This document shows positions 1 through 64,000 of a DNA stretch of 64,000 nucleotides, in pieces (within the stretch, counting starts at the first letter, position 1; each line of letters opens with the position of its first letter). Source of the DNA: Diphasiastrum complanatum. Lineage: Eukaryota > Streptophyta > Lycopodiopsida > Lycopodiales > Lycopodiaceae. The stretch covers positions 49,199,756 to 49,263,755 of the forward strand of contig CM055103.1 of the NCBI GenBank assembly GCA_029204225.1, written 5' to 3'. The notes below the pieces were generated by a model. It did not search any database. It saw only the letters and a program-made list of their open reading frames with translations, and was not told the origin of the DNA. The position numbers were made by a program, and so were the translations under genes.

Positions 1-338
1 ATGTTACAAAAGAATAAATGGAAAGAATGGAAAGTTTAGCAACGAAGTTTTGATGCTTTGAAACAAGTTATGGCTGACTTTGTCACAGTAGATATTGCTC
101 ACCCTTAGAAACCATTTGTCGTGGAAACGGATGCGAGTGATGTTGCCATTGGGGCAATTCTAATGCAAGAAGGTAGGGTTGTGGTCTTTGAGAGCAAGAA
201 GCTCAACCCTGCACAGAAGAATTATCCAGCTCACGAGGAGTTGTATGTCATATTCCACACTTTGAAGGCATGGAGGCATCATTTGTATGGTGCGAAATTC
301 TATGTGTACATAGAACATGACACTTTAAATATATTCTA
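1..338 (+). pseudogene. Ty3/gypsy RT/RNase H fragment (degenerate)
   Basis: Frame 1 reads as the junction between reverse transcriptase and RNase H of a Ty3/gypsy polyprotein. A linker with SFDALKQVMADF is followed by VETDASDVAIGAIL, which carries the first RNase H aspartate, then KKLNPAQKNYPAHEELYVI and WRHHLYGAKFYVYIEHDTL. In intact elements these are the substrate-strand and DH motifs. Two in-frame stops (at 37-39 and 106-108) precede the conserved block, another follows the IEHDTL motif, and the usual TDH is IEH. The fragment therefore cannot encode an enzyme. RT motifs, if present, lie before the window. After 338 the frame closes and I see no integrase. The resemblance is to a well-known family; only subfamily placement is uncertain. 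Confidence 0.8.
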
Positions 339-1428
339 ATGATTTCTAGGTTGGAGGTCATTTGGTTCTTATTTCTTATAGAGCTATCATTGCGAGAACT
401 TCCAAAGTCAACAAATCTTTCCTTTTTGAATTTTAAGATTCAAGAAAAAACACTTTCTTTATGTGTTAAAAAGTTGACTAATCGTCAACCTTGTGAGGGG
501 ACTAAAATTGAAATTTCCTAGAGTACAAGTATTTGAGAGTAGAATGTCTCAAAATTGTCATTCAAATACACTTTAGATAGGAAGCTTATTGGAGGGTGGA
601 AATTTTTTACGCATCTAAATGACAATTTTAAAAGCTTAGGAGACAAAAGAGGATTATGGACATTGCTTGTCTCCCTATGAGTGAGAGGAATAGCTAGAGG
701 AGCCCAACAAATGGATGTTAGATGAAATATACCTAATATTTGTGATAGGATAGTCATTTCAAAGGGATATTGTTGCAGATATTTCTATGATAGAAAACAA
801 TCCATCCAAGGCCAAGGTTCAATTTCCATAAACAAGAATACGGTCTAGAACAAATTTAGATTAAGGCAACAATTTTATCTTATCTATAACAGTCTGGCAG
901 TTCATTTGGAAAAGCATTATTTTCTTAAGCAACCTAGGAGATGAAAGAGATGTTTTTTGATATCATAAACATGTATTGTTGACATGAGGTTTGAACATTA
1001 AGTAAATATGATCTGTAGCATTTTTCACATTCATTCATTTTCACTCATCTTGATTGTGTTTATGTCCATATCATAGTTTTGAAGTTGGACAGTTTATGTT
1101 TGTTTCAACAACTACTGAGTTTATTACAATTATAGGGTTTAATCTGATGTTCTACTCGAAAGGAGTACATATGTTCTCACTATTAGTTCATAGTTGGACA
1201 TTTTATCCTCATCGAATGTGCCAGTTTTGGTAATAGATCATATCAATGTAGCTTGTTCTTCATTTTGTACTAGTTCTGGAAAAACCACATGAACTAAATA
1301 ATGGTAAAGACGATTAAGTTCTTAAATAATATTAGTTATGAGGATCTATTTTGTTTAACAAGAAATTCTTTGAAGATTCAACTACAGCATCATTATATCC
1401 TTATTGAAGTTGAAGGTTAAGTCCTTAT
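339..1428. other. No gene recognised
   Basis: This AT-rich stretch holds only short unsupported open frames on both strands. It probably contains decayed retrotransposon sequence downstream of the gypsy relic and the upstream region of the gene at 1441. A TGCAG before 1435 would be a valid 3' splice site if a 5' UTR intron exists. Confidence 0.4.
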
Positions 1429-1440
1429 ATGCAGGTCGTT

Positions 1441-4400
1441 ATGGAGGTACCCAAGACACCAAAAGCCTCTTCACCTTCCTTACCTCGGGCTGCTTCTAGC
1501 CTTAGTCAATACAAGTAATTTTAGTATCGAGATAATAAGGTTTTGTGGTGCATAGATTTTGCTTAGTGAATGATTTTGTAATACACATAGAACCTAGTTA
1601 AAAACAACTTCTCAAAAGTCATTAAATCAGTTTGCAAGATTGAATAGTCATTTGTGATATGTAAAGTGTTCTAAAGCGATAATGAATGGCTCAAGTTGAA
1701 TATATTGAAGTGATTATGATTTTGAAAGTTGTATTGCTTGTATTCTCCATCTTTGCTACTTAACATGGAGTCAGCCAATGCCTTGCATATGCATAGTTGT
1801 CATGCTAGTCGCAAGCCATAAGGTAAATCAAGACTTTTCAAGCGATGGTTTGAAGCTTCCAACCAATTATAAGGCCTTCAACTTGTAGATAGCCACAGAC
1901 CTTTATAAACTATTGTAGTTGTATAATATGCTTTGGATATGAACATGGTATTTGGGTAGAGGAAAACCCTTCCAAAAGTTAAACATTTCAAGAAGATTTG
2001 CCCTTAAATTTCTGAAGTGGGAGCTAAGAACATTACATAGAGCATCACAAAATAAATAACAATGGACACGTAATTGATCATCATAAAAAATTCTTCAACC
2101 AAGACTATTGCACAATAAATAATGAGTCAAAATATAGTCGATTGCAGCTTCTCCTACAAAAAGAAACTATTGTATGAGTGACCTGCAAAGACCTCAAGGA
2201 CATCAGAATAACCAATTGTCGAATGATTGGGAGTTATCCTACTCAATATTTAGGGAACCTTCTTGGAAAATATTATAATAGGTTCAAGACCAATGTGGGT
2301 CCCCATCCCACTTTGTTGAACTTGCGATGAGTATGATTTTTGCAACTTGTGACATATTTTGGCAACTGAGTTTCCCATCTCCCCCCCAACTGAGCGGCAG
2401 CCCTGAAACACAAAATTGGGCTTTTCAGTCGTCCTATTCCTCTTTTTCTATTTACTTTTTGCACTTCTCTATTATTTTTGTCTTATCTAGTTAGCAACCA
2501 CATTAGCAGGTTGACTCAAAGAACAATGAGACTACTGCACTCAATGCATACCTTCCCTTTTTATAACCCTCAACTCACACTTATCATCAATAGTTGATGT
2601 ATAGTTTATCATGATAAACATGGAAGATATGCAAGAAGGGTTAAGACAATCACCAGAGATTCCTAAGGGGAAAAAATATTGCACATTTCTCATATGCATA
2701 AAATTCGGCTTTTTCTTCCTTTTGCTCGTATATGCACCAGAAACAATAAGTATACTGAGCATTGCATGCTTAAGTCAACTGCAAATTTAACTTAACAGAC
2801 AAATGAACATTATATAGCATGAGCAAGTGTTCTTGTGTGCTGTGTTTTTGCATGTTACCAGTAACTAGTGGTAGACAGTGTAGAAAATCCATAGTTGGGT
2901 CTTCAGGCAATGCTTATTTATAAATTTTATGTATGTGTCTTTATATACTGCTTTTCATCATTCAGATATCGAAGTACATTATAATAAATATGTGCATAAA
3001 AAAAGTACTCTATGAATATATCATATAGAACCAAATACAATGTTACAGTTTAGTTAGTATGCAGTTGCATTGTCTTGTCATATGCCAATCTGTATCCATA
3101 CTATATATATTTCAAAATTGCAGATTTTTTTATATTCAAAGATTGATATGTAACTTCTCAATGAAATGCAAGGTTCTTAAATTTTAGATAGAATGATAGA
3201 CTTCCACTATCAACATGAACTTTTCCCCTTTTATTTTGCACTTTCTGAATTTACAGCTCTTTACAGTAAGTAGAATCTGGAAAATTCTGAATCACATGTA
3301 GAAATAGCTATTACTATTCTTGGAGAGAGAGCTGGAGAGTTTCGAAAGTTGATGAAAGCTTTCAGCTTTGTTGTCCTGGATACTGTAGTAATAGTCAGGA
3401 GCTGATTATCAGAGGAAACTAGACATTTGATATACCAGCTATAGAAGGTTTTTCCAGAGAAGCTAGATAATCTGTAGGTACTAAACATACCATTTACCTA
3501 GCAGCAAATATATCAGTGTACATCTGATTTCCTCGTTGCATTGACTTTACAAATCAAATAGTAATCGGGATATTGTTTGTGCTCACAAGTTAGGGTTTAT
3601 CTTACTGTTTGGGATGACTCTGGTAGGTCTAGCCATTTCCTTGCCAACTCTCTGAGCTGAAAGCTTTTTATAAGTGTTTATTTTTTATCTTTTATAACAA
3701 TTGTATCCTGTCACATTCTGAACTTTTAAGCTTCCTATCTCAATGAGGTTTGAATTCAAGGAAGGCAGCATGGATTTGATAGCATAAACTGAATGGCAGT
3801 GATTATGGTTTGAATGTTAGAAGATGTTAAATGTTGAACTAAAGAGTAGGATGTTATGTTGACAAACTTTTCATCCTTATCAATTTATCCCTCTACCAGA
3901 TCCTCAGCATTTCAGTACTTCATCTTTGAATGCTTATAAGACAATGGAAATTTTTGACATTGCTTCTCCAATTCAGTATGAAAGAAAGTAATCAGGATGT
4001 ACACAACCGGATAAATTGACCTTCCAGTCTTGTGCAGGCCTACAAAGCATGACCGGTGCAAACAGGAAATTCAGGAACGTGAGAAAGGCTGGTGGCACCC
4101 TCATCTGATTTCAAGCTCTTTGCCTTGGCTTGACCTAGGATGTGAATCTGTTCCTCCAGCTCTTCCTTCCACAGTAGAGAATATGCTTGACAAGGGAATG
4201 AGGAAAGTACAAAAGTGGGCTCCCAGGCCACATACAGCACCAGTATATCAAGTATCAAAGCAGCTAGTGATTGATGGACCTCAGCCTGAAATAACTAAGG
4301 CATCTACTTTGAATTTCCCCAAAAAAACTCAAGCGAAAACTCAGACAGATGATTTTGAAAATAATAGGATACAATCCATGAAATTCGGCATTCAGAGACA

Positions 4401-4884
4401 CAGAAGTGGGGAATCGGGCAGAAAATATTCTCAAAGAGGATGCTCTAAACAAGCTCATTTGCCCATTTCCTTATCTGGTGCCGCTACATCTAATATTAAT
4501 ATTCGGGCACATACGCAATATGATGCTCAAGTTCAATCTAAGAAGATGAAAACAGATAAAAATAAATACAGTTTAAAGTCACTAGTTAAAGAAGTTCAAA
4601 CTAGAGTGTATAAAAACTATATCCAAGATCTGGATTTTTCTGACAAAGAGCACCAGTTATGGGAGATGGGTACAAATGACACAGGCATGTTGAGAGGGGA
4701 CGTAAGCGATGGAAACCTGTACAACCACAGGTTTGAGACTTGGGCCCTCAAGGTTGTCAGGAGGGAGAAAAGACTTCGAGCATGTGAGCCATGTACTCAC
4801 GTTGGTGCCGAAAGCTTCACATCCAGCTTTTCATTAGACTTTGGGCTTTTACCAAAACATTCTCATGCTGAGGCAAGTTCCTGA
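1441..4884 (+). CDS. Unrecognised two-exon gene (about 308 aa), hypothetical protein
   Basis: Predicted exon 1 is 1441-1514, beginning MEVPKTPKASSPSLPR. It ends two bases into a codon at a GTAATT donor. Predicted exon 2 is 4038-4884, after a pyrimidine-poor TTGTGCAG acceptor. Joining them completes an AAG codon and keeps a 282-codon frame open to the TGA at 4882. The product is basic and polar, with a serine/proline-rich start, a GWWHPHLISSSLPWLDLG segment, a lysine-rich middle (VQSKKMKTDKNKYSLKSLV) and a charged RREKRLRACEPC stretch near the end. I see no signal peptide, membrane segment or catalytic motif and recognise no family. The first intron would be about 2.5 kb, so further small exons could lie in it. 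ATG at 1429 is an alternative start in the same frame. Codon usage and frame length make exon 2 likely real; the link to exon 1 rests on phase only. Confidence 0.5.
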
Positions 4885-6247
4885 AAAACCATCGAGCGTT
4901 TGTATTTCTCCAAAACCTCATTTACATACAATCATCCTACCAGTGACATATCATGTTTGCAAAGAAATCAGAAGCTTCTTGTTCACTTGAAAACCCACGT
5001 TATCATACAGAACATCTGATACGTTTTTGCTTATCATGTATTTTTACTCCAACTTAATTTATCGAAATTACTACGTCTGTGATGAGCTCCAAATTTTATA
5101 AGCTGTCAGTTGTGTATTTTGCCATTAGCCTTCACAAGGTTGTATCAAAACTTCTCAAACGTGAAGGATCGATCATGATATATCATAAACATCAAGTCAT
5201 AGTAAGCTACGATTAAACATGATCTATAGACCATGCTCCAGGAGCAGTTCATGCTCGCACATGAATGAGAAGAAGATTATAACTAAGCTTTATCCAATAG
5301 AAAAGTCTTTCCATACCTATGCATGAATGAGGAACAACAAAGTTTTACCCAGAAGGGCCTATACCTGCACTTCAATAAGACTATGGATATCAAATCCACT
5401 CATTACTGACCACAAGTTATCTCATTACATTCTTTTCCTCTTCAAGCTACTCCAATGTGATGAGGCTTTACCAATACATGTGTTCGAGTACTTTAAGAGA
5501 TTGTTTGAAGCCCTCTTGCAATATTTTTAGGACTGTAACGATGAGAGTTTCTAGCCATCACCACCTCTTTCCATATGTCAATGGCTCACAAATAGTAAGG
5601 CAGACTTAGAAAGTCTTTTTATAACAGCCAAAAGAAATCATCAGTGTTCTTTCAAGTGAAAGTTGTTACATGAGCTTTAATTCAAATTCGACATAATTCT
5701 TCCTAGAAACTTTGCTGTCATGTATTGACGGGTTTAATTTGTGTTGTTCGCTTTCATCCTTGTAATTATTTTGTTATCAACCAGATGTATATTCTTTCAA
5801 GATGCATTCTTACTCATTTTGAGTATGCACACTTGAATATACTATTCTTTTATATCAAAAAACATCAATGATCTTTTTTCCTTGCTATTCATATGTATCA
5901 AGCACTTGCATGAAAATAGATGTTTTCTAGAATGTGGCTGGACAAAATAGTTGGTGAGTACATGAAGTGAAAATGACCTTTACTTTTTGATGAGGGTTGA
6001 TTTCAAACTTGTTTTACACCTTTCATGTTGCATTATAGTTTTTGAGTAGTTTTATGCTATTATGCAACATTGAGTGATTCATAGAAGCCTAACCATACTC
6101 CACATTGTTGGCCACAATAATGAGTTTTTGTTTGGGTTACGTTCTCAACTTCAAAGGTACTATAACAGGGATATTAGGATAAGACATGAGCATTGTTCAA
6201 AGCCATGCACTACAAATAAATGATTTTGTTTATCTTTTGACTAGCAG
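4885..6247. other. No gene recognised; probable 3' UTR then intergenic or intronic DNA
   Basis: The first few hundred bases may be the 3' UTR of the preceding gene. No long frame or family match is visible. The stretch just before 6248 ends in CTAGCAG, which serves as the acceptor for the next exon, so upstream exons of the cyclic-nucleotide-binding gene may lie here but I could not locate them. Confidence 0.4.
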
Positions 6248-6595
6248 GAAACTAGGGTATTGGACATTGGGGCATTACATGCTGGTGAATTTTTTGGAGA
6301 GGTAAACATGCTCATACTTTTTGTTGCTATAGGAATACAGATCCTAGGATATGTTGGGACACTTTGACTCTTTTGAAGAACTAGACCACACTCATTGGTG
6401 TTATCTTGAAGCTTATGTCAGTATATCTAAAATGGGTTGTCTTTGGAATGGTTGGCATTATAGGTTGCTCTTTTGAACAGGTCTACAAGGGTAGCAAGTG
6501 TGCTAACAGTTACTGCAGTTGATGTTCTTGTGCTCAACAAGTGGGACTTTTATAGACGGCTCGATAAAGATATCATTGAATGCCTTTCTGCGAAT
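6248..6595 (+). CDS. Partial gene: two exons of a cyclic-nucleotide-binding (CNBD) domain
   Basis: Exon A (6248-6301) reads ETRVLDIGALHAGEFFGE and ends at a GTAAAC donor in phase 0. Exon B (6464-6595) follows a TTATAG acceptor and reads VALLNRSTRVASVLTV, then AVDVLVLNKWDFYRRLDKD. Joined, they give the hallmark of the CNBD beta-roll: G-E-FFGE-V-ALL, the phosphate-binding cassette, in which the normal R-T/V-A-S-V block follows, and the beta-strand with VLVLNKWDF that leads into the C helix. In HCN/EAG-type and CNG channels and in PKA regulatory domains this module binds cAMP or cGMP. The residue pattern looks most like the channel class, but no membrane segments are visible nearby. The N-terminal half of the domain and the C helix are missing, so this is either part of a large-intron gene or a relic. 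Exon B could read on to a TAG at 6632 if the weak GTACAT donor is unused. Confidence 0.6.
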
Positions 6596-6984
6596 GTACA
6601 TTTCAAATTTTCTCCCCAATTCCAACTATAGAATGAATGCATCCAAACAAAATACATCCTATTGCGAAATGCTATAACTGATGACTTGCTAGCATCCATT
6701 TTTCAAAACATGTAGTAACTTTTTGTCTAGAAAACTTGAATTTATAAGCTATAGTAATAGTTCTCTCTTCAACATCAAATATAGATGATTTATTTAGCCA
6801 AGCCAACCTAAAGGGGTCAAAAGATGTTGAAATTATGGTATCTATAATAGTAGACGTAAAAAAGGAAAGGCACCCTATTTGAGGTTATAGTACATACCTA
6901 TTGCAGCGATCAAGCTGCTCACCTAACGTCCAGGTAAGGCAAACAAACCTCCAGGAGGCCTCCCTCTCTGCAGTATCATTGTAG
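6596..6984. other. No gene recognised
   Basis: Short AT-rich spacer between the CNBD exons and the 3' end of the minus-strand hAT relic. A later CNBD exon or the hAT terminus would be expected here, but neither is visible. Confidence 0.35.
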
Positions 6985-9217
6985 CATTTGTGCATCGCTG
7001 GACACATAGACCACCCGCCTGCACTGTTCAATTGATAGCCGGTCCCTCTTCTTCATGTGTTGCATGGACCAGCTGCTCTAGTTCTGCTCACAAGCAGAAG
7101 CTAAACAGTCCTGTAACAACACTCTCTCCACCAACTGCTGGAGCTTTGGCATGGAGCCGCCCTAACAACCCAACCATGTCACCTGTGACGCAGTTGGTCC
7201 TCCCTCCGTTGGCACCACTCAATGGCGAAGTGCCCGATCCCTCTCTCGAACTTCAGCAAGTTTGCCTCGATGATGCTTAGGCGCTCACCTGCTGGCAAGA
7301 GAAGCATTTCATAGGCGCTCACCTGCTGGCAAAAGAAGCATTTCATGTGTCAATGTCTATACAAGCAAGATCGTACGAGGCTAAACCATGAAAACACTCT
7401 GAAGTTAAATTGAAAATTGGTATGTAATACCTGGCCCTAGATAGAATCGCTCTGTATACTCCAGCCCTCTTCGGTGGAGCTCCGGGTTGTCCTCTCGTCT
7501 AGTGGCACGCCACAAGGGGTGCAATATTTGGGCTATCGTGTGGTTGGGCCTGTGAAAATAGTCCCACCTCTAATGCCAAATCTAGTAGCTCCTGTCGCTT
7601 GAAACATGCAACAACATGAGACACATTACAATCACTAGTCGATTCTCATGCAAAGTTACAAGATGAAATGGATTCTGGAAACACAGCACAAATAATTGAA
7701 CCTCGCCTCATCCAAGTGGGATCTGGTCAATGCCTCTCCAATGTGATCCATAAACTTGTGTATGAGACCGAGAGTGCACCCCTGTCGGTCTACTAGGCAC
7801 AACACACAAAAAAGAGGCCTCATCACCTCAAGAAGCTCTGGCGCACGTGTCCAAAATTCATCTCCAAACACAGTTGTCTGGAAATGAGGGCATCCTCACT
7901 ACGGCCTCTGAACTCATCGAATCCAGGGCTGGCCACCATCCTTCGTAAGTGGTCTCGCAGAACCATCAAACGCTCGAGAACTATGAAGTAGTAGCCTAAC
8001 CGTATGGGTGCCGGCTTCTTGAGATCCAGGGGAGAGAAGTTGCGAAATAAGGCCAACATGCGCTTCTTCCTAGTAACGAAGTTGACCACACTCATGGCTT
8101 GAGCAACAATTTGCAAGAAAAACACCCAACAGAAAGTTGTTACGGGTCGAGCAAAGCAAAGGAATGACAGCAACAAAACTAGCACAAAAGATAGGAAAGA
8201 AGGTGAAGAAGGAATACCTCATGGATCCACGGAAGTGTGCACATGTCGTGGATCAGCAAACCAATAGAATGTGTAGCACATGGTGTCCACACAATGGAGG
8301 GGTGCTCGCGCATCAACTCTCCCATCTGCTTGCAATTCGTGGCATTGTCTGAGAAAACTTGAACCCAATCTCCTGGATGGCAGAGTTCACTACATCATAG
8401 ATGAACTCTATAGTGATGGCTCCACCACCACGTGTGGCATCCACTCGTAAAAACATAGTGCCCAGCAGATAGGAGACCATGGTGTTCACGATGGATTTGT
8501 GACGAACTTTAGTCCATCCGTTGGACAATATGGAGCCCTGGTAATTGCAAAACAAATTCCATTAGATGTAAGTTAGACACACTTGCCATATCAAGCATGT
8601 ATAGCTTGTATAGACATGCTAAGAAGATGCAACAAATGCGAAAGAAACTTGCGATATGAAAATGACAAAAGTTAAAAGTTCTTATGTCTGCCATGCCGCT
8701 TGAATAGGGCTCAGCTCTCATGTGATGGACTCCTCCTGACATAGGAGATGCGTGCATATCGACTCTCTCCTAGGAGGTGCCCATGAGGAATCGATTGATG
8801 TCGGCTGACACATCATCTCTCTGAAGACATGGGTGTCAGCAATGGCGAATGGAATGGTAGCATCGTAAAAAAACTGGGCCACCGATCTCGTGCTAACCTT
8901 GTGCTGGCACCTTTGCCACCCTCTATCCAGTGTAGTTTGTTGTGCTCTCGACCTAACATGTTTCTTTTGTGAGTGTGTAGGCTCCTGGGGTCTAACATGC
9001 CCTATGGTGGTATGAGATGGGCCAATAGGGGTGCATCTGATGATGGCTTGGCAGATGATATGTCTCTCTCCCCACCCGCACTAGGATCTGCATCTGGAGG
9101 TGTGACACTAGAAACTGATGATGCTGATGGTCGTGAAGGCTCTGATGGAGTGGCAGAAGGCCTAGGTGCCCTTGCACATGTGCCAGGAACCAAGTGATTG
9201 TCATGGATAGGTGCCAC
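6985..9217 (-). pseudogene. hAT transposase relic (DUF659 type), minus strand
   Basis: Reading the minus strand from 9217 down, pieces of a plant DUF659/hAT transposase appear in the correct order. A Pro/Ser-rich N-terminus (9217-9002) is followed by a frameshifted block with FFYDATIPFAIADTHVFRE (around 8900-8820). Next come the SNGWT catalytic region with VNTMVSYLLGTMFL (8555-8380), then FSDNATNCKQMGELM and VWTPCATHSIGLLIHDM (8350-8215), FVTRKKRMLALFRNFSPLD and FIVLERLMVLRDHLRRM (8100-7900), FGDEFW (7870), HRPNHTIAQILHPLWRATRRE (around 7570-7510), and the hAT dimerisation motifs KLQQLVERVLLQDCLASACE with SIEQCRRVVYV (about 7180-6990). The first catalytic D of the usual DGWT is N. Several frameshifts and stops separate the blocks. 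It is clearly a different family from the complete hAT at 11353. Terminal repeats were not found. Confidence 0.78.
7278..7345. repeat. 34-bp tandem duplication
   Basis: A 34-bp unit beginning TAGGCGCTCACCTGCTGGCA is present twice in tandem (7278-7311 and 7312-7345) with a single G-to-A difference. It lies inside the hAT relic between its C-terminal blocks and is probably a replication-slippage duplication. Confidence 0.9.
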
Positions 9218-9220
9218 TCT

Positions 9221-10021
9221 GTGGCTAGGCCCTGTAACTGTATCGCCTCTGTGGCTAGGCCCTACACTCGGGATATGTGAGCTTTGTCCTCGTTGTCGAA
9301 AAGAGCTCTATGATGGTTTCAATGGCTTGGCTAGCTGACCCATCATGGCTTTATGTCTCTCGCAGCCTCCCTACCTTAGCATCTGTAATGGCGTTGCACA
9401 TTGAGATATCCATGCCCTGCCCATTTGGCCTGGTCAATCTCAATAATTAGGCCTTGACCCTGGTGAGTGACCCAGTGATCTCAAAACCGCAATGATAGCA
9501 TCTCCATCTGCGAGCACCTAAACCAGGGGACGTAGCCACATCCCCCTATATAAGGTCAACCTTTGCCCACATGCCCCTACCAACAGTCAACATGGTGTCG
9601 ATGTGACCTATCAACTATAGTCGCTACAATTGCTCAAAGTTCTGCAAAACATACACAAAGCATGCAAAGATTCAATATGTTGCACAATGGATTCAGCTCA
9701 TTTCACAAATTAGGGCTAAACTAATGCGAAAAAGCGAGCATGACACATAAGACATGCTAAATCGTGTCGTATGGGATCTGGGTGATGGCCAATGATTTGG
9801 ACGGCCAATGGTTTAGGAGGAAAGTCAATGGTCGTTGACGGATGGCAGACAAAGTCAATGCGGCCACATCTTTACACTGGCCAATATTGGTTACGGACAA
9901 TATTGAGTTTCGACCAATAGTCTATGTGTCGGCCGATTCACATGGGTCGGGAGGGGGAATCACATGTTGGGGGTGGAGTATGGGTGTGCATTATCGCTCT
10001 CACACTTCACACACCTGCCCG

Positions 10022-10084
<63 letters not shown>

Positions 10085-11109
10085 AAATAAATTTGACATA
10101 GGGGAGTGCCCGACCTTAGGTTCAACAGTTGTCTAATTAATCAGCTTAGAAAAGAGTGGGTTCAACACCAAATTTTAGGATATGTAAGGCTTAGGTAGTG
10201 CGATGGGAAATTCTTTAGGCAATAAGGCCACTTGGACTTCTAGATGCTTGGTAATGATAGAGCAAAGCAAGTTTTGAAATTTTATTGTATCGAATTTGTT
10301 TTTTTTTAGACAAACTATTATTGAATTTGTAAAGTTTTTCAAACACATTTCGAAAACCGTCTTTTGTTTTGAGAATGTAGTACTCACCCCCACTTTAGAT
10401 CATTGGACTACTTCTATTTATTTTCTGTGAGCATCAAAGAAGAAGTGTTGAATTGAAATTCTATCCTGTCAAAATGTCCTAATTTTAGACAAAACTGTTA
10501 CCTAATCTCGAAAGTTTTAGTAAATTTTAAAAATTTTGGCACTCCATATTTGAGCTAATTTTCATGCAACCCCAAGTATAATCTAAAGTCCGCGTGGGTA
10601 CCAGAATACCAGTGCTCGGGAAGATCAGCGAAGTATAGGAATGGAATCGGAATAAATTCTCAAAAATAGGTATCATAAAATCTTTGACAATTCCTTACGT
10701 AAGCATATATATATACTTTTATGAGTAGTAAGTAGTGTTCAAAAAACCGAGACGCTTCAAAAAATATAGGTCTTTTGGCGATACTTAAAAGATGTTCTAG
10801 AGCTTGATGCTTAGTGGTGCATAGCACATTGTGCACTTGGTACGTGTTGTCCTGGCATGTAATTACGCAGCCCACAAAACTAGAAGAAAAAAATAAGTGA
10901 CAGCACCAATGAGCATGTAAGTACGCGGCCCACAAAACCAAAAGAAAAAAATAAGTGACAACAGCAAAGATTTACTCAGGGTTTCGAGCTATTTTCTATA
11001 TATTCACATAATTTTGGCTTGGTGCAGAAAATCAAGTTTTGAAGTTGCGTTGGTGCGCTGATTCATATCACGTCTCTATCTATCATGTTGAGGAAGCTGC
11101 TATAGCTGC

Positions 11110-11142
<33 letters not shown>

Positions 11143-11217
11143 CTTTGGAAATTGTATCCACCATGCCTACCGATTCTGTCAGTGCCGCCACAGGTCGTTG
11201 CTTCGTCCTTGGCTACT
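9221..11217. other. Spacer with microsatellites, no gene recognised
   Basis: This stretch includes a pure GA tract at 10025-10075, another at 11111-11140, and a 58-bp tandem duplication at 10855-10970. Open frames across the GA tracts encode only Arg-Glu repeats and are artefacts. The 5' end of the LINE should lie near 11000-11200 but has no visible boundary. Confidence 0.5.
10855..10970. repeat. 58-bp imperfect tandem duplication
   Basis: Two adjacent units start with GCATGTAA and share a CGCAGCCCACAAAAC-type core followed by an A-rich tract and AATAAGTGACA. Unit 1 is 10855-10912 and unit 2 is 10913-10970. They differ at a handful of positions. Confidence 0.85.
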
Positions 11218-11352
11218 ATGGGAGACACATGCCACACCTACACGCGGCACACCACTCCCGAGAACATCTCCTTGCTGAATGAGTACATTTCTAAGCAATT
11301 TGCCGCTTTTCTTTCACAACTCAATGAACTTCGTGCAGATCTGCTTACTAAG
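11218..11352 (+). pseudogene. LINE ORF1, 5' portion
   Basis: The frame starts at ATG 11218 (MGDTCHTYTRHTTPENISLL) and runs into ISKQFAAFLSQLNELRADLL, an amphipathic helix consistent with the coiled coil of LINE ORF1 proteins. It ends at the hAT insertion; the last codons (CTT ACT AAG) are inside the target-site duplication. The frame resumes at 16433 without a shift. Confidence 0.7.
11345..11352. repeat. Target-site duplication of the hAT element, left copy (TTACTAAG)
   Basis: The 8 bp TTACTAAG directly precede the CAGTGTTTC end of the hAT. The identical octamer follows the right end at 16425-16432. Eight-base duplications are diagnostic of hAT transposition. Confidence 0.97.
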
Positions 11353-11536
11353 CAGTGTTTCATCGAAACGCGGTTCGAACGCTGAAACGGGTTCGAAACA
11401 GAACGTATGAAACGACCCCGTTTCGAAACGGCGTTTCGTTGTTTGAAACGACTGTTGAAAAAACGCAATTTTTTTTGCGAAACAGCAGGGGCCCGAGAGG
11501 TGGGTGTTTTCACTTTTTGGCACATTAGAAAAACCC

Positions 11537-11538
<2 letters not shown>

Positions 11539-11613
<75 letters not shown>

Positions 11614-11720
11614 AGTGTGTGTGTGTGTGTGAAAGAGAGGGAGTGTTTGTGTGTTTGTGTGTGTGTGATGTGTGTGTGAAAGAGAGGGAGTGTTTGTGTG
11701 TTTGTGTGTGTGTGTGCACT
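11539..11720. repeat. GA tract followed by GT-rich repeats inside the hAT left end
   Basis: A pure GA run covers 11539-11610. It is followed by a GT-rich stretch in which a block with GAAAGAGAGGGAGTGTTTGT is repeated. Frames through it encode Arg-Glu or Ser-Leu repeats only. Confidence 0.9.
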
Positions 11721-11759
11721 GTGAAGTAGAGGGAGGGAGTGTGTGACATGTGTGTGAAC

Positions 11760-14700
11760 TTTGAGTGTGGTGGTTTGTTTGTGTCGGGAACACTTATGGA
11801 GGTGGCCCCGTTCGAATCAGGGCACATCTTTTACGTTTTCGAGGATATGAGATCATCGTTTGCACTCAGGCCCCAGAGTCACTGAGGATTGTCGGGATCG
11901 GGGACGACTCTCCTGCTACTACTTCAGGCACAGGTGATTCTTGAATCTTGTTTGATCAATGACATTGATTGAAAATTTGAAATTTGATCTAAAGCTAAAA
12001 CTTAAAAGTTTAGTCTATATTTTTAAACTTTGATTACTAATGAGTAAATAGTGACTGTTCCCTGAGCTCTCTCACTGACTATAATTTATTACCTAAAGCA
12101 TGCTGCGTAACTAGTAACACCAATGTTATTGTTACAGGTGCGGCAGAGCGCCGAGATTCCCCATCGCAGCCGGCACCTGTAGCTGGCACTAGCTCCGCTG
12201 CAGCATCCATTCCACCTTCTTCTTCTGGAGAGACTCCTGCAGTGCCAGTTGGTGGGGTCGGCAGTAGTGCTATTGGTAGCACTGTTAGGGGACGGGGTCG
12301 AGGACATGTGAGAAGCAGGGATGTTTTTGTGGCAGCCTTCCAGCAGTCTCATAGGGATGCAACTACTATTGTTGTTAGGAGGTGCTTTTACTTGTGTGAC
12401 CTCCCTTTTCATGTGGCACAGACCCCTACATGGAGGGATATGATGCGAGCAGTATCTCGTATCGGTGTTGAGTGGGAGGGCCCGACCATGGAGCAGTTGA
12501 GGACAAGAGAGCTACATGCTGAGCGGCAGTCCGTGGATGCTGATCTACAGCCCATTAGGAAGTCATGGGCGAGGTATACCTGTAACCTTACATCTTCAAA
12601 ACCTTTGCACTTGCCACTTACTACTTTAGAAATTAGTACTTTCAAGTTTCTAACTTTGAACTTTCAATTTCCAAATTTGCAAATTGCAAGTTGCAACTTA
12701 GTTAGTTGAAACTTGAAAGTGTTGTCGAATGTTTTAGGTTTGGATGCACTATAATATCAGATGGTTGGACCGATGCAAGGAGGCGCCATCTTGTGAATAT
12801 ATTGGTGTCTTCTTGCATGGGCACCACGTTATTGAGATCCATTGATACGTCGGAGCCAGGCATGGCATTGGATGGCAGGAGATTGTTTGAGTACATCTCA
12901 CAAGCCGTTGAGGAGGTCGGAAAAGAGAATGTTGTCCAGGTATGCACTTGCCACTTGCCACTTTCAAGTTTCAACTTTGAAACTTTCGACATTGAGCTCT
13001 CAGCTTTGAAGTTAGAACTTAGTAAGTTACAAGTTACAACTTACATTTTGTGAACAATTTGCATTTGTATTTGCTTCCGGAATGCTCAATGGTGAATGTT
13101 CATTGTTCATGAGTTATGATTCGACCTTTGTCAAAATTCCAATGCAGGTTGTCACGGACAACGCGTCCAATTGTGTTGCCATGGGGAAGATGGTGAATGA
13201 GAAGTACCCTTGGATTTTCTGGAGTCCATGTGCTGCACATTGTCTTGACCTCCTAGTTGAAGACATTGGGAGATTACCCTGGGTCAAGGAGGTTGTAGAC
13301 ATGGCACGATTCTTGGTGAGATTTGTCACCAAGAGACAGAGGGTCTTGAGCATCTTCAGGTCCTATTCCACCTTGGATCTCTTGAGGCCTGCCCCCACTA
13401 GGTAACCAAGTTCCAACTTCCAACCTGACAACCTGTTTCCAATTTTTTGATTTGAAAATTGCAATTTTGTTTTAGCTTCAAGTTTCAGTGCTGATAGAAT
13501 TTGAATTTTGCTATATAGTATAGCCTGCTTGTTGCCTATAGGCTATGACCAACTACAAATCTTATTTCATGATTTTCATCCTAGGTTTGCCTATATGCTC
13601 ATTGTTTTGGAGCGGCTCATAAAAGTGCATGGAAGCTTGAGGATGACAGTGGTTTCACCCCATTGGGCAGAGTGGGGCCGATCACGAGAGGCCAAGGCCA
13701 GGAGATTTGAGGCGATCGTGATGGGGACTTCATTTTGGGATGATGCACGCTCCATTGTCATATCCATGCAGCCTATCTATAGTGTGCTTCACCTTACTGA
13801 TAGAAAGGGTTCCACCTTAGGCCTTCTTTATGAGTTTATGGATAAGCTGGGAGAGCAGCTTCAGAGTTGCACCACCATGGCTCCTGACAGGTATATTACC
13901 AGAGTCTAGTAACTACGTTAAAAGTTTCAAAGTTGATTCTTGAATCTTCAATGCTCATTGACATTCATGATTAGAATTTAGTTAAAACTTAATAGTTCTT
14001 GAATCTTGAGACTTGAATGCTCAAGCCTCAAACTTCACTCCTGATTGTTTGTAGGCTGGAAGAAGTAAGGGGCCTATTTCTAGGTAGATGGCAGTGGTTC
14101 CATCAACCTCTGCATGTCGTGGCTTGCTTTCTTCATCCACTATGGAGGACGGAGGATCAATTCCATGATCAAGAGCTCAGGCAAGGATGGCATTCCTACG
14201 TCTCCTCTATCTATCCTGATCCCAGGGATCAGGATGCACTCATGGATGACTTGAATTTATTCAGGTATGTACTATACTACTATGTAATTAGTAAATTGTA
14301 ATATGTATTCAGGACCCAGGTATGTAATATGTATTCATCTATGTAGTATGTGTATGTAATATGTATGAACTTTGACTTAAGCTAGCTGCTAGTTAAAACT
14401 TAATAGTAGTAACTTGTAAGCATTTAGTAATTACTATTTTGAAATTTGAATGGTGATGAATGTTGAATGTTCAGGACCAAGCGCCTCGATTTCGGTCGTG
14501 CAGCTGTCATGTTGAGGGAAGGGCAATTGTGCCCTGTTTCATGGTGGATGAAGTATGGGAATGATGTTCCCAAGTTGTAGAAACTTGCCATCCGCGTCCT
14601 CTCACAAGATTGCACAGCAGTTGCATGTGAGAGAAATTGGAGGTGTTCTCTTTGATTCATACGAAGAGGAGGAACATACTTTCTACTGCGCAGCTGGAGA

Positions 14701-15578
14701 GGTTGGTGTATGTGCATGCCAACCTACGGCTTGTGAAGAAGCTGAGAGACACCGGGGAGCCCGTACAGGTAATGAGTCATGATTCATGATTAAATCATTA
14801 ATCTGAATTCTATAGAGTCTAGTATGTACCATGAATCATGATTTTTCTAGATAGTAAAGTCTAGACTCTACACTAAGAAGTTAGAACCTTCAGGCTTCAA
14901 GTTTCAACTTTCAGCGTTTACATTTCAAATTTGCTATTTTTTTTAAATCGTTTACCAGTACTTACTATTGAGAATCGAAATCTTGGTTTAATTTCAATTT
15001 TCGTAGGTTAATCCCGATGAGATCGATGTGGCAAAGGTTCCGGACTTGCCACCAAGATCACAAGAGGAGGAGGATGTCTATGCTCTATTCCATCGGGAGG
15101 CCTTGGCAGCTGCAGGTTGATTTCGATGCCCAATTCCCCGATTCACTGCGTTACATTAGTAGGCTTTTAGTACTTTGAAGTTTTGTAGATATACTAGATA
15201 GTAGATTACTAGATTGTAAATTGTAATTACTAATTTGTAATTTGTAAATTGTAAGTTAAAACTTAAAAGTAATATGACATGTCAAGACTTGAGCCTAAGT
15301 CTTGATTCCAATTTCCTTGTGTGCATTGCGCAGGGCCTACCACTCGAGCTGCAGCACGCAGGACCAGGAGCGCAGGAGAGGGCCCGAGCCATGCAGCAGT
15401 CTCAGACACCTCTGAGAGTCCCTCTAGCTCTGACTCAGATGAGGAATCCGCCACTGAGGGTGAGGGATCGGATGAGGAGGATGAGGGTGACTCTGATGAT
15501 GGGGAGGATGACATTGAGCCTGAGGACATGCCGATGCCACCACGACAACAACGTCCGAGGCGGGCCGCGGGCAGCTAG
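11760..15578 (+). CDS. hAT transposase (DUF659 plus hAT dimerisation domain), nine exons, nearly intact
   Basis: Predicted exons: 1 ends at 11933 (start unclear), then 12138-12573, 12738-12939, 13148-13401, 13585-13890, 14055-14264, 14475-14768, 15007-15115 and 15334-15578. All have GT/AG borders and matching phases. The product cuts and joins element ends. Landmarks are a Ser/Pro-rich N-terminus with RGRGRG, SDGWTDARRRHLVN (first catalytic D), VVTDNASNC (second D), WSPCAAHCLDLLVEDIG, RPAPTRFAYMLIVLERL, SFWDDA, RWQWFHQPLH, and the dimerisation block WWMKYGNDVPKL, LAIRVLSQDCTAVACERNW and TAQLERLVYVHANLRL. The C-terminus is an acidic Ser/Asp/Glu tail ending in basic residues (TAG at 15576). Exon 7 has one TAG in place of a Gln codon after DVPKL (around 14578) and a one-base loss after ERNW (around 14640). 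No convincing in-frame ATG was found for exon 1; ATG 11799 is in another frame. Confidence 0.85.
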
Positions 15579-16414
15579 AGGCTAGAGCCTAGATGGGCAT
15601 TGGGGGGGGCCACTCACTGCTCAGCATAGATCATAGATGATAGTTATTAGTGGCATACTCTAGGCTGAGGGCTCTAGCATAGTAGTTATACATATTACTG
15701 TTTACATATGACAGTTGACTTCAGACTCATGGGGCCTCAGGCTTGAGCCTTGAGGGCCGAGGCCGCGCTTGACACTCTTGTTATTTATGCAGCATGATAG
15801 CATCATTGCTTTTACTTTAAACTTTAAAGTTTAAACTTTTGACTCTTGAATTGTAATTTGTGATTCACTGAATTGTAAATTGTTAGTAGTTACTAGTTAG
15901 AACTTACTACTTACTACTTAGAAGTTAGAACTTAGTGCCAACTTGAAGTTACTTCCAAGTTAGTGGTCAGTGCATTGTAATTTGTAATTTGTAAGTTGTA
16001 ACTTGTAAGTTGTAAGTACTAACTAGTAATTTCTAAGTACTAAGTAGTAAGTTGAAAGTTCTATAGATAATAGTTATCGGTTTGTAACTTTACTGTTTAC
16101 AATTTTTGGAAGTTCTTGGATGTTTGAAAATTGAGACTATAATATGTATGATGAATTGTGACAATATCAATAATCAACTGAGGAAAGTGTCAAGTGACCA
16201 CATGCTGATACTACAGCTTCTCCTCTTCAATTGCATTCTCTAGAGCATTCTCATGAAATTGGATGTATCTACTTGTTACCGGACTGTCTATGACATGTGT
16301 AAACCCTCCAAAACACATTCAAAAAAAAAAAAAAAAACCTAAAAATAAAATCCCGTTTCGAACCAGAACCAGTCATTTCAAACGTGTTTCGAAACGACGT
16401 ATGAAACGAGCCCC
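15579..16414. other. hAT 3' region, low-complexity, no gene
   Basis: The sequence after the transposase stop is built from short recurrent words (TTGTAATT, AAGTT, TAGTAAG) with no coding frame. An A run lies at 16321-16337. The last 75 bp hold the subterminal TTTCGAAAC motifs. Confidence 0.6.
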
Positions 16415-16432
16415 TGAAACATTGTTACTAAG
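16415..16432. repeat. hAT right terminal repeat (16415-16424) and right target duplication (16425-16432)
   Basis: TGAAACATTG is the reverse complement of CAATGTTTCA, matching the left end CAGTGTTTCA except at position 3. TTACTAAG follows immediately, identical to the left copy. Confidence 0.95.
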
Positions 16433-17090
16433 ACTGCCACAATTGATGCTCAACAGACTGAAATTGCTTCTCTTTGTGCTGCGCTTAATGCTTTGCAGAG
16501 GGACATCATCCCTAATATCTCCCGTGCTGTTGAGGATACTAAAGCATCCATGAGTAAGCTTCCCCTACTTGAGCGCCAAATACATGCACTGTTGAGTGCA
16601 CTGCCCGGATTCCCGTTCTTGAACAGCGGCCTCATGAGACGGTGGAACATGTACAGAAGGTACCTAGTCTCGAGCAAGAAGTGTGTGAGACCAAATCATG
16701 GGCTTCTATCCTGAGATCATCTACTACCTCTTTGTCTTCTATAGCATCCTCCTTAGACACCACGGTACAAGGCGTCTTGGCAGAACAACAACGTCAGGGT
16801 GACAAAAAGCTCAACTTAAGATTCCGAGGTCTTCCTACTGAGGGCACAGCACTGGACCAGGATACCTCTTTGTTTACTTCACGCATGGGGCTCTCAGTTC
16901 CAGGTACCCAGTATGCTTGGCGCCTCCAGCATGATCTGAAGGTATTATTTCAAATTCAAAACTATGGACAACCGGCAGACAGTTCTTCGTGCGCGTCGTA
17001 CTCTTCGAGGCTCTCATATTTACATAGATGATGACCTTACTCACTGCCGTAAAACTATTATTCAGGAGGCAAGGACAAAACAACAACGTC
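16433..17090 (+). pseudogene. LINE ORF1, 3' portion (coiled coil plus RRM-like region)
   Basis: The frame continues ATIDAQQTEIASLCAALNAL and SRAVEDTKASMSKLPLLERQ, a heptad-like helix. It shifts frame near 16620 into VEHVQKVPSLEQEVCETKSW, then reads QGDKKLNLRFRGLPTEGTA and TSLFTSRMGLSVPG, which resembles the start of the RNA-binding domain of LINE ORF1 proteins. A further shift near 16950 leads to RQTVLRARRTLRGSHIYID, a motif common at the end of that domain. The likely role is RNA binding and chaperone activity in the retrotransposition particle. At least two frameshifts make it nonfunctional. Confidence 0.7.
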
Positions 17091-17197
17091 CCAGGCCTAT
17101 GTTGCCCACGTCTCTCGTCTTCTGGACCACTTTCCTTCCTCCTCTGATGTCACTACCCAAGCCTCCTTTTTAACACACGCCCTGACTACTTCTGCTC

Positions 17198-19503
17198 ATG
17201 CCATTGCGCCCCCTCGCCGCTTCTTCTCATTGTCGTACCCATAATAAATGGTATGACAACGACTGTTCTTTTTTCCAGAAATATGTCGAGTTCCTCAAAT
17301 TCTCCAATTCTACACTTTCTTCTTCCGCAGAAAAGCAGCTTCGTTCCCTTCTCTGCAAAAAAAAAGTGGCCTACTTTTCTTCCGTTCCTGCTCCCTCCTT
17401 CGCTCCCTCCACTCTGCTTCCTCGGCTACTTTTTGGAAGATCCTTCTTCATAAGCCCCTATCCATTGCACCCATCCCTCTTCAATCCCGGGTCGACTATG
17501 CAACCAACCTATATACAACTGCTCACCCTTGCATCTCTCTTTCTTCTCGTCCTACCCACTGTGACCTCTTTTCTCCTGACATGGTTGAAGCCACCATATG
17601 CAAACTCAAGAACAATCGTAGGTCTGACATTGACCTCCTTTCAACCGAGCTCCTCAAACCAATTGCCAAACTCGCCTCCCCTTTCCTGGCCCGTTGTTTC
17701 AACCGCTCTGTCGTTGATGGTTTCCCTATACCTTGGGCCACCAATCTCCTTCACCCCATTCTTTAAGCAAGTGATGCCATGAATGTCCACAACTATCGCA
17801 CTATTATGATTGGTCATACCATGGCCAAGTTGTACGCGACTATTCTCCAAAACTTCATTACAGCAGAGGCTGATTCTCGACTATTGTATGCGACTGGCCA
17901 GGCTAGCTTCCGCCGGGGTTATAGCACTCTTGATCATGTCCTCACTCTACGTACTATCATTGAGGAGGCAAAGCATATGGTCAAGAAGGTATTTGCTTGT
18001 TTCGTTGATCTCTCTACGGACTTTGATACTGTTCCCCGTCATCTTTTGATCAGCAGACTATGTCAGCTTGGCTTTTCCGACTCTATTCTCGCGACAGTGG
18101 TTGCTCTGTATGAGAGAGTTCTAGCACGTATTCTGCTGGGTACTGATTTGTCTTCTCCCATACATAGCACTGTTGGCGTCAAGAAAGGTTGTCCACTGTC
18201 CCCTCCGTTGTTTGCACTTTATATTGATGATCTTGAGCGCCTCATTCGTAAAGAAGGTGAAGATGGTTGCCCGCTGGCTCATTTGCTCATCCCCATTCTG
18301 CTTTATGCTGATGACATTCTTTTGCTTTCTCCCTCACCAGAAGGGTTGCAGTGTCACTAACAAGTCTTACATCGGTTTTGTGTTGCTTGGGTCTCTCTGT
18401 TAACTTAAAAAAGACGAAGATCATGATTTTCAACACCAATCGACCACAATTATCAAGTCTTCTATGATGGCCAGGAAGTTGACATTGTTGCCTCTTATAC
18501 TTACTTGGGAGTCCTGTTTACTGGGCCCCTTCTTGGTTTCCGCCAGGCTGCATTTGCGCACATTTCCTCCGGTCTTTCAGCATTGGTCCAGTTCGAGCGT
18601 GATTGTACAATTAATCATATTTTTGATCCCGCTACTAGATGCTAGTTGTTTCACACACGGGTGGTTCCAGCAGTGATGTATGCCTCCAAGATCTGGTTGC
18701 TAGGACTTTCTCTCCGGGACTGGGCAGGCATTTCCCGCATTCAGGCCACTATGTTGGGTCTCATGATACGTGCCAAGACTACCACCCCTCATGATATCCT
18801 ATGTGTTGAGTTTGCTACTCCTCCGATCATCCTTGAGGGCTTTTTCCGCCTTATTCTTTTTCTTCAGCAGATTCAGGAGATTCATGCATCTCACCCGGAT
18901 AGATACATAGTTGTTGCGATTACTTCACGTGTCCTAGCTGATTCCCATGCCAAGCTATCCTGGTACCAGCAGGCGTCTGATCTCTTACGACATCTGGGCA
19001 TCTCTATCATGGATCTTCCTCATGGTATGGATTCATACATCTGAGGCTATTTATTCCGTCGATATATGCAGCAGACTTGGAGCTCCCTCCCACCTTCCTG
19101 CATTCGACTGAGCTATTACCAGACACACTTCCTCTCTCTGGATCCTTCAAGTTTGCCATTGTTGCCGCTCTATCTCTCACAGCCCCTATCACACGGCCTG
19201 CGCTATCGCCTTGGGCAGTTGCGCATTTCCTCTCATCAGCTTGCTATTGAGGCCGGTCGTGCATGGAGCGTCGTCTATGTCACTTGTGCTCGTTGCAGGA
19301 GGTGGAAGATGAAGCCCATTTCCTCCTCAGATGTCCGTTGTATTATGAGATACGGGGGAGGTATTCTTGTCTCTTTCGCGATGGCCCGCATACACTTCGC
19401 AGTTTTGTCTCCTATCCTGATGCTCGTTGCTTGGGACTTCTTGTTCGTGAGATGCTTACTCTCCGTCAGTCTCATCTGCCTGTACCAGATTACCTGGGGT
19501 TAG
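17198..19503 (+). pseudogene. LINE ORF2: reverse transcriptase and C-terminal zinc knuckle
   Basis: A WYDNDC motif (about 17250), which in LINEs sits between endonuclease and RT, opens the region. RT then follows across several frames: ATICKLKNNRRSDIDLL (17590), ATGQASFRRGYSTLDHVL (17895), FACFVDLSTDFDTVPRHLL (motif A, 17995), GVKKGCPLSPPLFALYIDDL (motif B, 18178) and LLYADDILLLS (catalytic YADD, 18304-18315). After a shift, SYTYLGVLFTG and the thumb follow, then VVPAVMYASKIWLLGLSLRD (18660). A CX2CX9HX4C knuckle (CHLCSLQEVEDEAHFLLRC, 19278) is typical of plant and algal LINEs. There is no room for an AP endonuclease between ORF1 and WYDNDC. Stops and at least five frameshifts are present. 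Motif A has S-T-DF where K-AF/YD is usual, but both aspartates remain. Confidence 0.82.
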
Positions 19504-19940
19504 ACTCCCAGCAGCTGCTTCTCACTGGCTTCTTTCGGACTCGAGCACATGCTGATGACTCCGATGATGAGATTCCTATCCCTGTGCCACCGCGGAAAAA
19601 GCCCAGATGTAGTCGCCACTTGCCTCCATCAGGGCCCACTGTACACTCCACTCAGTGGACACTTCACACTTACTTTCGCTGATATGTACTTATTCTCCAC
19701 CTGGCCCGGGTTGTGGGCATTGGTACTTTTTCTGTAGTTCTTTTGTTATACCTGGCCCGGGTTGTGGGCTTATTTCACTTCTGCTTTGTTCTACTTTCAT
19801 TCGTAGCTAGTTTATAGCATTTTATGGCTGGATGATGCTCCCACTGTTGCTTGTACATATTTTCTTTTTGGTCTTATGCACCCACAGGTGCCCAAAAGAC
19901 ATTAATAAAGCTTTCTTTCTTTCTTTCTTTCTTTCTTTCT
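19504..19940 (+). other. LINE 3' region with CTTT tail
   Basis: After a short C-terminal continuation, a 19-bp block CCTGGCCCGGGTTGTGGGC occurs twice (19701 and 19750). TAATAAAG at about 19900 is followed by six or more CTTT units to 19940, the likely site where reverse transcription was primed. Confidence 0.65.
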
Positions 19941-20281
19941 CTTTTGGAATATTATCAAAAGGTTTACTCCAAGTTATTGCAAGATCAGTATGCCTATAAG
20001 TCCTTAGCTTGTGATTTAGCTTTCACCAGCTGGCTGCCATCACAATTATATATGTGTATGTACTTCATCTCAGATCTAATCTTGACATGGTTTATATTTG
20101 AGTTCTCATGCGAGCAGATGTATCCTAACTTCAGCACGTTAGCAAGAATTTTTGGTGTCTTCAATATAAGAGTTATGACAAGCAAAACATTTATTGGGTG
20201 GGCGTTGACACATCAGAAATGCCCATCGACAACTTTGCATTCAAGTTCTTTGCTTTTGCACACGTTACAGCAGCTATATCA
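19941..20281. other. No gene recognised
   Basis: This is the short interval between the LINE tail and the outer end of the gypsy 3' LTR. An open frame covers part of it but ends inside the LTR and shows no family resemblance. Confidence 0.4.
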
Positions 20282-20666
20282 TGTTATGAACAAATTCACA
20301 GATTTTGATATCAATGGCATAAAAGACAGCAAAAAGCATTCACAAAGCATTCTCCAACTAAGAAACTGTATGAATATCAATGGCCGCCGATAGCTCAGGC
20401 AGATCTCCAAAATAGTACAACTCCCCTACAAGAAGCCCAAGACTCAAAATGATCAAAGCTACTAAATGACCAGCCTTAGTGGCTATTTATAATGGACAAA
20501 ACCTACCTCCCTTCAAATAGAATTGGAGGGAAGGTGAAATTCAAAAATTAGGGCCAAAATTAGAAAACCATGTAAATGGTGTTTCTAGGCCTGTCACATG
20601 TAATATAATGTCCAAAAATACTATCAAAATATAGAGAAGGATGGACTATAATGTATGTCCATAACA
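20282..20666 (-). repeat. 3' LTR of minus-strand Ty3/gypsy element (385 bp)
   Basis: On the minus strand it begins TGTTATGGAC (20666) after a purine-rich tract GATGGAGGGAG and ends TTCATAACA (20282). TGTTATG and CATAACA are inverted ends. Its inner 300 bp match, in opposite orientation, the LTR fragment at 24181-24494. Confidence 0.88.
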
Positions 20667-20681
20667 CTCCCTCCATCTAAA
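20667..20681 (-). other. Polypurine tract next to the gypsy 3' LTR
   Basis: The minus strand reads TTTTAGATGGAGGGAG directly before the LTR's TGTTATG, the expected primer for plus-strand DNA synthesis. Confidence 0.75.
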
Positions 20682-20898
20682 ACATTGCCCTCAATGTGGG
20701 CTGAAATATCTTAACTACTAGAGCTACTTTAGTACCGCTGTATTGTCGTTTTCTATCCTAGGTTATACATTTTGTGCTAGTGGTGTCAGTCCAATAGCCA
20801 AATCCCCTACAGCCGCGGAAAACCGCTTTTAGTACAATGAAGCTAAGAGATTTTTATCTCAATTCTAGTAGCTGCTAAGGCTGGATCTCAATATGTAA

Positions 20899-21475
20899 TC
20901 AGCGGCGGTCGTCGCGGGCAACTGAGGTATCATCATCAACAAGTGATGGAGGATCAATAGCTGGAGTAGCAAGAGCATCGGAGCCATCAATATTAGGCAA
21001 GTTAGCAGGAGGTACAACAGCAACAACATGTGAATTAGGAACTGCGTCAGGAGCATCATAAACATCAGCAAGATGTGGATCAGCAACTGCAACAGCAGGG
21101 GCATAAAGTGGTGCATCAGCAGGTGACGAAGCCGTAGTGTCGTGTACTAATGCATGAAGAGAGCAAGCCCGTTCCTGCAATAAAGGTGAGTGTGCAAAAA
21201 CATCGAAAGACTCCCAAGTAGCCTCATCAACTGGACGACCATTGGACTAAGAATTGGACAATACGACGATGACAATGTAAAAGGACTTGAACTTGTAAAA
21301 TAGCAATAGGTAAAAACGGAAAAAGTTCTGGGTCACTAGGAAATGACGAATCACATGGCTCACCGAGAAAAAGAGACGAACGTAGTAGACTAACATGAAA
21401 AATATCACAAGCATGTGTAGTAACAGGGCTAACCTTCTCGACAATCACAAAAGGACCATAATAATGAGCAGACAA
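20899..21475 (-). pseudogene. Chromodomain end of gypsy polyprotein (chromovirus)
   Basis: The minus strand reads YYGPFVIVEKVSPV and IFHVSLLR, the integrase C-terminal GPY/F-like tract. It then reads HRRIVQFLVQWSSS and, after a one-base shift, DEATWESFDVF. Chromodomains end in this FLV-x-W...ATWE pattern, and in chromoviruses they steer integration to heterochromatin. A low-complexity Ala/Asp/Pro/Val tail ends at 20899. Frameshifts disable it. Confidence 0.7.
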
Positions 21476-21479
21476 TTAG

Positions 21480-22285
21480 CTAGTAGAAATGGAGACACAC
21501 CTGTACTGGTACTGACAAAACTGTTATAGCTGTATTCTGCAAAACACAAATGCTTATCCCAATCTTGAGCAGAAGGATACGGTTAAGGACTGCAGACTGG
21601 CCGTTAGCAGAAGAGTGATAGGCTGTACCCATAAAAAATTTAATATTTAAGATACGCATAAGTTCAGTCCAAGACCCAGAAGTAAAATGAGTATCACGGT
21701 TTGTAAGAATAGAACTAGGGAAACCATGTAATCGAAAAATGTCAAATAAAAAGATACAAGCGCACTGTTCTGCAAGAATGGTAGCACGAACAGGATTGAA
21801 ATGTCCTTGTTTAGAGAAACGATCTACGACAACAAGACAAGTATCATGGCCACGCTGTGTGTGTGGTAAGCCCAAAATAAAATCCATAGAAATATCAATC
21901 CACTGGTGATGGGGAATTGGCCAATGCTGAAGAAGACCAAAAGGCTTAGTCTGTGAATACTTATTACGAGCACAGAACATACGTTGTTGGATAAGAGCTA
22001 GTAATTCAAGTTTCATCCGTGGCCAATAAAAGTAAGGTTTCAGACGAGCAAAGGACTTTTGATAACCATAATGACCGCCAACACGAGAATAATGAACATC
22101 ATGTAATAAACGGGATCGAACATCAGATAGGCTAGGAACACACAAAGTGCCATAGTGGTATAAACGATGATCGACAAGAGAATAAACCTGGTGGCGAATG
22201 GACGATGGAGACTTGGCCTTATGATAAATAGAACGAGTTGGAGGAGTCTGGAACTTTCCAAATGAAAAGGACTTTTCAGGAACAA
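21480..22285 (-). pseudogene. Ty3/gypsy integrase
   Basis: An HHCC-type N-terminus is visible as HDVHYSRVGGHYGYQKSFAR followed by YWPRMKLEL. The final zinc-finger cysteines are altered (MFCARNKY). The catalytic core follows: HQWIDISMDFILGLP (first D), SILTNRDTHFTSGSW (second D, where TDRD is usual) and TAYHSSANGQSAVLNR, in which the usual DGQTE is NGQSA, so the catalytic glutamate is lost. The frame is otherwise long. Role in intact copies: joining cDNA to host DNA. Confidence 0.85.
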
Positions 22286-22289
22286 CTCA

Positions 22290-23080
22290 TGTGTCTTTTA
22301 AGAATTGTGATGCACTCTCATGATGTACTCTTATGATATGGTATGATCTTGGGAATCTGGAGAGTTGAGATTGGTGAATCGTAACTCAGATTCTAGGATA
22401 TACCTAATCCATAGGAGAGGATTGTGTTCATGGTAGATTACCCCGGATGAATAAACAAGATAGTGGAATTTTGATAATGACTGGCCATCTTACCAAATCG
22501 GCTATGTTTATTTGGGTAAAGACCAAGTAATTATTAGAGTATCTGTTTTGGCTCTACGGATTACCAAAGTAACATTGTGAACATTCGCGATTCGAAGTTC
22601 ACTCATCCGTTTTTGGTCGGCCGTATTTGCTAAACTAGGGATGACTATGAGCTTAAAGTTCTTTTGATCATTGATAATTGCCTATGTGAGGTTATCGCAT
22701 TCTTTAATTGAGTATAGGACAAGAGTCCGATGAATTATGATTGATGAATCATAGTTCAGATTCTAGGAATACTTAAACGATTTAAAAAAGGATTACCTGT
22801 GTGATTAAAAGATCAGATAAAACATGTATTTGTATTTTGATAACAATCTCCTCGGAGAGAAGGTTATCCTTGATGGAGATTGAGTTATAGTAAGCATTTG
22901 GCTACCGGTTATAGCCCGTTCATGCCTACGTATTGTTTTAAACCTATATCATCCATCGCGGTTGAGACTATCAAGTTTCAGAAAGTAGCGGATTTCCTAC
23001 ATGTTATGCAAGAAATGCTACAAATTTCACGTGAAATTGTCCTAATTGGCATGCTTAGAATAGGATCCATGGATTGAGGA
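22290..23080 (+). pseudogene. Plus-strand fragment of a second gypsy element replacing the RT region
   Basis: Between the protease and integrase of the minus-strand element, where RT and RNase H belong, the strand switches. The plus frame at 22880-23070 reads HLATGYSPFMPTYCFKP and FQKVADFLHVMQEMLQISRE, the end of a Ty3/gypsy integrase core. The preceding 590 bp are noncoding and contain two diverged copies of a block with CAGATTCTAGGA (around 22390 and 22755). Confidence 0.65.
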
Positions 23081-23089
23081 CATTATAAA

Positions 23090-23448
23090 TACGCTGGGCA
23101 GTAAGATTAATGGTAACATCTCCCAAGGAAGCAAACCGGTCTGCTTTGAGAATCAGGTCATAACACTCGAGAGGAAGGACATAAAAGTCAGCTTGACCAA
23201 AAAAATTCCAATCTGATAAGGAAGAAGATGGAACATAGAAGTGCTCTGAGGAGAATGAGAATAGCGACCTCAACATGCAAAGGAGGTGAAACAGGAAGTG
23301 TGGGGCTATGGATGCGAGAAGCAACAGACTGGCTAAGAAAAGAATGAGTGCTACCAGAATTAACAAGAGCGATAAATTCGCGTCCAACAATATGGACACG
23401 TAAATGAAGATGACAGGGACCCATAGTGCCAGACCAGGCATAGGCCAA
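23090..23448 (-). pseudogene. Gypsy aspartic protease
   Basis: The minus strand reads GREFIALVNSGSTHSFLSQS, in which the catalytic DSG is NSG. Downstream, in another frame, it reads FGQADFYVLPLECYDLIL and FASLGDVTINLTAQ, standard for the protease end of plant gypsy Pol. The active-site change and a frameshift make it inactive. Confidence 0.78.
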
Positions 23449-24181
23449 CTAAGCGAGACACTCAGCAGAAGCATCAAGAGGAGTGGAAGGAGGATCATCT
23501 GGAGGACACTCCTCAACTAGGTAGAGGGATGAATCATCAGGGTCTAAAACATCATGGACTTGTAAAGTAGCTGGTGGGCGTGGGTGTGGACAGTTACAGT
23601 TCAAATGGTCGGGGCTACGGCAGTTAAAACATAGATTTTTAGCAAGAATCTCAGCCATTTCCTGTGGTGTATACCGGTTCAGGATAATGGGACGAGGAGC
23701 AGTAGGGGTACGAACAGTAGAGAAAGGAGGAGAAATGGTCGAAGAAACAGTGGGCGATTCAGATGGTGGAATGGCGAAACGAGAAAAACGGTGGACAAGA
23801 TAGCGAACGAGATTGAAAAGATGATTGCTGGTCAAGGTACTTATGCTGTAAAGTAGAAGCAAGCGACATAGCACGATTTAATGAAGTAGGCTGAAAAGAC
23901 TAAACATCATAACGTAAAGAACCACGAATGCCAGAAATATAACGACCAATAACTTCCACAAGTGGAAGATCAGAAAAGAGATAAGAAAACTCAACAAATT
24001 TTTCATTGTATTCAAGAAGCATACCGGTTTGTGTGAGCTGTCTATAGAGGTCGAGTTGAGATTGAAACCACGCTGGATCGATCATGGCAGAATGAATGGC
24101 AACTTTGAACTCGTTCCAAGTAGCAAAAGTATCAAATAGTGACTGATGAGTATGCCACCATGTCAAAGTGCGTCCGGACAC
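23449..24181 (-). pseudogene. Gypsy Gag with CCHC knuckle, 5' truncated
   Basis: The frame from 24181 reads LTWWHTHQSLFDTFATWNEF, FKVAIHSAM and LYRQLTQTGMLLEYNEKFVEF, the retrotransposon Gag core. A second frame carries MAEILAKNLCFNC followed by the CX2CX4HX4C knuckle (CFNCRSPDHLNCNC). The N-terminus is cut exactly where the inverted LTR begins (about 24181). Confidence 0.82.
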
Positions 24182-24494
24182 AGGCCTGGAAACACCATTT
24201 ACATGGTGTTCTAATTTTGGCCCTAATTTTTGAATTTCACCTTCCCTCCAATTCTATTTGAAGGGAGGTAGGTTTTGTCCATTATAAATAGCCACTAAGG
24301 CTGGTCATTTAGTAGCTTTGATCATTTTGAGTCTGCGGCTTCTTGTAGGGGGGTTGTACTATTTTGGAAATCTGCCTGAGCTATCGGCGGCCATTGATAT
24401 TCATACAGTTTCTTAGTTGGAGAATGCTTTGTGAATGCTTTTTGCTATCTTTTATGCATCATTGATATCAAAATTTGTGAGTTTGTTCATAACA
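24181..24494 (+). repeat. LTR fragment, plus orientation, inverted against 20282-20600
   Basis: The sequence matches the 3' LTR of the minus element in reverse orientation and ends TTCATAACA at 24494. It starts inside the LTR (CAGGCCTGGAAACACC) directly against the truncated gag, so it is not the original 5' LTR of that element. Confidence 0.85.
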
Positions 24495-24506
24495 TGGTAT
24501 CAGAGC
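24495..24506 (+). other. Retrotransposon primer-binding site
   Basis: TGGTATCAGAGC abuts the LTR end CATAACA and matches the 3' end complement of plant initiator-methionine tRNA, the usual minus-strand primer of plant LTR retrotransposons. Confidence 0.88.
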
Positions 24507-27500
24507 ACTTTCCTATCAACTGAAATTTTTTTTGCAGGATCACTATAGCAGACAGGAGCTCAAGTGGCATTCAAACAGACCCTCAGCTCCACCCCTGCAA
24601 AAGGCTCAAATTTGCCCTAGCTGAACAGCACGAATATGCCAAGAGCACCCACTTTTTGATAGACCTAGGTCTCGGAACTTATCTCAGAACTTCGCACATT
24701 AATTGGGCTTCCAATTTGAACAGAGCCCTGCAGCTTTCACAATTGAGATGGCTAAAGGGGTAATGACAAGGTGCAAGCTAGCAACCAACGTGCCAACAAA
24801 CCTGGGTTTTTGGAAGAACCACTTAATGTGGTGTTTTCAGCACTGATAAAGATTTGTTAAGAGTGGTGAATCTTCAAGCAATCATTAATATGTCACTAAA
24901 ATATATTAGAATGTCTTAGAACAACAGTATATTTCCACTTGCAGTCATGAACTACAAAATGAATTCCTGATCCTTGCCAAGATGTCTCTTTTTGTCATGC
25001 CTGATTTTCAGCTCTATGGCCCCAAATGTACAACTGAAACTTTATTGTATGATGCTAAACAGAATCAATGTTCTTATAAGCTTAAAAAATCAGCTTAACC
25101 GTTGCAGCACTTGCAGTTTTTTTATATAAAGTCAATAATGGGTGCTTAATCAAATCAGCTGCCAAGCTATTGTAAATGCTTTTCCAGTGGATAATAAGCA
25201 ATTTCGCTGATCTAAAATTATTGATATTTCTCATTTTTATCTCTTACTTTATGAGCTTTCTTCGTAGCAACTTGAACAATGTTGAGCATCACCTTCTTAA
25301 TCCGAACTGCTGAGAGGTCTTAACAACGCAACTAGCAAGCTGCTCTAAATTAGATTCCACATTCTACTTTGAAGCAAAAATAAGTTTTAAATTGGTAGTT
25401 TTGAAGTTCCAAACTTTTTCAACAGCATACTTCACATCACGTCATATCATTTTCTTTTGCACTGACAGGATTATAAAAAACTGAACTACATGTCTAACGA
25501 ATATACCAAGACATGTCAATGGGCCATTTTTAAGGTTTGCTTAACTCAACAAAACTTACTAGTTAGGTGGAATTGACATTCGTGCATTATCTCTTTCCAG
25601 GACAAGCTTTCCTATATGCCTGCCAAACACATATGCTACATAGCTCTTGAGCAACAACCATCAGTGATTTGTTTTGCAGAAAAAAATCGTGAAGGATGTT
25701 CTTGTTTTAAAACGGGAACACTTCCCTAACAGATTTTATCAAGATTTGAGAGGTATGCGTGCAGTGGCGTCCTACCTTAACTCTAGTCATTCGTGAGGTT
25801 TGGCTTTAGGCTTTCACTTAGATGGCCACAGAAGCATTTTCTGGCAGGCTACCTCCCTCTGAATTGAACTTCTAGCCCTCATAAGGAACCATGATTTCTT
25901 AATGTTGACCTAATATAGCATCCAAGCACACAAATCAATTTGTTCAACATTTTACCAATTTAAATTCATTATCTCAGTTTTGCAAATAGTCATTTTCTAA
26001 GAGGTGATATGCTAGTTTCTTTTCATTACATGAAATGTCAACTTTGCAGCAGCACTTCAAAGTTTCTACAAATGTACTTTTGTCTTCTTGTATGTCAGTA
26101 AGGATAAATTAAATCCGACTCCAGACCTCAAGGAGAAACGTCCCAACCAGCGCTCCACTTATTGCAGGACTACATGTGTACTTTATTAGAGCAGTCTCTT
26201 TCGGATCTATGTTTCACATGGAAAAGTTGAAACTGCTTTCATGAGAGAACTTTGTAGTTAGTCGCATTCTTTCTATCAGCTTCCTAATGTCCTCAGTGCT
26301 TTTTCGAAACTTAAAAGACTTCTCCAGGTCATGGAATATTTATATCAATCATTCCATAATGAGACACCTCCTTTATATTATTAAATGCTAGTAGGCTAGG
26401 AATGATGGTTAGCAGGCTTATCACTTCTAACTAGTGTTGGGGAAACTTTTTTGAGGTTTCCCTCCAAAAATCGATATGTGAAAAAGTTCTTCGCCTTCAT
26501 TGAGTGACAAGCTCTTACTTGCCGGTTTTCCCTTGTAAAACCCAAGATTTATGACATACAAAATCCTATGCAATTTTTACCATGCCGATTTTTGGGAAAG
26601 ATGCCGGTTCCATTCTTGGACTATGCTGGCTTTCTCGAACACTGCTTCTAACAAGCAAACATGCACCTGGTTACTAAAGATTGGCTTATATAGGATGTAC
26701 GGAGGGTGCTTATTGTTTATGAATAAAATTCACACCATAGTTTAAGCCTCATGCAATGTTCCTTAAAGCTATTTAGAAGAAAACATCACTCTGAACTGAT
26801 GTGCTAATTAAACTATTGAGATCGAAGGACATCAGACTTGTTTTCAAAATTGTTGCCACCCTAGGAAACATGTATTGCACTTGAATATTAAATTCTTTGA
26901 CAAGAATAATGCAAGCCATCAAAGATATTGAGAATAATAAACCTTTCAACAAAGATCAATAATTGACCTTATTTATTTCACTATCATTTTTGTGGACGTA
27001 GAATCCCAACACTTTCTTTTCAAAATCAGTAGTCAAATACATACCAGGATTAATTTGATATCATTTTATTGCATCATCATCTAGTTTATGACATTATCAA
27101 ATATTGGTTGCAATGAATAAGATTACATGAATTATCAATCATCTACTGTCTAATATTTGATTAGGTATTGTTTAACATGTTGTTCAAATCTCAAGACAAT
27201 AGCAATTCAAAGGTTGGCTATGCATAGATGTTTGTTACTTCTTGTGAACATTGCAAGAGTACTATATATTACTTGTGATTGCATATTTCAAGAACATTGA
27301 GATGTCTATCAATGCTTGTGACTAGCTGTAAGGAAAATGTATAGGTTTGGATTTCCTATAATTGCCTTATTTAAATTAGTGATTTTGCAGTAGCAACTAT
27401 TGTTTTCTATGAATTCCACATCCTAAATCATGTTAGGAAAACTTAAATTCATCTAAGATATGACTTTTGGATCACGAACATTCATTTTGGGTGAGTGCCA

Positions 27501-28223
27501 CTAACAATTGATGTACATTTGAGCAATAAAATTTGGATATTGAGGTATGCTTTATTAAATGAAAGTGAATAAATACATTTTTTAATTTGTTATACATAAA
27601 GAAAAGAGGAAGTTGGAATAAAGTGAATGAAGAATAGATCTATGAGCTACTAAATAGAGCACCCTTGCCCAATAGTCAATAAATCTATTTATGTTATGTC
27701 TAGATTGATATGACACAACAAAGGAGACATGTCATTTTCAACCTTATGAAGTCTACCCATGAGAATTCTAAAGTTCTCATTACTTTCTTAGAGGACAAGG
27801 CTAGTCTTAGTCATGATGAGGTTAGTACTAAAGAGAAGACAATCAATTCAAGTCCCCACATTCATCCTTTCAACTAGCTCAAAAACCTAATCCCAATAAT
27901 CAATAAGTGTAATTACCAAATGTCTTTGATTAGAGATTGTACCTTTCTAAAGAACGTCTTTAGCAACACCTTATTACACAATGGTAGAGCCTTATTGTGT
28001 AGAGGAGTGTAGTTGTGTTGTAGCATTGTGCAAAGCGGGCTTGGCATACAATATGTGCATAGAAGGATACACATTCATAGTATAGCACAAAGCATCTAAA
28101 AAAGACAACATTTTACTGTTGGCTAGAGTATACATGATTATGTGAAAGATTCATATGCAATCAATGACCAACAACTGGAAGAATATTCTAAAGAATTGTG
28201 TGAAATCCTTCCAGCCAGCAGCG
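24507..28223. other. No gene recognised (3.7 kb)
   Basis: The first few hundred bases are likely leader of the element whose primer site is at 24495. The rest is AT-rich with no open frame over 70 codons that shows family features, no clear repeats and no strong promoter. It could be old retrotransposon or true intergenic sequence. Confidence 0.4.
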
Positions 28224-28808
28224 TATTGAAAAATTAGAGGTGTAGCATAAGTGATATTGGATTGGTAGAGCACTATGGTAATCAAATCTCTGATATCAAA
28301 TCTGAAAGGGTGTAGTAGCAGTGGAGGTTGATAACAGATGGTTTGAGGATCGGAAGTGCAACAATTACAAGCAACAATCAAGATGAATAAAACAATAGGC
28401 ACAAAAATTGCTTCAGTTGATAATTGTTGAACTGATTGATTACATGCTTGATTGCTAGGTTAATCAGCCTTTATTTACATGTCTTATAGTTCAGTACTTT
28501 TGGATCTACTTAATTAATTAGAGTTGCCTTGTAATAGGTAGTTGTCTCTATAAGTAGTAAAATCTCTGTACAAGTAGGTGGACAGCTAGTGTTGTCTGAT
28601 AGTACATGGATCGATTTTTCCCTGATGACAAAGTCGAGTTAGTTGGTAGTTGATGAAAAGTCGATGAAGTCGGGTAAGTCGAGGAAGTCAAACAAGTCGA
28701 CAAAGTCGAGTGTTGATGAAGTTGGTGTTTGTCGATGAAGTCGGGTAAGTCGATGAAGTCGGGTGTTGATGAAGTCGATGGAGTCGATGTCGAGTAAGTC
28801 GAGTGTAG
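28224..28808 (-). repeat. 3' LTR of minus-strand Ty1/copia element, 5' truncated
   Basis: It matches the LTR at 30615 onward: AGAGGTGTAGCA, GATATTGGATTGGTAGAGCA and CAATCAAGATGAATAAAAC are shared in order, with substitutions and a roughly 85-bp gap. Inside it, units built on GTCGATGAAGTCGGGTAAGT recur between 28640 and 28805. Its U3 end is fused to integrase coding sequence at about 28808. Confidence 0.85.
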
Positions 28809-29376
28809 GCTATGCATCCAAACAATTGAATATGTTTTAGTGATGATTTTGATCATGTCCACATCTCATAAGGTGTTTTGCCATTCAAGGCCTTAGTGAT
28901 GGATCGATTCTGCAGATAGGCAGCTATAATAACAACTTCTGCCCAAAATTTCTTTGGAAGAGAGGCATGGGCTAGCATGCTCTTGGCACTTTCGATTAGT
29001 GTCTGATTCTTCCTCTTAGCTACACCACTGGACTGAGGTGAGTAGCAGGTTGTAGATTGTTGATGTATTCAATTGGCCTTGCAGAAATCCTTGAATTCAG
29101 TGGAGATGAATTCTCCCCCTCCATCAGTACATAGAGCTTTGATCTTTTTCTGGGTCTGATTTTCAGAAGACGCCTTGAATTGTTTGAAGAACTTGAAAGC
29201 TTCGGATTTTTTCTTCAAGAAATAGGTGATAGTTCGTCATCAATAAAAGTTAGAAAATAGATAGCTCCCCTTGTCGCAACAGTCTTCATTGGGCCACAAA
29301 TGTCGCTATATACAAGATCAAGCAAACCTCTGGAAGTATGAACTGAATCAGAGATGAAAGAAAATGCCAAAGCATA
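28809..29376 (-). pseudogene. Ty1/copia integrase, partial
   Basis: Minus-strand pieces read GLLDLVYSDICGPMKTVATRG and IYFLTFIDDE (first catalytic region), then LMEGENSSPLNS near the second aspartate (usual DNGGE/F context lost), and PKKFWAEVVIIAAYLQNRS with NGKTPYEMW (around 28990-28870), followed by HIQLFGCIAY. The frame then runs straight into the LTR. RT and RNase H are absent, so a deletion joined integrase to the LTR. Several stops and shifts are present. Confidence 0.78.
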
Positions 29377-30600
29377 TCAGTTGATCAGAAGTTGATGTAT
29401 GAAGAGCTTGGCTATTTGTCGAATAGCGGTGACTAAGCTTGTAGAGATAGCCACATCGTCTACCAAAGGCGAAAACTTTCCTAGACTTGTCGAGTATGGT
29501 GTAGCCCTCTGTATCAAATTCGAGACCCTCTGACCAGAATCAATGATTTTTCTTATCAAAAGCAGATTCTTGGTAAGGTTAGGAACATGAAGAACATTGG
29601 ACAACAACTTTACATCACCTTTCTTGAATTCGACTTTGACTATTCCTTTACCTTCGATAGAATGAGATGAGTTGTCTTTAAAGTGCACAACTCTTGAGTG
29701 GGTGAATGCTTTGTTGTCCTGAAACCAGTGTCGATGGTGAGTCATGTGTTGAGTTGCTCTTGTTTTCAGATACCAAGAGTCGATATTCTGCTGCTCTCTA
29801 ACCTCGGTCATGAAGACTGCTTTATCTTCCTCTTGTTCCTGGATCAAGTGACTAGTTGTAGCAGCATTGGCTTGTTGTTGGACCTGCTTTTTCTTCTCGT
29901 TGTTGTACTTCAAAATTCGGTAGTCCTTGATGAGATGGCCAGTCCCTTATAGTATTTGCAGAATAGTTTCTGCATTGGCTGAAATGATGAAGATCATGAA
30001 GTTGATGGTGTGCTTGATACAAGCTACAGCATGTTGCTCCTCTTGTCAATGTAGTCTGACTTTGTAGATTTTTTGGATCTAAACTTCTGATTTTTCTTTG
30101 TGTTCATAGCTTGTGGATCCGATCCTGAGCCCGAAGAGGAAGCATTTCTTCTTATCTCCTCTTGTAGTAGCATCGAGATGATGAGGGAGATGCTGCTGGG
30201 TTGAAATAGCCATAACCCAAGTTTCATAGACATCAGGAAGACTCTATAATAAAGTCATTACTACATCGAAATCTTCAATGACTGAGTTGGTTGCAATCAT
30301 CTGCTCCATGAGATTTTTGAAAGTGTTGAGATGGCTTGAAACACTATCTGCTTCAGACATTCTTAACGTGAAGAACTTCTTCCTAAAATGAAGTTTGAAA
30401 GTAACATCCCTGATATCATAGAAAGTTGTTTGGATGTCCCATGCATCCTTAGAGGTCTGAGCAGCTCAAATGTGGCTGATTTGAAAGTCTTCGATAGAAA
30501 CAGCGATATCGAAATATTGTTGGCTGCACACTTGCTGAGATGATATCTTGGTAGATACAAAACTAATAACATGCAATAGAAATGCAAATTACTGAACCAC
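29377..30600 (-). pseudogene. Ty1/copia Gag and protease
   Basis: A gag frame from about 30590 carries FKLHFRKKFFTLRMSEADSV and HLNTFKNLMEQMI, typical of the UBN2/copia Gag. A disrupted knuckle region follows. Protease at 29913-29377 reads WYLKTRATQHMT, where WILDSGAS-HM is the norm, so the catalytic D is lost. It continues to LLSNVLHVPNLTKNLLLI, the conserved end of copia protease. Multiple stops lie between 30360 and 29930. Confidence 0.8.
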
Positions 30601-30602
30601 CT

Positions 30603-30614
30603 GCTATGATACCA
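30603..30614 (-). other. Primer-binding site of the copia element
   Basis: The minus strand reads TGGTATCATAGC directly after the LTR end TTTTTCGACA, matching plant initiator-methionine tRNA with one substitution. Confidence 0.85.
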
Positions 30615-31390
30615 TGTCGAAAAATCAGAGGTGTAGCAGAAGTGATATTGGATTGGTAGAGCACTGTGGTAACCGGAGCTCTGATATCAAATATGAAATG
30701 GTGTAGTAGCAGCAGAAGTTGCTAACAGATGCTTTTAGGATCGGTAGTGCAACAGTTACCAGCAACAATCAAGATGAATAAAACATTAGCTATGCGCAAT
30801 AGAATGAAGCAGTAGTGGTGACAAAAACTTGCACTCTGATTGAATGAAAAATGAGTACAAGGGTGTGAAGCAGTGCGAGAGAGTAAGCACAAAAATTGAT
30901 TCAACCGATAATCGTTGAACTGATTGATTACATGCTTGATTTCTAGGTTAATCAGCCTTTATTTACATGTCTTACAGTTCAGTACTTTTAGATCTACTTA
31001 ATTAATTAGAGCCGCCTTGTAGTAGGTAGTCGTCTTTGTAAGTAGTAAAATCTCTGTACAAGTAGGTGGACTGTCAGCGTCATCTGACTATACATGGATC
31101 AACTTTTTCCTGATGACAAAGTTGAGTTAGTTGGTAGTTGATGAAAAGTCGATGAAATTGGGTAAGTCGACGAAGTTGAGTGTTGATGGAGTTGATGTGT
31201 GTCGATGAAGTCGGGTAAGTCGACGAAGTCGGGTGTTGATGAAGTGGTTTGTTGATGAAGTCGATGGAGTCGATGTCGAGTAAGTCGATGTGGATGGAGT
31301 CGAGTAAGTCGATGGAGTAAGTTGAGTACATACATGGAGAACTTGAAGTCGATGAAGTCGGACTTCAAACTTCGATGACTTCAAAGTCGA
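30615..31390 (-). repeat. 5' LTR of the minus-strand copia element with GTCGA subrepeats
   Basis: The LTR ends TTTTCGACA at 30615; its other boundary near 31390 is not sharp. Between 31140 and 31390 the unit GTCGATGAAGTCGGGTAAGT recurs with variation about ten times, giving frames rich in Ser-Thr-Leu/His-Arg-Leu that are not genes. Confidence 0.8.
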
Positions 31391-32161
31391 TGGAGTCGGA
31401 CTTCAACTAAATTTTTCAGATGCTCATTACTGAATGGATTTCGTCTTGAGCATTCTAACCTAGCACAACGATGCTAGGCACAATGGAAGTAGCTCAAAAA
31501 ATGTGGTTAAACCTTTGCCAATTAGCAATCTACTACTGTGGCAATCATAATTACAAGTATGGACAACAAACCAGAAGCTAAACATTGTTTGTACCATCAC
31601 AAGAACAATGTACATATTGTTTGCAATAAAGCAAAACCAGAACTGGGAGTGTATGAAGTCCACTGGCAAGCGACCAGTGGCAATGCTTACGAAATTGCTA
31701 AGAATTGTTCCAAACAACCAGTTTGAGGGTATGCAATCCAACGTTCCACAATGGGCTTGAATCCTACCATGGAAAATCCTCTTCAATAGAGCATAAGCAT
31801 AGTAGAAATTGATGAGAGGATGAGGAGTAGAGAAGAAAGAGGAGGAATGAGGGTGGAAGTCCATCGATGGTCCACCCTCCATTATATACATTTTTTTCTT
31901 CTTTTTAGAAGCACAAGACGGTATGAATGCTCATCGTTAGATTAAGAGCCCTAATATCAAATGAATCCTAGTCGTGGAACTAGGAAACTTGAGGTGCAAG
32001 TAAATATCTTTTCCAAGAACCCCCAAACAATATGATTTTGAATTTAGTCTATACCTTTTACATAGGTTTCCATACATACAAAAGTGAATTATTTTGGTGT
32101 GCTTGACGGAGCCAAAAAGAGGAGTTTTTTAACAGGGATTTAGCATAGTCAAATGGAGTCC

Positions 32162-32325
<164 letters not shown>

Positions 32326-33305
32326 TATCATGGAAATTTGTATATAGAAAATTTAATGTATATTTTAACTTGATGAAATTTACATGCATTTTAAGAAAAT
32401 GGTCTATGATTGGAGTAATTGCATAGGAAACATCATCTGATTGAAAAGGCTTTGTTTCCAAAATACCCTAAGAGACATATTCAAAAAAAAGAATGGTTGT
32501 TGCATCTAAAGTGAAAGTAATCAAGTTGAAGATAACATATCGTTGAGTTGAGGGTGACATAGTCACCTCCAAAGAACCATTGTGTTAGAATAGAGGAGGT
32601 CATGAGAAAATTGTAAGTTTTGCTACATACTTCAAGTTACTATTTATGTGATTACAATATGATACTATTTAAAGATCAATCGATGAACTTCAATTAGTCA
32701 TTAGTCTAAAAAAAAAGCATCATCAAATTTTAACTTTATGCATCAATCATGCATCTTATTGTTCTCACATGGAAACAAATTAGCAATTCAACTACATAGT
32801 CCCCAAAAAACATAAGCACAAATTTTATAACTATGATCAAATCATTAATGACCACTTTGAGATTGCCCAAGACATCATTTTGTGATTCTAAAAAACACAC
32901 AAAGTAAGTACAAGTTTTTTCAACAGCTTATTATAGGAAGTGACATTGACCACTTTATAATTGGACCCGTCACTACTTTATTTCAAACCATTGAAAACAT
33001 TGTTTAAGCTAGGTTTATCCACAAGCTTAGAGTACTATAGATCTTTAAGTACTATCAGATTACTCCATGGAACTCAAAAGAAACTTTAACAAGTTCACTT
33101 ATTTATATTTCATTTTGTATGGAAGCATCATGACAATGCAAATTTTTTATATAATTCACATATAGGTTAGCAACTACTCATTCATTATAATGTTGAATTT
33201 TCTAGAGATTGAGATTAATGCAATGTCTTAAACTTTATCGTTCATTATCAAACTCTATCTTCATTTGACAATATTAAAGTGTTTGGAGATCGATGTTGGA
33301 AGCAT

Positions 33306-33547
<242 letters not shown>

Positions 33548-35162
33548 AAACAAATCATTACATGTCATATCATAACAAGGTGTATATAGGTCTTGTTTTA
33601 CAAATATCCCTACAAGTTTAACTTAGCCAAATCATGCACTCATTTAGAAAAAATGTTTGATAGAAGGAGAATGGAAGAAGTGGATAATCTTTATTTCTTT
33701 GGACATAAATCCAATACAATTTACACCTCTTTAACACATAAAGTGTTGTCATTAGTGGACATTTTTCAAATAAGAATTTGAAATCTTTGGATATCCTTGA
33801 AAGACTTCTTCTTCCATTTATCTTGCATCCGTGGTTGGATGGCTCTTAAACTTGAGGATGTATACTGTTGATCTGTCAATCCCTTTATTCTAGCTTTGGT
33901 TTTGTGCATTAGGATTTGCTCAAGTTGAAAGTGAGACATGTAAATGGATGCTTTTGGTAATTATCAATTCGTGGGATCATAGAGAATCAAACCTGGGTGG
34001 GCAAGCCCAACTGAAGCACAATACACAAACTCACCACGCGTGGGAAGATGACTTGTAGATGAACGGAACATTTGTACTACTAACTAAACTTTTTGGTTTC
34101 TATCATCCACATAAAACCAATAGATGGAAGAGTATGGTGATCCAAAAGTGTCCCCTGTATTTGCTGGATAAGATGAACTTGGCGGAAGGCCACCCCTTGT
34201 GGAAGTACGTTGTACCCATAAAACTGAACCAAATATATGACTGCATAAAAACAACAATGTGATTTAGCTTTATTGATGGAATTTCAAATTTTGTGATTCT
34301 TGCATAACATATCAAAGTCATACCTTAAATAACACATGGGCACTCATACTACATCAGCAATAAGCAACATGTCATGATTATTGTGCAAGGCTTCTAAAGC
34401 ACAATGTCATATGTATATATTTCTCAAAACAAAAAAGCACAAATTTTCCATTATATGCAAGACTATTGCCTATGAAGAAAAGCTAGGGGCTCTATGCATT
34501 CACTTAAAAAAACCTTTATACCTTATTTCAGGGTTGATTTTCTTCCCTAGACATGAATTTAATGGCAATATTGTTTATGCTCTCATTTTGTATGGAATTG
34601 GCAAGATGTACGCACATCAAGAACTTCTTTTTTGTAAAGTTCAAGAGGACGATGCTAAAAACCATCATTTGTCATTCTATTCTTTTTCCGTCTAGGTGGG
34701 TGTTGAGGGACATAATTCTTGAGCATTTGCCAAATTCATGAAAGATATTCTTTGAGATGGAAAAACACATCACATTGTAGCAAAATTGCTTCTCTTATGA
34801 AGATCTTCCATTTCAGGTAAGACCTCACAAGAAACATGCTCACTTTTTTTTTGTTGACATCATATCTATTCTAAGTATATTTGATGCACAATATGCACAC
34901 TTCACATCATATAATAATAGATCCAAAAGTCTACTAGGACACCCATTGGGATTCAAGCTTGAGCAAGCATGGGCACACTTTCAACTCTTATCCAGCTCGT
35001 AGATTAATATATGGAGGATTCAAATTTTCCACTACCCATTCTACTAATTACTTGTGGACCATGTATTGAGGATCTTTGGGGCAAGAAACCCATTGTGGAC
35101 CTAGAGAAAGTACTCAAGATTAGGAAGCAATTGGATATGAGTATTAGGAATATTTTGACAAT

Positions 35163-35257
35163 ATATGGTTGTGTGTTGTCAAATAGCTTTCTTCAAATCA
35201 GTAATAGATATATCCATAAAGTAGATGGTTGTGTGTTGTTACATACCTTTCTCCAGT
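35163..35257. repeat. Duplicated exon-3 end of the DUF3455 gene
   Basis: ATGGTTGTGTGTTGT occurs at 35165 and again at 35225. Each is followed by related sequences (CAAATAGCTTTCTTCAAATC and TACATACCTTTCTCCAG), so the exon end and its splice donor exist twice, the outer copy with a decayed donor. Confidence 0.65.
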
Positions 35258-36457
35258 AGAGCTTGTTGCTTGAAGCAAAGCCCAAGAAATGCTACTGATG
35301 TCAACCACACGACTTCTCACAACCTTTGCTGTCACAGTACTCTCTGGATAGAACGTCTCCCAAGTTGGCCTTCCTCCTTTTGGATCACTCTCTGACAAAA
35401 AGAAGTGTCTGCCTATTACCTCTTGACCTGGACCAGAGGACAGGGTTGCTGTTGCATCCTTCAAATACCAGGTTGATCCATTGTAGATGTAATTCTGATG
35501 TCCCTCTCCAAAGAAGGAAAACAAAGGCCTAGTTCCTGCAGGTGAACTGAGGGATGGGGAGAGCTGACGAGTGGATAGAGAGGTGAGTTGAGCCCAGAAG
35601 ACGTAAACGCTTTGATATGGAATTTTTGCTAATTCGCCATCTTTTGTGCATTCCTTTGCAGAGGGAGCCACGCCTCCTTTGTTAAAAATCCGCTGAATGT
35701 AAGAGACACGACTCAGGTTTCCGAAACCAGTAAGCCCAGTAGCTTCCAGTAGGAGAGAGTTGATGCTGTTGTTGTTAGATGGGATAGAAACCAGAACTTT
35801 GCCTGAACAAAAGATACGTATCTAATAAGAATATTTCGTAGTGCAGCAAGTTCATTCTTGATTACGATATATTGGTGACTAGTGTTTAGAGTTTTACGAA
35901 AGTAAACCTGTAACTGTGCTGTCAGGAGCAGTAGATGCGTTTGCTCCGGGAGCTGACGTTGAAGACCATGTTGCTTTCCCTCCTCCGGAATCTGGGTGGG
36001 GTAAAAAATAATGCAAACCTACTCTTTCAGCCAAAGAGGTTGCAGAAAATGTTATGGGAAAAAGATCAGCTTTGGCAGCAATTGATGCCCATGTGGGTTC
36101 ACCATTGGATGTGGTACAACGGTATATCTGGCTTCCTTTTCCATGGACTCGTCTAATTACACTGTCCAATACAAAGGAAATGTTAGCTTTCTTATCAAGT
36201 ATCAAGTTTCTAGACTATGCCCATCTCTTGCTTTGCAGTTTTTTTTCAGTATTTGTAATTCGATTGTCTGTAATAAACTATGATAGTCAACTTGATAGTT
36301 TGATTGAATTATATTTCTTAAAGCTGTTCAGAAATGTAAGAGGCACTGACTAGTTTCCAGCAGGAGGATCCAAGGATTGAGCAGCCGCTATGTGAAACGT
36401 CATGAATATCCCGAAGACAGATGCAGCCATGCATGTGATCAATATGGTACGCATCAT
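35247..36457 (-). CDS. Secreted protein with tandem DUF3455 domains, 3' exon missing
   Basis: Predicted exons on the minus strand are 36457-36351, 36161-35908 and 35802-35247. Donors are GTCAGT, GTTTAC and GTATGT, and the phases (2, 1, 2) all match. Exon 1 encodes a signal peptide (MMRTILITCMAASVFGIFM, ending HIAAAQS) and SLDPPAGN. Domain 1 then reads GSQIYRCTTSNGEPTW, GLHYFLPHPDSGGGKATW, SLLLEATGLTGFGNLSRVSY, IQRIFNKGGVAPSAKEC and YQSVYVFWAQL, a whole DUF3455 unit. Domain 2 restarts with SSPAGTRPLFSFFGEGHQNY, then VIGRHFFLSESDPKGGRPTW and SISWALLQATSSTGE, and stops at the exon 3 donor. The expected IQR/GG/YFW end of domain 2 is not found downstream, so the last exon is distant or lost. Read-through would add a stop at 35198. 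DUF3455 proteins are found in bacteria, fungi and plants; their function is not established. Confidence 0.8.
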
Positions 36458-36635
36458 TGCAATTCTGTAAATGTTTCCGATTCCAATAAATAAGTACACC
36501 TAGTGGCGGTTATGATCAGAATTAGACACGAGTTGTTCGAGTCGGTGATCACGATATTCAAGATCTAGATTTATGCTTCTCTAGATTGCGAACATCAATC
36601 GTTTAGCTACAGGTTATCAGCGCGATCATGCTCAG

Positions 36636-36711
36636 CGGACCCAATTCTCAGCACCAACTACAACAGATCAATACGGACCCAATTCTCAGCACCAACTACA
36701 ACAGATCAATA
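36636..36711. repeat. Exact 38-bp tandem duplication
   Basis: A unit starting CGGACCCAATTCTCAGCACC occurs at 36636-36673 and 36674-36711 without mismatch, implying a recent duplication about 180 bp upstream of the DUF3455 start codon. Confidence 0.95.
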
Positions 36712-38711
36712 GCAGCAGCAATACACTTAAATACTACCAGGTAGTAAGAATAGGTCGTCGTTTTCTTAGGATTGGCTAGTGATAGGGAGTGCCATTAAGC
36801 AGTGAAATTGTGGAATTTGGTATTAAGACAATCATTTGATGAGGATTCAGTCCTTAATCCACCGAGTAGCAAAGTCAACTACTCAAGGGCATTGCTGCCC
36901 TGGTCCTGCTCCTCCCTTCCATTAATAATATGGACCGGGCCAAAGAGTTGCATATTCTTGGAAAGTTGGGAACACACATAGGGATAGATTCTAGGTAATC
37001 CCACTTTTGTGGGGATGGGGAATATTCTCATCTAGCTATTGATTAATGACAATGCTTTTAGTATTGGGAAATGGTCTTTGTAACGATCTTTGCACTATAA
37101 AACTAATGTTCAAACTAATGCTCAATTATGGCTTACTCAACTTCTTGTTAACATGACATTACCTTGACCAAATCACTATGTGACAAGAACAAAGATAAAT
37201 CAAGCACTAAACTGGAAGCACAATTTGATGAACGTTGCCATGTTCCATGGGTATTTGCAACATATGTTTGATTGGCGAATAACACATGGTGGTCCCACAT
37301 TCTTTTTCCTCAACAATGTGTATATACATATGTACCTTTCTAAATATTGCATGCTACATTGTATATATGATTTTAGCCATTACAAAAGCCCATTTCCTTT
37401 ATATGCTTCTTGGTTTCCAAGGGGAGGCTCGAACCTAAGCCCATTTCCTTTATATGGAATAAAACACACTTCTTAACAAGATTGTATGGGCACACTTAGT
37501 CTCTCCCATATTGAACCTTCCAAATGTTTGGCATGATCTTTATCAACAATGGAGGTTTTTGCATGATCTGGATATTTAACACTAGAGTTGTAGCAAGACA
37601 CACACAAAAGTGTGCATTTCAAACACTCTTTCAAAGTTCCAAATCTCACTATCACAAATTTCATCAAATCCTTTCTATGACATGTTTTTCATATATACAT
37701 TTATCGAGAATAAATTGAGCCATCAATTAAATTGGAAGCAAGATATGATATGTCAAACATGCAAAAATAACGGTCAAAACATCGATATTCTAAAATGCGG
37801 ACATGTAATATCATGTCTCAATATATAATATAGTCACATTTGTTGTTCTCTACTACTCGTAGGAATCCTTCAAGGTATAAAACATGATATTTACTAGACC
37901 ATTTCTTGTCAATGTGAATATGATTCTTTTTTAACCATCTCTAGACTTGATACATAAGCAATTTTCCTTTCACATTAAATTGATAGAATTTGATTATGAC
38001 ATGTGTATCCCTATTTATCAACAAGTGAGCATGAGTTTAATGCACAATTTTCTACATATGTGCACAAAAGTGTGTGTTGAAAGAACTCTAGTGTTAAAGA
38101 GAGCACAAATCACCCTTATCCACAAAATAACCTTCACTCTTGAATGGTTGTTTCAATTGTAATCTTTCTTCTATTGATGTATGAATGGTTTTATTGGAAA
38201 ACATCCTACATAAGGAATTACAAGTGGCAAGGATGGAACAATATTTTCTTAGAGTAGCACCTATGAATTTTCCCCATGTTCCCAAGCAAACATTATTATA
38301 GGTTCATATTAGATTAGATTCCTTAATGACACTTTGTGATGGACAAATAATACAAATGGATGTGGACCTTCATAGTGTTGAGTATTACAATTAGGATGCA
38401 TATTAAAATATAAGGAGAAAGGACTTGAGCACATAGATAATCATATATGAAAAATAAGGGGGTTGTCACATATCCTTGGAAGACATGGAGTTGTGCTCAA
38501 TCATACCAAAACACGTGCAAAATTTGGATCTATACGTTTGATCTAAAGAGTAATACAATCCTATCATCTTTTGTTATGGAGGCTTGATTTTCCTAAAAGT
38601 TATTGGAAATGGTGGGGAAAAAAACTACTCATTATAGCAAAACACAACAGGCTTGTAAATACAACAAGCAAACAAGTAGACAACACTATCCAAAACATCA
38701 TAAACATCCAC

Positions 38712-38846
<135 letters not shown>

Positions 38847-39121
38847 GAAATCTACTATATTTATACTACATACCAGTTTGTTTTTCGAAACGTCACAAAA
38901 AAAAGACTTTTTCCTTATGATACTTTACCAACAAAAATGCCTTATTATGTTAACTTAGAAACATGGCCTCAAATAAAAAAGTTTTTTTGAAAAAAACCTC
39001 CTAAGTCTTTTGGTGGGAAACTTGGTTTCAAACGAACGGCTGTGATCAGTGCACATGATAGAGATTCAATCTAACGGTGAGCATCTTCTAATACCTGTTG
39101 CACCAAAGGGTGCTAGGTTTT

Positions 39122-39129
39122 CTATAAAA
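39122..39129 (+). promoter_or_regulatory. Possible TATA box followed by a polypyrimidine leader
   Basis: TATAAAAG is followed about 30 bp later by CTACAACCCTAAG and a long CT-rich tract, the usual look of a plant or LTR promoter and transcription start. No gene or LTR end could be attached to it. Confidence 0.35.
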
Positions 39130-40556
39130 GGGAAGATCTCTACAACCCTAAGTTTCACTCTTCTTGCTCTCTCCTTCTCTCTCTCTTGCTTTTGCTCTCT
39201 TGGTTGGCTTCTCTACTGCTACCATCTCTCCTTGGAAGTGAGGAGACTTGTGAATGCTTGTGGAAGAGTATTCGGGTGGAAGACATTGCATGCTAAGAAA
39301 GCTATCATTTGTGTAGTTGGATGATCGTGTGTTGCTAAGGATATTCGTTTGCTTGCTGAAAAGGGAGTATGCTCACTACATACTGTGATTGTATTAGATT
39401 GATACTATAAATTTGCTTCTATTAAACACGATTGGAGCATTTACGTTAGGGCACTGCCTCAAAGAGTAGTTGTTAACATCACTACAGGTTTGCTATGCAA
39501 CTCTTCACATTTTCATTATTCTTTAGACAACGAACTGTCACTGAAATACTTGAATGCAATGGTTCATACACGTCTGATTACCAGCGGAATATGTTAGCTG
39601 AAAATCCGCACTTCAATATGCGGTTTCTATGGATTAAACCATAGTAGAAATGCGTTGGTGGTCACCATCTGAAATGCGATGGACCACCTTCGCTTGCCAC
39701 CTTTTTTGAATAAGTATTTACAAGTGGTCACCATCTGAGATGCAATAGACCTTCATCATTGTCTACTATCTCAGAAAATTAGAATTCTATAAAGCTATTG
39801 ATGATGCATTGTATTGGCTCTACATAATACTTTTTAGCAGCCCATGTTTCAATACCTACTTTTTATAGAAAAGGAAGGATTTTATATGTATTTGCACATA
39901 AACCTAACAAGCAATCGCTGGATATAACCAACGAGATATATTGTGAGGCCTTGATAATGGTATCTACTTTAATGCAATGAATATGTAAGAGCTCTACTGT
40001 TGTCCAGATTTGCTAACACTCAGACTATGAACTGTCGAAGGAATGACTCTATGATAATCTGAGACACGAAATACATATGGTTATAATAAATCACATGTGA
40101 TTGAGTTCAACACCATTGCAAGTTTACTATACGACTTGAAAGAGGTTGCACTACCATTAATCCATTACTTTTGGTTTTTGATTCGGTAGTACGTAAACAG
40201 AGTTTTGCTTGAAGCTGTGGAACATGGGTAGCTCACAAGAAATTACTTCACCTCGCATTCAGGTATGAAGTTCTATGAAGGCATATGGAAGGTAATATCT
40301 CCCAACACTACAATGTTGTGCATAAATACGTATGAAACATTATGAATTACATAAATCGAAAAGTTTTTTTGAAGTTATGATCTGAAAGGATGCTTACATT
40401 CCATGCTTTTGAATCTTATTAAGTTTGGTCGTCTTTACCAAGTTGGTTTTTCTAAAAAAAAACCTTAAAGTGCAGCCTGTATGAGTAAGCTAGGGACGTT
40501 TGCAGAGTCTGATTTTGACGCGCTTGAACGGCATGGATTTGCCCAAGCCATAAGGT

Positions 40557-42617
40557 GCTTGGACTCCCAAATGTTTTGCATGGAAGGTCCATGGGGCTAG
40601 TATGGCACGGATCTACCCTAGTACCTAGCACTTGGCCAAAATCATATCTCTTTTCATTTGTGTATTGCAAGATAGCTTCTTACGTGTATATTTTTTATGT
40701 GAGCTTAATACATTCTTTTTGCTCTTATACTGATTAGTATGGCATCTGCCCTGATACAGTTTTCGTGAAAGGGCAGAATGTGTTGCTAATTATGAAATGC
40801 ATGATAGGGAAGATTGGATGTATTATTTGTTATTGCAATCAAGCTGATAAAGTAGTGAATCTAGTTTCGGACATGGATAACAACTGATTCTTAGCTATGC
40901 CACCTGTCTTCCTCACGTAATTAACTTGTGCAATTTTGTTGTGTGGGACGGTGGCAAGTAACAGTTGGGTGTCCTAAAACTTGCTTCACTTTTTGGTACT
41001 CTATATTGTAAGACTTTACACAGCTATATTTTAACTTGTTATGCTATAAATTGAAGGGTTCAAATGGTTTGGTCTTGACTTGTCAAGAGGGACTATGTGA
41101 TGTTCAGTTATTCTCTCAAAGCATATTTTTAAGATGGCAACCCAACTACCTTTTGGTCGGGGTAGTACCAAACCTTTGCCTTTACTTATATTTTATGGTT
41201 AACAAGGTCTGTTTTATGATGTGGTCCACAGGATGGTTCCATGATGCTGTTACTCTTGGTTATGGGGAACCCCTTCCTCCTCCTAACCCTTTTGTTCAGA
41301 CTATCATTTGTTGCATGAAGAAAGTTGTTGATGTTCATAAACTCATTACTTCTTATGATAAAGCTACTTGTGATGCTGCTGGACCTGATGATAAGATCCT
41401 TGTTGACTTGATGACTACTATGGATTGAATGAATAAATATTTGGATTTCATTAAGAAGAAGAAAACGTTAAGCATGGTTGAAAAAATCTATATGGATCTC
41501 TCTGACTATGTTGATCGTATTGTTGTTGAAAAAAGTTTCTACAATTTACATATTCGGAAGATATTTGCATGTTTGGAAAAAGAAAATGGTGACCTTTATG
41601 TTGATACTCCTACCCTTACTAAACCTCCTACCTCACCTCATCCTTTGATCTTTACTGAAGACCTTGATGATGATAGTGCATCTCAGTTGGAATCTTTCTC
41701 TCAAGAAATCTGCGAAGTAGACAACCAGTCTGCCTTTGAATTCTGCCAATCCAAAAGTTGCCAAGCACCTTTGGTACCTAATCGTGCGAGTGAATTTAAA
41801 TCTGCCAAGTCTACCTATAAGCTCTGGAGCCTTCCTTCTGTTAGTTTTTTGGCACCCATTTCTGCTGAACTCTGGATTGCTCTTACACATCTTACTGAAG
41901 TTGCAGTTCAATTCTGCAAGCTTGTTTCTTTGCATAAGAATCCCTCCTTTAATACACCTATTGCATTTGATACTGTCATCAAGATGAGAAGATTTGAACC
42001 TACTAGATGTCCTTCTGATCAAACATGGGCTAGAACTAGAGGCCACTTTGAGAACAGATGCAATAAGATGAACCTACATCAACCTAGAATCTAGAACTGG
42101 AAAAGACCCTTCTTTAAATGCAGATGTGGCGACAAATGTAAAGCCAATTCTTCTATCATTTGGTTTGATCACGCTATCTGGTATATGATGAACAACCTTG
42201 CCAAATTCTTCTCTGGTGCATCTGTACAGAACCAACTCAATGTCTTCTTTCTTTGGCTTCATAAGCCTACTAGAGATGTTGTCAAATCCCACCTTGCCTT
42301 TATGTACATCAGACAACATATGACTGAAGCCGCCATTGAACTCTCCCTTAACCCTACGGCAAGCTGCTTGCTCACCTTGGCGATGTTGAGAATATTCCAA
42401 AAGTTGAACGCCTTCTTAAAAAGCCTAGCTTCTCTACCTTACAGGATAAATACTTCCAGAATACAAGCAAAAAAATAGGTCCCATCAATTTGTATAGTCC
42501 AAGTTCAGTCATCACAAGCAGTGGCAACAAGAAGAGGAAATATTTCCCAAGTAAAGGCAATGAGGGACAGAGCAGTGGTGGAAAAGAGGATCTTCCTATT
42601 AAAAAGCTGAACTTTCT
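40557..42617 (+). mobile_element. Dispersed repeat, copy 1, carrying an unidentified ORF
   Basis: Direct-orientation similarity to 58166-60120 is continuous, from a shared ATGGCACGGATCTACCCTAG block to a shared GAAAAAGCTGAACTTT-like end. Conservation covers noncoding sequence (40600-41000) as well as the ORF. No terminal inverted repeats, LTRs or target duplications are visible, so the type of element is unknown. Confidence 0.75.
41036..42600 (+). pseudogene. Unidentified repeat ORF, copy 1 (at least 480 codons)
   Basis: The reading frame runs through YGEPLPPPNPFVQTIICCM, KKVVDVHKLITSYDKATCD, IRKIFACLEKENGDL, LIFTEDLDDDSASQLESFSQ, FEFCQSKSCQAPLVPNR, KLWSLPSV, RFEPTRCPSDQTWARTRGH, WKRPFFKCRCGDKCKANSS, IIWFDHAIWYMMNNLAKFF, FFLWLHKPTRDVVKSHLAF and YIRQHMTEAAIELSLNP. 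It ends in a basic tail, GNKKRKYFPSKGNEGQSS, which looks like a nuclear-localisation signal. Two tryptophan codons of copy 2 are stops here (TGA at 41426, TAG at 42092), and there is a frameshift near 42360. A CXCX3C cluster may bind metal. I recognise no transposase, RT, integrase or recombinase motif. The order of conserved blocks and low divergence at codon level show it once coded for protein. Confidence 0.65.
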
Positions 42618-42860
42618 GAGACCCTTAATGGTGTCCAACCCTAACCAAACTTCATGAAAGCCTTAGGACAACATCTTTACACCTCTGAAAATTTTCACGC
42701 AAAATATTAGCTAAGAATTTTATGAATATCACCAAAAACATTGAAAAGACCACCAAAAAGCCATGTTTTTTTACTATTTTTCCACCATTTTTGCAATTTC
42801 TTGTGGATCAAACCCACATGAAAGTGAATATAGGCCACATCTACTATAATTCAATTACAT
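42618..42860. other. Spacer, no gene recognised
   Basis: Short AT-rich stretch between the repeat copy and the copia LTR. The LTR start could be within it. Confidence 0.35.
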
Positions 42861-43213
42861 TCATATAGCCCATTGGTAGAATAAGTAAGCCCAAGTTTCT
42901 CTCACAATTCATGACTTTCCGTGTTCAGCAGTGATTTTGAGTTTTTTACTATCTTTGTGATAGTATGCATGTGTGCCAGTTTGACGGTACATGTAGTGTA
43001 AGTTGGGACACACATCCCGTAACGGGGACCGAACTGCCATGCAGTGATACCCCACAAAAATTAGACTGTGTATATATATCTTTCAGTCTCTTTTGTAAAT
43101 ATAGTTCAGAAGTGTTCTCTTGGGTTTGTGTGTGATCTCTCTTTACTGTTTATCTGATTGATGTCAAATTGCTTGCAAATTAGCTAACTATACTGCCTGT
43201 AAGATCCTTGACA
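42861..43213 (+). repeat. Putative 5' LTR (3' part) of a plus-strand copia element
   Basis: The LTR ends GATCCTTGACA at 43213, directly before a primer-binding site. A TGTGTATATATATC sequence at 43068 is TATA-like, followed by CTTTCAGTCTC and a pyrimidine-rich region, consistent with the R/U5 end. The left boundary is not visible. Confidence 0.6.
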
Positions 43214-43225
43214 TGGTATCAGAGC
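43214..43225 (+). other. Primer-binding site of the copia element
   Basis: TGGTATCAGAGC follows the LTR CA terminus immediately and matches initiator-methionine tRNA. Confidence 0.9.
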
Positions 43226-44496
43226 CTGGGAGTGGCGCAGTTCGATGTTAGCAGGAAGCCGAATTTTGATAAAATTCAAAAAACCGTTTACGGTTAGTCA
43301 AGCAAGCAATTGTTTGCAGGTGCAGTTGAATTCAAGGCTTCAGAATAAGCTATTGGCTTGATCCAGGAGCAAAACTGAAAATTGCTAAATTTTCAAGTTA
43401 ATTGGAGCAAACAGAGTGTTGCTGAGTAGAACAGCTTGTTTGCATTCAACTGTGCATCAATTGTGAAGCCGAAAATCTCAAGAGAGTTCTTGCAGTAGGG
43501 CGACCTCAGTGGTGTAGGAGACTGCCAGAAAAATCTCAAAAAAGGGTTGAGTAAATCTCAAGAAAGCTCCATCCTTTCTACAACTAGGGTTTTCATGTAC
43601 AAAACCGTGGATCTTTCTCCACACATACTATGGTTCAGTGCTGTGAATGCATGGAGAGGGGCGCCCTAGCAGGTAGAATGTGCCCACAAATGGCCGTGAG
43701 CACCCGTGGAGTAATCTGAGCGCTGAATCAGCTGGTAGGGAGGCATGGAGGAAAAATCTTGGTGGCAGCCGTAGCTGGCCAGGTGAGGAGAAGAAGTCGT
43801 GAAGAGAGAATGGTCGTGGAGGAGAACTCGCGCGCAGCAAGGAGGAGGTCGACTTAGTGTAAATAAGGCTATAGCGGCTTCAAGAGTGTTGTTCGGCGCA
43901 CATGAGCAAGTTTGACGGATAAGATCAATCTCCACAAGGATCGAAGGATAAGATCAATTTGATCTGGGCCACAGAATGAAAACCCATCGTTGGATATGGG
44001 TGAAGTGGACCCTGAAAAGGTTTGAAAGGCAAAATGGCCTTCAATTTCATTAAAAATTTTCAAGTTGAGAGGGACCCTGAAGTTCAAATTTGTTTGAAAA
44101 AGGAATTTGCTTCAAAGTGAAGAAACAGTGTGTTTTTTTCAAGAGCCTTTAACTTTTGGTCTAAAGCTCTGTTTAAGGCCGTCCAAAAGCCAAAATCCTC
44201 CAAATTAAGGGCAGAAAAGGACTGTACTCTACAAGTACGGTACTTGAAAACAGATGGATTTCCGCGGAGAAAGTGTTTGGAGTGCGCCAAAAGTCTTTTC
44301 ACCATTCCAGTGGGCAAGTAGTTGGGAGTTGGTGATGAAGGGCATTTCGGAGGACGACACCGATTTGGCGACAAAGCGGCGGGAGGTCCTGAAACTTTTT
44401 TGGTCAGACCTTAAAGTTGACTTTTAAAAGTCTAAATTGCTCTATAAGCTTGTCATTGAGCGTCATTAGGGCAGTATAGGAGCAATTTTTAGCAAA
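43226..44496 (+). other. Untranslated leader of the copia element
   Basis: About 1.3 kb separates the primer site from the gag ATG. Open frames in it lie on the opposite strand and look accidental. The leader is unusually long for copia. Confidence 0.5.
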
Positions 44497-45060
44497 ATGG
44501 CAGGATTGGGAGAATCCGTGCTTGGAGAAGCTAGTAAATTGGACGGGGTATCCAATTATAGCATTTAAAAATTCAAAATGAAAAGTTTTTTCATGGAAAA
44601 GGAGCTGTGGGACATTGTCACTGGGGTGGAACAACGGCCAGCTACAACTCCAGCCGATATTTGTGCATTTGACAAAAGGGCACAGAAGGCCTTATCCTTG
44701 ATAAACTCGTCAGTGAAGGATCATGTTATTGCCCACATCAGTGAAGCTGTATCAACAAGAAGTGCTTGGGATGCACTCAAAACGCAGTTTCAAACGGCGA
44801 ACCCCTCTCAAATGATGTTTTTGAGGACCAAACTCATAAGTGTTCGCATGGAGGAGAATGAGGGCATAGGTTCCTATTTCACACGAATAAAGGAGTTACG
44901 AGACCAGTTGACAGCTATTGGAGAACCAATAAGAGATGTTGAGCTGGCTCACATAGCTATAAATGGCCTACCCGAAAATTTTCAAATGTTTGCAAGTGGC
45001 ATTGCTTCGAGGGAGAGACTACCAACATTTCAATTTCACTATGGTGCCTCCAGCCATTAA
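44497..45060 (+). pseudogene. Ty1/copia Gag (UBN2-type), truncated
   Basis: Starting at ATG 44497 it reads MAGLGESVLGEASKLDGVSN, YSI, then a TAA at 44566 exactly where the family has W (YSIWK). After the stop the frame stays open: FKMKSFFMEKELWDIVTGVE, KALSLINSSVKDHVIAHISE, AWDALKTQFQTANPSQMM, LISVRMEENEGIGSYFTRIK and HIAINGLPENFQMFASG. These are the Gag capsid helices. The match ends near 45030 and unrelated sequence follows, so knuckle, protease, integrase and RT are missing. Confidence 0.88.
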
Positions 45061-46783
45061 TGGTGTCTGGTATGTGCAACAAGGAATAAATCTTCTACAA
45101 TCTAAAGTAGACTCATTGAACCAAGGTGGATATGTCTTGGAGACATCTACGTCATGCTCCCATAATGTTTCATAGCAAAAAACAAGACTAGAGACCTCCA
45201 AGAACCTTCCAATGTCATAGCCAATCCAACGCCAGAACGTGGACAAATGGGACATAGATCTGGCGTGTCAAAATTTGCTAGAGATTGAATGGAAAAGGGA
45301 CTATCACTAAAGGGGCATGTACTAGAGGTGCTTAAAGTACCTTCAAAACATAAGGAGTTATATATCCTTAAGATTTTTGAAAGCATTTGAACAAGTGTAA
45401 CTTATCAAGTCACAATTGGTAATGAGCCATCGTGGACATTTGCAAATTTCTCCTTGAATATGACCATGAAAAAATACATACCTTGCAAGCATATGTATTT
45501 TGCTTACTTGAATGTCAAGGGGTTGGATGTAAATGAAATTATGTTCATGCATTGACCTGTCCTGACACTAGAAGATCTTTTTCATAAAAGGGTTTGGCCT
45601 AGGACATCCTAAAGCTAGCTCTTCAAATGACCATCAATGGATTTAACAGCATTTGTATACAAAACAAGCCAAATAGGTAATATTGCAAGTTACCTATTTG
45701 AAGATTCCTTAAAAGAGCTTATTTTTATTATTATTTTAGGAAGGAAAAAATCAAAATTTTACACCGCAACTATAGGCCAATTAAAAATGTTTTGTTAAAA
45801 AACACATAAATATTGACACTTTGAAAATTTTCATGAAAGGAGAAAAAAAATTAACAGTAATCTCACAAACAAGTTTCAAAAAATTAGCCTTGAATCTAGC
45901 AAAATCATGACAATTTGTATTGTAAATTTTCAACCATACCAAAATAATATGTTAATTGTGAAATATTTATTTCAATTTCTTTTTTGATAAAGTGAAAACA
46001 TCCAATAGTTAAATACTAAAGTAACCATGTCTTGGGGTCAATTATGTCATAATCATTCCATGCAAACTTATCAACATAGAATACCTTAAAATAGATTTGA
46101 GTTTTGAATTTGTATCCAAAAATGTCATTTCACTACAACATAAATAAGTTTTAGTCAAATCTTGGTAAACTTATAGTTTAAATGGAATCTTTTATCAAAG
46201 TCAAAACACAAGATCGTGTATCTTTTACCCAATATGGTGATATAAACAATTAATGATAAAAAATATTCATTACTTTGAAGACCAAATATATTCGAAAAAA
46301 CGTATAGTAGCAATAAATACATATGTGAGAAAGTGTTACTAATGCAATAGACTTGTTGAATTTCCAAAAGTTCTAATCTATGTGGATGAAATTATACAAA
46401 AATATATGTTTTATGAATATTGACATATCTATGTGATGAAAAATGTAAAGGACTCTTAAAGTTTTAAGATGCAATGATAGTCTATCACTGCTAACGAAAA
46501 CCTATTCAACAAAAGAATTACATTTGCATATCATGTACCTCAAAAATAGCTGGGGGAAAAAAAGTGTATTGGACTTGAAACCCCATGAACATTCAGTGCC
46601 AAGTTCACATTTGTAAACACCAAAATCTAAATATGGACAATAAAACAATCGTAAAATGAAATGAAATACCTATTGTTACAACTAAAAAATGACACCCAAA
46701 CATCTACCAAAAAAAAAAGATTTGCTTTCAAAATATATAATGATTCAGACAACGTTTTTTCCAAAAGAAAAGTTTATTTCAAT
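45061..46783. other. No gene recognised
   Basis: The sequence becomes strongly AT-rich after the gag break. No further copia motifs, no 3' LTR and no host gene are visible before the AT repeat at 46784. Confidence 0.45.
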
Positions 46784-46801
46784 TATATATATATATATAT
46801 A
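46784..46801. repeat. AT microsatellite at the left edge of the GGTACC element
   Basis: About nine AT units directly precede the CACAGTACC end. Confidence 0.9.
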
Positions 46802-46946
46802 TCACAGTACCTCGTGGTACCGCCGATACGGTACCGCCCTGAGATCCGCGGTACCAGGGCGGTACCTTTTTTAGTATTTTTTAATTTTTTCAATATATTT
46901 AATAGTTTTTTTTGTCTATTACTTACCAAAAAAGGACAAAAAAATG

Positions 46947-46975
<29 letters not shown>
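46947..46975. repeat. Poly(A) run, 29 bp
   Basis: Uninterrupted A run inside the GGTACC element, close to two shorter A runs; it could be slippage-prone or a relic of retroposition. Confidence 0.85.
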
Positions 46976-46977
<2 letters not shown>

Positions 46978-47028
46978 AGTACTGGGTGTAAAAAAAAAGG
47001 GTACAGTACATGGTGCAGGGGACTGGTG

Positions 47029-47205
47029 CAGTGACACATGGGCATTGTGGGTGAGCAGACCATGGGGCCAATGAGAGACCAACACAGGGGGGGGGAGCAT
47101 CACATGGGGGCAAGTATAGAGGCACATGGGCACTGTGGGTGAGCAGACCATGGGGCCAATGGGAGACCAACACATGGGGGGAGCATCACATGGGGACAGA
47201 TACAG
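47029..47205. repeat. Duplicated block of about 85-90 bp
   Basis: Two neighbouring copies share CACATGGGCA, GTGGGTGAGCAGACCATGGG, GCCAATG, GAGACCAACACA and GAGCATCACATGGGG in order. The first begins at about 47034 and the second at about 47123. Confidence 0.85.
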
Positions 47206-47435
47206 AGGCACATGGATGGATGATGGGGATCCACATGGCCGATCAAGCTATGGGGATAAATAGGCACTCACAATGCCATTGTGGTTGGCATTTTCAGAGG
47301 CTATGAGAGAGCTAGTGATAGACAGTGAGAGAGCAAGCGAGAGCCGGTGACAGGCTGTGAGAGGCTGTTTGAGAGCCAGGGTGCTGTGAGAGGGTGTTCA
47401 AGGACCAGGGTGTTGAGAGGAGAAGGTCGATCGAA

Positions 47436-47717
47436 ATGGCAGAGTGCATACCACCAAAGCCCAAGGGCGAAGCCAGGAGGAAGCTTGAGGAAGATATCCG
47501 AAGGCACAACGAGAGACATCGAAAGCAAGAGGCAGATATCCGAGAGATGCTGCGACAGACTCGACAGAGAAATCCGGAACCAGAGCCACCCGCCCCCGCT
47601 GTGGATCATGTCCCTGCTGTCGAGCTGGATCTGGATGAGCAGATCGGAATGAATTTCACACGACGGCAGCTCATCATGGTCAGGGAAAGGGCGGCTAGAC
47701 GTCGGGCTAACCAGTAG
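47436..47717 (+). CDS. Small charged helical protein (93 aa), unknown function
   Basis: The ATG at 47436 opens MAECIPPKPKGEARRKLEED, then IRRHNERHRKQEADIREMLR, a strongly charged helix likely to coil. A proline-rich linker (PEPEPPAPAVD) and LDLDEQIGMNFTRRQLIMV follow, ending RERAARRRANQ. The first ATG in frame lies within a longer frame that begins near 47394, but that extension has a CTG-type start only, so 47436 is preferred. A TAAATA at 47256 may be a TATA element. No family is recognised; the basic ends suggest nucleic-acid binding. It faces the AT-hook gene at 48319 in a convergent arrangement inside the same element. Confidence 0.5.
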   Translation: MAECIPPKPKGEARRKLEEDIRRHNERHRKQEADIREMLRQTRQRNPEPEPPAPAVDHVPAVELDLDEQIGMNFTRRQLIMVRERAARRRANQ

Positions 47718-48318
47718 GTTGCCCGGCTAACCGGGAGGCAGAGCAAGAGCGACAAAACAATGCACCAGACGAGGGCTAGGAGTCGGTGGAGGATCAGTGA
47801 GGGATGTTTAGAATAGATAAGGTCCAGCCGTATGTGACGGACTGTTGCTATGTAGTTTTCGGCAGTTTATGGTGCAGCAAATAACTAGATGGCTGCTTAA
47901 AAAATGACAGTATATGTGATGTTATCTTGATACAACGGTTGAATATATACATAGTTGTTTTTTGTGCAACGCGAGCCCAGTCATGTAAGATGCAATGTCT
48001 GTAATTTTTTGAAATGCAGATGTATTACATGTGTTTATGAAATGTCATTTGGAGTGTAGGGGTGATTGTTGTGCTCATGATGTAGGTGCATATATGTGAA
48101 GCTAGCATTCACTTCAAACAAAATTAGATGAAAATAAGATTCACACACGCAATAGAATTCAACATAAAATAAAACATCACATGTACAGAGTGACATACGC
48201 ACAATGTGCAGCAAATAATGTAGGCCAAACACTGTATATAATGTGAAAAATCATCTGAGTACAATGGTAGACCGTCTGCTAGAGACAAACTACTGAAACT
48301 AAAACAATAGAGCCACAA
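47718..48318. other. Space between the two convergent genes
   Basis: The 600-bp stretch holds the 3' ends of both genes. It is AT-rich after 47800 and shows no further frame. Confidence 0.45.
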
Positions 48319-48815
48319 TCAATGCTCTGGCTCTGACTCAGACAAATGCTCTGGAGACAACTCAGGCCCCCGAGCTGACTCTCGCAGCCAATATCTTTGC
48401 CTGTCTGGAACTGGCATGGGCTGTGTATCCGAGGGGGAAGACTCGTCATCCTCATCCTCCCAATCAGCCTCTGCATCAGCCCCCAAGCAGGCCAAACCAA
48501 CAACACCTGCTCCAACTGGCTGTGATACTGCACTTCTCCCTGTACCTGGAGCCTTGCGTGGTCGTCCTCTCCTCCCTGACAGTTTCTGTGCCTTGCCTTT
48601 CTTGTTCGGTGCACCCTTGGGCCTTCTTGGTCTCTTGCGGACAAGAGGAGCTGTCAATGCCTCGTCACCCCCATGCAAATCACCTGGCTGGCTAGGCTGG
48701 GCCCAAGCTGAGGCCGATTGGGATAGGGAAGCAAAAGAAGGAACTCCCTGTGCAACTAAGCGAGGAGGATGAGCTCGTGGAGTGTGTGCTCGTGGAAAAT
48801 ATTAAATATTAATTA
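48319..48815 (-). CDS. AT-hook protein, probable (about 165 codons open)
   Basis: The minus frame is open from about 48815 to the TGA-side stop at 48319. It reads PPRLVAQGVPSFASLSQSAS, then HGGDEALTAPLVRKRPRRPK, GAPNKKGKAQKLSGRRGRPR, KAPG, a hydrophobic bridge (VGAGVVGLACLG) and an acidic end (WEDEDDESSPSD ... ELSPEHLSESEPEH). KRPRRPKG and GRRGRPRK are AT-hook type motifs (core RGRP or PRRP), which bind the minor groove of AT-rich DNA; that fits the TA-rich surroundings. No ATG occurs before the hooks, so either the start is in a missing upstream exon (a TTGCACAG acceptor lies before GGAGTTCC at about 48745) or the gene is broken. Confidence 0.5.
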
Positions 48816-48881
48816 TATTAATATATTATGGTACCGCGGTACCAGTTCGGTCCCGCGGTACCGGGATCCACGGGACCTATG

Positions 48882-48886
<5 letters not shown>

Positions 48887-48958
<72 letters not shown>
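48887..48958. repeat. TA microsatellite (about 72 bp)
   Basis: Uninterrupted TA repeats at the right border of the GGTACC element. Confidence 0.97.
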
Positions 48959-48960
<2 letters not shown>

Positions 48961-49424
48961 GAAAAACATGTTGTCGCGAAAGACTGTCTTTGCTTAAGCT
49001 CCAGAACGATCCCAAAAATCGATCTCAGAAAACGTCTTGAGCTTTAGGTTGGGGATTTCTCCTCTTCCCCTCAATAATCCCTTATGTGCTCCCCCTCTCT
49101 CATGTCCTATTCTCCCTACTCTCTTCTATACTCCCCTCATCCAACCTCCATCAAGCCTTACATGATCTCGAGGATCGATCCATGAGATCGTCTCTTCTCC
49201 CATGCCCACAGATTTCTAAAAACGGCTTGAGGCTTTGGGTTGAGAATTAATCCTTTTGATCCCTCCATAATCCCTTGTATGAGATATATCTTAGGACTCT
49301 TTTGGCCATCTTCTAATGTGACACAAGAGGACATGTAGGAAGATATTGAAGATTTTAGAGTTTTGGAGGTCAATGCAGTTGGTAGGCGACGACTTTTGGT
49401 GACAAGAGATAACGGAACGATGTT
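48959..49424. repeat. Diverged repeated segment before the Penelope-like element
   Basis: A phrase containing GTCTTGAGCTTTAGGTTGGG and CAATAATCCCTTATGTG (49030-49087) recurs as GGCTTGAGGCTTTGGGTTGAG and CATAATCCCTTGTATG (49222-49281), about 190 bp later. It may be the 5' untranslated region of the element that follows. Confidence 0.6.
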
Positions 49425-51310
49425 TTGCATTTACGTTACTACTTTGAGAGTATAAATGTTAAAAAACTTTATTTTGAGACTTTACTTCATATATTTGGTT
49501 ACATTGATGACATCTTTGAGCAGATTGTGTTTGGCTGGACCTTTTTTCCGCATTTGAAACATGAATGGTATAAGCCCTTTCAAGTCTTTTGTGATTTCAA
49601 TACTGATAATATTCCACCCTGTACGTGCTCAGTTTTTATACATTTTAAAGAAGTTATTGACAACAACATTGGACATGTTATTTCTATAAATACTGGAATT
49701 ATCTATAGTAAACTCTTAAGGAACGACCTGAACAAGGGACTTAATCATATTTCGCTACGTCAGTCTAATATTAATGAGGTCGCTTTGGAACTTTATCATG
49801 GATGGTTAGAATTAGCTACTTTCTTACCCTGCTGCATCATGATTTTATTATGGAACATGCTCTAATCTGCAAGCTTATTGTGACAAACTTTTTAAAGAAG
49901 ACTAGATGATTGCATGGTAAAAATTTCACAAAGATGGATTTCAAGAATGTTATTGATGAACGTGACTGAATCACTACCTTTCTTTACGTGGATGGAATAG
50001 ATATCTGGTCCGGATTTTGCTCCTTTTCCAGACACTGAAAACAATAACATTGATAATGCTTTGACGGTTACTAAGCATACTCTTTCTAACATATTACCAG
50101 ATGACCTTCTCGGGATAGAAGAATTACCCTTTCTTCTCTGCACCTGTAAAGCACATAAAAATACTCTCAGATGGATTACAAACGCACATGACTGCTACTT
50201 TTCAAAGGTGGCCGCATTTCTTTCTGGAGCTCTTGGTATTCTGTCTCCACTCCTCATGAGGGGGCAGGCCTCAAGGCACTTTCATACCAGAGTTACCTAA
50301 ATGTGAATACCAACCTATTCTTGTAGTGTGACTCATCCACTGATTTCTATGTTAATGTGCCAAATAAGATCACTTCTCTGTGGTCCAACTAATATCTCTA
50401 AGTGTTATGAAAACATCCCTCTTAATGGCCCGGATGGACTTAAGACTATTATATGAAAAATGATTTTGTATGCTGTCAAATTTTGCAAAAATGAAAATCT
50501 TGTCTGTAAATGGAATTCTAATTCTAATGATTGTAAGTGGAGATGGATTAGCAAACAAACTGATAAGTGGACTCTTATAGACAAACTTTTATTGTGCCAA
50601 TGGAATGATTTGTTGATTGACCATTGCGTTGTCAGACTCAGAAACAAAGCCTGGAGGCAGGTTTGCGGTATACCTATGGGCTTTGCATGTTCTCCCACTT
50701 CATGTAACTGATACTTGTCATTTTTAAATTATAGTTTATGAAAAGACTTGCCAAACTTGGACAGGTTGAATATTTACGGGCATTCAAGAATACCTTTCGA
50801 TATATAGATGACATTTGTTTTATTGATAATCCGGTTGCACTTTCTTTCTTGGATAAAGAACAACCATGTACCATTGATAATGCTAAATGGATTTATCCTT
50901 TAGAGCATTTGACCATCAAAAGCGAGGAGACTTATGGCAATACAATAAACTTTTTGAATATTCCTACTGCCTTTTATTCTGAGTCTGGCATTTTTTCTAT
51001 GAGAGTTCGATAAAAGAAGGGAACTACCTTTTCTTTTTTTCCAGTTCATTCACGTACCATCCAATAGACCGATCTTTAACTCTTATAAGATTGTCATTGC
51101 ACAAATTATTGCTGCTATGTATTGTTGTAGCGATCAAGCTGCTTTTATTAAAGAAGTCGATGACATTGTTTTGGCATTCCAAAAAAATGGCTTTATGAAA
51201 GGAAGACTCTACGGAATCGTCAACAAGATTTTCTTACACAATACGTTCCCTGGTCTTACGGTCACACTAACTATTAATGCGAACTTTCTCTTGGTGGGCA
51301 ATTAGCACTC
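49425..51310 (+). pseudogene. Penelope-like element (PLE) reverse transcriptase, no GIY-YIG domain seen
   Basis: Fragments of one protein follow in order. The N-terminus has PPCTCSVFIHFKEVID, IGHVISINTGIIYSKLLRND and LNKGLNHISLRQSN (49618-49790). The finger region has LPFLLCTCKAHKNTLRWITN (50122-50180). Motif A reads TNISKCYENIPLNGPDG (50388), where family members have D, so a catalytic residue is altered. Motif B reads QVCGIPMGFACSPTSCN (50658-50708) and motif C FRYIDDICFID (50795-50827). The thumb includes EVDDIVLAFQKNGFMKGRLY. The K-HK-P finger block and the GIPMG/YIDD pair fit PLE rather than LINE or LTR RT. A GIY-YIG endonuclease normally follows; the sequence instead reaches a CT microsatellite within 70 bp. 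Many stops and shifts are present. Confidence 0.75.
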
Positions 51311-51376
51311 CATCTTAGGGGTGCTAACTGCCCCCTGAGATACCTTGTTGACTGTGGTATGGTTGGTGGGTTCTCT

Positions 51377-51528
<152 letters not shown>

Positions 51529-51653
51529 TCCATGTCCTGTATAAGGGAATCGGAATACTTCCTAACGTAGATAGCCGGTCACTCCAGGTGTATATGGTTA
51601 TTAGTTATGCCTCGTCATTCCGGGCTTGGCTTGTGAAGTAATTAATAATCATA

Positions 51654-52008
51654 TGAGGGCCCAGACCTATAATTGGACATAGGAGCACATGCATAGTGAA
51701 TGACTGCTTTAATGCAAGAATATGAGGTCAATAGCTCAATATAGGTTGCATGGGGATCCTAGGAGAATATTCTCTCTCTCATGAGGAGAATATGTCCATT
51801 GGAAACTCGCCCAGCCTCCGATTGGAAATTCAGTTTCTTGAGCCAATTTCTCCTTCTCTCTCTCTTAGGTTCTTCACTATGGCTTGGGGGCTAGGTCCAA
51901 GATGAAACTCCAGGAGGGATCTAGGTTTGGTTAAGTGGTTTTGCTCCACAGATGTCTTTTGGTTGTTTTGCAACAGGATCTAGTTAGCTTCATTTGGTGA
52001 TCCTTACA
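51654..52008 (+). repeat. Putative LTR of an otherwise unseen retrotransposon
   Basis: A segment ending GATCCTTACA (52008) precedes a primer-type site by one base. It contains TATAATTGG, pyrimidine tracts and possible TG start at 51654. The boundaries are uncertain and no second copy was found. Confidence 0.4.
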
Positions 52009-52009
52009 G

Positions 52010-52021
52010 TGGTACCAGAGC
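52010..52021 (+). other. Primer-binding site (TGGTACCAGAGC)
   Basis: TGGTACCAGAGC is the initiator-methionine tRNA complement with one change (C for T) and lies one base after the putative LTR end. Confidence 0.7.
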
Positions 52022-55000
52022 TATGGATTTGCATCAATCAAAAGGTGGAGCTACTTCTTGTATTTTCTCAATTTTTGTAGTTTTCTCCTTGCATGTTACT
52101 TCCAGGCGGTGGAATTGATCTCCAAGTAGGTGGTTTCTCTGAATTTGGTGTACTTTCAGCCTAAAGATCATAATTATGGGATTTCTCCATAGTTTTTGTT
52201 GGAAATCAGAGAATTTTTTATGATGTTAGTGGATTTTTCACCTAGAATTGAAGTTTTTGTTTGAAATTGATCATAGGTACTGGTGTACTATGTTTTCCAG
52301 ATTGTACTTGCTGTTTTACAGTCATTATTGACTGGGTCTAATGATTGCATGATGTTGGAATAGTCAAAAGGTGGATTAGATAGCATTTTGGACCAAAAAT
52401 TGGGGCTTTTGGACCATAAATGGGCTATAAAAACCATTTTTGACTAGAATAAGAACTTTTCGTGCTTGCATGCAATGGATTTACAGGGATTTGGATCTGT
52501 TTGCACGAATTTGTGGATTTTTCCTACAAATTTTGGTCAAAATTGGTCAAAAACCAAGGTTTTTTGATGTTTTTTGGACTAATTTTGGGGTAGATCTCAA
52601 AGTTCTCAGACAAGACTTGGTGTGAACGTTTTTAAAGATGTAATGAGGCTGTCCCTGATCTTTCATAAATTTTGGATGGGATTAGACACCATTAGGGGGC
52701 TCAAAACACCAAAAAATAGTGTATTTTTTTTTATGATTTTTGAGCATGAATACCTCTCAACTGGGGGTCAGAACCTGTTGGTTCTTGTTACAAGCTTAAA
52801 GATATGATGGATTGCGTCTGTTTTGAGGAATCATGCATCCAATTTGGATAGGTGAGCATAAGACACCATCATGTTGAAGTTTTGCTTGTTGAAGGAGGCC
52901 AAAAATGCATTTTTTGCATGATCTGGGCTTATGATTGCTTGCTAGACCTGTTAGAAGCTTCTATGCCTCTCTAATGAACCTTGGTAGAGTGCTTGTAAGC
53001 TCTTATCCAAGGCTTTTTGGGCTGGAGTTGAATTTTTGATGATTTCTCTCTCCAAAAGTGCGCCCTCCTACCTATTTTTTGTGCATTTACTGCTCGCACA
53101 TGTGAAGCCTAGGTGGTAGGATGATGTTTCAAGTGCCTTGTAGACCCAGTCTCCCTCCGTACTATACTTTATAGCGACCAATTTGGTGTCTTGTAGAGAA
53201 AGTTATGGTTGTCGGAAGTTTGGCAATTTCTGAACTAAAATTTGCAACATTTTCGAAATGTTCTGATGCATGCATGCTTGTAGCTTAGTGTAGTGCTTGT
53301 CTATTGATAAAAATGTATAGATAGACCTGTATGCATGCATGGATGCATGTTGCATGCGTAATCAGTAGATTGATCAGAAGATTTCTTGCATGAAGCTATT
53401 TTTGGCAATTCTAGTTCAAAAAGCAGATTTCCTAGTGACTAGGCTAATTACGAGATTTTTTTTTTGTTTTTTTCGAAAAAAAAATCAGTGCATGTCGAGT
53501 TTTGATATGTGACAGTGCCTGTGAATTTGATAAATTGATCATTTTAATCAATTTCTACAGTTGGTCCATTTCGAACTGATTTTGTGAATCCGAGTGCTAA
53601 TTTCCCAGTTTCTTGGCAATTTACGCAAAAATTAATTTTTTTGAAATCATTGCATGTCATATAGGATGCATGCTGGATGTTTCAGAATCCTTCTAATATG
53701 AGATGGTAATTGTGAAACTGTCAAGTCGATGTTTGGTCGATTTTCACAGTTTAGGTCCATATTGAATGGAATTTGAAAATTCCAGTTTACGTAAAATTTG
53801 AAGAAACCATGGACATTTTTCGATTTGTTCCAATTCATTGGTTATTGATCAAACAAAATTGATTTATAAAGTGAATGATCTTACTAAGTTGAAATCAGTC
53901 GATTGTTAAGATCACTATACCCTTCACTTTTAGTTGAAGATTTTGTGAATCTGTCAATTAAGGAGCATTTCTTGTTTTAAGGATCAATAAGGACCAAAAA
54001 TAATGTAAAATTAGTAGAACAATTCTATGTTGGTCTATAAGGGGATTTGCCGGGGATTAAGTGAGACACTTAATGAACAAATAAAAAACTGTTAGGGTGT
54101 TAGTGCTAAAGTTAGCGATACCAAATTGAACTTTTTCCTAGTACAAATTTGGGGTTTTGTTAACCGGAACCATTTTTGGAAGAATTGGGAATAATTTAAG
54201 AAGATTGCCTCTAGAAATTTGGATTCCTTTTCCCCAGTGTGAATTAGAAGTTCGAGAAGGGAAAAGTAGTGGCAAGACTGATAATTTATTTATGGAACCA
54301 TCTCTGTTTTGCAATTGGATTTGGATCTTGCAAAGTAATGCAGATAGAAGGTGTTCCATACAAGAATCTAGTAATTTGGATTCTTTTCAGTTATAGAGTA
54401 TTTCTCTATAATGATAGTAACGACGAAGAGAGTTCTAACTTGTTAAAATAATTAAAGTTCTTTGTACCAATTCTGGAATAGATATTGGATATCTAGGACA
54501 GTATGAGATTTGGTTTTGTTGAAATCTATGTTTCTTTTGGGTTAGTGATACATTCAATTGTATTGGGATGATACATTATGTTTGTCCATGATGGATACAA
54601 TATGAAATGGTATTCTTTGAGTAACACTAAAGAAGCATGAGAGATTTCAATTGTTAGGATTATCTCCTAGAATTGGTTGTGAATTTAATTCTATATCTGG
54701 GTATAGGATAGCCAAATCGTCTTTTTTGACTTTTTGGACGAAACAGATCTGGATGCAGAGAATTCTTGGAGGAAAAGCTGGTGGTATGGGACATCAGTGA
54801 TTCTAAAGAGGATTTCTTGGGTAGAATGATCTGTTGACCGATGGTTAGTGATTGTTGTAATCGTAATACTAATAGAGTCCATTGGTTTTTGTTAAGGGTA
54901 TTTTGGGAAGTATGAGATGTAGATCGATCCCTAAATGGTATCTCATTAATTACAAAATATGGAAGCCCTTAAATCTATCTCTATTTTATTAAACCTCTAC

Positions 55001-56590
55001 TCTTTAGAACTTTCTTAATACATGACAATTGGATTGAGATTCATATAATTCTTTCAAGTGTAGAACTCTGATCTAAAGGACTGTTATAATTTTATGAAAT
55101 TGTACTTCCATATAAGATTTTTGAATATGGCTTGGAACTTAGATTTCCTGAATCCTAACATTAGTCTCTATTTGATAGTTGATTATTGAGAGATAATATT
55201 TCTATCATTCGGGATAAGATATTTTACGATTCTGAGGAAAAAGTCATGTTTGTAATAGTATTGTGGATACTCATTACTGACTTTTTCGAATATTCGATAT
55301 CTTATACGTTGTCTCCTGGGAACTTTTAAATCGAAATTATGGAATTTCTTTTTTAAAAGGGGGGGAAAAAAGATAGGAATAAGTCTTTCGTGGAATCAAC
55401 CAGTTGCATTGATTTTGGAAAAAGAAATCTTGTGTGTGCGCAATGGTAGAACTATCCAATTTGAAATAGACAAACTCTTTAAGTGATTATTTTGAGTAAT
55501 CTAGAACTAGATGAGTTTTGGGGTTATTGAGCTGTGAGATATTCATTAATATGGGAAGTAGTGATAAAGATTAAATTAAGATTCACTAATTGTTACCAAG
55601 TACCATTTTGTTATGGATTGGATCAGTGCAATAAAGTTTTAATCTTAACTCTATGTCCAAAGATGTATGTATGAGTTAGCCTAATCTTGGTTTGTACGCT
55701 AAGATCTGTTGTAGGCTGATTTGTAGAAGAAATTTTGTTAATAAGAGGTAGATGGTTGGAAAACTTGTGATGTGGAGTTATTCACTTCAAAGTTTTCCCA
55801 TATATGTTATTTACTCATGAGAATAGAAATCTTTGGTAGCTGAATTGCAAGATTCTCAGTGAAATATGTGAGTAATATATGCAGATTGTAGATATCTGTC
55901 AGTTTATAGCCTATGTTTATGTATAGGAACATAGTTGGATAAGTTGCTTATGTACATCTTAATCTTGTGGATCTAATATGTGTTTCCTATGTATAGAGTT
56001 TATATTGTATACTTAAACTAGTCAGAGTGCATAGACATATGAACAAGTGATGTGTGGAACAGTTACTTGCAGGTTAACGTCTCTTTCTGTGGAAAGGATA
56101 ATTCATTAACTTCTTTATGGTTTAGAAGAAGATCCAAATTTGGTGTTATACATGTATAATTGAGATCTGCACTTAGACATTTAAGATTTTTGAATCATTT
56201 ACAATTGACTTGAGTAATTGGATTACTCCTGATTAGAAGTTAATTGGATAAATAAGCAGTGTGAAGAGAATCATTAAAGGAGTTCTAAATCCAAAAAAGA
56301 CCCTTTGAAAAGATTCTTTTTATATTTTTTCTCAAATGTTTCTGACACATGGACCAATCAAAACACTCAAATTTGAAACCTACGTAACGTAACTTTTTGA
56401 GTCCACACTTTGATTCCAAACTAAAAATGGCATAACTTCTTAGTGGCAAGTCAAAATTTAGCGAAGTTTGGTGCATTGAAAAGCGCTTGACAAGGGCTTT
56501 CCAATGATATGTTACATGACATACTTCTAGGCCAAACTGCACTAAAAAAACACTAAAAATTTTATAACAACAAATTTTTCCCATCGTAAA
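52022..56590. other. No gene recognised (4.6 kb)
   Basis: If 52010 is a real primer site, this would be the interior of a large noncoding LTR derivative, since no gag or pol motifs appear. The sequence is AT-rich, and stops interrupt all frames longer than about 80 codons. No 3' LTR was seen. Confidence 0.4.
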
Positions 56591-56599
56591 TTCGATTTT

Positions 56600-58095
56600 T
56601 CCACCAAGCTAGCCAGCTTTCCAATTCATTCAAATAGTTATCTTAGGCATTGTCCATTTTCCACCATGCCATTATCTTATTATATATTTCATCAACAACA
56701 TCACCATCCATTGCATCGCCACTACAAGCGTAAAGCAATATGCTCATGTCTAGATGATTGCTTTATGTACTTTGTGGTATGTTTATTCACATTGTCTATA
56801 AAATGAAATAAGCATGATCTCTCCTTTCCAATCATTGGTGTGTTAGCATCCTTGCCATAAACAATGAGCACAACATTTCAATTTGCTTGTGCCTCATCTA
56901 TCATAAACCCTCAAAATGTGACTGGTTCATGCACATGGTCCAACATGACATGATTCAAAACTCCCAAAACAACACATGTGCTTGAACATCCTCAACTTTC
57001 ATATCACAAATTGCAATAGCTTGCATGGATTGGTTTCTGTAGAACAAAGTCCACAATAGATGAGAGAAACAATTGGCTTTAATAATGAGTCAACTAGAAA
57101 TGCAATAATTTATACCTAATGTCATAGACATGGGCAACCATTGTGACCCAGTCTTTAATTCGATGAACATGATCAAAGCAGCACCAAGATCTTTCCAGGT
57201 CATTCCCTTGTTGCAAATGTTGGTCCAATAGTTGACATCTTGAAAATATGGCACCTATCTTTTTTGTCATGCGACTGTCCTGGGAACAACAAACCATGGA
57301 AGAACTGATATGCACAATTTGTTTTAAGCATAACAAATAAGCTATTTCGTGGGATAGATCAATAGGCTGCAATTCTTTTTTGGCCAATGTTATCCACTTT
57401 TTCAATTTGCAAGAATCAATCATCAAAAAATAGAAGGGTCTATTGTACACACATCAAACAGGCTAACTATGGCCATATCAAAAAATTGCTAAACACACCT
57501 TCGATTGTTTGTGGTTGGGTCAATTACAGACAATAGGTCATGAAGTCTTGTAGAGTCTATAGGTGATGATGTAGATGATGCTACTAGCAAGTGGTTCGAA
57601 ATAAACTCCTTGGCCAAATCCTTTTGTATTTTCTTTGGTTTGTGCATTATGTTTTGAGAGGCCTTCTTCATCACCAAAGCTTCTACTTTTTCCAAGTTGG
57701 TGTATGTTTATGCATCATCGAACTCATGATCGTGGAAACCCCAATGTATGTCCAATCTAGTGTATCTCGTGTCATTTGGAATACAATAATAAATCTTAGT
57801 TGCACAGTGTTTCACACAACAAGGTGGATGGCATGTCGATAGCTCATGCTATCAACATTACTCGAAACAAGTCCCATTGGACATCTTGTCATCAATTTCT
57901 AGAAGAGTGTTTAGAATTTTTCTTCCCGAATGATAATAAATAGTTGCAATTGACATTACGACACTCAAATCCACCCTCGTAGGTTGATAATCGAACCACC
58001 CTTGGGAAGCCCTGCATTGTTGAATATGTGCAGCGAACCTAGTTTTGACAATCATATGTCCTTTGCATGGCTTCCATTCCTGCATTTCATTCATT
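56600..58095 (-). pseudogene. MULE-like (Mutator) transposase relic, minus strand
   Basis: From 58095 downward the minus strand gives GHMIVKTRFAAHIQQCRAS, then YTRLDIHWGFHDHEFDDA with a preceding Cys/His group (CHPPCCVKHC). EALVMKKASQNIMHKPKKIQ and DLAKEFISNHL follow (57695-57580), then an unrelated-looking block (57450-57094), and finally MIDEAQANWNVVLIVYGKDA and GKERSCLFHFIDNVNKHTTK, YIKQSSRHEHIAL (about 56890-56740) and AWWKMDN. The IDEAQANWN and FH..NV.KH..K.IK patterns resemble the region after the DDE core of plant MULE transposases with C-terminal SWIM fingers. The DDE aspartates were not seen. Numerous stops and shifts are present. Another DNA transposon superfamily is possible. Confidence 0.5.
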
Positions 58096-58165
58096 GGTCA
58101 TGGAGCTCCACAAACTTCGGCAATCATCCACAACTTGCTTACCATAGATAAATTTTGTATCAATT

Positions 58166-60120
58166 GCGGATTCCCTAACAAGTTACATGGGAAGTCCGTG
58201 GGGCTAGCATGGCACGGATCTACCCTAGTACCCGACACTATGTTCAACATCATGTCTCTTTGTATGCGTGCATGGATTAATAGCATTATTACGTGTTTGA
58301 ATTGCTTTATGAGCTGAATACATTCTCTTTGCTCTAACACTGATCAGTATGGCCTCTGCCCTGATACGGTTTTGATTCAAGGGCAGAATGTATTGCTATT
58401 TATAAGATGTATGGTTGGGAAGATGGGACGAATGTTTTGTTATTGCATTCAAGCTGATAAAGTAGCGAATCTTGTTTCGGAAATGGATAACAACTGATGC
58501 TCAACTATGACACCCGTCTCCCTCACTTAACTAATTCGTGCAGTTTTGTTTTGTGGGATGGTGGCAGGTAACAACTGGGTGTCCTAAAATTTGCTTCAAT
58601 TTTTGGTACTCTGTATTGTAAGACTTTATACAGCTTTATTTTAACCTGTTATGTTATAAATTGAAGGGTTCAAAGGGTTTGGTCTTGACTTGTCAAGAGG
58701 GACTACTGTTACTCTCTCAAAGCATCTTTTTAAGATGCCAACCTGACTACCTTACCTTTACCTTTACTTGTATTTTATGGCTAACAAGGTCTGTTTTAAG
58801 ATGTAGTCCATAGGATGGTTCCATGATGTTGTTACTCTTGGTTATGGGGAGCCCCTTCCTCCTCCTAACCCTTTTGTTCAAACTGTCATTTGTTGCATGA
58901 AGAAAGTTGTTGATGTTCACAAACTCATTACTTCTTATGATAAGGCTACTTGTGATGCGATTGGACCTGATGATAAGATCTTTTGCCTGGTTGACTTAAT
59001 GATTACTATGGATTGGATCAAACTATATATGGATTTCAAAGTTTCTGCAATTTACATATTCGAAAGATATTTGCCTGTTTGGAAAAAGAAAATGGTGACC
59101 TTTCTATTGATGCCCCTAGCCTCATTGAACCTCCTACCTCATCGCATCTTCTAATCTTTATTGAAGACCTTGATGATGATAGTGCATCACAGTTGAAATC
59201 TTTTTCGCAAAAAATCTGTGAAGTAGACAACCAGTCGGCCTTTGAATTATGCCAATCCAAAAGTTGCCACGTACCCTTGGTACCCAATCGCACTATTGAG
59301 TTTAAATCTGCCAAGTCCGCCTTTAAACTCTGGAGCCTTCCTTCCGTTAATTTTTTTGGCACCCATTTCTGTTGAGCTCTGGATTGTCCTTACGCATCTT
59401 ACTGAAGCTGAAATTCAGTCCTGCAAGCTTGCTTCTTTGCATAAGAATCCCTCTTTTGTTAAACCTATTGCATTTGATACCGTTATCAAGATGAGCAAAT
59501 TTGAACCTACAAGATGTCCTTCTGAGCAAACCTGGGCTAGAACTAGAGGCCACTCTGAGACCGACTTCAATATAATAGACCTACATCAAGCCAGAATCTG
59601 GAACTGGAAAAGACCCTTCTTTAAGTGCAAATGTGGTGACAAATGTAAAATCAATTCTTCTATCATTTGGTTTGATCTCGCTATCTGGTATATGATGAAC
59701 AATCTTGCAAAATTCTTCCCTGATGCATCTTCAGAACCAAATCAATGCCTTCTTTCTTTGGCTTCATAAGCTTGCTAGAGATGTTGTCAAATCCCACCTT
59801 GCTTTTATGTACATCAGACAACATATGATTGAAGCCGCCATTGAATTATCCCTTAACCCTATGGCCAAGCTGCTTGCTCACCTTGGCGATGCTGAGAATA
59901 TACGAGAGATCGAATGCCTTCTTAAAAAAAAGGTTCTCTACCTTACATGATAAATACTTCCTAAATACAAGCAGAAAAACAGGTTCCTTCAATTTAAATA
60001 ATCCAAGCTCAGTCATCACACGCAGTGGCAACAAGAAGAGGAAGTACTTCCCAAGTAGAGGCAATGAGGGGCAAAGCAGTAGTGGAAAATGGGATCTTCC
60101 TATCAGAAAGCTGAACTTTT
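58166..60120 (+). mobile_element. Dispersed repeat, copy 2, carrying the unidentified ORF
   Basis: This copy matches 40557-42617 in the same orientation over its whole length, including the upstream noncoding part (CTGATCAGTATGGC, TGATAAAGTAG, ATGGATAACAACTGA). It lacks about 90 bp present in copy 1 near 41440-41530. Its right end, after AGCTGAACTTTTACC, abuts the copia relic. No terminal repeats were found. Confidence 0.75.
58800..60118 (+). pseudogene. Unidentified repeat ORF, copy 2
   Basis: The blocks are the same as in copy 1: LGYGEPLPPPNPFVQTVIC, KKVVDVHKLITSYDKATCD, IRKIFACLEKENGDL, IEDLDDDSASQLKSFSQ, FELCQSKSCHVPLVPNR, KLWSLPSV, FEPTRCPSEQTWARTRGH, IWNWKRPFFKCKCGDKCK, WFDLAIWYMMNNLAKFF, FFLWLHKLARDVVKSHLAF, YIRQHMIEAAIELSLNP, and AKLLAHLGDAENIREIECLL, with a GNKKRKYFPS tail. 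Frameshifts occur near 59035, 59350 and 59740. This copy keeps the tryptophans that are stops in copy 1, so the two together show the ancestral frame was open throughout. No family recognised. Confidence 0.65.
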
Positions 60121-60467
60121 ACCGTGATTGATTGCATCATCATTCTTAAAGATGGAACAAATTCCATGCTTAAATTGTACATCAAGGCCATTATCCACAC
60201 TCAACAAATTTTTATTGATAGATGATACATAAAGGACATTTTCAAGATTCATGTTTTTGGATGATCCCAAGTACAAAGAATAGTACCTACACCACTTATT
60301 CTACACTCTTGATCACTAGTTGTAAAAATAGATTTTTTAACATCATTATAAGAGAATAGAGTGAAAAAGTAGTCCTTTTGGAAAGTCATGTGAGAACTAG
60401 CCCCACTATCAATCCACCAAGCTTCACTTGTGTTGGATTTGGATGATGGTATTGAGATGGATGCCAT
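60121..60467 (-). pseudogene. Ty1/copia protease
   Basis: The minus frame 60467-60249 reads SEAWWIDSGASSHMT with an intact catalytic DSG, then FTTSDQECRISGVGTILC. The continuation around 60200 reads SINKNLLSVDN, the conserved end of the domain. Coding similarity stops at about 60125, against the repeat copy, so integrase and RT are lost. Confidence 0.82.
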
Positions 60468-61140
60468 TAGGAATGATTTTTCTTTATCCTCCTACTCTTG
60501 ATGTGCAATGTTGATTTGCTTCTCTTCTTGTGCCTTCTTCTTCTTGCAGCATTTTGATGCAAAGTGCCCCTTCTTTCCACAAAAGAAGCACTTATACTTG
60601 GATTTGTCTTTCTGCCCTTTGCCCTTTGAGCTTGATGGTGCATCCTCCTCCTTGGCCTCCTTTTGATGATTCTTCTTTGCTCCATTGTCTTCTTCTTGTC
60701 TTTGAATGAGAAGTTTGTCTTCTCATCTCCATTCTACAATAACAAGGAATTCATCCTAGCATTAATATGGAGTATCCTACACTCTTCAGCCACAAGAACA
60801 CTGTGAAGTTTATCAATAGGACAAAGTGTCTTGGATGGCAAAACTTGGAACCAAATTTGTGAATTCATCACCTAGACCATTCAGAATCACTTGGACAAAC
60901 TCCTTATCTTGAATCTTCTCTCCAATAGAGACTAACTCTTTGTTGACAAACTTGATTGATTCTAAAGCACATATTCTTGTGCATTTCTCACTTCTTCTCA
61001 TGCTTTGCAAAATTTGATTTCTAATCACGAGTACTTTAGAAGTGTTATTGGATTCATAAATTGATTTTAATGAATCCCACATCTCTTTGGCCGATGTGCA
61101 AGAAGATACTTCCTTCAAAAGATCATTGCTAACATTTATT
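60468..61140 (-). pseudogene. Ty1/copia Gag with CCHC knuckle
   Basis: The frame 61118-60813 reads VSSCTSAKEMWDSLKSIYES, LVIRNQILQSMRRSEKC and GEKIQDKEFVQVILNGLGDE, the UBN2 Gag core. In another frame a lysine-rich region precedes YKCFFCGKKGHFASKCC, a complete CX2CX4HX4C knuckle at about 60600-60550. N-terminal Gag is broken near 61140. At least two frameshifts. Confidence 0.85.
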
Positions 61141-61683
61141 TTATTGCAACTGTCTTGATTACCTCAAATTTGACTTCTAGCCACGGTTCTTACACTCCCT
61201 CACAAAGATGAAGTGAAGATAAGATGAGATTCTATCCAAGATCAATCAAATCAAGTCAATTTTGACAATTTTTGGACAAAAGAATGGCTAAAACTTGCTC
61301 CTCCCTCTTGATGGTTTTTCAAGACCTGTAAATCACTTTTAGAGGGCTTGATCCCAACCTTAATTAATTAGATTTAATGACACAAAGTCCAATCCAATCA
61401 ATGGCATACAAACATTCATGCTTTTCCTGGATCTAGCACCAAAAAACTCATCAAGATCAATCACTATGAAATTCTTTGGATCTAATAAAAAATGAAAATT
61501 ATTTTGAGGTTCAGAGCTGCCCACACGTGTGAACATTACGAAGAAATCTGACCTGATCAAGTTGATCTCCAAATCTCCACCCTTTCTATCGATTTCTAGT
61601 CGGCCCTCCAATTCTAACTTTTAGCACCAAAAACTTGCTAATTTTGGATTGTGCAAATGATTAATGATTACCTCTTGTACCTC
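61141..61683 (-). other. Copia leader between primer site and gag
   Basis: AT-rich leader; an 83-codon minus frame in it (61611-61360) shows no family features. Confidence 0.45.
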
Positions 61684-61695
61684 GCTCTGACACCA
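61684..61695 (-). other. Primer-binding site of the minus-strand copia element
   Basis: The minus strand reads TGGTGTCAGAGC immediately after the LTR end CTTTAACA. Confidence 0.85.
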
Positions 61696-62167
61696 TGTTA
61701 AAGTATAGTACTTTGGACCTTAAATGAGCCTAATAATGACTCACAAGAGGGATTGATTGATTGATTAACAATTGAATGCAAATTAGGCATCAAATTCTAC
61801 GCACATCAACCAAGAGCAACCATAAATCATTGATTATCATGAAGATTTGACCCCACACGTGTGGTACAACCTTCAGTGCAGCTTGTGGACAATAAATGAA
61901 GTTAAGAACACTTATATTTCATTAGATCACAAGAAAAAACTAAGTACATAGTGTAGAGAGTCAAGATTGCCAATGAGCTCTCAAAAATTCTAAGGCATAA
62001 CTATGGAGAGGTGATAATACATACAAAAGCTCTTCCCCACCTTGAGTTACATGAAAATCAACATGTAATAAGGAAGATGATTGAGCATTTCTGCCCTGAT
62101 TTGCCATTCTAGTCTAATCCTTGAGTTTTGCCATGTTGGTGGCTAGATTGATCAACCAACTCCATGA
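61696..62167 (-). repeat. LTR of the minus-strand copia element (outer boundary uncertain)
   Basis: It ends (minus strand) in CTTTAACA at 61696. The other end is between 62167 and 62341, because a second, oppositely oriented LTR appears to abut it. Lacks any frame with family features. Confidence 0.6.
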
Positions 62168-62341
62168 TGTTAGACCCACATGCAACAATTAACTAGTGCA
62201 TGCAATGAGAACAGTGGGTGTTGGGAGCAACTCCCACCTACCGTTCCCATGCAAACTCACACTAGGCTAGGAGGGGCCTTTTTACAAGAGAGTGCATTGG
62301 TTGGGTGGATCACACTTCATGTTGTTATGATGTTAGTAACA
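62168..62341 (+). repeat. Putative short LTR (174 bp) of the plus-strand element at the window edge
   Basis: Starts TGTTAGACCC and ends TTAGTAACA, so TGTTA/TAACA are inverted ends. One base separates it from a primer site. The 5' boundary is a best guess; the alternative is that 61696-62341 is a single LTR. Confidence 0.5.
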
Positions 62342-62342
62342 T

Positions 62343-62354
62343 TGGTATCTGAGC
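62343..62354 (+). other. Primer-binding site of the window-edge element
   Basis: TGGTATCTGAGC matches initiator-methionine tRNA with one substitution and lies between the LTR end and the leader. Confidence 0.75.
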
Positions 62355-63511
62355 ATAGAGTTTAGATCTACATTGTGATAGTGGATCATCTACATTTTCA
62401 TTGGTGATCTCTCTTTTTAGATCATTGATATTAGAGAGGAAAATTGTGTGGAACATCGGCGCCCATTCTACTGCGAATCCAGTCCATTCACAGGCCAAGA
62501 ATTTACATTTTTGGTGTGGATTTGTAGCGCACTTCTGTGCATCATTATTGGCAGGTCAAAGACAGTTTTGGGCGCATTCTTTCCATCAAGTTTTTGAGGA
62601 TTGGCGCTCTAAAGTAGGCGCTCCAGCGCATTTTTTCAGAAGAGTTTCAGCGACCTCCTACACGGATTTTCCAGTGAGCAGTTGTAGAGAAGTTGGGCGC
62701 ATTTTTTTCCTCAAAGTTAGCGCCCTTTTTGCAGATGCTCCAGCGCACTTTTTCAGAGGATCAAAGCGCATTTTGGTTGCATCATTTCTGGCAGATTGAG
62801 GCGCATTTTGGACAGCAGAAGCCAGCGCCCAAATCAGTTTTTTCCAGCAAAATTTTTCTCATGGTGATGGCGGATTGAAGCGCACTTTCTGCAGGCAGTT
62901 TAACACACAGACATCTGATTTTCCAGCGACCGCTTTTCTGGAATTTTGGGCGCATTCTGCCTCATCAGGACAGCGCTTTTCTATCGTCATTTTAGCTTCT
63001 TCTGTCCACTTTTCCAGCGAATTACTGTAGCTAATTGCTGAAGTGTATGAGGCGCACTCGCTGTGGCAGATTTGGTGCTTTTTTTTGGCTCATTGCAGAA
63101 GGCCTCATAATGATCAACTTGTTTTTCAATCTATTTTTGAGCGCTTGCCATTTACTTTTTGCCTTCATTTGGCCATCATCGTATGCACTAAATTTCAGTG
63201 GAAGGAGTTCTTTTTGGAGCGAAAAGATTACACTAGCCTCGAATCCTTGCATGCGCATCAAACTCCGGCATATTGTGAAGCGGTTTTACAGCTATTCGAA
63301 AAGGCCAACGTAGGATCATTGCATGCAAATTGGGGATTCCAGTATTCTTCTTTTCCAAGGACCCAAAGGTTGGAACCTTTGCGTGCAGCTTTGAAGCTTG
63401 AGGGGTTGTCTTCTATTTCCATCCACGAGAGGGGCTCATTTAGAGCTAAGTATTTTTCCTTATTTTTTCCTTTTGATTGCTTGACGTTTACTACTCTCTT
63501 TGAATCTCACC
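62355..63511 (+). other. Leader with recurrent GCGC motifs
   Basis: Between about 62459 and 63145 at least fifteen GCGC tetramers occur in phrases such as GGCGCATT, AGCGCACTTT and GGCGCTC, mixed with TTTTCAG- and TTTCCAGCG-type words, in otherwise AT-rich DNA. The region contains open frames but no family motif. It may hold packaging or translation-control structure. Confidence 0.5.
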
Positions 63512-64000
63512 ATGGCGACTCCCGCGGAAACTCAAATTTCCACAAGAAAAGCCATTGATGAGCTCGAAGAGGAAGCTCTTCGTTTTCAGGAGGAAAAAGT
63601 AGATATGGATGTTGATGGAGAATTTGAAACTTTCAATGAAGATGATTTTGTTTCTAAAGAACAATATCAAAAATTAGAAACTGAGGTCACTAATCTAAAA
63701 CAAACTTTAAGCAGCATGCACACAAAGCAACATAAGTCATTTGCAAAACTTAAGAGCTTGTTTGCAACCTTAGTACCTCCTACATCTATCCTCCCAGATA
63801 CAACTCTAGTTTCAGTTCCATACTTAGCTCCAGTACCTATGGTATCTCCGTTCTCTGTACCTCCCGCAGTTTCTACCCCATCGGGCGATACCAGAGTAAA
63901 CCCAAATTTGTTTAAGGATTTAAAACTACCGATCTTTAACGGAGAAGAAAAAGATAGAAACACTGATATTCTTCAAACATTTTTTAGTAAATGGAAGAAT
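63512..64000 (+). CDS. Gag-like polyprotein of an LTR retrotransposon, intact to the window edge
   Basis: ATG 63512 sits in a good context (CACCATGG) and the frame is open for 163 codons to the last base. It reads MATPAETQISTRKAIDELEE, then an acidic stretch (DMDVDGEFETFNEDDF) and KEQYQKLETEVTNLKQTLSS, a predicted coiled coil. A proline/valine-rich linker follows (SVPYLAPVPMVSPFSVPP), then LFKDLKLPIFNGEEKDRNTD and LQTFFSKWKN, which matches the beginning of Ty3/gypsy Gag (L-PIF-G followed by a helical F/W block). The protein assembles the particle. No stop or frameshift occurs, in contrast with every other retrotransposon frame here, so this copy may be young. The remainder lies outside the window. 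Confidence 0.75.
   Translation, partial: MATPAETQISTRKAIDELEEEALRFQEEKVDMDVDGEFETFNEDDFVSKEQYQKLETEVTNLKQTLSSMHTKQHKSFAKLKSLFATLVPPTSILPDTTLVSVPYLAPVPMVSPFSVPPAVSTPSGDTRVNPNLFKDLKLPIFNGEEKDRNTDILQTFFSKWKN

What the first reader, a model, noticed from the sequence alone, without database searches (positions are those of the whole stretch)
40557..42617. Two-copy repeat with a conserved ORF of unknown family (first copy)
A frame of at least 480 codons, open in the ancestor, is shared with 58166-60120. It has a CXCX3C cluster in a W-rich context (WKRPFFKCRCGDKCK), a long acidic patch and a basic KKRK tail, but no recognised transposase, RT, integrase or virus motif. Upstream noncoding sequence is conserved too. 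This is the strongest candidate for an undescribed mobile or endogenous-virus-like family here.
Basis: partly seen in the sequence, partly recalled or inferred. Interest (0 to 1): 0.8.

Follow-up and report, generated by a model that had tools for sequence, protein, structure and literature searches.

The report
Old two-gene jumping element
The repeated stretch is part of an old, broken copy of a many-copy retrotransposon in a large, probably plant, genome; it carries an unfamiliar protein gene in front of a reverse transcriptase that looks Penelope-like, so it is a mobile element and not, on this evidence, a virus or a host gene.

Summary
In detail: 40576-42615 and 58183-60119 are 83-88% identical and share a decayed frame of about 460 codons. 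Its setting was missed. The unnamed 1.74 Gb host genome has many copies: 2593 first-look DNA candidates, 40 scored. In one read copy this ORF (ORF1) is open, 470 aa. Where both were hit, a second ORF with a reverse transcriptase follows within 0.5-1.6 kb (11 of 74 ORF1 hits; both lists capped). In copy A that half lies at 49334-51373, beyond a 6.7 kb block holding a Copia gag. Tandem or partial tandem copies occur in 4 of 5 loci checked. Eight of nine 3' tails and nine of nine unit starts adjoin CT/CA repeats. ORF1 has homologues in public data (E 1e-48 to 1e-42), shows past purifying selection, and matches no known family convincingly. Best reading: a two-ORF Penelope-like retroelement, nearest (from memory) the CxC-bearing Naiad/Chlamys group, with no GIY-YIG endonuclease detected. 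No named Penelope-like sequence could be compared. A new variant of a known kind; no sign of a virus.

The parts
38714..38844 (+). (CT)65 microsatellite at the likely 5' boundary of copy A
   Evidence: TRF; in 9 of 9 matched places the family's unit start follows a CT or CA repeat (the window's own start did not reach the cut-off in that test and is placed by L033 and L031)
38845..39143 (+). 5' end of copy A's unit (pseudo-LTR region)
   Evidence: 38757-39143 matches L033 7790-8161 at 85.5% and 38721-39186 matches L031 2061-2524 at 70.7%
39144..40100 (.). about 0.96 kb that the forward matches leave out (only L034, inverted, reaches 39570); probably an insertion or diverged sequence (inference)
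   Evidence: gap between element matches
40101..41233 (+). 5' region of copy A (UTR / pseudo-LTR)
   Evidence: matches L033 from 3395; that region is directly repeated in L033 (3459-4411 and 8162-9115)
41234..42358 (+). ORF1 of copy A, main frame, stops at 41426 and 42092
   Evidence: open counterpart L025:4953-6362:+
42361..42618 (+). ORF1 of copy A, C-terminal part in the shifted frame (basic KKRK region)
   Evidence: similarity to other copies ends at 42615
42616..49333 (.). block that splits copy A; holds a Copia gag ORF at 44578-45057; no pair of LTRs found
   Evidence: L033 5912 and 5931 map to 42615 and 49334; Retrotran_gag_2 E 5.7e-30; no LTR pair
49425..49769 (+). N-terminal part of ORF2 with the CxC motif (PPCTC ... 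GHVIS ... LNHIS)
   Evidence: 77% identical to the L037 ORF2 N-terminus, E 1.1e-55
49734..51209 (+). ORF2 reverse transcriptase, heavily decayed
   Evidence: tblastn of the L021 RT pieces: 49734-50258, 50291-50386, 50388-51209, 50714-51040
51276..51373 (+). 3' tail with a strong RNA hairpin
   Evidence: 87.9% to the L030 tail; 51290-51385 folds at -40 kcal/mol, z -4.3
51372..51525 (+). (TC)n microsatellite at the 3' boundary of copy A
   Evidence: TRF
58167..60132 (+). copy B: fragment with 5' region and ORF1 only
   Evidence: matches L033 3854-4749 and 4831-5925

Best explanation
The repeat is the ORF1-bearing part of an old, dispersed retrotransposon with two ORFs. ORF1 (470-600 aa) has an N-terminal helical domain (predicted), a conserved W/Cys core (WN-x-x-RP ... 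CxC ... WFDHaiWYm-NN ... FF) and a basic or RG-rich tail. It is most likely an RNA/nucleic-acid-binding partner of the reverse transcriptase (inferred). ORF2 carries a conserved N-terminal domain, a CxC motif and a reverse transcriptase that looks Penelope-like. The element would be transcribed from its 5' repeat, its RNA bound by both proteins, and copied by target-primed reverse transcription from a 3' end made of a hairpin and short tail at a (CT)n array, leaving tandem or partly tandem copies. Shown: gene order, motifs, tandem structure, microsatellite junctions, predicted hairpin, past selection. Inferred: RNA binding by ORF1, priming at microsatellites, membership in the Penelope-like class. 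Copy A looks like a long, dead copy split later by Copia-bearing sequence; copy B is a fragment.
For: Many copies: DNA query 43 matches, 2593 first-look candidates, 40 scored; ORF1 homologue P0013 74 matches, 3319 candidates, 74 scored; RT homologue P0003 83 matches, 5337 candidates, 82 scored. RT found near ORF1 by tblastn in 23 of 32 distinct places. Of 74 ORF1 hits, 11 have an RT hit downstream on the same strand (ten at 0.5-0.8 kb, one at 1.6 kb), 0.005 expected; both lists are capped. RT frame open, stop to stop, over 571 aa in L022 and 698 aa in L041. RT relatives P0001-P0005 E 7e-57 to 4e-35, joined to four own-genome RTs at 100/99. CxC in ORF2 of diverged copies. Direct repeats in 4 of 5 loci. 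CT/CA repeats at 8 of 9 tails and 9 of 9 unit starts, query loci counted. ORF1 dN/dS 0.16-0.26 in all 14 pairs with dS above 0.7. ORF1 homologues P0011-P0014.
Against: No named Penelope-like or telomerase sequence is in the tree and the key paper is not held, so the class rests on motifs and structure, partly recalled. RVT_1 matches of this RT clade stay below Pfam's cut-off. PDB telomerase matches are not significant (E 1.7-2.3); the best PDB match is an RNA-directed DNA polymerase, 8bgj, at E 0.008. No GIY-YIG or hammerhead match (5, 96). Nine of 32 places showed no RT; five are short loci (one of them copy A's own) but four (L025, L026, L032, L039) were read over 10 kb. So the copy with ORF1 open (L025) has no RT found in its locus, and the one with ORF2 open (L022) has a broken ORF1; none of the 11 pairs is free of stops in both. 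Seven closer ORF1 pairs have dN/dS 0.31-0.98, as expected for dead copies. ORF1's CxC reads CDY in the diverged L041. ORF1's role is untested.
Confidence: 0.78

Rival explanations
1. A sharper version: it is an ordinary two-ORF, endonuclease-lacking Penelope-like element of the Athena/Coprina type, and ORF1 is the known first ORF of that type.
For: A review passage says PLEs have either one ORF with RT and GIY-YIG or two ORFs lacking the endonuclease, typically 4-6 kb (PMC6431247, passages seen). EN(-)PLEs are listed for Selaginella and conifers (PMC9033089, passages seen). The L030 unit is about 6 kb with two ORFs and no endonuclease found.
Against: That type is described as telomere-associated (PMC12477314, passages seen); none of loci L001-L040 holds two TTTAGGG units in a row, and hits lie on C1-C20, C22 and C23. 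CxC and microsatellite junctions fit, from memory, the other group.
Confidence: 0.25
2. Another sharper version: a Chlamys- or Naiad-type Penelope-like element in the strict sense, whose N-terminal GIY-YIG endonuclease is present but too diverged to detect.
For: CxC before the RT, microsatellite junctions and tandem copies match the group's description as recalled.
Against: No GIY-YIG match in ORF1 or ORF2; by eye none in the stretch before CxC. The genome-wide PF01541 search did not complete.
Confidence: 0.3
3. The two copies are pseudogenes of a host gene duplicated with its introns.
For: Upstream sequence is conserved with the ORF; a 49-codon upstream frame differs at 7, 3 and 12 of 50 positions 1, 2, 3; copy A's region has a recent partial duplicate about 0.8 Mb away.
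Against: Dispersed copies, constant ORF1-RT order in the 11 pairs found, tails ending at microsatellites.
Confidence: 0.02
4. It is an endogenous virus-like family.
Against: No related locus in 5 scans of viral contigs, no phage match for the RT, no BFVD fold match at E 0.001 or better for ORF1; the linked gene is a retroelement-like RT.
Confidence: 0.02

Closest known systems
Naiad/Chlamys group of Penelope-like elements (Craig et al. 2021, doi 10.1093/molbev/msab225; features recalled, paper not held, seen only as a reference in PMC9033089)
   Same: CxC motif just before the RT, a long stretch between RT motifs A and B, tandem copies, CT repeats at the junctions
   Different: No GIY-YIG endonuclease detected; a separate ORF1 of unknown family lies upstream of the CxC-RT ORF. 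No sequence of the group was compared
EN(-) Penelope-like elements (Athena, Coprina; telomere-associated)
   Same: Two ORFs, no endonuclease detected, similar size; reported from Selaginella and conifers (PMC6431247, PMC9033089, passages seen)
   Different: Interspersed, at CT repeats and not at telomeric repeats in the loci read; relation of ORF1 and RT untested
Canonical Penelope/Poseidon elements with C-terminal GIY-YIG (PMC11167929, PMC3846280, passages seen)
   Same: Head-to-tail or partial tandem copies and pseudo-LTRs
   Different: No C-terminal endonuclease found, no hammerhead match in the Rfam scans, ORF1 present
Plant LINE-1 elements (general knowledge)
   Same: Two ORFs, basic ORF1, retrotransposition
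   Different: Pseudo-LTR-like tandem structure; no APE endonuclease match in Pfam. The RT was not placed against a set of LINE RTs; it shows no BLASTP match to the window's own probable LINE fragment (E 0.73) but does match P0009 (E 4e-20)

Membership tests
Retroelement (any) | Encodes a reverse transcriptase with motifs A, B and C | tested here: met
   DIAKCYEN, GIPMGFACSP, FRYIDD in L021/L022; protein search E 7e-57; RVT_1 E 0.00024, below Pfam's cut-off
Penelope-like elements | Tandem or partial tandem copies forming pseudo-LTRs | tested here: met
   4 of 5 loci self-compared (not L032), 89.6-94.2% over 0.96-2.2 kb
Penelope-like elements | RT falls in the clade sister to telomerase RT | tested here: inconclusive
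   Tree has no named PLE or telomerase; PDB profile hits to telomerase at E 1.7-2.3
Naiad/Chlamys (N-terminal EN) PLE | CxC motif domain directly before the RT (recalled) | tested here: met
   PPCTC, PPCMC or LTCTC, then GHV/NHV and LNHI in diverged copies and window 49425-49769; lost in some decayed copies, e.g. L006, L017
Naiad/Chlamys (N-terminal EN) PLE | N-terminal GIY-YIG endonuclease | tested here: inconclusive
   No Pfam match in the ORF1 and ORF2 copies scanned; genome-wide PF01541 search not answered
Naiad/Chlamys (N-terminal EN) PLE | Insertion bias for microsatellites (recalled) | tested here: inconclusive
   CT/CA repeats at 8 of 9 tails and 9 of 9 unit starts, but no empty site was examined, so the repeat may belong to the element
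Naiad/Chlamys (N-terminal EN) PLE | Insertion in fingers domain between motifs A and B (recalled) | tested here: inconclusive
   About 83 residues between A and B in L021 against about 62 in P0009 (own count); no reference compared
EN(-) PLE (Athena/Coprina) | Telomere association | tested here: not met
   No run of two or more telomeric repeats in loci L001-L040; dispersed positions
EN(-) PLE (Athena/Coprina) | Two ORFs without endonuclease | tested here: met
   Two ORFs; no endonuclease in the ORFs scanned by Pfam
Host gene duplication | Copies explained by shared host flanks, with no linked RT | tested here: not met

The most novel reading that the evidence does not exclude
A lineage of Penelope-like retroelements has lost its GIY-YIG endonuclease and carries a separate ORF1 protein of unknown fold, with relatives in other public data sets. 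That protein either cuts or selects microsatellite DNA in its place, so that target choice moved to a new kind of protein.
Probability: 0.15. Interest if true: 0.75.

Novelty: new variant of a known kind. Interest (0 to 1): 0.5.

Why it matters
Penelope-like elements are described as patchy in plants (PMC9033089, passages seen), yet this genome has thousands of first-look candidates for one such lineage. It pairs a CxC-RT ORF with a conserved, uncharacterised ORF1 that has homologues in public sequence data. If no endonuclease is present, it offers a case of how an RT perhaps related to telomerase can colonise internal microsatellites. The ORF1 family could help to name unassigned repeats. It also shows how later insertions can hide the RT half of an element.

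Full report
Observation. Two stretches, 40576-42615 and 58183-60119, are 83-88% identical. In copy A a frame from 41234 to 42358, with two stops, continues after a frame shift in 42361-42618. Between A and B the third codon position changes most in both frames, while the region upstream shows no such bias.

Copies in the genome. The window lies in an unnamed 1.74 Gb assembly. A DNA search with 41200-42620 gave 43 matches; 2593 places passed the first look, 40 were scored. The ORF1 homologue P0013 gave 74 matches (3319 candidates, 74 scored); the RT homologue P0003 gave 83 (5337 candidates, 82 scored). The tool calls such counts lower bounds; candidates are not confirmed copies. Of the matched stretches, 17 of 74 (ORF1) and 12 of 83 (RT) hold no stop; many are partial. 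Hits lie on C1-C20, C22, C23 and on small contigs. Twenty 10 kb stretches were read and twenty of 4.1-4.4 kb; eight places are in both sets, so there are 32 distinct places, some of which may be assembly duplicates.

What lies downstream. L021 and L022 are 99.1% identical over 6.6 kb. Their ORF1 is followed by a second ORF with RT motifs DIAKCYEN, GIPMGFACSP, FRYIDD and FDKRRELPF; L022 keeps 571 codons open. RT pieces were found by tblastn in 23 of the 32 places. The nine misses are L001 (copy A, whose RT lies beyond the locus), L002, L016, L018, L020, and the 10 kb loci L025, L026, L032 and L039. L025, which has ORF1 open, is thus one of the copies without RT. Independently, 11 of the 74 ORF1 hits have an RT hit downstream on the same strand (ten at 0.5-0.8 kb, one at 1.6 kb) against 0.005 expected; no pair within 9 kb lay in another order or orientation. 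None of these pairs is free of stops in both ORFs.

Copy A in the window. L033 5912 and 5931 map to 42615 and 49334. The halves of copy A are thus 40101-42615 and 49334 to about 51373, split by 6.7 kb that hold a Copia gag (Retrotran_gag_2, E 5.7e-30) but no detectable LTR pair. RT pieces at 49734-51209 carry many stops. The 5' part reaches back to the (CT)n at 38714-38844, with a gap in the forward matches at 39144-40100. The 3' end is a hairpin (z -4.3) followed by (TC)n at 51372-51525. Copy B (58167-60132) is a fragment.

Structure of the family. Self-comparison of five loci showed direct repeats of 0.96-2.2 kb at 89.6-94.2% in L029, L030, L031 and L033, and not in L032. The tail of L030 matched at nine places in the 40 loci and the window, itself included; eight run into CT repeats, the shorter match in L022 does not. 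The unit start taken from L030 matched at nine places, itself included, each preceded directly or within a few bases by a CT or CA repeat; the window's start was below that cut-off. No telomeric repeat runs were seen in L001-L040. No Rfam family matched in the window or five loci.

ORF1. A search with one piece found nothing; the profile of 14 copies found four proteins of 489-596 aa, E 1.2e-48 to 9.6e-42, 27-28% identity over 79-97%. Eight aligned sequences share invariant C301, C303, W315, D317, H318, W321, N325 and N326 in L025 numbering, among others; the diverged L041 has CDY in place of CxC. The public members and L041 have RG-rich tails. None matches a known family convincingly. dN/dS is 0.16-0.26 in the 14 pairs with dS above 0.7 and 0.31-0.98 in the seven closer pairs, which fits masters under selection and decaying copies. 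The second structure model has a confident helical N-terminal region and moderate confidence around the core, without a convincing structural relative.

ORF2. Before the RT there is a conserved stretch ending in a CxC motif (PPCTC or LTCTC), then GHV or NHV and LNHI, in L037, L041 and the window's 49425-49769; some decayed copies have lost a cysteine. This resembles the CxC linker of Naiad and Chlamys elements as I recall it; the paper is not held. Four own-genome RTs group with P0001-P0005 at 100/99, apart from P0006-P0010, where long branches make the order unsure. The RT matches P0009 (E 4e-20) but not the window's own probable LINE fragment (E 0.73); no set of LINE RTs was compared. ORF1's stop is followed closely by ORF2 in another frame; in L041 the ORF2 frame overlaps the end of ORF1. 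How ORF2 is started is not resolved.

Literature (passages seen, not whole papers). PLEs are arranged in tandem with pseudo-LTRs (PMC11167929; PMC3846280); PLEs have one ORF with RT and GIY-YIG, or two ORFs without the endonuclease, 4-6 kb (PMC6431247); plant PLEs are patchy, listed for Selaginella and conifers (PMC9033089), and telomere-associated in Selaginella (PMC12477314). Eight full-text searches, of which I saw the listings, showed no title on such an ORF1; only open-licence papers are held and the key papers could not be read, so priority cannot be judged.

Judgement. A retroelement with an RT: about 0.97. Penelope-like: about 0.8. Nearest to the CxC group: about 0.65. ORF1 as a nucleic-acid-binding partner of the RT: about 0.6, inferred from its basic or RG-rich tail and its position. 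The first two rivals are sharper versions of the main reading, not alternatives to it. The copies in this window are dead.

Noticed in passing
window 41288-44125 and 51399-52898: L002 (C12:50.03 Mb, minus) joins a 99.3% copy of 41288-44125 to an inverted 99.9% copy of 51399-52898, so a recent rearranged duplication (or an assembly artefact) lies about 0.8 Mb away on the same contig.
   Followed up: partly
window 17779-18357: Fragment of another reverse transcriptase (RVT_1 E 3e-19), probably a LINE.
   Followed up: no
window 21483-22145 (-): Integrase fragment, probably Gypsy-type (Integrase_H2C2 E 7.6e-11).
   Followed up: no
window 29380-29913 (-): Polyprotein fragment, probably Copia-type (Pol_BBD E 1.5e-22).
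   Followed up: no
window 35201-35671 (-): ORF matching DUF3455 (E 7.5e-08), perhaps a host gene or a piece of one.
   Followed up: no
window 20276-20594 and 24180-24500: Inverted repeat of 321 bases at 96% identity, 3.6 kb apart.
   Followed up: no
window 28228-28802 and 30619-31288: Direct repeat at 86-89% containing AAGTCGATG-type tandem units.
   Followed up: no
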